A stretch of 64,000 bases of DNA, taken from NCBI GenBank assembly GCA_947561395.2, contig OX387184.1, positions 44,258,766 to 44,322,765 on the forward strand, read 5' to 3'. This DNA is from Buxus sempervirens. Lineage: Eukaryota; Streptophyta; Magnoliopsida; Buxales; Buxaceae. Shown here in pieces: positions 1-64,000 of the stretch. Position 1 is the stretch's first letter. The number at the start of each line of letters is the position of its first letter. A model generated the notes under the pieces. It made no database searches. It was not told where the DNA came from and worked only from the letters and a program-made list of their open reading frames with translations. The position numbers and the translations under genes are program-made.

Positions 1-383
1 CGTTAATAAACCCACAATTACGTAGGAGGTTAGGAAAAAGGTCACAAGATAAGGACTCTCTAAAAAAACATGGGAAGTGGGGTCCCCCACTTTCTAAAAA
101 CGTGGAGTACTGTTTGTACAATGTGGGGTTCAACTTCTTAAAAGTGGGATCGTTGGGAGACTTGTTGATCAAACAAAGCAGCTTATAAATAGAGATCTAC
201 AGGCAAGAAAAAGAGATCTCTCGATCAACACATAACACAACTACATTTAGCTATTCCGGTCTCCTCAGACCCCTATTCGATCTCCTCAGACCATCCTACG
301 CTCATGCTATCCTCATAGCATGAAGTAGCCTATCCTCATGTTACTTTCTGTCACAACAACACATGGAGATCCCCCTTACTCCT
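1..383 (+). repeat. Unclassified LTR-like fragment with TATA box
   Basis: This stretch has no convincing ORF. It has a TATAAATA box at 184-191, followed by a pyrimidine-rich leader in which a GGTCTCCTCAGACC-like word is repeated near 258-292. That resembles the promoter and R region of an LTR. It is interrupted at 383 by a solo LTR, and the flank resumes at 3276. I could not find its other LTR, a primer-binding site or coding sequence, so the class is unknown. Confidence 0.3.
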
Positions 384-2461
384 TGTGAGACATAGAAAAA
401 TCACTGAGATGATTCCCCTCCGTCAACACACGGGCTCAACAGAAATGGAAGAATCGCCACCATCCAATTTTAGGGTGTGAATGGACACCAAAATATTCCT
501 AATGAGCAAAAAGAGCTAAAAAGCAAATACTAAAGTAAAAATAACTCTACTTGAAAATCAAATCCAAAGATAGGTAAGGGGATTAGATTATGAACGGGGG
601 AAGGTGTTAGGCACCTCCATTCACCCACACAAGGTGGTTGCCAAGTGTTGTTCATGCTAAAAAAATGAGAAAGCTTGCTAAAATCATCAAAAACCTTGGA
701 AAAAGGGTTAAACAAATATGTGATATGTCCACATAAGAAATCCAAATGAATTCCAGATCCTCTTTTATATCAATATCACTTCTGGAATATTACCAATAGA
801 TGGCAATCAAAGCAAAAATTGCACAAAACCAAGTTGAGTCAAATCTGGAAGATTCGGTAAAAGATAGTGCCATTTGTCTTGAAATCATTCAAATCCAATT
901 TAAATTAAATCAAACCAAATCCATTTGAAACATTATAATAAATAGAACACTCATGCAAATTTTCAATCAATTCCGGTTAAAATCCTAGGAGTTATTCTCC
1001 TTTGAAATCTGCTGCTGGAGATAATTAAAAGTGACAAGTGGGCAAGTTTGGAAAATCATTTAGAAAACTCGGCTTCATATAAATCCATGAAATTTGGTGT
1101 GAATGAAGTCTATATGGCCATCTTTCAAATGAAATTAGCCTCATACGAAAATTCAATCGGATGTGCCTTGGGCGGTCTCCCGAAAGGCCCCGAGGATCAC
1201 AGATTTACCCAGAAAAGTGCTGTTGAGCAGTTCTAAGTAAATCTGTTGCCAATGACACAAATGGAGTCAAAAAATTATGAAACCAACTGGGTTTGAAACT
1301 ATACTTCTAAAGGAAAACACAGAAATAAGAATCACTTGAATCGGACTTAAAACGAACACATGGCGCTCAGTCGAAGTGACAGGTTCTACAATCAAACCTG
1401 AACTGACCTATCAACTTCGACAGAGAGGTGTCAAAAATCTGCTTGAAAAAAATTAATGAACTTTTACAGGCATAAACTAGACAGCCTCACCTTTCCCCTG
1501 GCTCTGGAATCACTCCAAAATTCATCCAGACGATGAAGTTATGAGTGTCCAAAGTTGGGGTACAGCTGCTGTCCAGTTTCAGCCTTTTTAAAGAAAATCA
1601 ATTCCAAACAGTGCTTGGGTGTGTGGAATCCATGCAAGATAAATCAAAATCATTTTAAAAAGATATTGAAGAACCTCTAGGAAGAAAGGGGCATAAGTTT
1701 GGCTCACCATTCTCTCCGATTGGAAAAAATATGCCAAAAACCCCAAAAGTGAGCAAAAATGCCCAAAACCGAGAGGTTAAACCTAGAGGTCTTCAAGATT
1801 TGAAATAAACTTGATTGAAATCGATAACGAACATCCCAGAATTGCTTGGGGCTATTTATTTTAGATCCACCACAATGACAGCAATAGATCCAAAATACGA
1901 GCCAAATCCGACAAAACAAGTGCTATGTGTGTGTGTGTAAAAATCCATTCTTCAATAATATAACAACATATAGCATGCATTCATATCAATCAAATGGGGT
2001 TCTAGAACAACCTAGGGTTCCATTCCATTATCGTTTCCCTTAGTTCTCTCTCCCCGTTTAATGGTTCTTCGAGATAATCTTGGATTACTTTGAATATGAA
2101 ACGGTTTTTCATAGAATCAAAAAGCTTATTCAACAAGGTTCTAACACTAGGATCAATCCTCAGTCTCGTTTCCCCTATATCCCGCCTTCACATTTTACGG
2201 CTAGGGGGAGTCTTGAGGTACTTTGAGTAGAGGAAGGGTTTTCATACACACAGATTAGACCTTATTCTATAGAAAGGTAGAAGAAGAGAACTAAACCTAG
2301 AATGTAAGAACAGAAAAATAAAGAGAGGTTTGAGGCTTACCTGGGCTTCTGGAAGCAATACGGCAGCGGTTCCCTTCTTCACTCGAAGCTCTTCAATCTC
2401 CAACTTCTTGGCCAAAATTCTTGGCAAAAGTTATTGGCTATTTGCTTAAGGAGGAGCCTTC

Positions 2462-2469
2462 TATTTATA
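2462..2469 (-). promoter_or_regulatory. LTR TATA box
   Basis: On the minus strand this reads TATAAATA, followed by a GAAGGCTCC-like leader. The same box occurs at the matching place in the related solo LTRs (44652-44659 and 59752-59759). The palindrome array lies about 170 bp upstream. Confidence 0.65.
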
Positions 2470-2634
2470 GGCAAAGGCTAGGGTTAGGGTTTGCATGATG
2501 CTAGACACAAAATGATGTCTAGAGTCCACCAACCTAAACCCTAAGGCGATTTCTGAGATTTCCACTCCTTTAATGAAGGATATGATGGTAAAAAGTGAAA
2601 ACTCTCGGAAAACCCTAATTTTGAGCAAAAAGCT

Positions 2635-2700
2635 TGTATCCGACATGTCAGGTCGGATACAAGCAATTCTCTTTGTATCCGACATTATCTGTCGGATACA
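2635..2700. repeat. Palindrome array, two 27-bp units 39 bp apart
   Basis: The units are 2635-2661 and 2674-2700. Each has the arm TGTATCCGAC, a 7-nt centre that differs between units, and the perfect reverse complement GTCGGATACA. They lie in U3, upstream of the LTR TATA box. The format matches the arrays at 44826-44969, 59923-60066 and 41034-41281. Confidence 0.85.
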
Positions 2701-2741
2701 AAAAAGAAGAAGCTTTTATCCGAATTTTAACACAAGCAATA

Positions 2742-2823
2742 CTTATTTACATTTAATATCGTTTCAGTAAATGTCCTCATATTTTTTAATCTCCATTTAC
2801 TTAAGATATTACATGTAAATAAG
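2742..2823. repeat. Imperfect long inverted repeat in LTR U3
   Basis: Arms 2742-2773 and 2794-2823 are largely complementary (CTTATTTACAT at one end, ATGTAAATAAG at the other). The copy at 45010-45080 is nearly perfect with a 9-nt loop. It sits between the LTR end and the palindrome array. Confidence 0.65.
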
Positions 2824-3275
2824 CAAACACCCCCCATTTGAATCCATTAAAAATAGTTCCAGACCCAAATTCCAAGTCACCAAAAAGTCAACTTTCCAGT
2901 TCCAGGCTAAATTCTGGTTTTTCAGGTCCGATAAAAAGATTCAACATGTTAAAACCAAGGTATTCGTCAAGATTTAAAATTTCAAAAAATTCTTTTATGC
3001 AATAACATGGCAAAAAACCTAATTACCGAGAAAAATTATCTTGAAATCTTGTTTTAAAAAATATTTCATTTTCTAGGGTCAAAAGTCAACAAAATTCAAC
3101 CAGAAAAAGTTTGACTTTGTACAAAAGATTGAATTCGGGCCTTTTCCTTTACGGTTTTGGATTCAAATGGGTTAAGGATCTCAAACTCAATGCAAAGAAT
3201 TGAAAATTCCAATAAAATATTTTTCTCCTTCAAGATTTATCAAAAATCGTGCAATTTTGGGGTGTCTACACTCCT

Positions 3276-4317
3276 CCTGGACAAGACTAACAAGATACAC
3301 CCTACTTCAATCATGGCTAGGTACGATATTGCTTACTCCTTCAACCAAGGCTAAGGGCAGTCATTATGTGCACCCCAGAACAAGTAATCGTCAAGGCGGC
3401 CCCCGATCTCTTCTCTCTATACTCTGATCATGGCTATAGGGAAACGGGCGGCAGGTACCGAGATCTTGTTGGTTTTCTTCTCACCTTTTATTTATTATCG
3501 TCACTATCTATCCTTGAAGTGGCCGTCACCCCATACGGCACTCAGTTTCTGCAGATTCTTCATCAAACGGTCACCACCAACATGGCCGTCGTCTATGTTG
3601 CCATAAAATTGGGGGAAGAACCTTGGAGGACAAACCCCAATCACCTTAGCAATCTCCGAATTAGAAATCTCCAAATCCACAGGCGGCTAGGTCGTATCTG
3701 AACCACAACCCGTTGGGTTCTATGTGCGATCGGCGCCGGGGTCAAAAGTTTCCAACTTCTTGCATCAGCACAGATGCTAGCACGCTTGCGCACTCATGCG
3801 TCCCCGAGTTGAGCCGGAAATGATGGGAACAATATCACATTGCATGAGAAAGTTATCAAGATTTTAAACAAAATTTTCTAGGATGGCATGCCATCACATA
3901 GTTACGGCTGCAAAAGCATGTGTAGTTTGCCATATTTTCTCAAGAGCAAAAGGATGAAAAAAATTTAGCCTCTGTAATTTACAGCATATCGAAAACTAGG
4001 CTATGACACCTCTTAAACGGTTTTGGCGTTGCCTAAGAGTAATTGAAACATATTGTAAATTATGAACAAGAATTCTTTTAAAATTTCAAAACATGCTTAA
4101 CTCATCCCAAAAATTTTTTTTTAATTAATTCCATTGAAAGCAATGATAAAATCTTCATTTTTTTTATTTAAAATCCGTCTTGACAGCTGAAACGTCATAC
4201 CGAATCAAAATAAAAAGAATTCAATTGTTTCCAAATCAAACCTGCATGGATCAAATTTAAACTTTAATGATTGAACACACAAATCGTATGACATTAATAT
4301 ATTACCTATAATTCTAA
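3276..4317. other. Gene-free stretch, unclassified
   Basis: This is the flank that the solo LTR separated from 1-383. It contains a 111-codon ORF (3366-3701) without recognisable features and a CGGCGCCGGGG word at 3732-3742 that loosely recalls a retroelement primer site. No host gene is supported. It ends at the TAA target duplication (4315-4317) of the TIR element. Confidence 0.35.
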
Positions 4318-4333
4318 GAGGCCGTTTGGTAAC

Positions 4334-4977
4334 TGTTGCTCCAAAATTGGGCCGGTGTGGACACGTGTCGAAGGTGGTGATGTGTCTCTACGCGGGCGTG
4401 CCAGTATCGTTTGATACAAATGATTTCGGGTTGAACCCTGACCCCGGGCACCTGTTCCGAATCTGAACCGGGATCGGTCCAGTCGTACTGCAAGTCACCT
4501 GTAATAAAACGGGTCAGGCGATGATATGAAGACTAGGGGTCCGGTCTTCGTTTGGGTTCTTGTAAGTGTTTGAAAGCGAAAGCGACTAATGGCACACAAA
4601 TCCTTTTATTATAAAATCGGCCGACGAGCCGAAAGCGACAACAGATAATCCTCAAAAGGGAAACAAAAAGTACAAAAGAAAACCGACAGGGCTTGCAGGA
4701 CCGGCCTGTCCTGGTCTTATAGCCGTAATCAGGTATAAGCGCAGGAGGAAGGGGCGGCTGCTAGCAAAGTCAATTCGGGGGATTCACCTTGGATTGCTGC
4801 TTACTCGAAAATACACAAGTCACCTGGCGTGATCAGAGCGAGTCTCGGGACCGGCTGCTCGGGATTCTGTAAACACAGAACTGCGAGTCAGGGGCGGCCT
4901 CAACTTACTCTCCGGTGGCAGGATTCTGGTGTTAATCGGAGTAAAGAGGGGTCGAAGATGTCACTGCGACTGGAAGC
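4334..4977 (-). repeat. Outer element 3' LTR, first part
   Basis: This matches 47338-47981 and stops at GAAGC, the target duplication of the inner element. The LTR resumes at 26267. An ACACGTGTC G-box-like word lies near 4363-4371 and is shared with the other LTR. Confidence 0.92.
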
Positions 4978-6380
4978 TGTGAGACATGGGAAAAAATCAA
5001 TTTAATGATTTCCTCAATCATCACACGGGATCAAATAAAACAAAGAGTCGCCACCATTCAATTTAGGTGTGAATGGACACCAAAATATTAAATAAGCACA
5101 AAAGGCAAATTTTAGGGCAAAATATCCCTCCTAAAAAAAACAACCAGAGATGGATAAGGGGATTAGGTTATGAACAGGGGAAGGTGTTAGGCACCCCTAT
5201 TCATCCACACAAGGTGGTTGCCAGGTATTGTTCATGTTTTTACAAATAAAAAAGGCTTGCTATAAAAATCACAAAAATCACATAAAAAGGCAAAATTGTA
5301 TGGTTTTTTCATATGAATAGTCTGATTGATCCAGAACTTTCAAATATGATCATACCATTCCTAGGGTTTCATGATCAAAACAAAATTGAGATAAAATCAA
5401 ATAAAATCAATTTAAAGTGAAAAATCCAAAAATCTGGTTTCAAGTCAAAATTCTAGAAATCTGGAAAAATATGATTTTTATAAAATATTTCAAAATTGAA
5501 CTTGAATAATCCAGGTCATAGGTAAAACCCAAATTTCACATTAAATCCAGAAATAAAAACCAAAAATACTCACGTTGATGAAAAACACCAAAAGGGGAGA
5601 ATTTAGACCGTAGGGTCTTCTTTCAATAATGAAAAACGATTTAAAAACCACATCATGAAACCCTAGAATTTATTTTCAGGCTTCTGGATCCAGATCTACC
5701 ATATTGATCATGATAAATCTAAGATCCTAGCCTAAAACCACAAAACTCACGAAAACAGTGCTGTAGGTGCAAAAGTGGCAAAAATCCAAATTTTGTCAAA
5801 AAGTGGGGATCTCATGCTATAAACATCATAGATTCATGTAATTCATTCAGATATATCATAAAAAGCATTAAAACATGATCAGGATATTCAAAGCAATCAC
5901 ATCTCACAAATTAGAGCACATGGGGGTCTACCCTACGGATCCACCTGTTCCCCTTTCCCCTAGTTCTCTCTTCACGTTTTACGGTTAGAGAGACTCTTGA
6001 GGTACTTAGAGATAGGTTTGGGTACACAAACACAATCACAGGCCTTATTCTATGAAAAAAAGAAAAAAACAGATATGGGGTTCTATTCTAGGGATCCACT
6101 TGTTCCCCTTTCCCCTAGTTCTCTCTTCACGTTTTACGGCTAGAGAGACCCTTGAGGTACTTGGAGACAAGTTTAGGGATACAAAATAGATATGGCCTTA
6201 TTCTACAGCAATAGAGATGATCCTATTACTTCTAGAATTGAAGACAAAAAATAAAAAGGGATAGGGGACTTACCTGGATTGAGCAGGCAGAGCAGCAGGG
6301 ATTCCTTTCTCTTCTCTTGGAGCTTCTTAGAATTCCTTGGACTCAAAATTTCGTGGCCTTTAGCTAGAGGAAAGAGCCTC

Positions 6381-6388
6381 TATTTATA
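6381..6388 (-). promoter_or_regulatory. TATA box of inner-element LTR (3' copy)
   Basis: Minus strand TATAAATA followed by GAGGCTCTTTCC. The identical box in the 5' LTR is at 25856-25863. Transcription would run leftwards in the gag-pol sense. Confidence 0.7.
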
Positions 6389-6579
6389 GACACACCCAGG
6401 GGCATGGTTGGTCCAGAAGGATATATCCTGATTCTCAGGATAGAGTGAAATACAGAGATAATGCCCATCCATAGTGGCTTCAGCGAATAAAATACTTAAT
6501 TCGCTCGTTTAAAGATATATTGGACTTCAAATAAAGCTCGGAAATCGAGAGAAGGACCAAACTTGCACGTGTCTTTAAT

Positions 6580-6683
6580 GCCCGTAAATGATTTACGGTC
6601 CAATGGTGACCGTATTGGTATTACGGGCGCGCCTGCCCGTAGATATTTTGCGGGCGAGATAGGCCCGTGAAGCCAATACGGGC
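6580..6683. repeat. Palindrome array, four 21-bp units, 27-28 bp period
   Basis: Units start at 6580, 6608, 6635 and 6663. Each has an arm close to GCCCGT or GACCGT, a variable centre of about 9 nt, and a complementary arm close to ACGGGC. The array lies about 190 bp upstream of the LTR TATA box (minus orientation). Confidence 0.85.
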
Positions 6684-6786
6684 AAAGCCTGTTCATTCTA
6701 TTTTTAGGCCTTTTTGACCTGTTTTAAGCTCTAATTACATGTTTTTATTATTTTCTCATTTGGCAGTGCAATTTGGGGTGTCTACA

Positions 6787-6800
6787 GCTGCCCCCTCTTT
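6787..6800 (-). other. Polypurine tract of inner element
   Basis: Directly next to the 3' LTR, the minus strand reads AAAGAGGGGGCAGC and then TGTAGACACC. Such a purine run primes plus-strand DNA synthesis and fixes the element's orientation. Confidence 0.8.
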
Positions 6801-7135
6801 GCTGGTAATTGGAACCAATTACAAGCAGAGAGCAAAAAGACCCACCAATTGCACTTTCTGAGATTTTTGTCTAATCAATTGCACTTTGCAAGGATTAAAT
6901 GGATGATTTTTGAAAAAAGAATTGATTGTGGAAGATTTGCTAAGAAGTCCCTCAGCTTAAGGGCCAAATCTTCCTCTCTCTTCTCACTGAGCACTTGTGG
7001 GCTATGAAGTGAGATTTGAGACAAAATTTTTAAACAAAAGTGGGTAAGGTGGAAATCCTTGCAACTTGCAACTAATACAAACATTAATCTCCTAAAAATT
7101 GTGAGAAAATGACAAAATAGGCAATTTTTGGCTTC

Positions 7136-7239
7136 GCCCGCATTGTGCTTACGGATAGAGCCTGCCCGTAGAGGATTCACGGGCGACTGGGACCGTAGTG
7201 TTTTCACGGGCGTCTGATGCCCGTACTGTTTTTACGTAT
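7136..7239. repeat. Palindrome array upstream of antisense gene 1
   Basis: Four 21-bp units start at 7136, 7164, 7191 and 7219 (spacing 28, 27, 28) with GCCCGT/ACGGGC-type arms and different centres. It lies 350 bp inside the 3' LTR, at the expected promoter of the plus-strand PMD gene. Confidence 0.85.
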
Positions 7240-8609
7240 TTTACTCTTCTTCTTAAGCTCGCGACCGCGACCATTTCTCTTCTGCTCGCACTGTGCCCTA
7301 ATTCCTCCGCGACCGTGCTTTCTTCTCCGGTCCTTGATTTTTCTTCTCCAAGCGTCCGACTTTATCTCCGGCAGCATTTGCTATCTCCGGCGACCACTGT
7401 TACCTCCGGCGACCTCCCATTTCAGACGAGTCTTCCTGTTTCCAGCGACTGTTTCCATTTCAGACGACCACAATACCTTCAGCAACCATCGACTGTTCCT
7501 GGATTTGAGCATATCCGTGGCCTTGATCAATTCATTGGTGTGTTTCCTCGACTGTAGTCATTCTCTGTAGCTTCGGTAGAGTAAGGGCTTTCTATTTTGC
7601 TTGCCACATTTCATCCATTTCGATTGAACCAAGTGAGTGGCCGAATCCCCAAATTACTTTGCATTTTGAGATGCTGATTGTATCTATACCATGCTTATGA
7701 TGTTCCATGCTCCTTGTTATTCTTGTTTTTGCTTTGAATTTCTTCCATGTGATCTTACTTCCTGCTTGATTTTTCGGTTTAGCAGAAATTTGATCTTGTG
7801 CTATCACTCCTTTAGTCTAGGTTCCTTAATGGAGGAAGCTTAATTTCCATAACTCTGCATTGTCTGATTGTAGGAAATTCCTAAATGCTCCTGGTTTATT
7901 GTATCATTTTGATTCGAAAATATGCTGTATATATTGATGCTTCTGTATCCAAATTTCCATGTTTAAACCATGACTGATGTTCCACACTTTTTCTGATTTC
8001 TAAATGAGAAACTGGAATTCTTGTCTTAACCAGATTTTTTTTGCTTTTAGTCCATGTTCTGCAGATGCCTTATTTTCTTGCATGTTGTTGAGGCTTGAAC
8101 TTGCTTAATATGAAATGAGTACAAAATCCAATCTTGGATATCTTCTCGGATGATGACACTAATTTCCCTTGGCGTGAGCCGAGAACTTATATGACCCGTA
8201 TGAACTGGTTCTTGCAAGATCATCCATTGTTTTGGCATGAATCCAATACCTTGACTTTCCTGGAACCAAGTAAAATACCTGATTAGATATCTTTTAGAAA
8301 ATACAAAGGAATAAATTAAAACATCACACATTTTTCTTGTCATATAAAGAGAACATTCAAGAAGCATGCATTTCTTATATAATTTCTCTATATACTTCCT
8401 TGGTTAAAGCAAAAGCACATAAAATATCTTAAGACAAAAAATGAACTCCTTCAGTTTAATCCTTGATTTGATTGGGAGCTTCTGAAACACTTTTTCCATT
8501 TTCCATTTTTCCTTTTCCTGTAAATCAATTAAGCTTGGTTAGAATGAATAATCAAGCAATTAAAAACTTTTAGCAAGAATAATTAACATCTCCCTGATTT
8601 GAACCGTAG
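7240..8609 (+). other. Probable 5' UTR and 5'-UTR intron of antisense gene 1
   Basis: From 7240 to about 7550 the sequence is rich in TCC/CCGGCGAC words, as in plant 5' UTRs. It then becomes AT-rich and ends with a pyrimidine-poor but acceptor-like GTAG directly before the ATG at 8610. An intron of about 1 kb with a donor near 7540-7580 is plausible but not proven. No gene is supported on the minus strand. The overlapping ORFs 7198-7557 and 7217-7570 lack features. Confidence 0.4.
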
Positions 8610-11481
8610 ATGGCCCGCCTTAGATCAGCTTCCAGAGATCCAGCAGATGAGCCTTCCTCTTCTAGGGTTAGGCGAGATCCTGCTGATGTGGCTACTTCCT
8701 CGAGGGCCGAGAGGGATTCTGATTCTGATATCCCAGATTTCCCTTCTGGGGATTCGCGTGAGGCGACCCCAGAGGTATACTCTAACCTTTCTGCAATTTC
8801 CTATCCTTTCTCAAAATACATCTTCCTGATTCTTCAATTATTTTCTTTTAGCCGGCTGTTGAGGCTTCTGGCAGAGATAGGAGCCGTAGCAGACGCAGAG
8901 CTGGAGGCAGAGATGGAGGCCATGATGAGGGCCATAGAGGAGGCCGCAGAGGGGGCCGTGGCAGAGATGAGGCCAGGACCAGGGTTGAGATCCCTGAGGA
9001 GGTGGCTGCCCAGATTAGGGACACCGATCTTCTGCATGGTTTGAGGACTCATCCCTCAGCGTGCGTTAGGGCGGATATCCCTTTGGAGTATCCGATGTCC
9101 CATTATAGAGGGAGCTGGGCTAGCTTTACTAAATTTTTGAGAGCTTGCAGTTCAGCCTATCGTCGGGAGCTAGGATTGTATGGTTTCGGCATGTTTATCA
9201 CCATCCCGGACGTACGCTTGGATCGGGCCCTCATTGCCGCATTGCTGGAGAGGTTTTTCCCAGAGACACTGAGCTTCCACTTTCCAGATATTGAGATTGG
9301 GATCCGGCCTTCTGATTTCACACTCATCACCGGGATTAGGATGATCGGTGATACCATTACTGAGATGGTGATGCCAGAGGCCGATGAGATTGCTGGTTAT
9401 CTTGGATACATTGTGCTGCCTCCTGAGGCATGGGATCGGGGGAGAGCTAGATTGTCTCTGACATGGCTGAGAGAGACTTTTAGTAGGAGGCAGTTTGGCC
9501 AGCTTGCTGCCGGTGACCATGTTTTCCCATTCGCCTTCCGATTCCTCTTTCTGTATATGATGGGATCCTGCTTCTTCCCAGAGGACACGACTTCAGTTAG
9601 TCCTCACTTCTTGAGTCTTCTGGGAGATCTGCAGCGGGCGAGGAGGTATGCCTGGGGCCCGCTCATATTTGGTACTATTCTGGCTGGCCTGCGCCGATCA
9701 GTGAGTGGCCTCTCTACTTCCAGAGGGGCTGGAGTTGGGTGCAGGTTCTTCTGGCCCTTCTTGCAGGTGAACCTTTTTCTTTATCTCTTTCTTTTTATCT
9801 CTCCTTTTCTATTCTTCTGACTATTTTCTTCTTTCTTGCAGTTTTTTGCTAGGGTTTATATTCCCTATTTCCGCCCTACCTCTACGATGCCTGAGGAGAC
9901 GTATCCCATGGCACTTAGATGGTGTCATGTAGAGCACGACTCTGAAAAGAGTCGTCCCAGGTCCGCCCGGGCCCACTTAGACAGGTTATACCGGTCTGAG
10001 GTAATCTTCTTTTAATTCCTCTACTTCTTCTTTTCTTTTCTTCCTGGATCGCATATCTGATGTCTTGTTTTGTTTTTCAGCTATTTGTCCCCAGGATGGA
10101 GGACATTCATGAGGTGTTGGCCCTGCAGGCAGCCAGAGATGATGCATTTGTCCCTGACCAGAGACGACAGAGATACCAGTTCTTTATTGGTCAGCTGGGC
10201 AGCATCTGGTATTGTGGCGAGCGCTTCTTCTTTCAGCATGTGGGAGAGCCGCAGATTCCTGCCATCCCGCCAGACACTACTCCTTCTTATCCTCCTATGC
10301 CTATTGATCCTGCCCAGTTCTTAGATTGGACTGAGGCAGATACATTATTAGAGGAGGGTGACTATGATGCCTGGTTCTGGCGAGCTTCTGTTGGGTGCCT
10401 CATGTCACCCATGCCTGTCCGTGGCGGAGTCACGGAGATAGGAGGGGTCGTGATTAGGTCCTATGACACCACGGTATGCCTTCTTCCTTCTCTGATCTTC
10501 TACTTCCATTTAGCATTTTTTCCTGACTTCTTTCTTTGCTATTTCAGGAGGCTCAGTTGGCAGAGATCAGGTCTCGCTATGCTGATTTAGAGCGCCAGCG
10601 TGATGCAGCGATCGCTGAGCGGGATGCCCTCTATATTACCATCTCAGATCTCCGGGGGCAGCTAGCCAGAGCCCAGGGCCAGGAGGGTCCATCTGATGTA
10701 CATGATCAGGCGGGTCCATCTGATGCACAGGACCAGGCGGGTCCATCCAATACTCAGGTTAATTTCTTCTTTTATTTCCATTCCTGCTTTTGTATTTGTT
10801 TGTCTTGTTCTGACTGAATTTTTCTCTTAGTTTCAGGAGTACACAGCTGGCCCCTCTTCACCTGCTTCACCCGTGCCTATGCATTTCCGGGATGAGGTGT
10901 TTTCTGTGGCACGGATGGAGTTCGTGACATCTCCTAGTCCAGTAGAGGTTCCTGCAGCAGAGCCCGAGGTCGAGGCTGATATTGTACTTGCCGCTGAGGA
11001 CGTGCCAGAGTCTGCCCCAGTAGCTGAGACTGCTCCTGCTACATCTGCTGATGTTGATATGGATTCGGCTATGGACATCGCTATCGTAGAGCCTACCGTG
11101 GAGGCTGCGGTGATGGAGGAGGCTACAGCTGATCCTGTAGAGCCTGGGGTTGATGCTGATGCACCTGGGACCTCTGCTCCTGCTAGTCCTGATATGGAGG
11201 ATGCTGAGGTGACGCATGCTGCTGTGGATACGTCAGAGGAGTCTTCCCGTACTGATTCTGATGTAGATACTTCAGGGTATGTCCCTCCTGATCATCCCAC
11301 TGCTGGCCTTGTACCTTTATATATGTGGCATGATGTTCAATCTGTTTTGAGCAGGATGCCGCGTAGCACAGCCCGCAATGTGGTGCGGCATGTCTTTGAG
11401 CGCAGGCGATCTTCAGGCCGAGGACGAAGCAAAGGACGAGGCCGTGGCAGTAGGGTCGGACCTGCATGGTCATTAGATTAG
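8610..11481 (+). CDS. Antisense gene 1 of inner element: spliced PMD protein
   Basis: Six exons join in frame: 8610-8774, 8852-9766, 9842-10000, 10081-10473, 10548-10757 and 10837-11481, giving about 828 aa. All five introns are GT-AG, 74-80 bp long, and phase 0. Residues about 55-100 are an Arg/Gly/Asp-rich low-complexity stretch. Next comes a plant mobile domain (PMD, the MAIN/MAIL1-type fold): an FHFPDIEIGIRPSDFTLITG motif stands where the family has a Phe-Pro then Thr-Leu-x-Asp-Val pattern, and FFWPFLQ ends exon 2. Exon 5 holds a short coiled coil and GPSDxxDQA repeats. The C-terminus is acidic and then ends in a basic GRGRSKGRGRG tail, a possible nuclear signal or nucleic-acid-binding region. 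It opposes gag-pol. Its role in the element is unknown. Confidence 0.82.
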
Positions 11482-11682
11482 GATTATTCATATACACTTG
11501 TATTTTTTGGTAAAAGTGATGTAAACATTCATGTATATAAAAGAAGTTTGATTTATTTCCATTTGTGTTCTTTCTTCTTTATTTATAGTATTTATTACCT
11601 CATGAATGTTAAACAGGAACAGGTGAAGCTTAGAGAAACAAAGGAAATTAAAAATTCCCATTTTTTTGCATTTTTTCAAAGG

Positions 11683-11814
11683 AACCGTATTTATACTACG
11701 AGCAAGCCGTGCCCGTAAAATTACTACGGGCGTACCTTGCCCGTGAAGTTTTCACGGTCAGGCGTGTCCGTAATGCCTATACGGGCACGCTTTGCCCGTA
11801 ATATAATTACGGAA
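11683..11814. repeat. Palindrome array upstream of antisense gene 2
   Basis: Five 21-bp units start at 11683, 11711, 11739, 11766 and 11794, a period of 27-28 bp. Arms are variants of GCCCGT and ACGGGC and centres are unrelated. The last unit ends 22 bp before a TATATAAA box, so the array occupies a core-promoter-proximal position. Confidence 0.9.
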
Positions 11815-11836
11815 TTTACTGCCTTGCGATTTTTTC

Positions 11837-11844
11837 TATATAAA
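11837..11844 (+). promoter_or_regulatory. TATA box of antisense gene 2
   Basis: TATATAAA lies 92 bp before the ATG at 11936 and 22 bp after the palindrome array. This is the clearest promoter of the plus-strand genes. Confidence 0.75.
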
Positions 11845-11935
11845 CTCCTAGGGAACGTCACTGTGACACTTTTATTGGTTGGAAAACTCCCTGAGCACGT
11901 CTTTTCTTGCTTTCCTTGGCTTCTTTGGCGCTTCC

Positions 11936-13746
11936 ATGGCTTCCCCTACACCGCTTTCTCCTGCCGTTGAATCTCCTCCTGCAAGACAACTTGTTAGATC
12001 AAAACCTCCTAATCTTACCAGGTACAATATTGTGGATTCCTTTTATGATAGATGGGTCAACTCCATGACCCTTGATGAGGAGATTCGTTGGGATTCCATC
12101 CACTTAGGGCACATCCTACACCTCCCTAAAATTCCCTTTAAGTGGGAAATCATTGAAGCTTTGATAGGCCACTGGGTACCTGAGATGAATCTCTTCCGTT
12201 TTGATGACAAAGAGATGACCCCCACCATAGAAGAGATTGAAACCATCCTTGGCCTAAGATTTTCTGAAAAAGTTGTGAACCCACCCCTAAAGCTTAGTTA
12301 TAAAAAAGAGGCTTCCACTTTCTTGGGTATAGGGAAGAAGGACTTAGGAAATTCTGATGCACTATTGACCTTGTCCAAGACCTTTTTGACTGAAAAACTT
12401 CTGAGGAGTAATGACAAGGACTCTAGGTTTAATGCATTGACCCTGATAGTGGTCAATCAGCTGCTTTTTCCACGGGGTGATGACCAGGTTGACTTGGCTC
12501 TCATCTCAGTTATCTGTCAGGTTAGGGAACGCGAGAGGTTGGCCCCTATGATCCTAGCAGAGATATATCAGGCTCTTACTGATTGTTATTTCAGGAAGAA
12601 GAAACGCTTCCTTGCCTGCGCCCCTATCCTACAGGTAAAAAATATGCATATATTTTTTTTCTTCTATTATTTTTTTTTTATTCTTCCTTTCCTTCTTTTT
12701 TTTTTTTTTCTTCTTCTTTTTTTTTTCTTCTTCTTCTCTTTTTCTTTCTTCTCTTTTTTTCTTTTTCTCTCTCTTTTTCTTCTTTTTTTTTTCTTTTTCT
12801 TTTTTTTTTCTTTCTTTTTGGAAATAAATTGAAATACTCCCTTTTTCTGCAGCTTTGGTTGCTTGACCATCTTAGCCAGGTTGAAGAAATAACTCGCCGC
12901 TTCTTTCCAAGATTGAAAGTTCCTGTTTTGATGAGCAATAGGGGATGTCCTAACATCCAAGGTGGCAAGCAAGGCTGGTTCACTTTCTTGGGTACTCTCC
13001 AGGATGATCAAGTGAGATGGCCTGGCACTTATCAGCCCACTCCAGAGACAGTGATTAGCTTTAGGGATAAAAACTTTCTAGCCCTAGCAGGCTTGAAATC
13101 GGCTGTTCTCTATCTTCCTTTGAGGGTACTTCGGCAATTTGGAGTGACCCAGGGAATTATGATTCCCACAGGTTATGAGAGCTTTATAGGGCCATTTACA
13201 TCAGCCACCATGGGGCTAAATGCTCAATTAATGAAAGAGTGGTCCTATGTTTGTTTTCTGCGGGGTCCAGTCTTTTCTGAGTCCAATGTGAAGGACTATC
13301 ATTTCTGGATCAAAGAACAGGTGCAGAGTCATGCCCCAGTACCAGAGGATCCTCCTGCAGTTCTTCCTCCTACTTATGAGGACATTCTGGAGTTAGAAAG
13401 GGCAACCCATAAGCGGCTTCAACAAATATGGGTACGGGAGGCTCAAGAACTTAGGATAAAAGTCCTTGTTCTGGAGAGGAAGCTTGAAGAGCAGAAGTCT
13501 GGCCGCATTGCCATGGAGAAGAAACTTGAAGAACAAAGGCAGGCTCGTCGCTTTGAAGTCCGAGTGATGCGGAAGAAGTATCAGGATTCCTTGGCTGACC
13601 TTAGGGTGTTGAGGAGCAGGCTTTCTTTTTCTGATGAGGTCATCTCCTTTTTGAGTGATCCTGATGCAGAGAATGCTTCTGGAATCATTGCAACTCAGGC
13701 AGCTAGGATTAGGGAGCTTGAGGAGCAGTTAGGGAGTAGGGATTAG
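11936..13746 (+). CDS. Antisense gene 2 of inner element: PMD-like coiled-coil protein
   Basis: Two exons, 11936-12634 and 12853-13746, join in frame (phase 0, GT-AG, 218-bp intron) to about 530 aa. I chose the ATG at 11936 because it follows the TATA box; an upstream in-frame stretch has no ATG. Residues about 75-110 carry NLFRFDDKEMTPTIEEIETI, matching the PMD pattern of an aromatic patch followed by MTPTxxD and an LxGL turn. The C-terminal part resembles the plant DUF7745-type proteins (LRQFGV segment, then a Trp-rich stretch). The last 130 residues are a strongly charged coiled coil. The intron is almost pure T/C (12650-12825), and the Lys-rich minus-strand ORFs there are shadows. Function unknown. 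Confidence 0.78.
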
Positions 13747-14697
13747 ATTCTTTTATCTCTCTTTTTTTTTTCTTTCATTTTTTCCATACTTTTTTACAAA
13801 AGCAAACTCCATTAGTGGAAAGATATTAGATTTAATTCAAAAATAGGTTTTATATTATTGGCCTCAGAATTCTCAGATGCTTATAAAAACAGAAGTTTTA
13901 TGAAAAAGTATTTGATTTCTCATCACTGGCCAAAGTATAGTTTTTTTTTGAAAGCTGATCCAAAACACTTAATCACATATAATTAAAGGAATTAAAATCA
14001 GGTTGAATAATGAAAAAGGTAGTCCAAGCAATAGGGAGAGACCAGATTTGTCTACCCCGTGACCTTTAGAATCATCCCCTAATGATTTTTCCTTCATGAT
14101 TGGCCTTGCTAATCTGCTCAGTTTCCAGTGCTCATGCTGATTTGAAACTTAGACCACATGATCAACTCAACCCTTGATTCTTTTCTCTTTTTTTTTTTCT
14201 TTTTTTTCTTTTTTTTTTCTTTTTTTCTCTTGCCCTTCTTGCCCCTAGTGCCAATTACGGTTTTCACTAGGGTTGGCCTTTGCATTCCGTCATCACCAAT
14301 CTTACTCTGAAAGTTGAATGAATATACTAAAATCACCGAGGGCTTAATAATAGGACGAAACAAAGGCTAGGCTCAGTTTATGAAAGAAAAGGTATTAAAG
14401 GCTCAAAATTTTATAAGTGTGAAAATGGGTCAACTGGACTTACAGTCATGGTGGATTCAATCCCATTCCCCTTCTTTTGTATTTGGCATTTATTTGCCTC
14501 TATATTTTTTTTTTTTTCAAAATTTTTCTTTTTGCCCCTATTGGCCTTGCCCTTATTGGCTTTGCCCCAGTATAAGGCTGTAAGTCCAGTTTGGGTTTAA
14601 AAAAAAAAGACGAACAGGCTCAAATTGGTTTGACTAAGGATTCAAATTTTGGGATATAAAGAACAATGGCCTCAGATCATTTCCTAGTAATATTCAT
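13747..14697. other. Convergent intergenic stretch of inner element
   Basis: This lies between the 3' ends of antisense gene 2 (plus) and integrase (minus). It contains T/C-rich tracts at 13757-13795, 14180-14232 and 14505-14535 and a short repeated phrase about CCTTGCCC/TTGGC near 14535-14575. No gene was seen. It should hold both transcript ends. Confidence 0.5.
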
Positions 14698-15828
14698 TCA
14701 TGGAAAATATCTCTTTACTGTATCAGAGTTGATTGGCTCAGGAAAATCCTTCCCATCCATTTCTGTTAAGATGAGAGCACCCCCTGATAGGACTTTCTTG
14801 ACCACATAAGGTCCTTCCCAATTTGGTTTGAACTTTCCACGAGGATCCTCCAAAAAGGGTAAAATCTTCTTTAATACCAAATTTCCTTCTTGGAAAGTTC
14901 TGGGCTTCACCTTTTTATTGTAAGCCCTAGCCATCCTCTTCCGATATAATTGGCCATGACTAAGTGCCTTCAAACGCTTTTCTTCTATTAAATTGAGTTG
15001 ATCATGCCTAGACTGTATCCATTCAGCTTCTTCTAATTCAGCTTCCATTAGCACTCTTAATGAAGGTATTTCCACTTCCACTGGTAAAACTGCTTCCATT
15101 CCATAAACTAAGGAGTATGGGGTTGCCCCTGTAGAAGTCCGGATCGAGGTTCTGTAAGCATGTAGAGCAAGTGGCAGCATTTCATGCCAATCTTTAAAAC
15201 TCACTACCATTTTCTGAATAATCTTCTTTATATTCTTATTCGCTGCTTCCACTGCCCCATTCATCTTTGGTCTGTAAGGCGCTGACTTGTGGTGGGTAAT
15301 CTGAAATTGTTCACACATCTTCCTCATGTCTTTGTTCTTAAGGTTTGAAGCGTTGTCTGTTACTATGGCACTTGGCAAACCATAGCGGCAAATGATGTTG
15401 TGCTTCAAAAACTTAAGAACATGGTTACTCGTAATGTTTGCATATGAAGCTGCTTCTACCCACTTGGTGAAGTAATCAATTGCTACAAGTATAAACCTGT
15501 GTCCATTTGATGCCTTTGGAGAGATCATTCCAATGACATCTATACCCCACATAGAAAAAGGCCACGGAGATGTCATACTGTGTAATTCACTTGGGGGTAC
15601 ATTCTTGTTATCTGCGTACACTTGGCATAAATGACACCTTTTAACGTGCATATAGCAATCATGCTCCATAGTTGACCAGTAATATCCCAATCGCAGGATC
15701 TTCTTGGCAAGCATATGCCCATTCATATGGGGTCCACACACTCCTCCATGTACTGTTTCAACTATCCTTTCTGACTCAGTCTTTGCAACACATCTGAGTA
15801 GTATATCATTGTGTGATCTTTTGTACAA
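14698..15828 (-). CDS. Inner element integrase
   Basis: This inserts the element's cDNA into chromosomes. The 376 residues begin with a zinc-binding region (His-x3-His near residues 28-35 and CHLC near 65). The catalytic core follows, with WGID, then TDNAS, then the Glu of VEAANKNIKK, so the D, D and E residues are all present. The C-terminal part (LVLKKILPF, WEGPYVVKK) is the usual gypsy tail. It continues directly from the RT/RNase H frame but is separated from it by an in-frame TAG at 15829-15831. That is either a nonsense mutation or a readthrough stop. Confidence 0.92.
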   Translation of the reverse strand: MYKRSHNDILLRCVAKTESERIVETVHGGVCGPHMNGHMLAKKILRLGYYWSTMEHDCYMHVKRCHLCQVYADNKNVPPSELHSMTSPWPFSMWGIDVIGMISPKASNGHRFILVAIDYFTKWVEAASYANITSNHVLKFLKHNIICRYGLPSAIVTDNASNLKNKDMRKMCEQFQITHHKSAPYRPKMNGAVEAANKNIKKIIQKMVVSFKDWHEMLPLALHAYRTSIRTSTGATPYSLVYGMEAVLPVEVEIPSLRVLMEAELEEAEWIQSRHDQLNLIEEKRLKALSHGQLYRKRMARAYNKKVKPRTFQEGNLVLKKILPFLEDPRGKFKPNWEGPYVVKKVLSGGALILTEMDGKDFPEPINSDTVKRYFP

Positions 15829-17712
15829 CTAACCACCACTTAGTAAGAACTGTCCTGCCAGCCTCTGTATTGTTCTTTTCTCGGTAGAGGTGACATTTTC
15901 TGGCAGACTTCGATCATTTAGGAAATTCTTAATGTCTTGAAACCATGGTACATCTTCTTCTGGGGTTTCTTCTAGAACAAGGCAGTAAGCTGGTTCATCT
16001 CTGACTTCAATTTCCAATGGTCTAATATCAACCCCTTCTGGCATACTGACCATTGAAGCCAATGTTGCTAGAGCATCTGCAAACTGGTTTTTGGCTCTTG
16101 GCATATAATTGAAGGAAATTCGAGTAAATTTAGTGCTTATTTCTTCCAAATACTGGTGATAGGGGATCAATTTGTGATCCTTGGTCTTCCATTCACCAGT
16201 TGTTTGGAAGATGATAAGACTCGAATCCCCATATACGTCAAGTTCCTCTACTTCATGGTCTAAGGCTGCTTGTAACCCAATTATGCATGCTTCATACTCT
16301 GCTATATTGTTCGTGCATTGGAACCTTAACTTCACTGCAATCGGAATATGTGCCCCATCTAGCTTGATCAATACAGCCCCTATTCCTTTTTCATTCATAT
16401 TGGCGGCCCCATCAAAGAACATTTGCCATGAGCTTTCACCTTCTTCCTCTTCAGCAAACAGGATTGCCTCATCAGGGAAGTTGGTCTTTAAGGGTTGATA
16501 TTCTGGTAAAGGGTGTGCAGCTAAGTGATCTGCAATAGCTTGACCCTTAATGGCCTTCTGTGTGATATAGGTGAGGTCAAATTCAGAGAGTAACAACTGC
16601 CACTTTGCTGTTCTACCAGTTAAAGCCGGTTTCTCAAATAGATACTTCAAAGGGTCCATGCGGGATATCAATAATGTAGCGTGACTAAGGAAATAGTGCC
16701 TTAATCTCTGAGTTGCCCATACTAAAGCACAACAAGTCTTCTCTAAGGGGGAATACTTTGCTTCATATTCTGTAAACTTCTTGCTTAGGTAGTAAATCGC
16801 CCTCTCCTTTCTGCCTGTATCGTCATGCTGTCCTAAGACACACCCCATTGATGTCTCCAAAACTGACAAGTATAAAATCAGTGGCCTTCCTGGAGTTGGT
16901 GGTACTAGCACAGGTGGGTTTAATAAGTATTCCTTTATTGTGTCAAAGGCTTCTTGGCAATCATCATTCCAGACTGTCGGGTTATTCTTTCTTAGAAGTT
17001 TGAAAATTGGTTCACAGATAGCGGTGAGCTGTGCTATGAACCGGCTTATGTACTGAATCCTTCCAAGAAAACCCCGAACTTCCCTCTCGGTTCTAGGTGA
17101 TGGCATTTCAATGATGGCTTTAGCTTTAGCTGGGTCAATCTCAATTCCCCTTCTGCTTACTATAAAGCCCAACAATTTTCCTGATGTAGCCCCAAAGACA
17201 CATTTCGCAGGGTTAAGCCTTAGACTGTATTTCCTAAGCCGGTCAAATACCTTCTTCAAGTTGATCAAGTGGTCTTCTTCCTCACATGATTTGGCTATCA
17301 TATCATCCACATAAACCTCCATCTCCTTATGGATCATATCATGGAATAAGGCTGTCATGGCCCTCTGGTAGGTTGCCCCAGCGTTCTTAAGTCCAAATGG
17401 CATGACAGTGTAGTGGAAGGTACCCCAAGGGGTGATAAAGGCTGTCTTCTCTTGGTCTTCCTTAGCCATCTTAATCTGATTGTACCCAGAAAACCCATCC
17501 ATGAATGAGAACAGGCTATGTACAGCGGTGTTATCCACCAAGATGTCTATGTGTGGAAGTGGAAAACCATCCTTTGGACTTGCCTTATTCAAATCTCTAT
17601 AATCTACGCACATTCTGACCTTTCCATCCTTCTTTGGCACTGGCACTATATTTGCAAGCCATTCGGGGTATGTGGAAACTGCTAAGAATCCGGCTTGGAA
17701 TTGTTTAACCAC
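15829..17712 (-). CDS. Inner element reverse transcriptase with two RNase H domains
   Basis: Reverse transcriptase occupies about residues 1-230: PVPKKDGKVRMCVDYRDLN, FMDGFSGYNQI, MPFGLKNAGATYQRAM and the catalytic YVDD near 135. Then comes the RT-linked RNase H (residues about 285-400, IYYLSKKFTEYEAKYSPLEK). A second, archaeal-type RNase H begins at WQMFFDGAANMNEKGIGAV, with EYEAC and YGDSSL giving the acidic residues. This extra domain is the hallmark of the Tat lineage. The frame is open upstream back to an in-frame TAG (17761-17763) that separates it from the preceding pol segment. Confidence 0.95.
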   Translation of the reverse strand: MVKQFQAGFLAVSTYPEWLANIVPVPKKDGKVRMCVDYRDLNKASPKDGFPLPHIDILVDNTAVHSLFSFMDGFSGYNQIKMAKEDQEKTAFITPWGTFHYTVMPFGLKNAGATYQRAMTALFHDMIHKEMEVYVDDMIAKSCEEEDHLINLKKVFDRLRKYSLRLNPAKCVFGATSGKLLGFIVSRRGIEIDPAKAKAIIEMPSPRTEREVRGFLGRIQYISRFIAQLTAICEPIFKLLRKNNPTVWNDDCQEAFDTIKEYLLNPPVLVPPTPGRPLILYLSVLETSMGCVLGQHDDTGRKERAIYYLSKKFTEYEAKYSPLEKTCCALVWATQRLRHYFLSHATLLISRMDPLKYLFEKPALTGRTAKWQLLLSEFDLTYITQKAIKGQAIADHLAAHPLPEYQPLKTNFPDEAILFAEEEEGESSWQMFFDGAANMNEKGIGAVLIKLDGAHIPIAVKLRFQCTNNIAEYEACIIGLQAALDHEVEELDVYGDSSLIIFQTTGEWKTKDHKLIPYHQYLEEISTKFTRISFNYMPRAKNQFADALATLASMVSMPEGVDIRPLEIEVRDEPAYCLVLEETPEEDVPWFQDIKNFLNDRSLPENVTSTEKRTIQRLAGQFLLSGG

Positions 17713-17760
17713 TTCATCTTTGACCTTTAGCGTCCATTCAGGTTTTAACCTTCTCAGTTT

Positions 17761-18324
17761 CTACTTAACTGGCTTAGAGTCTGGTAGAATAGGTAGCCTG
17801 TGCACCACCATATCTGTGTCTAACCCCGGCATATCCCGATACGACCATGCAAACACATCTTCATAATCCGCCAAAAATCGTATCATTTCATCCCGCTGTA
17901 CCTCAGATAGACATACCCCAATCTTCACTATTTTTGGGTCATCTTCGGTCCCTAGGTTGATTGATATGGTCTCTTCGATATTGGATTGGACCCCCTTTTC
18001 ATGACGCTCTAATTGATATGTGATTTCTTTTGGAACGTCGTCTTCTTCGTCCTCGGTCTCTTCTTCAACCCCCATTAGGTCAAAGTCGAGCTCAAGGTCG
18101 AAGTCATACTTATCCTGATCCAATTCCGTTTGCTTATATGGTTCATAAATGGTTTGGACCTTTTTGAAAACTTTATCTTTTCTAGAAAAAACTGAAAAAT
18201 CTTTTTGTGTTATTTGAGAGCCTTCTACAAAATCTTTCCCTGAAGACGAAGGCTCATTAAAGCCTTCAGGAAAAGGGCATTCCACTAATGGAGTTTTTTT
18301 TTGGAAGCCATGTCTGTTTGCCAA
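17761..18324 (-). CDS. Inner element pol N-terminal segment before RT
   Basis: This 187-aa acidic segment ends in DVFAWSYRDMPGLDTDMVVH, the conserved block directly before plant gypsy RT. It is part of the polyprotein, not a separate gene. Its frame is joined to the segment above at an A9 run (T9 at 18294-18302 on the plus strand), where it shifts. It ends at a TAG (17761-17763), after which the same frame continues into RT. Confidence 0.8.
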   Translation of the reverse strand: MANRHGFQKKTPLVECPFPEGFNEPSSSGKDFVEGSQITQKDFSVFSRKDKVFKKVQTIYEPYKQTELDQDKYDFDLELDFDLMGVEEETEDEEDDVPKEITYQLERHEKGVQSNIEETISINLGTEDDPKIVKIGVCLSEVQRDEMIRFLADYEDVFAWSYRDMPGLDTDMVVHRLPILPDSKPVK

Positions 18325-18980
18325 ACAAACGTGGCTTCAAAAGTAAGGGGAGTTTCCTCCCAATTATTTAGAATGAAAGAATCTGGGGCAGGGATACAAG
18401 CCTGCTCCTCAAGCTCAGGGTCTGCATCTGAGATCACCAGTACTGGGTGAGTTGCATCGCCTGCTTCTTCGGTAGGGCCAGTTTCAGATGGAACTTCTAC
18501 TGCAGCCCAATCAATAAAAGGTAGCTCCTCTGCTACTTTTTCTTGCTTGTCTTCTGTCATGGCAAAGAATGCCCCTACGTCCTCTGAAAAATCCTGTCTC
18601 TGTTCTGTCTGTGGCCCAGGCCCACCAGATGCTTTTGGAGGTGGAGGTGGAGGTGGAACATATGGTTGTATTGTGGAGGGTTTGGGTTTCTGGAATGGGT
18701 TGATATTGTGGTATGGAGGTTTGGACTGATCCTCAGGAGGAGACAGCTGAATCATGTGAGACAGCTTAGGAAAAGTTTCCCTGATGTGCGGAAATTTCAT
18801 AGCTTCTATCGGCCCCTGACTTTTCCATTTCCTTGGCTTGGACCCCAATCCTGCTCTGTGAACCATCTTCTTAACATGTACTGGTTCTATCCTTCCTTGT
18901 AGGTTAACCCCCAGACCTTTTCCAGGGTGAAAGTTGTACTTTTCTAGCACATTTTTGACCATTCTCTCAGCACAGGTCAA
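18285..18980 (-). CDS. Inner element G-patch and linker segment
   Basis: Near its start lies a G-patch-like motif (NVLEKYNFHPGKGLGVNLQG), known between protease and RT in many plant Tat elements and thought to bind nucleic acid. A Pro-rich low-complexity stretch (eight consecutive prolines) and an acidic linker follow. The ORF overlaps gag-protease by 14 bp in another frame, because of a G7 run (C7 at 19002-19008 on the plus strand) near the end of that ORF. Confidence 0.8.
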   Translation of the reverse strand: MTCAERMVKNVLEKYNFHPGKGLGVNLQGRIEPVHVKKMVHRAGLGSKPRKWKSQGPIEAMKFPHIRETFPKLSHMIQLSPPEDQSKPPYHNINPFQKPKPSTIQPYVPPPPPPPKASGGPGPQTEQRQDFSEDVGAFFAMTEDKQEKVAEELPFIDWAAVEVPSETGPTEEAGDATHPVLVISDADPELEEQACIPAPDSFILNNWEETPLTFEATFVWQTDMASKKKLH

Positions 18981-21900
18981 CTTTCCTTCTTTTTCCTGAT
19001 ACCCCCCCAGGTATATAATTCACAGCTTCAAATTGAAAAGAGTGAAACGCCATTTTATCTGCTGTCATTTCCGTGTTAATACAGGGTACATCAGGGGACC
19101 ACATGGGGGGAACCAAGTTTTCGGCCAGGACGGTAATCAGCTTTTCCCCTCTAATGTACTTGACTCTTTGGTGGAGAGTAGATGGTATAGCCCTAGCTGT
19201 ATGAATCCACGGCCTTCCTAGGAGTAGGTTGAAAGCCGCAGGTATATCCATCACTTCAAATGTGATGTTGAAAATATACGGTCCAATTGTGACCGGCAGT
19301 TCAACCTCCCCTAGGGAGTGCGTTTTAGAGCTGTCAAATGCTCTTATGATTCTTCCATTTTGCTTTATTTTGTTTCGCTCCAGATTGAGCTTAACAAAGG
19401 TTATCAATGGGCAGACATTGAGAGCCGACCCATTATCAATCAGAACCCGGGCTATCATGCAACCCTTACTGAGTACAGCTATGTGCAATGGGTCTACATG
19501 ATGGTATCCTACTGGACTGATTTCAGTTTCAGAAAAGGTTATGACATTATGGGATAAAATTTGACCAACCATCCGGCCTAGTTGGTCTGGTTCAATACTT
19601 TTAGGCACATGGGCCCCCTGGAGTATCCTTAACAAGGAGTCCCTATGTTTTTCAGAATTTAACAATAGTCCCAGAATTGAGATCTGGGCAGGGACTTTAT
19701 TCAATTGCTCAACAACATTGAATTCACTCTTTTTTATGACCTTAATGAGGTCAGCAGCCTCACTGTCAACTACCTGAGGGGTATCTTCCCCTACCTTGGC
19801 CTTTCCTTTATTTTTTTCTTCTTCTTTCTCCTTCTTTGTTTCTTTTTGTTTTTCTTCCACCCCTACACATTTTCCTGACCTCATCATGAGGTTTACTTCT
19901 TCCTTGCTTTCAACTGCAGGGCATGTAGTGGTAAATGCTTCACTGTAGTTCCATGGTACAGCCGATTCAGAGTAGGAAGGCTTGGGGACATTTACCACCA
20001 ATGGGGGAAGTTTGGACTTGGCAATGGAAGTCTGATTAATAGGAACATTAACAACCAATGGAGGAAGTTGTTTTGATTGGGGGTTTGCAGAAGTGACTGA
20101 TGCACTAAGGGGGTCACAATTTATGACCAATGGTGGCTTAGACTGAATGGGCGGAATAAAAGTGGATGGATTATAATTAATGACCAAAGGTGGGTTGGCA
20201 ATGTTCATCTGGGCCATGAGGGATGAGACCCGGTCCAAAGATGAGCTGATGTTCTTTGCAGCACTATCATTCCCCTTTGAAATCATATTTATTTCTTTGC
20301 CTTCACTTCTCCTGTCAAAATATACTTTGACCGTTGTCCCTATGGGAGCAATTAATTGAAATGGGTCAAAGGTTATTTTGTCAGAAGAGATGACTCCTAT
20401 GACATTAGATGGGCCTGCCCCGTGATGCTGGGGCAGTGGGTTTTGTCCAATATCTGTTCTTGGAGGATTGGAAGCCCCTGTATTGAAAGACAGGGTATTC
20501 TGGTCTAGTAAGTCCTGAATAGCATGTTTTAAAGGCCAGCACTTGTCTGTAGGGTGCCCAGGTGCACCCATATGGTAATCACAAGTGGTGGAGGGGTCAA
20601 AATTTCTCCCCTTAGATGCATTCGGATTAGGTTCTCTTAAGGTGATATACCCTCCTTGCAATAAAGTGGGCAGCAATTGAGAGGGAGTCATTGGAATAGG
20701 GGTGAAAACCCTATTTCTCCTTGCTGCAAAATAGGCGTCCTTTTCCTCTTTGGTAAAAACCCTTTTTTGGTCTGAAGGTGCTGCTGGAACATTGACCCTC
20801 ATAGGGGCCTGGGTGGATGGAGATGGAGTAGGAAAATGAGCAGGTACGTTGATTTGTATGGGCTTGTTAGGGCCAGATGGTGGCTGTACCATGTTTACCT
20901 CACCCTCCTTCTTGTTCCCATTCTTTTTTATCCCGCTTCCTTTCTTTAGGTTGGGGTCCTGCTGGCTAACCATGGCAGAGTGGTCAATTATCTTACCTGA
21001 TCTTATTCCGTCCTCAATTCGGTCGGCCACTTGAACCAGAGCTGCAAAATTAGTGGTGGTCTGACCCACCAAGTGGCTGTAGAATGGTTGACCCAAAGTG
21101 CTTATGAAGGTAGAAATCATTTCCTGTTCTAGCATGGGTGGCCTGACCTGGGAGGCCGTCTCCCTCCATCTCTTGGCATATTGCCTTACAGTCTCATCCC
21201 TTCCTTTGCTCATTCTCATGATGTCATACCTGTCTGGCATGATCTCTGAATTGAACCGGTATTGAGCCAGGAAGGCATCGGCTAGGTCCTTCCATCTTTT
21301 GATCTTCCCATGGTCCAGAGTGGCGAACCATCTTAATGCGGTTCCAGTCAGGCTCCTTTGGAAAAGTTGGATCAAAATACCCTCATCCTGCCCGAACTGG
21401 CATAGGGCACCGCAATACAACTTTAAGTGGCTCATGGGGCAACCAGTGCCATCATACTTGTCCAAGTCTGGGCATTTAAACTTAGCCGGCAGGTTAACAT
21501 TGGGGTATAGGCACAGGTCTTCAAAATTGGTGCCTCCAAAGTTGTTTACCCCTTTGACTTCCCTAAGTTCATCTTGGATCATTTCTAGCTTATGCATGAA
21601 CTTTCTTTCAACCTCTTCCCTTATCCTTTCCTTTTCCTTAGCCCTGTTTGATTCAGCTGTCTCATCCCTGGTCAGTATAGGTTCAGGGGTGGGTTCATAT
21701 ACGGGTTCAGGAGTTGGTTGCACTGGAGGTGGAACATTGACTTGGGGTGGAGGTGCAGGGTTGGATGTGGATGCCTGGTTCTGGGCCTGCATTTGTTGGG
21801 CCTGCACTTGTTGGGCCTGTACTGACAGTATGTTCTCTAGCATTCGGGCTAGTCCTGCCACTTGTTCTTGGAGTAGAACAACATCTGGATGAGGAGCATC

Positions 21901-22014
21901 AACTTCATCTTCAATGGGATTCATGGCTCGAGCTCTTGATCTGGTTACAGGAGCTATGATTGCGAGTGTATTAGTACCTGGATTTAAGATAAAGGAAAAG
22001 ATATCAATGCTCAA
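18967..22014 (-). CDS. Inner element gag-protease polyprotein
   Basis: The 1015 residues hold the capsid-type gag domain at about 150-350 (PDLDKYDGTGCPMSHLKLYC, LTGTALRWF, WKDLADAFLAQYRFN). A CxxH...H...C zinc-knuckle-like motif (CDYHMGAPGHPTDKC) follows near residue 470. Next come low-complexity Pro/Asn repeats with PPLVIN/PPLVVN words and a Lys/Glu-rich linker. An aspartic protease closes it, with ARVLIDNGSALNVCP and LLGRPWIH; its active site is Asp-Asn-Gly-Ser rather than Asp-Thr/Ser-Gly, as in other Tat elements. The start used is the first ATG; a later Met at residue 31 is also possible. Confidence 0.93.
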   Translation of the reverse strand: MSIDIFSFILNPGTNTLAIIAPVTRSRARAMNPIEDEVDAPHPDVVLLQEQVAGLARMLENILSVQAQQVQAQQMQAQNQASTSNPAPPPQVNVPPPVQPTPEPVYEPTPEPILTRDETAESNRAKEKERIREEVERKFMHKLEMIQDELREVKGVNNFGGTNFEDLCLYPNVNLPAKFKCPDLDKYDGTGCPMSHLKLYCGALCQFGQDEGILIQLFQRSLTGTALRWFATLDHGKIKRWKDLADAFLAQYRFNSEIMPDRYDIMRMSKGRDETVRQYAKRWRETASQVRPPMLEQEMISTFISTLGQPFYSHLVGQTTTNFAALVQVADRIEDGIRSGKIIDHSAMVSQQDPNLKKGSGIKKNGNKKEGEVNMVQPPSGPNKPIQINVPAHFPTPSPSTQAPMRVNVPAAPSDQKRVFTKEEKDAYFAARRNRVFTPIPMTPSQLLPTLLQGGYITLREPNPNASKGRNFDPSTTCDYHMGAPGHPTDKCWPLKHAIQDLLDQNTLSFNTGASNPPRTDIGQNPLPQHHGAGPSNVIGVISSDKITFDPFQLIAPIGTTVKVYFDRRSEGKEINMISKGNDSAAKNISSSLDRVSSLMAQMNIANPPLVINYNPSTFIPPIQSKPPLVINCDPLSASVTSANPQSKQLPPLVVNVPINQTSIAKSKLPPLVVNVPKPSYSESAVPWNYSEAFTTTCPAVESKEEVNLMMRSGKCVGVEEKQKETKKEKEEEKNKGKAKVGEDTPQVVDSEAADLIKVIKKSEFNVVEQLNKVPAQISILGLLLNSEKHRDSLLRILQGAHVPKSIEPDQLGRMVGQILSHNVITFSETEISPVGYHHVDPLHIAVLSKGCMIARVLIDNGSALNVCPLITFVKLNLERNKIKQNGRIIRAFDSSKTHSLGEVELPVTIGPYIFNITFEVMDIPAAFNLLLGRPWIHTARAIPSTLHQRVKYIRGEKLITVLAENLVPPMWSPDVPCINTEMTADKMAFHSFQFEAVNYIPGGVSGKRRKVDLC

Positions 22015-22190
22015 TTAATCTCATTCACATGCCTAAGAATGCCTATGTGCAAGCTGGGTGAACACGAGTTTGGATTTTTCTTTATTTGCTTCTTTTTTTT
22101 TTTATTTCTTTTTTTTTCTTTTACTTTTTTTTTTTTTGAATTGAATTGTTGGAATATTCTAGGGCTTCCAACAGGTCCCACAAAAGAGAG

Positions 22191-22945
22191 AAAGATCTGA
22201 AATTCAAAGGCTTTCAGAGGCCCGGGGGGTTTTTGAAAAAAGGTCTGAAATTCAAAGGGTTTCAGAAGCCCAGGGATATTTTTGGAAAAGGTCTGAAATT
22301 CAGAGGCTTTCAGAGGCCCAAGGATTTTTGATAAAAGTCTGAAATTCAAAGGCTTTCAGAGGCCCAGGGTTTTTTTTGATAAAAGTCTAAAATTCAAAGG
22401 CTTTCAGAGGCCCAAAAGTTCTAAAATTCAAAGGCTTTCAGAGGCCCAAAAGTTCTGAAATTCAAAGGCTTTCAGAGGCCCAAAAGAAATAGGTCTGAAA
22501 TTCAAAGGCTTTCAGAGGCCCAAAAGTTCTGAAATTCAAAGGCTTTCAGAGGCCCAAAAGAAAAAGGTCTGAAATTCAAAGGCTTTCAGAGGCCCAAAAG
22601 TTCTGAAATTCAAAGGCTTTCAGAGGCCCAAAAGATCTGAAATTCAAAGGCTTTCAGAAGCCCGGAGTTTTTTGAGAAAAAGTCTGAAATTCAAAGGCTT
22701 TCAGAGGCCCAGAGTTTTTTGAGAAAAAGTCTGAAATTCAAAGGCTTTCAGAGGCCCGGGGTTTTTTGAGAAAAAGTCTGAAATTCAAAGGCTTTCAGAG
22801 GCCCAGGATTTTTTTGAGAAAAAGTCTGAAATTCAAAGGCTTTCAGAGGCCCAGGATTTTTTTGAAAAATCTGAAATTCAAAGGCTTTCAGAGGCCCAAG
22901 AGTTTTGAAAAAGTCTGAAATTCAAAGGCTTTCAGAAGCCCAAGG
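22191..22945. repeat. Tandem repeat, about 18 copies, in the leader
   Basis: A core of about 29 bp recurs 18 times by eye, separated by spacers of variable length, giving periods of about 31-52 bp. The core reads TCTGAAATTCAAAGG then CTTTCAGAGGCCC. It contains CTGAAA and its complement TTTCAG 9 nt apart, again a 6-9-6 layout of 21 bp, but here the centre is conserved as well. Confidence 0.92.
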
Positions 22946-23096
22946 AACCTTTCTCTATTTTTTTTTCTTTTAATTATTTTGTTTGTTTTTTTTTTTTTTG
23001 AAGCATTTTATTCAAACTTGTTTCCCTTTATCATTATTTAAAGGTTAAAAGAATATTTTAGTGGGGAAAACTGATTAAAGTTGAATATTCCGAAAA

Positions 23097-23229
23097 AACC
23101 GTATACACAGTACGGTCCAGCCCTGCCCGTATTCAAATTACGAGCCAGCTGTGACCGTATGCAATCCACGGGCGCGCCTAGCCCGTATAACTAATACGGG
23201 CAAGCCCAGCCCGTGTACTAAATGCGGTT
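23097..23229. repeat. Palindrome array in the leader, five units, exact 28-bp period
   Basis: Units start at 23097, 23125, 23153, 23181 and 23209. Each is 21 bp with arms like GCCCGT and ACGGGC around unrelated centres. It lies about 1.2 kb downstream of the primer-binding site in the sense direction. Confidence 0.9.
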
Positions 23230-24430
23230 TTACGGAACCCTGTTATATTTTTTTCAGTTTTTACATGGTTTGGTCCCTTTCATTGTTCATCCAAACGTAC
23301 GGTTCACCCAATGCAGAGCTTCTAAACTGTCCCAAAGTGGACCTTGGCCTTTTTGCTAAAACACATGCTTAGGAAGACACTTGTACCCTCCAAATTGACA
23401 CCATACTCAAGAATTCGGTACCCTTTTGTTGCCTCTTGTGTGTACATAGGGTAAGATCGATCCTAAACAGAGTTAGAGACTCTTCTTATGGGTTGTACCA
23501 ATTTTAAAAACATGTAAATTTTGGGACCAATTTTATCCCGAACCAATGGGTACCATGACACCCCTATGACATGAAAATAATGCAAAACCATAGGATTACC
23601 TTGTTACCTTGTTTCCCTTCAATATGGCATCCGCATTATGCCCTGGTTTGTAAGCCATGCACACGGCCTTCCCACAATCATACAAACCCATATTCCCACG
23701 TAATTGTATACTTTAGCCAAAAACGTGTAACTCCACCTTCAAGCGTAGGGGTTTTGGGTTTTGGCTTAATGGCAACTTAGCACTCAAGCCTAGTGATGAC
23801 CAGAATCCCAGATCCACGTTATCATCACATTATTAGCTCAAAGTTCTAAGGTGAATGTTTTCACTTTCGCTTTCCGAAGTATCGACCTCGTTGCGCCAAG
23901 CTACACACATTCGGGTTCAACTTCCTATAGGTTAAGGGTAGGCTGTGTAAAAATAAAAGGTGCACAGTGCATTGTAAAAATAGGGTGCATTCACAACGTC
24001 CCAAACCCTTGCCACTCTTTTCGCAGCCATGCATAAACAAACCAAGGCATAATAGGAAAGCATATTTAAAATAAACAAGTAAATAAAGCAATCCTATAGC
24101 ACCCAAAACATGCTCATAAAAAAAATCATCTATCATGCAAACATATGATCATGTTATACACCCAAAATCATCATGGAGATCATGCTGAAAATTAAAACAA
24201 GCTATCATAAAAATATAGCAAAAAATAAGCATAGTTCATCAAAACGGACCTCCCCTACGCATGTTTGTAGAAACAATCCTATAAATCAAAATTAAGCATG
24301 TTTCTACCCCCATGAATTCTTAAGCAATAATTCAGATTTAAAATATACTCAACATGCTTAAGAACACAAAATAGCAAGCAAATCAAAAAATCAAAAACAT
24401 GAACAAACACCAAAAAGGCTCAAATCCACA

Positions 24431-24450
24431 AGTCCCCAGCAGAGTCGCCA
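24431..24450 (-). other. Primer-binding site of inner element, Arg-tRNA type
   Basis: Two bases from the 5' LTR the minus strand reads TGGCGACTCTGCTGGGGACT. From memory, the 3' end of a plant tRNA-Arg plus CCA would pair with the first 17 bases with one mismatch. Tat/Ogre elements are known to use tRNA-Arg. Confidence 0.75.
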
Positions 24451-25855
24451 GTTGTGAGACATGGGAAAAAATCAATTTAATGATTTCCTCAATCATCACA
24501 CGGGATCAAATAAAACAAAGAGTCGCCACCATTCAATTTAGGTGTGAATGGACACCAAAATATTAAATAAGCACAAAAGGCAAATTTTAGGGCAAAATAT
24601 CCCTCCTAAAAAAAACAACCAGAGATGGATAAGGGGATTAGGTTATGAACAGGGGAAGGTGTTAGGCACCCCTATTCATCCACACAAGGTGGTTGCCAGG
24701 TATTGTTCATGTTTTTACAAATAAAAAAGGCTTGCTATAAAAATCACAAAAATCACATAAAAAGGCAAAATTGTATGGTTTTTTCATATGAATAGTCTGA
24801 TTGATCCAGAACTTTCAAATATGATCATACCATTCCTAGGGTTTCATGATCAAAACAAAATTGAGATAAAATCAAATAAAATCAATTTAAAGTGAAAAAT
24901 CCAAAAATCTGGTTTCAAGTCAAAATTCTAGAAATCTGGAAAAATATGATTTTTATAAAATATTTCAAAATTGAACTTGAATAATCCAGGTCATAGGTAA
25001 AGCCCAAATTTCACATTAAATCCAGAAATAAAAACCAAAAATACTCACGTTGATGAAAAACACCAAAAGGGGAGAATTTAGACCGTAGGGTCTTCTTTCA
25101 ATAATGAAAAACGATTTAAAAACCACATCATGAAACCCTAGAATTTATTTTCAGGCTTCTGGATCCAGATCTACCATATTGATCATGATAAATCTAAGAT
25201 CCTAGCCTAAAACCACAAAACTCACGAAAACAGTGCTGTAGGTGCAAAAGTGGCAAAAATCCAAATTTTGTCAAAAAGTGGGGATCTCATGCTATAAACA
25301 TCATAGATTCATGTAATTCATTCAGATATATCATAAAAAGCATTAAAACATGATCAGGATATTTAAAGCAATCACATCTAACAAATTAGAGCACATGGGG
25401 GTCTACCCTACGGATCCACCTGTTCCCCTTTCCCCTAGTTCTCTCTTCACGTTTTACGGTTAGAGAGACTCTTGAGGTACTTAGAGATAGGTTTGGGTAC
25501 ACAAACACAATCACAGGCCTTATTCTATGAAAAAAAGAAAAAAACAGATATGGGGTTCTATTCTAGGGATCCACTTGTTCCCCTTTCCCCTAGTTCTCTC
25601 TTCACGTTTTACGGCTAGAGAGACCCTTGAGGTACTTGGAGACAAGTTTAGGGATACAAAATAGATATGGCCTTATTCTACAGCAATAGAGATGATCCTA
25701 TTACTTCTAGAATTGAAGACAAAAAATAAAAAGGGATAGGGGACTTACCTGGATTGAGCAGGCAGAGCAGCAGGGATTCCTTTCTCTTCTCTTGGAGCTT
25801 CTTAGAATTCCTTGGACTCAAAATTTCGTGGCCTTTAGCTAGAGGAAAGAGCCTC

Positions 25856-25863
25856 TATTTATA
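25856..25863 (-). promoter_or_regulatory. TATA box of inner-element 5' LTR
   Basis: Minus strand TATAAATA. This is the expected core promoter of the genomic RNA, about 190 bp downstream of the palindrome array in the sense direction. Confidence 0.72.
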
Positions 25864-26054
25864 GACACACCCAGGGGCATGGTTGGTCCAGAAGGATATA
25901 TCCTGATTCTCAGGATAGAGTGAAATACAGAGATAATGCCCATCCATAGTGGCTTCAGCGAATAAAATACTTAATTCGCTCGTTTAAAGATATATTGGAC
26001 TTCAAATAAAGCTCGGAAATCGAGAGAAGGACCAAACTTGCACGTGTCTTTAAT

Positions 26055-26158
26055 GCCCGTAAATGATTTACGGTCCAATGGTGACCGTATTGGTATTACG
26101 GGCGCGCCTGCCCGTAGATATTTTGCGGGCGAGATAGGCCCGTGAAGCCAATACGGGC
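26055..26158. repeat. Palindrome array in inner-element 5' LTR
   Basis: The same four units as at 6580-6683, carried by the 5' LTR (offset 19,475). 21-bp units with GCCCGT/ACGGGC-type arms. Confidence 0.85.
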
Positions 26159-26266
26159 AAAGCCTGTTCATTCTATTTTTAGGCCTTTTTGACCTGTTTT
26201 AAGCTCTAATTACATGTTTTTATTATTTTCTCATTTGGCAGTGCAATTTGGGGTGTCTACAGAAGC

Positions 26267-26712
26267 AGTGAGAGAGGTCCTAATTTATCCTTTTGTATTA
26301 GAGGGGATAAAGGATCCCGGATGATCAAAATAATATAATAATCGGTTGCGGTTGGGTGGATTGTGTCCCTGAGTTCTTCGAAGTTATGCCTTTTATAGCC
26401 GATCCTTGACGGTTGCTCAACGTCCTACTCTTGCACGATCTCCAGGGTGGTTGGTCGTCTTCAGTCTTCCGTTCAGAATGATAACCGCTCGGCCACGATC
26501 TTAAAACTAATTTATTCTTGAATGGCCGATGACACGGTCTTTTGTAGTTTTGTCGTATTGGCGTGACTCGAACTGTATTCTTGGTTCTGTGTTCATGCTG
26601 ACGTGACCTAACCAACTGTACAAGGCCTACGTGCTTTGATGCCATGGCCTAAATAAGCCACGTAGGCACCACGTGTCCTTTTCTCATTCGTTGGTCATAT
26701 AGGGTGTAAACA
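26267..26712 (-). repeat. Outer element 3' LTR, second part
   Basis: This continues the LTR cut at 4977 and matches 47982-48435 with many substitutions and a 7-bp difference near 26460. It holds the inverted repeat GCCTACGTG (26625-26633) / CACGTAGGC (26659-26667), then an ACCACGTGTCC word (26668-26678). Confidence 0.9.
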
Positions 26713-26726
26713 TTGCCCCCCTACTT
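26713..26726 (-). other. Polypurine tract of outer element
   Basis: The minus strand reads AAGTAGGGGGGCAA directly before the LTR terminus TGTTTACACCC, which confirms that the outer element also points leftwards. Confidence 0.75.
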
Positions 26727-26938
26727 ACTTATTACGCCGTCATCGGCCGGTGTGATGAGTAAGTACTTTGGGTTTTTCAAAAATTGTTCGTTGCTTGATG
26801 TGAACAGATCACGCCACTTTCCCACGATCGCAATGATGAGACTTTTCGGGCTTCATCTCGCTTATAACATACTGCAGCCGAGATTTTACTTTACTTTTCT
26901 CTTTTGGCTACTTTGTCTTTTCTTCTTCTTTGTCTTCA

Positions 26939-29900
26939 ATGGCGGGTAATCTCATACGCTATACTTCTATAGTCGAAGTTTTCGACGGCTCAATATCTGT
27001 AGGTCCTTTCCTTTGTGCCAGAAATACTCCTTTGGAGGCCCCGACTGAGAAAGTGAAGGGTCCTTTACTCTTCGCTAGCGACCGGAGTCTCAATCTACCT
27101 TCTCGCAAAAATTTTCGAAGTTGGCCGACCGCCTATCCTGAATGGGTGACCTGGGTTAACAGCATGAAGGAGCGTTTTGCCGTTATTTGGCGCAAGACTG
27201 GTATTTATGACATGATTACCTTTTCTTGTCGTTCTATTCCTTTGAATCGCGACCTTCTTTGCGCCATGGGTTTATTCTGGAATGTTCAGACTAATACCTT
27301 CAATTTCCCTTGTGGGCCGATGACTCCCACTGTCATGGATGTCTGCTTTATTACTGGCTTCTTCGCGACTGGTCATGAGATTCGGGTTGGTATGGCAGAT
27401 CTTAAGGATTACCATCATTTACCTCCGATAGACGTCGATGACAAGGGAAAAGAGGTAGAAAAGAAAAGAAAGCAACCCCCAACGAAGAAGAAAAAGGCTT
27501 CTAAGAAGGCGGGATCTCTTCGACAGAAGGGGATTGTTTTGTCAGAGAACGAACCTCCACCGTCAGAGAGCGAGTCCCCACCGAAATTGATCCGTACTTC
27601 TTATCGGTCCTATATCAAGGACTGTGCTCGACTCCGACCTCCAGCCCATGAAGATGAAGTGGAACACTTCTACTTTCTCCTTTATTTCTACTGTAATTTC
27701 GTATTCTGTCCCAAGGCTCAAGCAATTACCAAAGTGTATTATTCATTGGTGAAGCTGATTCTGGGCGAGTATGAAGTTGCCCTCACTCCTTATTTTTTAT
27801 CGGTTTTATACCGTTCACTTCAAGAGTTCGTTCATGGTACCCTTCAAAATCCTGGGGGGCCATTGTGGTTTCTTCAATTTTGGGCTTATCATTACTTTCC
27901 ATCTCAGTTTTATGCTCGGGTGCCGATTCCTTCCAATATGCCTTCTGAGTTTGGTGGCTATGCCTGTTTGGCTGCTACTCCTGTTGTTCTCTCCTTTCCC
28001 GAGTGTTTTCGTTTCTTTTTTGGTCTTCGTCATTTTCCCACTCCTCCTTTTGGAGTTTCCGCAAATGCTCCCGGTTTCCTTTCTATGGTTGATACCATAA
28101 CTGATGAGCAGCATCTTATCTGGGCCAGTTTTCTGGTGGCTCGAAATTTAAATTATGCTGTGAAATCAATCAACAAGAAACCAGGGTTTGAGGTATACTT
28201 GCCAAATTGCGTAAGCTGGCAATTTCGATGTGGACAGAGGATCCCCTTACTTGATGCGGGTGGCCTGTTTACTATTGATACCAGTTTTATTGATCGGCCG
28301 TCTGTCAGTGTAGCCGAAGCTGCCCAAATGGAAGATAATTATAGGGCCGTTGCTATTGAGTTTCGTCTTCCCTTTCTTCCTCGTCATCAAAATTGTCATT
28401 CTGATTTCCATGTTTGGTGGAATTCTTTGTGGACTAAAATCTGCTGTCATTCGGCCGATTATTATCTCGAAAGATTGGGGCTGCTTGAATCTTTGGCTGC
28501 GTCGATTCAAGAAGGTATCTTCTTATCTTCCTTGTTTCTGATCCACTTGATACTAATTCATTTATTCTGTCACTAGGTGAAGTACTGCCTCTAGCTTTGG
28601 AGACTGGTCCGTTTGAGTCTTTGCCTGCACCGATCCAAGAAGGTATATTCTTTACTCCCTTGTTTTTGATTCATGCGACATTAATCCAGATATTCTGTCA
28701 CCAGGTGAAGTACCGCCTCTAGCTTTGGAGACTTATACTTCCCCTTCAAGGGAATTGGCCGAGGATGAGGCTTTGTCAGTAGAATGCCCTGTTTCAATTG
28801 TTCCATATGAAGATCTTGATGAAGATCCCGATGATGTCCCATTACGACGGCGTTCTCAGAAGGTACTGAATCTTCATTGACCATTCTTCTTTTTATTTTT
28901 TCTTCTGACACTTCATTCTTCTAGGTTTCGAGTTCCTCGGGTCCAACTGCTTTTTCTTCCAATGTCATGGAATCTTCTTCGGATGCAGTTGTTGATCCTA
29001 CGTCTGTTTTTGACCCGGCCGACTTCGTTGGTCCTGTCGAAACACTGGATTCTCCTGGTAGTGTCATCGTAGAAGCTCCTTTAGCACTTCCTGGAGGTCA
29101 GGAGCATTTATCCATTCGAGAGGATTCTTCAGAAAGAAGTTCTTCTCCCGAATTACCTCCTGGGTATGAACAGAGCGCTGCCCCTCCGGTAGTTGAGACT
29201 ACAACGTCTACTGCCTCTATCGGGACTAACATTCCTCCGGGTCTTTCTGCCTTGACCGATATCCTCCCAGGTCCTTCTGCTATAGTGGCGGAAGGTGATA
29301 TTGATCGGCCAAAGCAAACGCCTGTTGAATTGGGGAGCGCCAGTTCATCTCTTGTTCCGGGACTTTATCCTGCTGCGGGATTACTCTCTGATGATGGGCA
29401 TGGCCGATTGGATGTTATTTTGAATGATGTCTGTTCTAATCTTCCGTCGGATAGTCCATCTGAGCCCTCATCTTTATCTCCAACAAGTATCCGATCGGAG
29501 ATTATCTGCCTCCTTACTCCGGGCATAGTTGGCATTTCAGAAGAAACTCTTACCCGTGTGGTAGCATTGGCAGCGAAGCTTCGGGATCTCTCTTCTGTAT
29601 CGCCTGACGTAAAATTGGTGTTCTCTCAACTTACTCTCCTTTACTCTTATAAAGTTGTTGTTGACCATCTTTCGGCCAAGCTATATGAACTGAGTAATAC
29701 GGCCGATTCTGTTGATGGCCGATACCAACTTTTGCAACAGTTGAGGAATGAGCGCGAGATTTGTCATCATCAGTATACTGAAACAGTCCACCGTACGAAC
29801 ATCATTGATGATAATATTACGGAGATTGACCGTCAGATTGCGGAGTTACAGTCTAAGAGATTTGATCTTGCAAATCAACGGGATAAACTCCTTCGTACTA

Positions 29901-30088
29901 ATAAAGCTGTTGATGATATTCTGAAGGAAAAGACCCGTCAGTGCGTCGAAATCTCCCATGAGCTGAAATCGGAGATAGAGTTGGCTCGAGGTTCCTTTCT
30001 GCTTTGGTCCACTTTGGTTGAAGAAAAACGATCTGCTCAAGAGTCTTTTGACCGTATTCATTCTGCAATTTTAAACACTTCTTTGTAA
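26939..30088 (+). CDS. Antisense gene A of outer element: spliced PMD protein
   Basis: Four exons, 26939-28514, 28577-28642, 28705-28862 and 28925-30088, join in frame through GT-AG introns of 62 bp each to about 987 aa. A TTATAAC box at 26862 lies 77 bp upstream of the chosen ATG. The plant mobile domain covers roughly residues 50-500: NTFNFPCGPMTPTVMDVCFI near residue 120 is the family signature, and GGPLWFLQFW lies further on. A Lys-rich insert (KKRKQPPTKKKKASKK) is a likely nuclear signal. The C-terminal 370 residues are Ser/Pro-rich and then coiled coil. Exon 2 and the start of exon 3 are a tandem duplication. It opposes gag-pol and sits next to the 3' LTR. No enzymatic role is known. 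Confidence 0.82.
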
Positions 30089-30431
30089 AGCATTTAATGA
30101 ATTCAAATCCTTTTTTGAAATCCATTTGCCAACTGTCCTAGCCGTCAGAATCGGCCCCCTTTTTGACAAAGTTTATCTTTTCAAATTGATTCACCCGTAT
30201 GATCTTTACTTTCAAAACGCTTTATTCGAGAATATCTCCAACCGCCGTTTCGATTTCTTTGGGAAGGCAATCGTACCATCAACACCTTTTTCGGGAAGAC
30301 CGCGGTCTTATCAAAAGTTCTTCCACGATAGTTTAATCATTACGAATCTTTTCCTATCGGCAGACGTTTTCTGTAGTGCTTCGTCTTCCTTCTTTCTACA
30401 AGTTTTCTTTGTCTGGTTCTTGTCATCGATC

Positions 30432-32955
30432 ATGGTGGACGAACATCCCAATGACTTAAATCTGTTTGGTGATGGCGAGGATGGACCTGTTCTCGGTCCA
30501 TGCACCGATTTAGAGACGGAAGAGGTCCCAAGGGTCTTGCATTCTTCTTACCATTTGATCGGTGCCCCTGATACTGTGAGGTGGGGTCCTCTGATTCTTC
30601 TTCCTCGCTCTTGGCCTAAGTGTTCTCCTGAGTGGAACAAATGGGTTGACAGGTTACGGCCTTATCACATGGAAACCTGGGTTAGGCTCGGGTTGGCGGA
30701 GATAATCTTCTATTCCACTTTCTACATTCCCTTCAATCCTCTCTTACTTGGGGTGGCCTCGTTTTTCTGGTGTCGGGGTTCCAACACCTTCTCTTTCTGT
30801 CACGGCCCCATGACTCCCACACTCTTAGATGTTTGTTGTATTACTGGCCTTTCAGTTCTTGGGGAAGAAATAGATTCCAGTTTGTCTCTTTTCCCGTCTT
30901 CTGTTTTCAGCACTGTTCATGCTTCTTCTGCTTTTGGCACCTTCGTTCGTGCTGAGCGAGTTTCAGATGCTGATACTCCTCCCTCCTTTCAAGAACATTG
31001 TTCTTTCTTGCTGTTCCTCCTTTGTCATTTTTTCTGCTGTGGCCCATCTGCTCAGATGGTAAAGGAGTTCGCCGGCATTGCGGTAGCCCTTGCCCAGGGT
31101 CGCCGTCTGGCTTTAGCTCCCTTCTTTCTCAGCCAGGTCTATCGTGGTTTATATAGTCTGTCCTCCGGCCGATTAGGGGTCGCCAGTGGCCCTCTTTGGT
31201 TCTTACAATTCTGGTTTTATGAATACTTCCCCGGCTTTTTCTGTGAAGCCGTAGATAATCCTTTCCCTGATTATTACTATGCCGGCCGTCGCTGGCTTAC
31301 CGTGACGCCTAGGCAATTGTCTTTTAGGGCTGTTCTTAATTTCTTCCTTGTGGGTATACAGGAAGTAGATCTTCCTTTATTTCATCGCTTTTCCTTAGAA
31401 AAATTCCATGGGTCTCCTCTTTATGCTGCCATCAATTCTTCTCCTGAGGCTCGCCGACGTGCTATGGCTAGTTTTCTTATTGCCCGGGAGCTTCCTTTTG
31501 GCTTGCATAACCGAGATGCTCCTGCCACTTCCAGAAGAGAAGGAGTAGAAATCTATCTGCCGCATTTTGTCAGCCGGCAGCTTGGTTATGGTCAAGGCAT
31601 TCCTCTTGTTTTGTTCCCATTTACCAATGGTGATTCTCGGTCAGTCTTGACTCCCAGCTATCTGTCGTTAGCTACCCATCGGTTTCGTGGTCTTTCTGAT
31701 CGTTTCCGCAATTATCCTCTTCCTCGGGAATCCTCGGCCGACCCCTCCTTTCGGAGATGGTGGGCTCGGCTCTATTTTGACTTTGTCCGGCTTGATGCGG
31801 AGTCATATACCGCGCTTTTTCGACCAACTGCGGCCGATATTGCGAGTATAGGAAAACTCCGTGGGCATTATGAGGCCCGTTACCCAAGTAACTTTCTTTT
31901 ACTCTCTTGCAAATTGATTCTTTCTATTCGGTCGCGTCTGACTTTCTTTTTCTCTATCAGATGATCGTCGGTCCTCCAACGTAAATGGCAAGGAAAAGAA
32001 AGCTGAGATGACGCCGATGGTCACCGTCAGCTGGAGGCGACCTTCAAAGGCTTCTGCCAGTCGGAGCAACCCTTCCTCCAAGAAGTCACCATTAAAAAAG
32101 GGGAAAATTGGTGAGGTCTCAGATGGCCGTGCTTACGTCACTCGTTCTAGCTTGCGATTTCGGGTTCAACACCCGGATGAACATATTATCGTGGCTGACG
32201 ATCTTTCGGATGAGGAAGAAGATATTGATTTATCTCGCCCTCAGCATGGGCCTCTCGTTCGTTCTGGAAGCAGTGGTCGATCATCTCCTACGCCGACTCC
32301 TCCCCGTGCATTCCATTATGTTAGTCCTCTATCTCGTCCTCCAACAAATCCTGTCTCCTCCATGGCCGATCCATCGCCTAGTGCTTCTAGGCAGGTTCCT
32401 CTCATTCCTCCTCCTTGTCTTGATGAAGCCGGCCCATCCACTTCTCCTGGTGGTGTTTTATCGGATTCTTCTTCTGATGAATTACCTGATGATTCAAAAG
32501 TTCTGGTGGTCAATGAAGATAATCTTAGACCTCTTCCTGGTACTTGCTTTGGATTTGTCAGATCCTGTTTCATGGAGATAGATCGTTGTTTCGCCTCTCT
32601 AGAATTCCATGATCTTCGTCCAGCATTTCTTTCAAGATTCGACAGTCGTGACGAACTCCGCTTTTTAGTTCTTCGGCGACCTGAAGATCTCTCTGATGAT
32701 GATCTAGCTGAGATCCTATTGCTAATATGTCGAGCCGTGGTGACTAATCCTCATGTGGATCCTACGGCTGAAAGTCGGTTAATGTCCATGCTCGGCTTTT
32801 ACAGTGCCGTGCCGCAACTAAGAGAAGCTATGGACTTTCTTCGTTCTATCAATATCAGATGTTCCGACTTTCGCCAAGAAATCCGTGAGGTATTCCGTTA
32901 TTATCGTCAGTTGGAAGCTTTGCGGCGGACTCTAGGTGTCAACTCTCTTAATTAG
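30432..32955 (+). CDS. Antisense gene B of outer element: PMD protein, C-terminus possibly truncated
   Basis: Two exons, 30432-31887 and 31961-32955, join in frame through a 73-bp GT-AG intron to about 816 aa. The PMD signature NTFSFCHGPMTPTLLDVCCI lies near residue 120, and SGPLWFLQFWFYEYF and a C-terminal WWARLYFDF block follow. It is clearly paralogous to gene A. Exon 2 is Ser/Pro-rich with a basic patch (SKKSPLKKGK). After the TAG at 32953-32955 the same frame remains coding-like to 33192, apart from a TGA at 33004-33006, and encodes a charged helix (EEQRLKES, EEHMRDEREVEVRR). The protein probably once ended at 33192. Confidence 0.78.
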
Positions 32956-33192
32956 GTCTCTGTTGCTGACAGTCCATCGGCTGCTGCTTCGACCGAATTA
33001 TCTTGACTCCAATCTGAGGAACAACGTCTTAAAGAATCTATCAAGGCTCAGTGGATGCTGGTCGAGTCAAGCCGTCATCGCTTGGAGGAGCACATGCGAG
33101 ACGAAAGAGAGGTGGAGGTACGCCGAGCCGAGATGCAATTCTTGCTGGAGCGGGCAAAGTATGATCATGCCCGATTTAAAACTTGGTTTTGA

Positions 33193-34044
33193 GGGGTAAG
33201 ATCTTTTAAACAATTACACCGTTTGTTCGGTGTTAACTCTTGGATGACAATGCCATATGGTTGGCATTTTAAACTTTATTTAGCCGGTTTCTCGGCTTTT
33301 TATTTAAACGGTAGTTTTTTGCATGTCTTTAGATGCGTAACATACTAGTTTTATTTCATATCAACTGCTCGTTACAGAAAGACTAAAACTTGAAATAAGA
33401 ACAAACAAAATGTATTTATTTCAACATTGATCTTTTATACAATCAAAGCCGAGCTCTTCCGGCTCTTTCACATAACCAAGGCCAGATGTTTCAGCCGGGG
33501 CTTGATAATACAGCCGGGGCCGGTATGTCCCTGAAATTGCTCCGCGCGCCAATCATGGATGGCGTAAGCGAGGGCCAGTTCAATCAAAGGGACAAAAGGA
33601 AAGAGGGGGGGAATGGCGACTACTCCGACCGGCGTAAATGTTGGTCGGAGAAGAGAACTCTCGTCTCTGCCCAGAACTCGGTGGTTGAAGACCAGCCGTG
33701 ATGGGGTAAGCGAGAGTGGAGCCGCCTTTTCCGATCCCGCTCATTCCTATGAAGTAATCGGCTTTGTTGACCTCTTCTTCTTCGATCATCTCCTTAGTCC
33801 GTAGTTGGCTTTTGATCGCTCGCCATTTCCTTTCCTTCATATTACTCAGCTTTCATTTCTTGAAAGAATGGCGAACCTCACCTTTAGTATTTATGGACCG
33901 AATGTTCAGAGGAAGATCAATGGATTTGAGAGGATCTCAAGAAGATCTTCTATTTCGGTCTAATCCACATCGTGTATTGTCGGCGCTTTGATCTAACAAT
34001 GCCATTTATTTGGCGTTGCAGGTACTGAGCAGTAGATATTTATT
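33193..34044. other. Convergent intergenic stretch of outer element
   Basis: Between antisense gene B and the integrase stop. Apart from the small minus-strand ORF at 33472-33840 it holds no recognisable gene. It should contain both transcript ends. Confidence 0.45.
33472..33840 (-). CDS. Small unrecognised sense-strand ORF region after integrase
   Basis: An 86-codon ORF (33580-33840) contains EMIEEEEVNKADYFIGMSGI, and an overlapping frame towards 33472 reads AYAIHDWRAEQFQGHTGPG. The two may be one small protein of about 120 residues with a frameshift near 33590. It lies between the convergent ends of integrase and antisense gene B. I do not recognise it. It could be a chance ORF in GC-rich DNA. 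Confidence 0.25.
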
Positions 34045-35499
34045 TTATTCCTGATTTTCCTCGGGTTGGTTATCGATTTCGCGGCTTTCCCATAGAGTGG
34101 GAAAATACCGTTTTAAAAACTGGCCGTTGATAATTTTTTTTTCTTGGCCGTCTAATGATTGTATGTGATATGCCCCCCCGGGCAATACTTTGCTGACTTG
34201 CAGTGGTCCTTCCCATGTAGGTGACCACTTTCTGTATAAGGAGTCCTTTTTTCCTATTGGTAGAAGTGTTTTCCACACTAGGTCTCCTTGAGCAAATGAC
34301 TTGTGCTTCACTCGGCGGTTATACGATCTCGCAATCCTTTGTTTAAGTGCCTTTTGTCAGTCTAGGGCTAGTTTCCTCATTTCTCCCAAGTCTTCTAACT
34401 CGACTAACATTGCTTCTGTGTACTCCTTGGGAGTAAAATTATTTTGAATAGCCACCTTCAAAGATTTGACCGTGATCTCCACTGGAATAACTGCCTCATG
34501 ACCGAAGGTTAAGGCAAAAGGGGTAGTTCCAATAGATGTCTTGTAAGACATTCGATACGCCCATAATGCTTCAGATAGAAGTTTGTGCCAACTTCTTGGC
34601 TTATCTTCAATCATCTTTCTCAGAATATTTTTCAACACTTTGTTGGTTGCTTCCGCCTGCCCATTTGCTTGTGCGTAATATGGTGTCGATTGAATCATTC
34701 TGATGCCATATGTTTTGGCAAATTCCACCATTTCTTGTCCCACAAAAACAGTGCCTGAATCGGTCGTGATGGTTTCTGGGATACCGTATCTGTGAATTAT
34801 CTGCTCCCTGATAAACTCGATCACATCCGATTGTTCCACCTTTTTCAAAGGTTTGGCTTCCACCCACTTGGTGAAGTAATCGGTAACTACTATGATGAAA
34901 TTATGTAGCCCAGTTGAAGGAGGATACACCTTTCCGATAAAATCCATTGCCCATCCTCTGAAGGGCCATGGTTTGACTATTGTCTGTAATTCGAATGCTG
35001 GTACCCTTTGAACGGGTCCATGTTTTTGACATTCTTGACATCTTGTGGCGAATGTTTGGCAATCCTTCAATATTGAAGGCCAGTAATAACCATGCCGACG
35101 TAATAACCATCGCATCTTGATTCCAGCCTGGTGTGCGCCACAGACCCCTTCATGTACTTCGGCCATTACTAACATAGCCTCTGTAGGGTTGACACATCTA
35201 AGTGGGATGTCGTCAATACTCTTTTTGTATAATTCACCGCCCAGAATGAAATAGTTGGCGGCTTTCCTTTTGGTTGATCTGCTAGTCTTCACAGTAGGAT
35301 CTTTGAGATATCCCCAGATTTCACCTCTCCAATCTTGTTGTATTGTCTGATTACAACATGCCAGTGAATCTACTAAAAATGGTCTTTTCTCGGAATTGGG
35401 GAGAGATTGTACGGTCACTGTTCTGATTGAGTCACGCAGTCTGAGTCCGGATGCTAACTGGGCCAATTCATTGGCTTGGTAATTTCCTTCCTCGGCCAA
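34045..35499 (-). pseudogene. Outer element integrase, broken
   Basis: The zinc-binding part (HEGVCGAHQAGIKM and CQECQKHG) and the catalytic core (WAMDFIGKV, TTDSGTVFVG, ANGQAEATNKVLKN) are intact, with D, D and E present. A TGA (34357-34359) splits off the C-terminal segment 34045-34311 (GDLVWKTLLP, WEGPLQVSK). The junction with RNase H upstream is frameshifted near 35490. Confidence 0.88.
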
Positions 35500-37619
35500 T
35501 GTTCAAATTCGATTCTATTGAACTGCTGGGCCAAGAATCTCGCTCTTCGTAATAAGAGTACCAGTGACTCGTTATTGCAGTTATATATGCCCTCAATTTG
35601 CTTCAAGACGAGTTGGGAATCCCCAACAATATTGACCGCTCGAGCACCCATTTCCCATAAAATTTTCAATCCTATAATCGTAGCTTCAAACTCCGCTTGA
35701 TTATTCATAGACAATTCTTCTAGCTGAAATGCATGTTCGTGCTTGTCGCCGGTTGGTGAAGTTATTACCACTCCAATCCCAGAAGCGAATTCTGTTTTTG
35801 AACCATCAAATTCCAGTGTCCATGGTTGGAATTCAGCATAGCAAAAACTGCCATGAAACACTGGGATATCAAGTTCTTTTTCTTGTACGCTGGATGGATG
35901 ATCGGCCAAAAAATCGGCCAACGCTTGCCCTTTTACCGCTTTCTGCGGTACATATTTGAAGTCAAACTCCATCAGAGTCAAAGTCCATTTCCCGAGTCTA
36001 CCACTCACCGTGGGTCGAGTGAGCATATATTTAACCACGTCGGTGGCTGCTATGACAAAAATTTCTCTGGCCGAAAGGAGATAATGTCGCAATTTGGTAG
36101 CTGCATAGTAAAGCGTGAGACATAACTTTTCTAGATTAGTGTACCTTTCTTCTACCGGAGTGAGAAATTTGCTAAGATAATAAATGGCCTGCTCAAACCC
36201 TTGTTCATTCTCTTGGGCCAATAAGACTCCAATCGAATCATTTGCAGCCGCTATGTAAAGCTTTAGCGGCCGTTCTTTTGAAGGTGGTACTAAAACCGGT
36301 GGTGTTGCCAGATATTGCTTGATGCTTTCGAACGCGGCTTGGTGCTCCTCATTCCAAATAAATTCTTCAGTATCTTTGATCTTTAGTAATGGAGATAGGA
36401 CCGTGATCTTTCCGGCCAAGTTTGAAATGAATCTCCTCAAGAAATTCACTTGGCCGAGCAATCTTTGTAGCTGTTTCTTGTTGGCCGGTGGCTTGGCCTC
36501 TATGACCGACTTTGCCTTATTTTTGTCAACCTCTATTCCTCTTTGGTGTACGAGAAAGCCTAGAAAATTTCCGGCCGATATTCCAAAGGCACATTTTAAT
36601 GGGTTCATTTTCAAGCTGTACTTTCGAAGTCGCTCAAAAACCCGCTTTAAATGTTGTAAGTGGTCTTTCTCGGTCTAAGATTTTATCACTATATCATCAA
36701 TATATACCTCGAGTATCTGACCGATCATATCATGGAAGATAAGATTCATCGCCCTCTGATAGGTTGCACCAGCATTTTTCAACCCGAAGGGCATAACTAC
36801 CCAACAGTAAGTTCCTAATGCTCCAGGGCAACGAAATGCCGTTTTAGCTACATCATCTTCGGCAATAAAAATTTGATTATAGCCGGAGTGGCCATCCATG
36901 AATGACAAATACTTATGCCGTGATGCATGATCAACTAAAAGATCAGCGATCGGCATTGGATATTCATCCTTGGGTGTTGCAGAATTCAGATTGAGGAAGT
37001 CAATACATACCCTAATTTGACCATTCTTTTTTATTACAGGCACCACGTTAGAAAGCCAATCAGCATATCGTATTGGCCTAATGAACCCGGCTGATAAAAG
37101 CCGTTCTATTTCAACCTTTACTTTACATATCACGTCGTCACCCATCCTCCTTGAAGGCTGTCTGAATGGTTTGAATTTCGGCTTGATATGGAGCATGTGT
37201 TCTACCATTTTTCGATCCAACCCTGGCATCTCTTGGTAAGTCCAGGCAAAACAGTCCGAATATTCGGCCAATAGTTTTTCCATTTCTTGTCTGACCGAAG
37301 GTGGTAGTAACTTGCTTATGAAAACAGGCTTTCGTTCTGCTTTTGTTCCCAGGTTGATTTCTTCCAATGGATCCTGGGTGTCTACCTTCAGGTCTTCTAG
37401 CTTGGCTAGTGCTGCTTGCAGATCGGCGAGAGTAATCTCATCCCGATCTTGTATCCTTTCATCATCTTGTTCGTTGATGAATTCGGCCGAGTTCACCATT
37501 ATCTCGCCGTTTTCCGGCCATTCCTGATCCTGTTGCAATTTCCCTACTTTTTCTTCCTGCATGTAAGCCATCATCTTTCTTAAGACGGCCTCTGCAACTT
37601 CTGATGGTTTAACCATCAT
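35454..37619 (-). pseudogene. Outer element reverse transcriptase and RNase H, broken
   Basis: The first part (36675-37619) has the pre-RT block (DCFAWTYQEMPGLD), the RT core (IKKNGQIRVCIDFLNLN, YLSFMDGHSGYNQI, MPFGLKNAGATYQRAM) and a YIDD catalytic box. A TAG (36675-36677) immediately after IVIKS separates it from 35454-36614. That part carries the RT-linked RNase H (IYYLSKFLTPVEERYTNLEK) and a second, archaeal-type RNase H (WTLEFDGSKTEFASGIGVVI, NNQAEFEA, VGDSQLV), the Tat hallmark. Confidence 0.9.
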
Positions 37620-38556
37620 TTGGTAGTTCTTTGAGTTCGGCGACTGCGGCTACCTCTGTAAGCCGGTGTTGCGCCGATTGTAGTATAGCCGAACTTGAAG
37701 CGATCGGCTGCCCATTCTTGTCATATCCATTAAATGAAATAGGTTTTACCCCTTTGTTATAAAGGGATGCATGTGCGGCATTGGAATCTACGGCAAATGG
37801 CCGCTTGTCGGCTTTCACTTCTTCGATCTTGCCATCTTTTCAAAACAGCAACGATTGGTGTAAAGAATATGGTACACATCTATTCGAATGGATCCAATCT
37901 CTTCCCAGCAATGTGTTGTATCCGGCTGATGATTCAATCACGAAGAATGTCGTGAGAGATTGCCGTGCCCCAACCGTTAGTTCGATTGGGAGGATTCCTC
38001 TAGTTCCTGTAATACCCCCTGCAAAGTTAGTAACAGTAATTTCGGAAGGAATTAAATCCGAATAAGACTTACCTAGCTTCTTCAATGTGGAGATCGGGAT
38101 GAAATTTATTGCTGCCCCATTATCAATTAGAATTCTATTGATAGGGATCCCGTTCATGTGCGCCTTTATAAATAAAGGCCTCAGATGTTGAGTCATGGCT
38201 AAAGATGGTTCAACAAAACATACCTCTCCAACCGGACCGATTTTATCATCATCGGCCGGTCTTTGGTCTTTTTCCTCTTCCTCGAGGTGTTCCAGATCGA
38301 TCACATACAAAGCTATTGGATCTTCCTCTTCATTGATCTCTTGTAACCGTGGCAATTCCTGGCTCGCCCTGAAAGTCATAGGTAAAGTGAGGACCATATG
38401 GCAGTCAAGTGGTATCGGGGGCATCCGGCCGAAACAAATTTCAGCTATTGACGCATCAGCACTCACAGGAGGTTGACTCAGTGACTCGCTTATCTCGTCT
38501 TTCGGAGTTTCGAGCGTCAATTCCTCCGTTATTTCTACCGTAGAAGGAGTTGAGAT
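37609..38556 (-). pseudogene. Outer element protease region, interrupted
   Basis: The aspartic protease is visible at 37840-38550: NRILIDNGAAINFIPISTLK and YNTLLGRDWIHSN. Its active site is Asp-Asn-Gly-Ala. A frameshift near 37830 leads to the linker (37609-37818). Upstream the frame is cut at 38557 by the solo LTR and resumes at 41868. Confidence 0.82.
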
Positions 38557-39610
38557 CCTGCTGTGCGCGCGTGGGAAACGCGGCACGGGGTAATTCGGAG
38601 TCGCCACCGCCTGATGGGGTGCAGGCGGACACCTGGGTGCCTAATCTTGTCTATTTAGGGCTTTTGGTCTGCGGCTTGAGATTCTAAGTTTGTTCTCGGT
38701 TGTGGGCTGGGGAAGTCCGTAGACACCCCAATCCACCCCGTCGGATGACGGGTCCCGTGGGTTCCCTATCTTGAGTCAGCTTTTCACTTTGGTTCTCACC
38801 CGGTTCCTAATCCCGTATGTAATTCAGATAGAGTCTTGGCGGGACCACCTGAGTTGGTGTGGGTCCCTTTAGTTGATTTTATCTTTTCTTGCTTAAGTGA
38901 TCTGGGTCTGATTGGGTGGGCCCCGTTGGAAGGCCCACGGTGTTCTTGGTGGGCTTGGGTAAGCCCATGTGCCCCTGGTGGGCCTCCACCTAGCCTAGGA
39001 GGCCCTGTGGGCTTTTGGATAATGAGTTGGTTTTATTAAGGTTTAAGTTGAAACTTAGGTGTCTTTCATGCAAGTAGCGGGCCGGATCGGTTGGTGGGTC
39101 CCTTAGATGGGCCCACATGGTGACCAAGCAAGTTGAATTTTATCTTTATCTAATTTTTACCCAAGTGGGCTTGGTCATTGGGCTTGGGGCCCATGATCCA
39201 GGCCTCGGGCTTTGGAAGCCCAGTTCCTCGGGGTTTAGGGCTTGCACCCTAACCCGGTTCGGTTGGTGGGCGTTAGCGGGCCCGACAGGCCCTAGCCCAT
39301 GGCCTCGGCCAAACCACGCAGTTCATGCATTCATATATATGGCAAGGCTCGGGTGGGCCGCATTGGGTTTGGCCCACCCGACTCAAATTGGTTCACTTTT
39401 GCTTAGATTAGTTAATTAGCATGCCTGGTGTCCATTGGGCTTGGTGGGCCCCGTTGGAAGGCCCACTAGTGTACCAAGTTGGACCGGTGGTCCAGGTCCC
39501 AAGTTGGGTTTCCGGGTGACCCAGAAACCCTGTTGGTTCAGTGGTTTTTGGTTCAAATTGCTCCAAATTTCGGCAAGACATCCAATCATACAAAAAACAT
39601 ATTTTCTGGG

Positions 39611-39676
39611 TGTATCCGGTCTTAGTGGCCGGATACACATGGGCCCTAGGTGATCCGGCCTGAGTTGCCGGATCAC
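39611..39676. repeat. Palindrome pair, 27-bp units 39 bp apart
   Basis: Unit 39611-39637 has TGTATCCGG-type arms and unit 39650-39676 has GTGATCCGGC/GCCGGATCAC arms. The second unit differs in sequence but keeps the 10-7-10 format and the 39-bp step. Confidence 0.8.
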
Positions 39677-41033
39677 CTAAAAATTGCCTTTTTGCGGGCC
39701 TTGGCCATTGGGGTGGCTTCCAGGGGTTTCCTAAGGTCTTTCTAAGGTTTGGTGGGCCCCTAGGAGGGCCCACACTAGCTCAGGTTTGAGGGAGAAGCCT
39801 CATTTGGCTTTTTTTCTTGGTTTCTTAGCTAGACAAGGGAGAGAGGGGAGGGCAACGGGGTTGCTACCCTTCATTTCCAGCGACCAACAGTACTGAGATG
39901 GGGTCTTAGCACCCCACATTTCATAACCTCACATCATTAATCTGTAAACCACTTAAAGGAAAATAATCATGCACTTCAAGCTACCCAAATCCAAGCTAGC
40001 TAACCGGCTGTAGAAAGACACAACAGCAACTAACAATGGAATTTTGGATGGGCTTCGGGCAAGTAAAAAAGGGGCTAATCAGCACATGGATATAGGGGGC
40101 TACGGCAACGTGCATGCAAGGGTTGAGATGATAAAAACAGTGGCTTGCATGTAAGAGAATCTAATCCAATATGCAAGAAGAACAGGGAATAAATGCTAGC
40201 CCGATCCTATCATGCACGACACTGTCACAAGAGGATCCCATGCAAAACAAAACAATCAACCCGACATATATAAGATCAACACAAGTATGACCTGGCATGC
40301 CTCACCTATGACCTTCAGCAAGGTCTGATCCCCAGCCTCATGATCACACAACTACAAGAAGCAACGAGAGAAGGGAAGAGAAGGGGGGTTCACAGGGGTA
40401 CATTGGACAAAAATGGAAGGGGAACATACCCCCCTCTTTATGGGAACAAGACATGCAGCCTAATGAAGCTGGCCATGCAAACCAGTAGCCAACATGCACA
40501 TACCAGATAAACTATAACAGCAGTTCAAGGAAGCCCAAAAGTGCACACATCAAACCCTCTTCTCTCCCTAGGATGAAATATGAACTTCCTCCCTACTTGG
40601 AGGCTTCCATGGTGTAAAAAAAACATGCAAAAAATGCAGGAGATGGCAGCTCCCAACCATGGTAGGCCACACACTTTTCCAACTTCCCGAAATGTATCCA
40701 ATCTCATATATATAAAAAATAATGGGACAAGAAGTGATACCTGATGGTTAGTCGGTTGTTTTGTATGGTGTAGGCAGCTCCTTGAAGCCCAACAGCAGCT
40801 GGAGATCCTTCTCCTTGACAGCAACAGCAGGTATCCTCCTTCTTGGTGGGGTGAAGATGGAGAGGAAGAAGGAGGTCAAGGGTTGGAGCCACCTTGGGGT
40901 GATTTGGGGTGGTGGTGGAGGCAAGGAGGGTGCTGGGAGGAAGGATACGAATGGAGAGGAATGTTTGGAAAAAGCCCAAAATAGACCAACCCTTGGAAAG
41001 GGGGCTGCTGCCCCCTTTTATAGAAAAACTTAA

Positions 41034-41281
41034 TGTATCCGGACTTGGAGTCCGGATACACTATACATCATGTGTATCCGGACTCCAAGTCCGGATACAT
41101 TAAGCTTCCTTTGTATCCGGACTTGGAGTCCGGATACAAAACATAATAATTGGCAAAATTGAATTCCGCCACGAATTTGTCGGAGAATCGACGCGAATCT
41201 CGCCGAGCAAATCTTCGTATCCGGCCTTGGAGTCCGGATATACATACAGGTATGTGTATCCGGTATATTTGACCGGATACA
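41034..41281. repeat. Palindrome array, five 27-bp units, directly upstream of a TATA box
   Basis: Units start at 41034, 41073, 41112, 41216 and 41255. Steps are exactly 39 bp within the first three and within the last two. Arms are TGTATCCGGA-like and complementary. The TATA box at 41015-41022 (minus) lies 12 bp downstream in the sense direction. Confidence 0.87.
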
Positions 41282-41867
41282 AATCGAAAAATTACGGATT
41301 TGCCCTTCGACTTGACCGATTCGACCGATTCGACCGATTTGACACTTTTGGATATCTACGGATTGCCCCGCACGAATTTTTGTTTAGTCCTTGAGATTTT
41401 TGGATATTCAAGATTTAGTCCCCGAGATATTTTGCTGCGTTGGCAGCCACGTGTGCAGTTCCTGCGCCACGTGTGCAGTTTCCGGCTTTTGCAGCCCGGA
41501 AACTTCGACAGCTCATATCTCTTTCATCTGATCTCTGATTTGAGCAAACTCAATTGCGTTGAACTCGTATCGGAGCCCTCTATTCAATGACATAGGGTTA
41601 AGCACTTGGCACGGGGTTCGAGGAAAAGTCAACTTTCGGCTCATCCTCAAGTTTGACTGCCCGTAGAACCCTCATCCGGACTCCGATTCCAGCAAACTCA
41701 GTTGCGTTGGAACCGTGTCGAGATTCTCTATCCATTGGGATAAAGCAAGGTGGCCAAGTTTTATCTGATTAAAAGGTCAACTTTTCACCCCTTAGGGTTT
41801 GACTTTCTGCCCAGGGTTTGTATTTTTGGTTTTTCTGGGAGCGCAAAAATGAGGTGCTTACACCTGC

Positions 41868-42738
41868 TATATTCAGTTAACAATTGTTCAACTAACAATT
41901 GTTCTCCTTCTCCTCCGGCGAAATTGTCCGTCAATTCTTCGTCCGAAACCAGCCTTTCGGTTACTGCATTGGAATTGTGTTCGGGCGTAGTATCTGGAGC
42001 AACTGATGAATCGGGTAATGGGCTCCTTACGAGCCTTTGTGGTTTTGGAATGCGTCTTTTGGCGACAAACCTAGAAGACCAATATGGCTTGGATGATCCA
42101 TTACTCTGTTCCTGGTATCGTCTCTTAGCTTGCTGTCGCTGCCAGCGTCGCTTCTGCGTTCTGGTTAGTTCTGCGATACTTGCCTGCGCATGGAAAGGAA
42201 ATTTAGGATGAGTCAATCTTTTCCAGTGACCATCTTGAATAATAGGGGGTTTTACCATCCTGGGTTTGACCCTGTTTACCATCCTATATTGTTCATGAGT
42301 CATATAGCCGCTTTCCCTAGTGGAGCTATATGTGGCTGCCGTCCTTGTCGGCGAGCCTACTTGTCTTCCAGAAGTCAAGTATAATGGTTTCTTGCCCCCT
42401 GAGCGTGGCGGGCATCTTCATGCTTGATGGATTTTCCTTTATACTGGGAATGCTGGTATTCTGTTATCACTTTTTGCCTGCAGTCTTGGCAAAGGTAATC
42501 TGGTGATATTTCTATTTTCTCCGGAATCCTGCATGGCGCATCATTATTAATGGAAGAATCCTCTGAGGATTTGGCAACCGTCTTCGGTCGCTTTCTGGTT
42601 GCCACTTGATTGGAAGATAATTCAGAGGAAGCCGAAGCCCATCTCTTTGTTGTTATCTCATTAGGATCTCGCTTTCTGCTTTCTTCCATTCTGGGTTCGC
42701 GCCTGGATTTATGCCACCATTCGCCCCATATTTCACCT
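41868..42738 (-). pseudogene. Outer element gag C-terminal region, fragment
   Basis: Two minus-strand frames (41868-42378 and 42375-42738) carry a Lys/Arg-rich gag-like stretch (KRRWQRQQAKRRYQEQSN) and a cysteine motif (YLCQDCRQKV). It is the piece of the outer gag-protease left between the two solo LTRs. The frame changes near 42375. Confidence 0.65.
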
Positions 42739-44825
42739 CTCCTTGTGAGACATGGGAAAATCACCGGAATGATGATCTCTCCGTCAACACACGGGCTCAA
42801 CGCAAAAATGGGAGAGTCGCCACCATTCATAATTTTGGGGTGAGAATGGACACCAAAGGATAAAAAATAAGCAAAAATAGCCAAAAAGTGCTAAAAGGCA
42901 AATTCTAGGGTAAAAATAACCCTACTTGAAAATCAAATCCAGAGATGGGTAAGGGGATTAAATTATGAACGGGGGAAGGTGTTAGGCACCCCCATTCACC
43001 CACACAAGGTGGTTGCCAAGTGTTTGTTCATGCTAAAAGAAAATAGGAAGCTTGCTAAAAAATCATGAAAAGCCTTAAAAAAAGAACAAGTGTATGATAT
43101 ATTCACATGAAGATCCAAATGGATTTCAGATCTTCTCTTATGTCAATATCATTTCTGAAATGTCATAAAAGGTAGAAATCAAAGCAAAAGTTGTTCAAAA
43201 CCAAGTTGAGGCAAATCCGGAGCATTCGGTGAAAAGTAATGCCATTTGTCTTGAAATCACTCAAATCCAATTTTAAATCAAATCAAACCAAATCCATTTA
43301 AAAGATTATGGTAAATAATAGTCTCATGCAAAATTTCAAGTAATTCCGGTTGAAAACCTAGGAGTTATGCTCCTTTAAAGTTGCTGCTGGGGATATTTAA
43401 AAGTGATAAGTAGGCAACTTTGAAAAATCACCTAGAATAATCCACTCCATAAAAACTCACGAAATTTGGTGTGATTGAAGTCTGTATGGCCATCTTTCAA
43501 AAGAAACTAGCCTCATACAAAAACTCATTCGGATGTGCCTTGGGTGGTCTCCCGAATAGGCCCCGAAGATCACAGATTTACCCAGAAAAGTGTCATTGAG
43601 CAGTTCTGAGTAAATCGGCTACCAATAATTCACATGGAGTCAAAAAATTATGAAACCAACTGGATTTAAAAATAGACTCATAAAGGAGTGCTCAGAAACA
43701 AAAATCACTCGAATCGGACTTAAAACGAACACATGGCGCTCCGTCGGAGTGACAAGCTCTGTATTTGAACCTGAACTGTCCAATCAACTTCGACAGAGAA
43801 GTGTCACAAATCCGTTTGATAGAAATTTATGAAATTTGGTGGAAATAAACGAGACAGCCTCACCTTTCCCATGGTTCCAGAATCACTCCAAAATTCATCC
43901 GGACGATGAAGTTATGAGCGTCCGAAGTAAGGGTACAGGTGCTGTCCAGTTAGGCCCTTTTTGAGTAAAACCAACTCAAAATTGTGATAAAGTGTGTGCC
44001 ATTCGTGCAAGATGAACACAAATCTTTGAAAAATCATTTGAAAACATTCCAGAATTGATTGAGGCCATTTATTTGAGATTTATCACAATAAATGCAATAA
44101 ACCCCAAATATGAGCCTATCCCGCCAAAATGGCACTATGTATGTGCAAATGTGAAAAACCAAACAAGATCAATAGCATGCATACATATTCACCAAAATGA
44201 GGTTCTAAAATAGCCTAGGTTTCCGTTCCATTATCGTTTCCCTCTGTTCTCTCTCCCCGTTAAACACGGTTCTTCAAGATAATCAAGGGTACTTTGAATA
44301 TGAAACGGTTTACAATCAATCAAAAGGCTTTATGCTACATAGGTTCTAATGCTAGGGTCAATCCCCAGTCTCATTTCTCCTAGATCCTGCCTCCACGTTT
44401 TACGGCTAGGGGGAGTCTCGAGATACTTTGAGCCGGGGAAGGGTTTTCACACACAAAGAAGGCCTTATTCTACAGAAAGGTAGAAGAATAGATCTAGATC
44501 TAGGAATGTAAAGACAGAAAATAAAAGAAAAGTTTGAGGCTTACCTGGGTTCTGGATGCGATCCCGCAGCAGTTTTCTTCTTCTCTTGGAGTTCTTCTTG
44601 GCGAGAATTCAAAACAAGAGTTAATTGCCATTTGCTTGAGGAGGAGCCTCCTATTTATAGGCAAAGGTTAGGGTTAGGGTTGGTGAGAATGGTAGACACA
44701 ACATAATGTCTATAGCCCACCAACCTTAACCCTAAGGCTATTTCCGAGATTTTCCCTCATTTAATGAGGGATATGATGGTAAAAGTGAAAAGCTCTCGGA
44801 AAACCCTAATTTTGAGCAAAACTTA

Positions 44826-44969
44826 TGTATCCGGCATATCAGGCCGGATACAAAAGGGTCTTAATGTATCCGGCATATAATGCCGGATATACTAAGGATT
44901 GCTTGTATCCGGTATGTTCCACCGGATACAATGGAAAATACTTGTATCCGGCCTAAGTTACCGGATACA
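44826..44969. repeat. Palindrome array, four 27-bp units, exact 39-bp period
   Basis: Units start at 44826, 44865, 44904 and 44943. Arms are TGTATCCGG(C/T) and the matching complement, and centres are unrelated. The array lies about 170 bp upstream (sense) of the LTR TATA box. Confidence 0.92.
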
Positions 44970-45009
44970 AGGAAAAAAGCCTTTTTTCCGAATTTTAACA
45001 CAGGCAATA

Positions 45010-45080
45010 CTTATTTACATGTAATATCGTTTAAGTAAATGTTTAATCTCCATTTACTTAAGATATTACATGTAAATAAG
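45010..45080. repeat. Near-perfect 30-bp stem-loop in LTR U3
   Basis: Arm 45010-45041 and arm 45051-45080 are reverse complements except for a 2-base gap or mismatch near the loop side. The loop is TTTAATCTC. The copy-1 LTR has a less perfect version at 2742-2823. Confidence 0.85.
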
Positions 45081-45533
45081 CAAACACCCCCCCATTTGAA
45101 TCCATTAAAAATAGTTCCAGACCCAAATTCCAAGTGAATAAAAAGTCAACTTTCCAGTTCTAGGCAAAATTCCGATTTTTCAGGTTTGGAAAAAAGGTTC
45201 AATATGTTAAAACCAAGGTATTCGCCAAGATTTAAAATCTCAAAAAATTCTTTTATGCAATAACATGGCTAAAAACCTGATTATCGAGAAAAATTATCTT
45301 GAAATCTGGCTTAAAAAAATATTTCATTTTCTGGGGTCAAAAGTCAACAAAATTCAACCGGAAAAAGTTTGACTTTGCACAAAAGATTGAATTCGGGCCT
45401 TTTCCTTTTCCGTTTTGGATTCAAATGGGTTAAGTATCTCAAACCCAATGCAAAGAACTGAAAATTCTAATAAAATATTTCTCTCCTTCAAGATTTATCA
45501 AAAATCGTGCAATTTTGGGATGTCTACACTCCT

Positions 45534-47288
45534 TTCTTGACGCCATGACCGTCCTTGTGTAGGTGGATACCTCCAACAGTTTCTCGGTCGTAAGTTCACC
45601 TGGTTTTGCTCTGGTTGCACTTTTTCCCCCATTTTTCTGACGAGGATCCATCCAGGTCGACTTTAACTGCTAGGGTGCGTTTTGGTAAACCAATGGTGAC
45701 CATATTCGCCGACACCTCCTTAGGGAATGGTTGTGTATCAACTTGCATTTTCCCTTTGTCCGTTTCTGCAAACTTTAGGAGTCCTTTATCAATATTCTCC
45801 TTTATCACATTACGAAGTACAGTACACTCATTAGTTTCGTGAGTTTTCACTCCGTGCCATTTACAAGATTTGCCCTTGGCCGCCACATTGGCCGGGATAA
45901 AAGGATGGTCTTTAATCAATCTGAAGAATCCCTGTTTTAGAATGTATTCAAATATTTCGGCCGTCTTATTTATGTCAAAGGAATAATTTCGGCTAAAAGT
46001 ATTTGTTTCTTTTGTTGATTCTGTATCCTTGGTTTTTCGGATAAGAATCGGACAGGTGATTGCTTGTTTTCCAACGACTTCTACAACTCCGTATTCAATG
46101 TTCGGGTCCCTGTAATAGGACCCGTAAGACGAGACTTTCTTTTCGTTGTCTTCCTGTAACAGCCATTCATATTTGGCTGCTCTGGCCGACAATTCAAATA
46201 AATCTTCGAACTGTTCACCTTCGAATTTCTTTCGAAGTTCAAAGTGTAGTCCGTTTAAGGCCAAATTTGCAAATTCCGATTTCGGTAAAAGAATTCGGCA
46301 TTTGTTTTTCATATATTTAAAGCGAGCGATATACTTATCGGCCGACTCCCCTGGTTGTTGTCTTAACCGAGCAAGATCAACCATGGTTACTTCGGGTTCC
46401 GTACGATAAAATTGGGAGTGGAATTTCTCTTCCATCATTGCCCAATTTGTAACGGAATTGGCCGGTAATGTAATGTACCATGTAAAGGCCTGTCCGGTTA
46501 ATGAGTTTCCAAATAGTCTGAGCCTGAGGAAATCATTACTGGACGCCTCTCCACATTGTATCGTAAATCGGCCAATGTGTTCAATGGTAGACTGTTGACC
46601 TTCTCCTGAAAACAAAGTAAATTCGGGAATCTTGTACCCCCTAGGAAATTCAAATTGCTGGTCAATCCAGCCCGGGTAAGCTTTCCTATAAACTGGCCTA
46701 GTCATTCGTTGGTGATATTGATCTCCGATCATCTCTTGAATTACATTTTGGATGTAATTACGGTTTACGGCCATATTTCTTACCCCAATATCTTCTCTAT
46801 GGTTCTCCTGTGCTTCCCTTTGTCCCATTGGATGCACCTCAATTGGAGGCACATTAGGAGGAATTGGGATACCAGGTGGTATTTCTCCCCTTAAAGCAGC
46901 GGTGTTGGCCTGTTCATTTCGGCCATTTCCACCTAAGTTCATGGGTGGTGGTTGCTCAGGGATATTAATCCTTTCATGAGAATTCGAACCAGCGGACGAT
47001 GTTTCGACTCGCTTGGCCATTATAGCCGGTCTTGCCATTGTGGAGAAACCTTCCTGTAAAACTGCTAGGATTCTACCATTATCAGAAGAAATCTTGTTAA
47101 TACCCTGACCAAAGCCTGCCATTTGTTGGCTGAGACCTTGTATGGCCTGGATGAGTCATTCATTAAGATCCGGCTGAGAACTCGAAGGTCCTTCTTCCAG
47201 GACTTCTAAACCATAAAGAGGATTTACCTGAGATTCTTTCCTCTGGCGTTGCATTTTCAGCATGCCGAGTACTTCTTCTAGCCGCCAT
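45534..47288 (-). pseudogene. Outer element gag, broken
   Basis: The likely ATG is at 47288-47286 (MAARRSTRH), close after the primer-binding site. A frameshift near 47230 and a TGA at about 47154-47156 precede the long open part (45596-47122, 508 aa). That part holds the gag core: FPRGYKIPEFTLFSGEGQQS, LTGQAFTWY, FHSQFYRTE and a CKWHGVKTHETNEC zinc-knuckle-like motif. The frame shifts again near 45620 and is cut at 45534 by the solo LTR. Confidence 0.88.
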
Positions 47289-47311
47289 TAGTGCTCTTTC
47301 AAAGACTAATG

Positions 47312-47329
47312 GTCCCACCGGGCGTGCCA
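47312..47329 (-). other. Probable primer-binding site of outer element
   Basis: Eight bases inside the 5' LTR the minus strand reads TGGCACGCCCGGTGGGAC. The TGG start and position fit a primer site. I could not assign the tRNA with confidence, and it differs from the inner element's Arg-type site. Confidence 0.5.
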
Positions 47330-47337
47330 AAAAGGGA

Positions 47338-48435
47338 TGTTGCTCCAAAATTGGGCCGGTGTGGACACGTGTCGAAGGTGGTGATGTGTCTCTACGCAGG
47401 CGTGCCAGTATCGTTTGATACAAATGATTTCGGGTTGAACCCTGACCCCGGGCACCTGTTCCGAATCTGAACCGGGATCGGTCCAGTCGTACTGCAAGTC
47501 ACCTGTAATAAAACGGGTCAGACGATGATATGAAGACTAGGGGTCCGGTCTTCGTTTGGGTTCTTGTAAGTGTTTGAAAGCGAAAGCGACTAATGGCACA
47601 CAAATCCTTTTATTATAAAATCGGCCGACGAGCCGAAAGCGACAACAGATAATCCTCAAAAGGGAAACAAAAAGTACAAAAGAAAACCGACAGGGCTTAT
47701 AGGACCGGCCTGTCCTAGTCTTATAGCCGTAATCGAGTATAAGCGCAGGAGGAAGGGGCGGCTGCTAGCAAAGTCAATTCGGGGGATTCACCTTGGATTT
47801 CTGCTTACCCGAAAATACACAAGTCACCTGGCGTGATCAGAGTGAGTCTCGGGACCGGCTGCTCGGGATTCTGTAAACACAGAACTTCGAGTCAGGGGCG
47901 GCCTCAACTTACTCTCCGGTGGCAGGATTCTGGTGTTAATCGGAGTAAAGAGGGGTCGAAGATGTCACTGCGACTGGAAGCAGTGAGAGAGGTCCTAATT
48001 TATCCTTCTGTATTAGAGGGGATAAAGGATCACGGATGATCAAAATAATATAATAACCGGTTGCGGTTGGGTGGATTGTGTCCCTGAGTTCTTCGAAGTT
48101 ATGCCTTTTATAGCCGATCCTTGACAGTTGCTCAACGTCCTACTCTTGCACGATCTCCATGGCGGTTGGTCATCTTCAGTCTTCAGTCTTCCGTTCCAGA
48201 ATGATAACCGCTCGGCCACGATCTTAAAAATAATTTATTCTTGAATGGCCGATGACACGGTCTTTTGTAGTTTTGTCGTATTGGCGTGACTCGAACTGTA
48301 TTCTTGGTTCTGTGTTCATGCTGACGTGACCTAACCAATTGTACAAGGCCTACATGCTTTGATGCCATGGCCTAAATAAGCCACGTAGGCACCACGTGTC
48401 CTTTTCTCATTCGTTGGTCATATAGGGTGTAAACA
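47338..48435 (-). repeat. Outer element 5' LTR
   Basis: 1098 bp, from TGTTGCTCC to GGTGTAAACA. It pairs with 4334-4977 plus 26267-26712. The inverted-repeat arm at 48348-48356 has lost its perfect match (ACGTG became ACATG). The ORFs 47833-48039 and 48183-48368 are not supported. Confidence 0.92.
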
Positions 48436-48654
48436 GTAATGTGTTCAGAAACCGTTTTTCGGTTTTTAAACACAAAAAACTAGAAACGTGTTTGGTTGGA
48501 AATAATTTCTAATCGTTTTTGTAAAAAACAGTTGAAAAATAATCGGGTTTCAGAAACCGAAAATTTTCGTTTTTAAAAACGATGAACCGTTTTTTTACTG
48601 AATGGCATTTTGTGATAAATTATTTTTTTTCTCTTCGATAGAAAACCTCTCCTC

Positions 48655-49006
48655 CCTTCGTCGAGCGCACAGGGAGGGAAGACATGAAGGAGACTACTCC
48701 TTCAAAGACAGAATGGATAATGCGACGATCTTTACTACTGCAGGCCTCCACGACGCGGTGTTCGGCGGAGACGGCTAGTGGACGTCGGAATCTTTAACTA
48801 CCGGACAAGAACCTGATTCCAACTTCCTGCAAGGGTTCGATGATCTTATTCTGGGCAAATCCGGCAACCGGAATTCGTCCGAGGGCGTAGGTGATTCCGA
48901 TAATGGTGATGGAAGCCACCTTGACGACCTTGAAGAGAGTAGGATCTATTGGAGTGACATACTGAACTTGGTGAACTCTTCTCCGTCAGACGCGTCGGTG
49001 TTCTGA
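48655..49006 (+). pseudogene. Captured coding fragment inside TIR element, one stop
   Basis: One frame is open for about 115 codons to a TGA at 49004-49006, except for a TAG at 48776-48778. It reads KDRMDNATIFTTAGLHDAVF before the stop and ends SRIYWSDILNLVNSSPSDAS plus two residues. The acidic, Ser/Asn-rich tail with a Trp-x-x-Ile-Leu-Asn motif resembles C-terminal tails of R2R3-MYB transcription factors, but no DNA-binding domain is present. A host 3'-UTR-like segment follows to about 49440. I infer gene capture by the TIR element; the MYB link is a guess from memory. Confidence 0.45.
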
Positions 49007-49439
49007 AACTACGAGAGGAAAGAAACATAGTTTACTGTTTACCAACGTAACTTCGTGTTCATATCATTTATTACATGTCGTCTTCTGTGCGACACGATTG
49101 TGATTTACGGACTTTACTCAAAATAGTGAAACAATCAGAGTCTCGCACTACAGATCCCCCGGAAAATTGTGACAGATGATGATTTGGGGCCCTTTTAACT
49201 TCCTACCAATCTGTATTTTGTAATGATCAGTGTGCCTTCTTCTTGGTGCTTAATTATTTCTTTGCTATGATCTATCAAGGCCATTGTTTAAAGCACTAAT
49301 TTAGTGCTTTGGATGGGAAACAGAGGACGACAAGGTGGCCATGAATGAAGGATTGGGAGTCGCCGTGCCGAAGACCAAAGCATCATCAATGGCAATGTGC
49401 AGACTGCAGACCACGTTAAACCAACTTGACTGACAGCAA

Positions 49440-50049
49440 AAACATTGTAATCATTTGATGAATCTAGTTATAAAATAATGCATGCTGCATGTTTGTAAAA
49501 ATGGCCCAATCAATTTTTTTAAAGACGTATGAAAATCAGGTTTTTGAATTAGGACTTACCAAACGCATATTTGTAATACAATAACACCATTATTATTTTA
49601 ATAATATTATAACAAGATATTATAATGCAATATATATTATAATATAAACTATATCATAATTTATATTTTACTATATAATTTTATAATAATATATTTTATG
49701 TTTATTGTAACATAAATTTATGTTCATTTTATATAATATTATAATAAATTTATTGGATTGAAATTGTCCTAAAATTAAATTGAATTGATTTCATTTTTTT
49801 TTCTTTTTCATAGCAAATTTGTTTTAGTTTAATGGGCTTGTAGGTTGTATAGCAATGCATATTTGTTGATTTTGAAATTTGAATCGTTTTTTTTTTTATC
49901 AATTGTTACCAGACAGGTTTCTTGTCACCTGTTTTCAAAAACCCAGAAAATAGTGATTGTTACCAAACGGGTTTCTTATAACTTGTTTTCAAAAACCCAA
50001 AAACAGTTGAAACTGTTTTTAGTTTTCAAACTGTTTTTAAAAAAAAAAC
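49440..50049. other. AT-rich tail of the TIR element
   Basis: No gene is seen. From 49570 to 49760 it is almost entirely A and T. From 49905 to 50049 it holds repeated GTTACCAAACGGGTTTC and GTTTTCAAAAACCC words, which look like sub-terminal repeats leading into the right TIR. Confidence 0.55.
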
Positions 50050-50429
50050 GTTACCAAACGGCCTCTAATATCTTGGTTTTTAGAGATTTTGTGTGAAGCA
50101 CCCATAATCGAGGTAAGAATCCCATAACCCAACTCCCTACTGGATTCTGACTAGAATCAGATTTCTTAATCTGACAATTTGAACCAGAAGCTCTACCAAG
50201 ATTGTAAAATCTGATTCTGATAAGAATCCAAAATGACCACCAAATGCCACCTAAATAAGTAATGCAACCTAAACTATTTGCATTAAGGTATATTGGTAAA
50301 TCATACACACATACACATATGTTAGAAATTAGTTTGTTAATAATATGCATGTCTGATATAGAGTAGGCTCCTGTGAGATTAACCACGTACTCTTTTTTAA
50401 ATTAGGTTATGATTTATCTTAAGTTATCA

Positions 50430-50710
50430 TGAATTACCACGCCAACAAAGCTTTGCTTGCTATCAACAAAGCCAATGGACTGGCAGACATGTTAGCGAGG
50501 AAAGGTGCTAGGTGGACAAACACGTTTGCTAGTATCCCAACGGAAGAATTTGGTTGGATAGTTGATCTTTGGGTGTATCTGCTCAGTGCTCACTATAAGA
50601 AACCAATATTTTGCTCATATTTTTTAGTTGTATTGCAGTTAGTACTGTTGCTCTCTTTTGTTTCCCATTCTAATTTTCTCTCCTATTAATAAATTCTCAA
50701 TGATTAAAAG
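50430..50710 (+). pseudogene. LINE relic: end of the RNase H domain and 3' tail
   Basis: The 86-codon ORF contains KANGLADMLARKGARWTN, matching the C-terminal RNase H motif (N-x-x-AD-x-LA-x-x-G) of plant LINE elements. After the stop the text TTTCTCTCCTATTAATAAAT resembles a LINE 3' end. It is strongly 5'-truncated, as is usual for LINEs. Confidence 0.55.
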
Positions 50711-50921
50711 TGAATAAGAAACAAAATGCTTTTTCTAGGGTTAAAGGAAAAAAAAACAGATAACATCCTCACAACTTACCAATTTTATATACAAATATAA
50801 AGTGATCGACTTACCAAATATTTAGCAATGTGTGAGATTTTATGGATTGAAATCTACCTTTATAAAAAGAAACAAATTCTTTTTTATTTTTTATTTTTAT
50901 GAATCAGTATCCTTTCCTTAA

Positions 50922-52014
50922 GGGTGTGTTTGTTTCACCGGAAAACAGTGGAAAAAAAATATTTTCCGGAATTTTAAGTTTTTCCTTTTGTTTGTTTTAA
51001 TGGAAAATCCAAATTAATGGAAAATAATTTCCAAATTGATGGAAAATGAGCGGAAAATAACTTCCGCTGTTTTTTGGCGGAAGTTATTTTCCAGTCGTCT
51101 GGAAAATAAGCTCGATTGGAGATCTTGCATCTTCAAAACTCTTTCATTGCCTCATTATTCAGGAGAATGTCGGAATTCTCGATTTACAGGTGGATGAAGT
51201 TAATTCACCAGAAAATTTAAGGAATTAAAACATAGAAGATTTGAAAAAAAATCTGATGCACATGTTGCGATTGGGATCTATTTCATTAGTCACTGAAGTT
51301 TTCCATCGTTGTCAAAGATGCGAGAGAACGAGAGAGAGAGGGTGGAGGGAGACACAGGAGAGAACGAGAGAGAGAGAGAGAGGGTGCTTCTTCTCGGTCT
51401 TCCATTTTTCTAGGGGCGTTGATGGCTGCTCGGGCTATGGCAAAGAGAAATCTGAAACATGGTTTCGAACCATCATAGTTGTAGAAATGGTTTCTACTTT
51501 TGAAACTTGAAGATAAAACCACGGTGGTTTCAAACCACCGTTTGATAAATGGTTTGTGAAACCATGGTTTTAACTTTCAAAACTTTGAAGTTAAAAACCA
51601 TGGTGGTTTCAAACCACCATGTTTGATAAATGGTTTGTGAAACCATGGTTTTAACTTTCAAAACTTTGAAGTTAAAAACCATGGTGGTTTCAATTGAAAC
51701 CATTGTTTCTGAAATAGTTCTGAAAATAAAAATCAAGAATAAAAACTTGCCAAATCATCCGTTTAATAATCTTTCTTTTTTATTGATTGGCAAAATGGAA
51801 ACAAAATTACAAATGATTTTCCATTTTATAACCAAAAAGTTGAAAGAAAAAAAAGAGGGAAAATATATTCTTGAAAAATTTTCATCCGAAAAGTATTTTC
51901 TAATGTTACATCCAAACACTTGGAAAATTTTTTCCAGAAAATATTTTCTTGGAATATTTTCTTCCGAAAAATATTTTCCACCGGAAAATATTTTCCGGTG
52001 AAACAAACAGAGCC
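50922..52014. mobile_element. Non-autonomous Harbinger/Tourist-like TIR element, 1093 bp
   Basis: The left end GGGTGTGTTTGTTTCACCGG and the inverted right end match at all but two of 24 bases. TAA flanks both sides (50919-50921 and 52015-52017). There is no transposase. Sub-terminal copies of GGAAAATATTTTCC-like words form further inverted repeats. It holds a GA-rich microsatellite (51324-51384) and an 81-bp tandem repeat. It ends 114 bp from the stop codon of the DnaJ-type gene, so it may overlap that gene's 3' UTR. Confidence 0.8.
51541..51692. repeat. 81-bp tandem repeat of palindromic units
   Basis: Nearly two copies (starts 51541 and 51622). Each is itself close to a palindrome: GGTTTGTGAAACCATGG at one side and CCATGGTGGTTTCAAACC at the other, around GTTAAAA/TTTTAAC. 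The sequence could fold into a long double hairpin. Confidence 0.8.
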
Positions 52015-52127
52015 TAAATTTAATATCATAACAGTATGAGAACCAGTTTTAAAAGTGAATAAGAAACTTCAAAATCCTTTAATTATATTACATGTTACTA
52101 AGTCATGCATCCCTTATCAATTTTATT

Positions 52128-54620
52128 CTATCTTTCTCCTCTTTGTTCAGGTGTCAATCCTCCTTTGCCACAACTGGGGCAACTCCTTAACCCAAATCCT
52201 TGGCAATCAAAACACCTGTAAGAATGTAGACAATAATCATTCTAATGCAATCAAACATTTTCTTCATAATTCATCTAAGAAATGTAATATTAGCTTTCTC
52301 AAAAAAAAATTTCATGAGATACTTACTTCCATCTCTCAAAAATATTCCCATTCTTCTTGTTTTTCCCAGTTCCCTAAATAAATAATACTTTGTCAAAAAA
52401 AAAAAAAAAAAACATATTGGAAGATGTTCTTACCACATTTCACATGGGGTATTTGGATTTTGTTTAAAGAAATTTTTTCTATGTGGATTGCTATCCACAA
52501 AATTTATACTTTCGGAGGTAAGAAGGTAGTGTGAAGTGATTACTTTATAACAAAATAAGGCATGCATTTTCACTAAAATTAGCATGCTAAGAAAGGATAA
52601 CTATTATGTGTTGTTTTGTTAATATTATGAGCATAAATATTTGTATTCTATTCTGCTTAGCATAGGAAAGAAGAAAAAACCTTGCACCCGGGACACTCAA
52701 TAGCACCCTTCCCTCCACATTTTTGGCAACTCTTTGCAACCTACACATTAACTTGCTAAGCCATGGTGAGTATATAAATGATTAGAATTACAAAATCATA
52801 TGTAAGAACAAAGATGCACATAACACATCATAAGAGAGGGAATGAAGAAAAAAAATGTATTTAATGTATGAGATATCATTTTAAAATTTATATTTGATGT
52901 TTTTCTTTTCTACTTTATCCTTACATATTTATCTTGTTTATCCATCATCCATGATCCTTACATGCAAATTGGCCGTTAAGTTTAAGAAAAGAAGCTTTAT
53001 AAGGAATTAATGGTCTCACGGAGCACTAAGAGGCTGTTTGATATAACTTTTAAAAATTATTTTTCAACTTTTCAAAGTAGAAAAGTTAAGAAATTATACT
53101 TTGAAAGTTTATACAAAATAACCTCTAAGCAACTCAAAAAAGCCAATTTCTGGCCGTAATGCATTTACTCCTGTGATTCACCTTTTATTGGCCGTAAAAG
53201 GATTGAAATCCTCTAGGAGCCTGTAAAAGGTGCTCGTCCTTGAAAAAAAAACTGCCTTTTCATAAAAAAATAATAAATAAATAATTCAAGTCTTCATTAA
53301 GGAGAGAGAATGAAAAAGAGATCTATAATTTTAATCAAGATCTTCAATGCCACAAAAAAGAGGATTTGTCTTGAAACAAAAGCTACGGTAATTATTGTCT
53401 CAAAAAAAAAAAAAAAGCTTTATATTGAAGCAAATCAAACGCCTCATCCCATCAATTTAGACTAAAGTAGTAATCCTACTTTTACATTGATTGTTGCTTA
53501 GAAGTTCAAATTGAATTTTGTTTTGCATTAATCCCATCCTTAAAGATTATCACGCCAACAGTATATGGTTCAGATCACTTCTCAAATTAGTTTTTATGAT
53601 TGGCTACTTTAGTACCGACAACCAATTCAATTTGAGAGTGGAGTCATGATTGATACACTTAGAGATTGATTGCTCTCAATAGATCGCTAATAATACAGTG
53701 ACAATCTTAAAACAACATAATGTGATAGGATGTTAATGGGGCGGATTAAATGGGTGACCTGCCCCACCCCTTATAGTTACGGTTTGGTATTGCTAAAATT
53801 GGGTTAGCAGTGGGTTCGGGTTTAGCCCAACTTACCTAGACCTCACAAACCTGACCTTAGACTATTAGGAAATTATTTTTTATATACTAAAAATATTATT
53901 TTAATTGTATCCTACATATATATAGGTAAACTCTCTTTTTTTTTTTTTGGGTATTGTTTACTACAACGCGGACAAGCTGACCCGGCCCATTACCAATCCT
54001 ATGGGGGCTGATTAGGGTTTGGTATCGGCTAAACCCTTACAAGGATGTGTTCAGACCTCGGGTTTACCAAAACCCACCCCGTTGCCATCCGAGGCCAATA
54101 CAACTGAATCACCTGGGTTGATAAAATTGGGTTGTTCAGTGACCGAATCAGGTTTGCTCACAGATAGCGGGTTCAATTGCTCTGATTTAGGACATTACCA
54201 ATTTCCTGCAACTAATGTTACAAGATAAGTTGTTCCTTAATCTGAAGTAAATTGACATTTTAAAAGATGTGATATGGGCCCTTAAACAAACTTTCAAATA
54301 AGCACATTTACTGGTAAATTGACATTTTAATTTTGTCCATGAACGAAGATCTTAAAGCAACCCACAAGCATATACTTAAAAAAGATAAAAGTAGACCACT
54401 ATTATTCACTACTAATGACTGAACTGAGTTGCAGGGGAGACCAGAGAGAGAGAGAGAGAGAACGTACCTGGAGGATGGAAAATCTAGCAGCTGCAGAAGG
54501 GGAAACTGTAGATGTTCTCTCCCTTGTGACTTGGCTTTCATGGAGATTCAAATGTGATGGACGGACTGGTAACATGATGGCAGGGGCTATCCACTTGCTG
54601 AACGTGGAGAGTATGGCCAT
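52128..54620 (-). CDS. Host gene: small DnaJ-type zinc-finger protein, probably plastid
   Basis: Four minus-strand exons join in frame: 54620-54468, 52740-52681, 52373-52327 and 52215-52128, with GT-AG introns, giving about 115 aa. Exon 1 (MAILSTFSKWIAPAIMLPV...) is rich in Ser, Thr and Ala and looks like a transit peptide. The other exons encode four CxxCxGxG-type motifs (CQKCGGKG, CPGCKGTG, CFDCQGFG, CPSCGKGG) and end LTPEQRGER. This is the DnaJ cysteine-rich domain without a J domain, as in BSD2/LQY1-class chloroplast proteins that assist folding or assembly. The domain binds two zinc ions. A further small exon may be hidden in the 1.7-kb first intron. It is the only intact host gene I can support. 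Confidence 0.85.
53031..53128. repeat. Possible small MITE in intron 1 of the DnaJ-type gene
   Basis: AGAGGCTGTTTGATATAACTT at the left and a partly matching inverted AGAGGTTATTTTGTATAAACTT at the right enclose about 95 bp. The match is imperfect and the flanking duplication is unclear. Confidence 0.3.
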
Positions 54621-56229
54621 TATTCTTGAAAAAGAAAAAAAATTGAAGTGGAATCTGTTAAAATTTATTTCAGAAATGAAATGGGTGGTGCGGCCTGTAT
54701 GGGGAATGGATAAATAGACAAAATATCATCCACATATTTTGTTTGGAGGGTCCTCACTCCTCATCTTATTTCAGTAGTGTCAATAAAGTGAGAGAAAAAA
54801 AAGAAAGTAACTGGCATTATGCTTTTCTTAATCAATCTTTTTCTTCACTTACGTTGTGTCGTTCGTTTTCTAACTTTTCTTAATCAATCTTTTTCCGTTA
54901 GTTTCAAACGATGCCGTCTGTTTCCTTCATCCTGTCTTCAAACGGAGTTAACAGAGCTGAAACATTGTTGTTCTCACGTTCCTCAAAACTGGACATTGTT
55001 GTTCTTTCTTTCCACTTTCTTGGGTTCCAGCTTTCCAGTCATCGAAGATGGGGCAGTAGTATTTCACTCGTCCTTGTCTTCTATACCTTGTCGTCTGCTC
55101 CCGATCTTTTAATTTTCACAAGAAACGCAGAAATCGAAGGCCCTATAAAAACAAGTGGTTTTGGTCTTGGAAAACCGCTCGTTTGACCACTTTCTCAGCT
55201 GGTTGAAATCGAGCATACCAGAAAATCAATGACAGCCGGATCTCTGTTTCAGACCTGAACTCGCCGAAAATCCGACTCCGACTATGCTTTGTACTTTTTA
55301 CTCCAATCCTGGCCACTTGTTTCCAGCGACCAGAAACAGATTTTTAGGTCGAAGAACTGTGCTCGATAAGAATGCGATTTAAATTCTTTCGTATCTAAGT
55401 TGTAGGTTTAGTTGAGTTTGTAATATTGGTGAAAATCTGGTGCAAGTGTGTGTGGATGCTCGTGTTTCATGTTTGAAGTTTTATTCACTAGTATATTGAT
55501 CATTGTTTTCCGTGGATGCCTTCTCAATCTGAAGGAGATAGCTACAACGCTTGGTTGCGGGTCAATGCTTAGCAGACAGACCTCTTCAATTTTACTTTTT
55601 CCAAAGTTCCCTATATTTCTTTTAGTTCGTTTCATGTTATCAATCTCTATTTTTATGAGTACTCTAATGGCTCCTTTTACCTGAAGCTTAACGTGTAAAG
55701 CAACAAAACAATAACTGGGAATTGAACCAAGAGGAGGGAAGTTAAATGAATAGAAACTTTTGGATGCAAAAAACAGAGGGATGAGCACCCACCAATTGCT
55801 TGTCTTCGTCTCCATCTACCCCAGCCTCCCCTACCCCACTCTCTTTATCACTTGGGCACCCTCCCACCACCCAAACGTTCTTTAATTTCTCTGTCTCTGA
55901 GACATTGGATATTAGGTAAGAGTTGCAGTTTATTGCTTTCTGTCGATTGGTACTCAAGATTTTCAACAAAAATAACAGGGCTATTCGTAGATACACCCTT
56001 CTTTTTGTTAAATTAAATTATTAAAAACAAAAAAAATGTGCAAATGAGCCCATCAGCCCAGTCTTCATTCCTTTGTTGCGAGTACAATCTTGAGTAAAAG
56101 TATGTCTTGAAATTTGGGAATATAAACTTGCGAGTTACTCGGTTCACACACAGGGAATTCCCAAAATCAATTTGCACCAAAACCATCTCTATGTATTGAT
56201 TTTGGTACTGACCGCAGACTATATTTGAG
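54621..56229. other. Upstream region of the DnaJ-type gene, no gene seen
   Basis: This should contain the gene's promoter, for example a TATTTATCC word on the minus strand near 54712. ORFs on both strands (54819-55112, 55408-55815 and others) lack recognisable motifs. At 56134-56150 and 56247-56262 an ACTCGGTTCACACACA phrase occurs twice; the second lies in the RT relic, so a short local duplication is likely. Confidence 0.4.
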
Positions 56230-57695
56230 CAAAACCTTGAAAAGTAACTCGGTTCACACACAAGAGTCATCTGTGCGATGAACCAATTGATATATTGTAG
56301 TCTGCCTAGGAAACCACTTCCTTTTCTATCGATGGAGGAGGCATTTCCAGAATTGTTTTTGCTTTGACGAGGTCAACTTCAATTCCTCGTTTCCCAACAA
56401 TGAATCCAAGCAATTTCCTTGAAGTAACTCCAAACACACACTTGTTTGGATTGAGCCTGAGCTTGTGCTTTCTGAGTCGGTTGAATACTTTCCTAAGGTT
56501 CACCAAATGGTCCTTCTCTTCTTTCGACTTTGCAATCATATCATCCACATACACTTCCATCTCTTTGTACATCATGTCGTGGAATAACAGAGTCATTGGC
56601 CGCTGATATGTAGTGCCCACATTCTTCAATTCGAACGGCATCACACGGTAGCAGTAAGTGCCCCAGTGTGTGATAAATGATGTTTTCTCCATGTTTTCAG
56701 GTGCCATCCTTATCTGGTTGTAACCAGAGAATCCATCCATGAATGAGAACATTGAATGCGTTGCCGTATTGTCAACCAGTACGTCAATATGCGGCAATGG
56801 GAAGTCATCCTTCTGACTTGCTCTATTCAAATTTATGTAGTCAACACACATCCTGACCTTTCCGTCTTTCTTGGGAACTGGCACGATGTTTGCTAACCAC
56901 TCTGGATAGTCTATTACTTGCAAGAATCCAGTATCCAATTGTTTGGTGACCTCTTCCTTAATCTTCAGAGCCTATTCTGGCTTTGTGCGTCTGAGTTTTT
57001 GTTTTACAGGTGCGGCTTCAGACTTTGTTGGTAACCAATGCACAACCAAGTCCGTGTCTAACCCAGGCATATCCTCGTATAACCATGCAAACACGTCAAA
57101 ATAAGACTTTAAAAAATCAACCATATGCTTTTTCAATAATTGTAACAGCTTTTTACCAATTTGGAGTATTTTTTGTTGTGCTATTTCACTTATGTTAATA
57201 GGTTTAGTTTCCTCAATGTTTGCCTGGAGACCTTTTTCATGCCTTTCCAAAGCAAATTAGATTTAAGGCGGAGTCTCCCACGATTCATCGTCGTTCTCAT
57301 GCTTGGAAGACTTACAAGGGACGATGTCTGAATCTTCTTGCTGTAGTGGGCAAGTACCCAAGTCTGACTTGTCGAGATCTTGCTCGTTTTCAGTTTTGAG
57401 CACCGGCTCATGCCTTTCTTTTATTATTGCTTGTTCAAGTGGCGGCTCAGAGCCAAGGCTTTCAATTTCTTTTTCTTTTTGTTCAATTATGGCAGTCTTA
57501 TTATCTATCCCGTGCTCCCACTTTTTTGGGTGTGCGTCGGGATTGGTACTAAGACTGCAAGACTCATACTGTTTGTTTTTGTTATTTTTGCTTTTATCCT
57601 CAAGCACATGCAAATAGTAGAAGGCATTCAGATATTCATTAAAAAGTTTCACAGTTGCTACAACAGAGATTTCAGAGGTGGAGGGAACCCCCTTT
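56230..57695 (-). pseudogene. Tat-type pol relic: truncated RT and pre-RT segment
   Basis: RT motifs are clear in 56306-56938: PVPKKDGKVRMCVDYINLNR, FMDGFSGYNQIR, MPFELKNVGTTYQRPM and YVDDMIAKS. Homology continues past the ORF end to about 56230 (FLGRLQYINWFIAQ) and then stops abruptly; RNase H and integrase are missing. Upstream, 56972-57250 has DVFAWLYEDMPGLDTDLVVH, and 57263-57690 is an acidic linker. It is more similar to the inner than to the outer element. Confidence 0.88.
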
Positions 57696-57700
57696 GAAAC

Positions 57701-60169
57701 TGTGAGACATGGAAAAATCACCGAGATGATTCCCTCCGTCATCACACGAGCTCAACGAAAATGGGAGAGTCGCCACCATTCAATTTTTAGGTGTGAATGG
57801 ACACCAAAAATCATCAAAATATCATTAAAATAGCAAAAAGGCAAATACTAGTGTAAAAATAACTCTACTTGAAAATAAAATCCAGAGATGGGTAAGGGGA
57901 TTAGATTATGGATGGGGGAAGGTGTTAGGCACCCCCATTCACCCACACAAGGTGGTTGCCAAGTGTTGTTTATGCTCAAAAATAAGAAAGCTTGCTAAAA
58001 TAATCAAGAACCTTAAAAAAGGATTAAACAAATGTGTAATATTTCCACATGAGGAATCCAATGAATTCCAGATCCTCTTTTATGTCAGTATCACTTCTGG
58101 GATCTCACTATTAGATGAAAATCAAAGCAAAACTTGAATAAAACCAAGTTGAGACAAATCCAGAAAATTCGGTAAAAGCTAGAGCCATTTGTCTTGAAAT
58201 CATTCAAATCAAATTTAAATTGAATCAAACCAAATCCATTTGAAAGATTATGATAAATAGAAGACTCATGCAAGTTTTTAATCAAATCCGGTTAAAACCC
58301 TAAGAGTTATGCTCCTTTGAAATGTGCTGTTGGAAATCAGTAAAAGTAACAAGCGGACAACTTTGGAAATTCATTTAGAAAAATTGGCTCCATATAAATC
58401 CGTGAAATTTGGCATGAATGAAGTATGTAGGGCCATATTTCAAATGAAACTAGCCTCATACAAAAATTCATCCGGATGTGTCTTGGGTGACCTCCCAAAC
58501 AGGCCCCGAGGATCACAGATTAACCCAGAAAGGTGCTATTGAGCAGTTTTGAGTAAATCTGTTACCCACGACACAAATGGAATCAAAACATTATGAAACC
58601 AACTGGATTTGAAATTTGACTTCTGAAGGAAAACACAAAAACAAAAATCACTCAAATCGGACTTAAAACGAACACATGGTGCTCATTCAAAGTGACAGGT
58701 TCAGCAATCGGACTTGAACTGTCATGTCAACTTCGACTGAATGGTGTCAAAAATCCCCTTCACAAAAATTGATCAAATTTTACAAAAATAAACTAGATAG
58801 ACTCATATTTCCCATGGCATTAAAATCACTCCAAAATTCATCCAGATGATGAAGTTATGAGTATCCAAAGTTAGGGTACAGCTGCTGTCCAGTTTAGACT
58901 TTTTTAAGTAAAATCAATCCAAAATGGTGATCAAGTGTGTGTGATCCGTGCAATATAAATCAAAATCACTTGAAAAAGTGTTGAGGAACATTTAGGAAGA
59001 ATTAGGGCACCAGTTTGGCTCACCATTCTCTCCGATTGGAAAGAATATGCCAAAATCCCTAAAGTGGAGCAAAAATGCCCAAAACCAAGAGGTTAGACCT
59101 AGAGATCTTCAATACTTGAGATAAACTTGTTTGAAACCAATAAGAAACATCCCAGAAATGCTTGGGGCTATTTATTTCAGATCTATCACAATGAATGCAA
59201 TAGATCCCAAATACGAGCCGATTCTGACAAAATAAGTGCTATGTGTGCATGTGTAAAAATCATTTCTTTAAATACATACATAACAACATATAACATTCAT
59301 ATCAATCAAATGGGGTTCTAAAAAAAACCTAGGGTTCCGTTCCCTTCTCGTTACCCTTAGTTCTCTCTCCCCGTTTTACGGTTCTTTGAGATAATCTTGG
59401 GGTACTTTGAGTATGAAACGGTTTTCATAGAATCAAAAGGCTATTCAAGTGGGTTCTAATACTAAGGATCAATCCTCAGTCTCGTTTCCCCTAGATCCCG
59501 TCTTCACGTTTTACGGCTAGAAGGAGTCTTGAGGTACTTTGAGTAGAGGAAGGGGTTGCATACACAAAGATTAGGCCATTATTCTACAGAAAGGTAGAAG
59601 AAAAGAACTAACCCTAGAATGTAAAGACAGAAAAATAAAGAGGGATTTAGGCTTACCTGGGTTTTTGGAAGCAGTGTGGCAGCGGTTCCCTTCTTCACTC
59701 GGAGCTCTTCAATCTCCAACTTATTGGTCATTTGCTTAAGGAGGAGCCTCCTATTTATAGGCAAAGGCTAGGTTAGGGTTTGCATGATGCTAGACCAAAA
59801 TGATGTCTAGAGTCTCCCACACTTAACCCTAAGCCTATTTCCGAGATTTCCACTCCTTAAATGAAGGATATGATGGTAAAAAGTGAAAACTCTCGGAAAA
59901 CCCTAATTTTGAGCAAAAACCTTGTATCCGACAACTCAGATCGGATACAAGGGCACATATATGTATCCGACATATGTCGTCGGATACATTAATACCTGCT
60001 TGTATCCGACAACTTGTGTCGGATATAAAAAGATATGCTTGTATCCGACTTGAGTTGTCGGATACAAGAGAAAAAATGCTTAAATCTCAAATTTTGTGCT
60101 GGTTACAAAGGAAAGAATGATTTTTGCTAATTATTCATCATTTTCACTGTGCAATTTGGGGTGTCTACA
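57701..60169 (-). mobile_element. Solo LTR of the Tat-like family, copy 3 (2469 bp)
   Basis: It starts TGTGAGACATGG and ends GGGTGTCTACA, with target duplication GAAAC (57696-57700 and 60170-60174). The TATA box is at 59752-59759 (minus) and the palindrome array at 59923-60066. Like copy 1 it has CCGA-type arms. It lacks the long hairpin of copies 1 and 2 near its right end. Confidence 0.9.
59923..60066. repeat. Palindrome array, four 27-bp units, exact 39-bp period
   Basis: Units start at 59923, 59962, 60001 and 60040. Arms are TGTATCCGAC-like and complementary with at most one or two mismatches, and centres are unrelated. It lies about 165 bp upstream (sense) of the LTR TATA box. Confidence 0.92.
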
Positions 60170-60174
60170 GAAAC

Positions 60175-61606
60175 ATTGGCTTTGCTAGTCGCAAAGGGCA
60201 CAAGCTCCAGTTTTGCAGTGGTGGGCTGTCTTTCTTGTTAATTGCAGCTTTCTCCTCCAGTTTAGCTTCCCCAGTCATGACCATGTTAGTGCTTTTATCT
60301 GACAATATGCAAATAGGGTCATTCGCTACACCAGTCGGCTTGTTCTGGCTTTCCTTTGACTTGGGATCATAACTTGGCTACGGCCTCCTCCTTGATATTG
60401 ACGTGACGGGAAGTGTTGTAAGTCTTTCCGCGCTGGGTGGTATGTAAGCAATAGTAACATAATGCACCAGGCTTGATCCCGATTGTAAAGCAGCGGTGGG
60501 TGCTATGGGCAATGCCCTTTGTCCAATAGTGGAGAAACTTTTTGGTGCCCACTTACCGTATGTCTCATGGTATGCTTGTGCAGGAAGCATCTCTATCATA
60601 TGGGGGCATGCCCTGAAACATCTGACCCAGCCTGTCATAGAGTTCTGGGGTTTTCAACTTGTGGGGGTGGTGGCGGTGGAGGTCTGGGCCTTCAGTTGGG
60701 CCGTCCTAAGCTTCCTTGGCTCTCCATCATGCAGATATACATTATTGGACTTTCTTCATCTTGGGATTCCTCAGTGGGAGTAGGTGGCAGTACTTTTTCC
60801 CTTATGAGCACGAGATTGATGGGTATTCCTTCAGGGATCAGCAGTTTGGCAGGTGGGGGAAAGGCAACGGTGACCTTTTCTGCCAACTCCAGGACAAATA
60901 GTGCAGGTAGGCCATCTGGCGACCAATTGGAGGATAGTGTTGCGAACTCCGCAGCATCCTCAATCAAGTCCAGGGACATTGGTTCCTCCCAGAACATCTG
61001 AGCCAGGCCTTGTAGGTAATCCGTGTCTTGAACAGGGGTAGACAGGGACTCATCGCCCCAACCCTGGGCGACTATGTTTTCAAGAGACATAGCAATTTCT
61101 CCTTCCATGTTGGTGAAGCGATGGTATAACTCTCCGTGCATGCGTATTGGCCATATTGGGTCTCTCCCTTCCACCTTGGCCTTTTTTCTTTCAGCGCGCC
61201 TTCCAAGGAGCTGGGATTGTCTACTGGCTACGGATTAAACCCGAGCCCAAATCCCATGGTATGTTCGTATGGTTGGATGGCTGCCTTAACTCCCTGTTCG
61301 TATTTGCCCAGTCCTTCTCCGGCTCTTAGGCTCTAGTTGGCACACTCTACGACGCCAAACATCTCACTTCTTTTCCTTCTTGGCAATTGTTGTTTCCGTT
61401 CAACCACGGGAATATGGTTTACCTGTACCATTTCCACAGCTTGAAAGTTCAATGAGGTGGGTAGTTCATAATCCACATAAGGGACCCCAACTCTTTCAAA
61501 TTCTCGGTGGTCTTCAATGTGGACTGTGATAAGCTCGTTGCCTAAGATAAATCAGACTATTCTATGTAAAGAGGACAGTACTGACCTAGCTTGGTGCAAC
61601 AGTGGT
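60175..61606 (-). pseudogene. Tat relic: protease end, G-patch and linker
   Basis: This continues the relic beyond the solo LTR. Minus-strand frames carry the end of the protease region (NELITVHIEDHREFERVGV, near 61500), a G-patch-like GEGLGKYEQG near 61300 and an acidic linker (60692-61174) comparable to 18285-18980 of the inner element. Several stops and shifts break it. It ends abruptly at 61606, where an LTR-like sequence begins. The upstream gag is outside the window or lost. Confidence 0.72.
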
Positions 61607-61841
61607 TGTGACGCCCCGGACCCGGACATGTTCATTAAAGGTATATGCTGGTTCCTTGACATCAGGTAAGGTCTCAGAAACGCTTCTTAATCCTAATTTA
61701 CCAGTTAATATTAGTGCACTAATATTTAAAACAAAATAAAATAAGCAAAATGTGGGTGGAAGTGTTGACAAACATAAAACTGTATATACATTTTTCCCAA
61801 AAATAAAGACATACAGATATGGTTCTACTAAGTTTTATGCA

Positions 61842-61842
<1 letters not shown>

Positions 61843-61903
<61 letters not shown>
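61843..61903. repeat. (CT)n microsatellite, about 30 repeats
   Basis: An uninterrupted CT run of about 60 bp. It makes the Arg-Glu run of the minus-strand ORF 61835-62026, which is therefore spurious. Confidence 0.97.
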
Positions 61904-61905
<2 letters not shown>

Positions 61906-62525
61906 ATACATAGTATATACAGAATCTAAAAAATATACAACTAAACAAAAAGGAATGCTTCCTAGTCCTAGCCTGGATAATAGTAATCCTCAGGACGATA
62001 CCCATCTGGATCACTATCTCTCTCAACCCTAGCCTGTGCTCGCCCTGCAGACCTATCTGAAAACAGAACGTGTGAGACTAATGTCCCAGTAAGCAGCACA
62101 ATGCATGATAAGAACAGTTTATGCAATTTTCAAACATTAAAGTAGCATTCTCATATACTATAGGATCAAACTCTGGCAAAATTATGCTAATAAGCATTTC
62201 ATTCTCAAGTAAACAATACTTGAACTTTGCGGAATCAAACAGATAAACTCAGATTAATCCAAACTGCGATATCAATAAAACCAAAACCAATAACCATGAT
62301 GTAACACTGTAGGATTCGTGGGTTAGAATACCTTGGGTGATTTAACACAAATGTCCAATTCGCGACCTCACGACTTACAAGGAAAGATCTAGCTAGGATC
62401 GCTCTTCCAAAGCGGAGCACTCAAGCATGAGACATGCATGAGTTGGCAAGTACAACACAGTCAAACTAATTAACAAAGTTAGTGATCTTTATTAGACCAT
62501 CGAGTTGACTTTACGGGTTGCTGTG

Positions 62526-63020
62526 GCACATTCTGAGGTGCATGCAAGTTCACTACCCCTAGCCCCTCACGAGCTAGGGTGAACGGCCACCACAACCCCT
62601 AGAATTAGTGTATCACATTCTAGACAAGAGTATTAATTTCCGCACAAGTCATCCCAACACACTATTTGGCTTAGACATGGATCCAACTCTACAACCAAGC
62701 CTACTAAACCATAAAACAAACCATGGTTAAACGACTTTAAAATTCTGAACTTCTAGGGTGAATTTAGGTTCACTACTCACTATGCCTCCAAGCACGTGGT
62801 GAACTTTAATCCACTACCCCCAGATTCCGTATTTGTGGTGGATGCAGGTTCACTACCCCTAGCTAAGGTGAACAACAGTCCACTACCCCTAGCCAAGGTG
62901 AACGGCAATCCACTACCCATAAATACCCACATCTGTGGTGGAAGCAGGTTCACTACCCCCAGTTAGGGTGAACATCAGTCCACCACCCCCAACTAAGGTG
63001 AACAGCTATCCACTACCCAC
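62526..63020. repeat. Irregular tandem repeats with GGTGAAC and CCACTACCCC words
   Basis: About a dozen degenerate copies alternate GGTGAAC or GGTTCAC with CACTACCCC and CTAG. Because GGTGAAC and GTTCACC-like words occur on both strands, the array also forms many small inverted repeats. Confidence 0.75.
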
Positions 63021-64000
63021 AGAGACATCAAATCATAGGCCATTGGCCTTTCAAAGTGCTCATTTATCATAAAATACTATTTGGACCTTTGAATAACCTT
63101 AGAAAAGATTTTAAAAGAGTGTTCCAGCTAGTGGAAACAAAATAATCTCATTCTACAAGAATATGGAACCAAAAGTATCTTAAAAAGATTAGTTTAGGAA
63201 AAACATGCACATAATCCTTAAAAATGGAAATTTTATTGAAAGTCCTGTGCAAGAACTTCCTAAATACTTAAATCTTAAGTTTACATGTGTTGGATTTGAT
63301 TAAAAACAATTTTGTATTGAAAATCAACTCAAATTGGTAATTTATGACTTTTCTGTCCTAGGCGCTTGAAGGGTTGCTCGGCCCGTATATCGGGCGATCG
63401 TACTGTCTAAATTTTGCACATTCGGGTACAGAAAACACATGCCGAGCGCTCAAAAGGGGGCTCGAGGCATGCTTTAGGCGCTAGGTTTTAGGTGTTAAAA
63501 TTCTTTTGGCGCTTGAAGGGCCGCTCGAGCCATACTTCAGGCGCCAGACCAATTTTAGGCAAAAATCAGGTTACGGAAACAGTCGCGATTTTTGGGGGTT
63601 TTCTCAGAAGTTTTACTACCAAATCTTAATTGGATGACTCTAAAACTTTGAGAATAGCTTCTAAATCATTAGGGAATACTTTTTACATGATTCTAGAACA
63701 ATTTAACAGATAAATATCGGCAAATCTATGGTTATTCTTCAAATAACCCCAAATTACCCAAATCTGAAAATTTAGCTCTAAAATTCGAATTTACTTCAAC
63801 TTAAAGCTCAAAAATCATGAAGAACACCCAAGAATGACCATTCAACCATTTACAACTTGTTTCACATGATTTAAACGACAAAACCCCAAATTCACATGAA
63901 ACCAACAAACATATCTTTCTTGTATAAACTCTGAGTTCTTTGAAAACAACAAGTTGAAAGGGTGCTACTTACTTGTAGGTGTGTGAACCAAAGCTAACCT

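Follow-up and report, generated by a model that had tools for sequence, protein, structure and literature searches.

Palindromic arrays of one geometry and several dialects at the LTRs and antisense gene promoters of Ogre-like retrotransposons

The nearest described parallel to the arrangement reported here is the VANC/VANDAL system, in which short motifs stand in noncoding tandem arrays, the motifs differ between relatives, and the reader is encoded by the element (accessible text of PMC5735166). The present locus resembles it in having a short motif in noncoding tandem arrays that differ between related families, and in the gain and loss of units that VANDAL arrays likewise undergo. VANDALs are DNA transposons, whereas the element considered below is an LTR retrotransposon with antisense PMD/DUF7745 genes; VANDAL motifs are of the YAGTATTAY type, whereas our units are inverted repeats with a fixed N11 spacing. 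A VANDAL element encodes the factor that reads its motif, whereas here such a reader is presumed, and for VANC both binding and demethylation have been demonstrated.

Among LTR retrotransposons, Ogre and Retand share a second RNase H located between RNase H and integrase, and 57% of Ogre elements carry a PMD extra ORF (PMC6317226, in its accessible part). The element studied here has both Ogre features; it also has palindromic arrays and dialects, which the accessible part of that account does not mention. Retand is similar in its family-specific tandem repeats, but its antisense ORFs encode TRP28 (PF04195); a regulatory role has been suggested for the Retand antisense proteins, and the function of the antisense accessory gene is called open by the author (accessible sections of PMC11963269). 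The Arabidopsis PMD proteins MAIN and MAIL1 have been linked to the silencing of transposons and to a 'DOWN' motif in the promoters of downregulated genes, a motif that was obtained from enrichment, for which binding is suggested as possible, and that belongs to host genes rather than element genes (PMC7156037, available portion). A VANC parallel for LTR elements, together with the question whether the extra ORFs of other lineages act in this way, is raised in PMC12844716, whose accessible text mentions neither Ogre nor PMD. Neither the VANC domains DUF1985 and DUF287 nor TRP28 appeared among the Pfam hits at E ≤ 0.01 for the 20 ORFs scanned in the window, by which we mean the whole 64-kb stretch of Buxus sempervirens DNA that was analyzed.

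Repeated boxes in U3 have precedents elsewhere. The Tax-responsive 21-bp repeats of HTLV-1 and BLV are U3 boxes that serve LTR control and bind host CREB with a viral cofactor, and HTLV-1 has an antisense gene. To our knowledge, neither in these viruses nor in Tnt1 does the same array recur at an antisense gene promoter. The BII boxes of Tnt1 are U3 boxes that serve LTR control, as we propose here, and are bound by host factors (PMC3316501, accessible text). A literature search, to which subscription papers were mostly inaccessible, returned no description of such arrays, and a text search with the LTR terminus returned no paper; a palindromic code of fixed geometry that is common to LTR and antisense promoter, with dialect switching, seems to be new.

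Element A is an Ogre-like LTR retrotransposon (Tat clade, Ty3/gypsy). Its two LTRs are 99.8% identical, it is flanked by the target site duplication GAAGC (4973–4977 and 26262–26266), and a paralogous empty site for the insertion lies near 47977–47988. RT_RNaseH (290–394) and RVT_3 (449–567) fall within a single ORF that is followed by rve in the next, PF10536 is found in an ORF of each antisense gene, and a G-patch ORF is also encoded. Twenty-two units of the form GCCCGT-N9-ACGGGC, here called A units or the A dialect, are arranged in five arrays, at both LTRs, at the two antisense PMD promoters and in the leader.

4978–26261, minus strand: element A, an Ogre-like retrotransposon
4978–6786, minus strand: 3′ LTR of element A, starting with TGTAGACACCCCAAATTGCAC on the minus strand (terminus)
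6381–6388, minus strand: TATA box of the 3′ LTR, TATAAATA on the minus strand
6580–6683, unstranded: A-dialect array in U3 of the 3′ LTR (4 units), with the LTR TATA box 191 bp downstream
7136–7239, unstranded: A-dialect array (4 units) preceding antisense PMD gene 1; same place in homologous stretch L051 (4992–5092)
8852–9820, plus strand: PMD-coding ORF of antisense gene 1, stop to stop (PF10536, E = 1.5e-18)
10000–10590 and 10831–11481, plus strand: further ORFs of antisense gene 1
11683–11814, unstranded: A-dialect array of 5 units before antisense PMD gene 2; same place in L051 and L052
11837–11844, plus strand: TATA box of antisense gene 2, TATATAAA, after a 22-bp spacer that follows the gene-2 array
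11867–13746, plus strand: antisense gene 2, DUF7745/PMD, in overlapping ORFs 11867–12832 (PF24924, E = 3.3e-21; PF10536, E = 5.3e-12) and 12583–13746
14698–15828, minus strand: integrase (rve, Integrase_H2C2)
15829–17760, minus strand: reverse transcriptase, RNase H and second RNase H-like domain (RVT_1, RT_RNaseH, RVT_3)
18967–22014, minus strand: gag ORF (PF03732, E = 7e-12)
23097–23229, unstranded: A-dialect leader array of 5 units, located between 5′ LTR and gag and aligned with 7 further loci
24453–26261, minus strand: 5′ LTR of element A (from LTR comparison and terminus)
26055–26158, unstranded: A-dialect array of 4 units in U3 of the 5′ LTR

Two other repeats of element A were recorded. 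A 27-bp tandem repeat at 10674–10747 lies between the two further ORFs of antisense gene 1 and, if translated, would be reminiscent of the variable repeats known from VANC proteins. The leader also holds a tandem repeat (22191–22942) with 16 exact TCTGAAA-N9-TTTCAGA inverted units at steps of mostly 34–48 bp; its copies resemble one another far more closely than the copies in the promoter arrays do, and L054 contains an 82% match to the region.

All five arrays were found where the original prediction had put them, with the 4 to 5 units each that it had described, and the TATA box of gene 2 begins at 11837, after the 22 bp that had been claimed. The predicted period of 27–28 bp, exactly 28 in the leader, matches the start-to-start steps measured (28, 27, 28 in the LTR and at gene 1; 28, 28, 27, 28 at gene 2; 28, 28, 28, 28 in the leader). 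With up to two mismatches, GCCCGT-N9-ACGGGC is matched 17 times in the window, every time within an A array, where 0.54 matches are expected by chance and 100 dinucleotide shuffles yielded at most 2. Both arms are perfect in 4 of the 18 distinct units, the half-site being better spelled G-[C/A]-C-C-G-T-[A/G], with a degeneracy that tends to peak in the outermost half-sites. CCG and CGG are both exact in 19 of 22 units.

In the 676.5-Mb assembly that contains the window, the exact A unit occurs 14,261 times, as against 8 for the reversed control pattern, and the same arms separated by N10 to N14 total 454 (control, 73); 11 of the 13 such places for which letters were obtained represent one N10 sequence or a one-base variant of it. 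A three-arm A pattern with a linker of 4–9 bp gave counts of 5,399 and 5,302 on the two strands (control, 0), and the linker is 7 bp at every place among the matches listed. The gene-2 promoter itself exists in at least 40 copies of 96–100% identity (40 scored of 1198 first-look candidates). An unrelated palindrome, GCCCGTTTTCAATAAAACGGGC, also recurs in this assembly, several times in pairs about 16.0–16.4 kb apart, and perhaps belongs to the LTR of another element.

The units of element A had been described as a second code. They are not a separate one: the 39-bp palindromes in the window have the same CCG-N11-CGG geometry as the A units, and a single grammar with two dialects would account for the look of both. 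The window contains 41 matches to CCG-N11-CGG, compared with 1–10 for every other spacer from 0 to 20, and 36 of the 41 matches are array units (19 A, 17 B, the 39-bp type being the B dialect). The B unit, GTATCCG-N11-CGGATAC, has 30,553 exact occurrences in the assembly (control, 0), as against 56 in total at N12 to N16 (control, 3). A third type, AACCG...CGGTT, stands in U3 at L047:1217–1445, in an LTR with the same terminus as that of element A, at irregular steps (23, 117, 68); AACCG-N11-CGGTT is found 19,195 times in the assembly (control, 1,691), a weaker excess for a shorter pattern. Separation between the dialects is incomplete: 23 of 219 array units (loci L037–L059 and the window) combine an A with an AACCG half-site, and A and B hardly mix, with 1 hybrid and 3 near cases among the same 219. 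Short palindromic repeats of other kinds lie at 51919–51998 and 51058–51110, of the GGAAAATATTTTCC type and of the form AACTTCCGC-N7-GCGGAAGTT, the latter likewise CCG-N11-CGG.

The B dialect occupies the same place in related LTRs as the A dialect does in element A.

2635–2700, unstranded: B-dialect (39-bp) units in a B-type LTR copy
38594–41864, minus strand: D-type LTR-like segment of the B dialect, both ends homologous to the A-dialect segment L043:4263–6653; boundaries provisional
39611–39676, unstranded: second array within the D-type segment, with two B-dialect units
41034–41281, unstranded: five B-dialect units next to the TATA box of the D-type segment (minus-strand sequence CTATAAAAGG)
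44826–44969, unstranded: B-dialect array of 4 units in a B-type LTR copy
57701–60169, minus strand: solo B-type LTR with target site duplication GAAAC; terminus the same as in the A LTR
59923–60066, unstranded: B-dialect array of 4 units in the solo B-type LTR

The A LTR and the solo B-type LTR have their first 22 bp in common and contain blocks of 72–79% identity. Their first cores stand at LTR positions 107 (A) and 110 (B) and their TATA boxes at 400 and 412, and the dialects differ. A reverse transcriptase fragment (56306–56971) lies near the solo LTR. The D-type segments repeat this pattern: the A-dialect L043:4263–6653 and the B-dialect window copy are 70% identical over about 370–400 bp at both ends, and in segments of either dialect the array ends 11–14 bp before the TATA box.

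Among the B matches listed, four stretches of contig C1 have the same B centers at both ends, with array starts 20.1–20.7 kb apart, and each of these spans contains an internal B unit or array 4.7–5.7 kb before the right-hand one; in element A the gene-2 array is 5.0 kb from the 3′ LTR array. In one span, L057 contains a 5′ LTR in which a B array and a TATA box are present, and the gag of L058, on the plus strand, is 63% identical to that of element A. Together these gave the orientation, in which the internal array should precede an antisense PMD2 gene. L059 was accordingly chosen from the array coordinates with a PMD2 homologue expected there, and it contains four B units followed by TATAAAT and a start codon; the protein encoded there shares 74% identity with gene 2 of the window over 46 residues. 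The LTR and the PMD2 promoter of one B-dialect element are therefore both of the B dialect, as read in this element, the other three having been matched by coordinates only. An AACCG-N11-CGGTT site occurs in 3 of the 4 spans, 3.5–3.7 kb after the left array (in the element that was read, between LTR end and gag), and B elements are thus not pure in every region.

Arrays had been expected to recur in related copies, with conserved arms and free centers. For the A dialect we compared 20 stretches of 10 kb around A-unit places among the matches listed on contig C1. The arrays recur at the equivalent control regions: L051 has those of the LTR, PMD1 and PMD2, L052 those of the leader, LTR and PMD2, and L045, L049, L050, L055 and L056 those of the LTR and leader. 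What is conserved is more exactly the CCG/CGG core, which stays while the centers drift. Loci were chosen through intact units (a unit pair), and the U3/LTR set of 10 regions is the cleanest, with 7 of its 9 non-reference rows chosen through another array; its pairwise difference is 0.044 in the core, 0.219 at other arm bases, 0.067 at the bases beside the arms, 0.42 in the center, 0.457 in the linker and 0.267 in the flank. In the remaining sets, where conservation is overstated for the leader, D-type and PMD1 rows and for one PMD2 row because the loci were picked through intact units, the values are: leader (8 loci), core 0.033, center 0.148, linker 0.102, flank 0.109; PMD2 promoter (n = 3), core 0.089, other arm bases 0.044, center 0.314, flank 0.174; PMD1 promoter (n = 2), core 0.083, linker 0.05, center 0.286, flank 0.115; and D-type (n = 8), core 0.055, center 0.27, linker 0.342, flank 0.371, the centers here differing less than the flanks. 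Cores thus differ less than centers and flanks in all five sets, and are not the lowest class in the leader, PMD2 and PMD1 sets. Variable columns over the five sets number 24 of 156 in cores, as against 149 of 312 in centers and linkers and 1233 of 2312 in flanks (Fisher p = 2e-12 and 2e-21). When the reference rows are removed (four sets, PMD1 left out), cores remain below centers, linkers and flanks throughout; the LTR set then gives core 0.049, center 0.413, linker 0.463 and flank 0.279, and the two rows of the PMD2 set a core (0.133) above the other arm bases (0.067), with flank 0.188.

The fixed spacing, the independent variation of the A arms (below), the conservation of the cores and the match of dialect between LTR and accessory promoter fit a dimeric DNA-binding regulator. 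We are inclined to regard the arrays as binding lattices for such a protein, most likely one made by the element, with an antisense PMD protein as the leading candidate; protein binding, encoding by the element, the PMD identity and the direction of the effect are four things that we infer. The regulator would read two facing CCG-type half-sites exactly 11 bp apart (CCG-N11-CGG), and the bases just outside and inside CCG would set the dialect. On the U3 array it would set the activity of the LTR, and on the arrays of the antisense promoters its own supply, so that sense and antisense transcription might come under one private control. Activation or anti-silencing, in which CG-containing control regions are kept open, seems more likely than repression. 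The common control of LTR and antisense promoters that had been suggested for element A has gained support in this respect: the arrangement recurs in copies, the cores are kept, and LTR and PMD2 promoter agree in dialect in a related element.

It is possible, though unlikely in our judgment, that host transcription factors bind the arrays instead, either one per dialect or paralogues sharing CCG-N11-CGG, and that the elements captured host control. Heat-responsive LTRs bind heat-shock factors. The Tnt1 BII boxes are described as bound by defence-induced factors (accessible text of PMC3316501). D-type segments have arrays of both dialects, and a coding region was not found in them, the window copy (38594–41864) having no ORF of 150 amino acids wholly inside; their use of both dialects fits a supply in trans, and fits a host factor equally. 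A second element in the window also speaks for the host.

26262–48435, minus strand: element C, with gag, pol and two antisense PMD genes

This element encodes PMD proteins and lacks the arrays: no CCG-N11-CGG array was found in 47338–48435, taken as its LTR, or in 26262–31737, before and between its PMD genes. This counts against a universal rule, and element C may rely on a different code or on none at all. (A second copy of the stretch taken as the element C LTR surrounds element A.) Against host factors, several dialects at one LTR position, matched between LTR and antisense promoter, would need several factors and coordinated switching; with several dialects in one nucleus, a factor encoded by the element is the simplest explanation.

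The PMD proteins are the obvious candidates for that factor because their promoters carry the arrays, and it is by this association that a PMD protein is the leading candidate as putative array binder. The first ORF of antisense gene 2 had no match at E ≤ 0.001 among 7993 candidates scored in a protein search, and the second PMD ORF of element C had none at E ≤ 1 in a PDB sequence search; an AlphaFold model of the latter (629 amino acids, 4 sequences) had a mean pLDDT of 32 and was not used. No relatives of the reverse transcriptase were found in viral_contigs, the LTR terminus was absent from both viral_contigs and genome_contigs, and the array pattern was present in 6 viral contigs, in one of which the stretch examined is an unrelated repeat.

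We consider it improbable that, instead of controlling the element, the arrays serve host silencing or chromatin organization, whether as targets of a methyl-CpG reader, of small RNAs or of an insulator protein. They are CG-containing, repeated and located in noncoding control regions, and RdDM targets the noncoding regions of VANDALs (PMC10398659, accessible part). A sequence that only aided silencing should, however, decay. In methylated DNA no pair mutates more readily than CG, and reference CpGs persist in the other rows (four sets) in 252 of 268 cases in the cores, as against 203 of 357 in the flanks and 38 of 69 elsewhere in the arrays.

Still less probable is a role of the units as RNA hairpins in the genomic RNA, acting in packaging, stability or splicing. 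The units are inverted repeats, the genomic transcript should, judging from their positions, include every array but the 5′ U3 copy, and several B arm pairs covary (1/27, 2/26, 3/25, 9/19 and 10/18), a covariation that sub-dialects also explain. In the A units, arm positions 2 and 20 change independently of each other: 63 of 114 distinct units are paired there, against an expectation of 57.7. Independence of this kind suits DNA half-sites better than RNA stems and disfavors hairpins for the A dialect, and the gene-2 array lies upstream of the TATA box of that gene, outside its expected transcript. Neutral tandem duplication persisting in many copies, easily as tandem repeats arise in such elements, is scarcely credible and was rejected, given the conserved cores with drifting centers, the strict spacing of both A and B, and the equal places of the arrays in different families.

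Returning to a dimeric regulator made by the element, we speculate, with more reserve than for the arrays themselves, that the antisense PMD proteins of Ogre elements are dimeric sequence-specific regulators of evolvable specificity that read several dialects in one geometry, with every lineage of elements running a private network whose LTR and PMD promoters switch dialect together. Arrays at the LTR and at the accessory promoter, with a lineage-specific spelling at both, give these genes a testable role, that of a trans-acting switch with its own sites, and a simple binding assay could now address which sequences PMD proteins read. If the proposal is true, other LTRs, perhaps some without proteins of their own, would move from one network to another. 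Plant LTR retrotransposons would then possess a counterpart of VANC anti-silencing, and MAIN and MAIL1, themselves PMD proteins, would derive from DNA-reading ancestors. Self-made sequence-specific control, established for DNA transposons, would extend to LTR retrotransposons, and the code, of which this one genome contains tens of thousands of exact sites, could shape regulation and chromatin widely.
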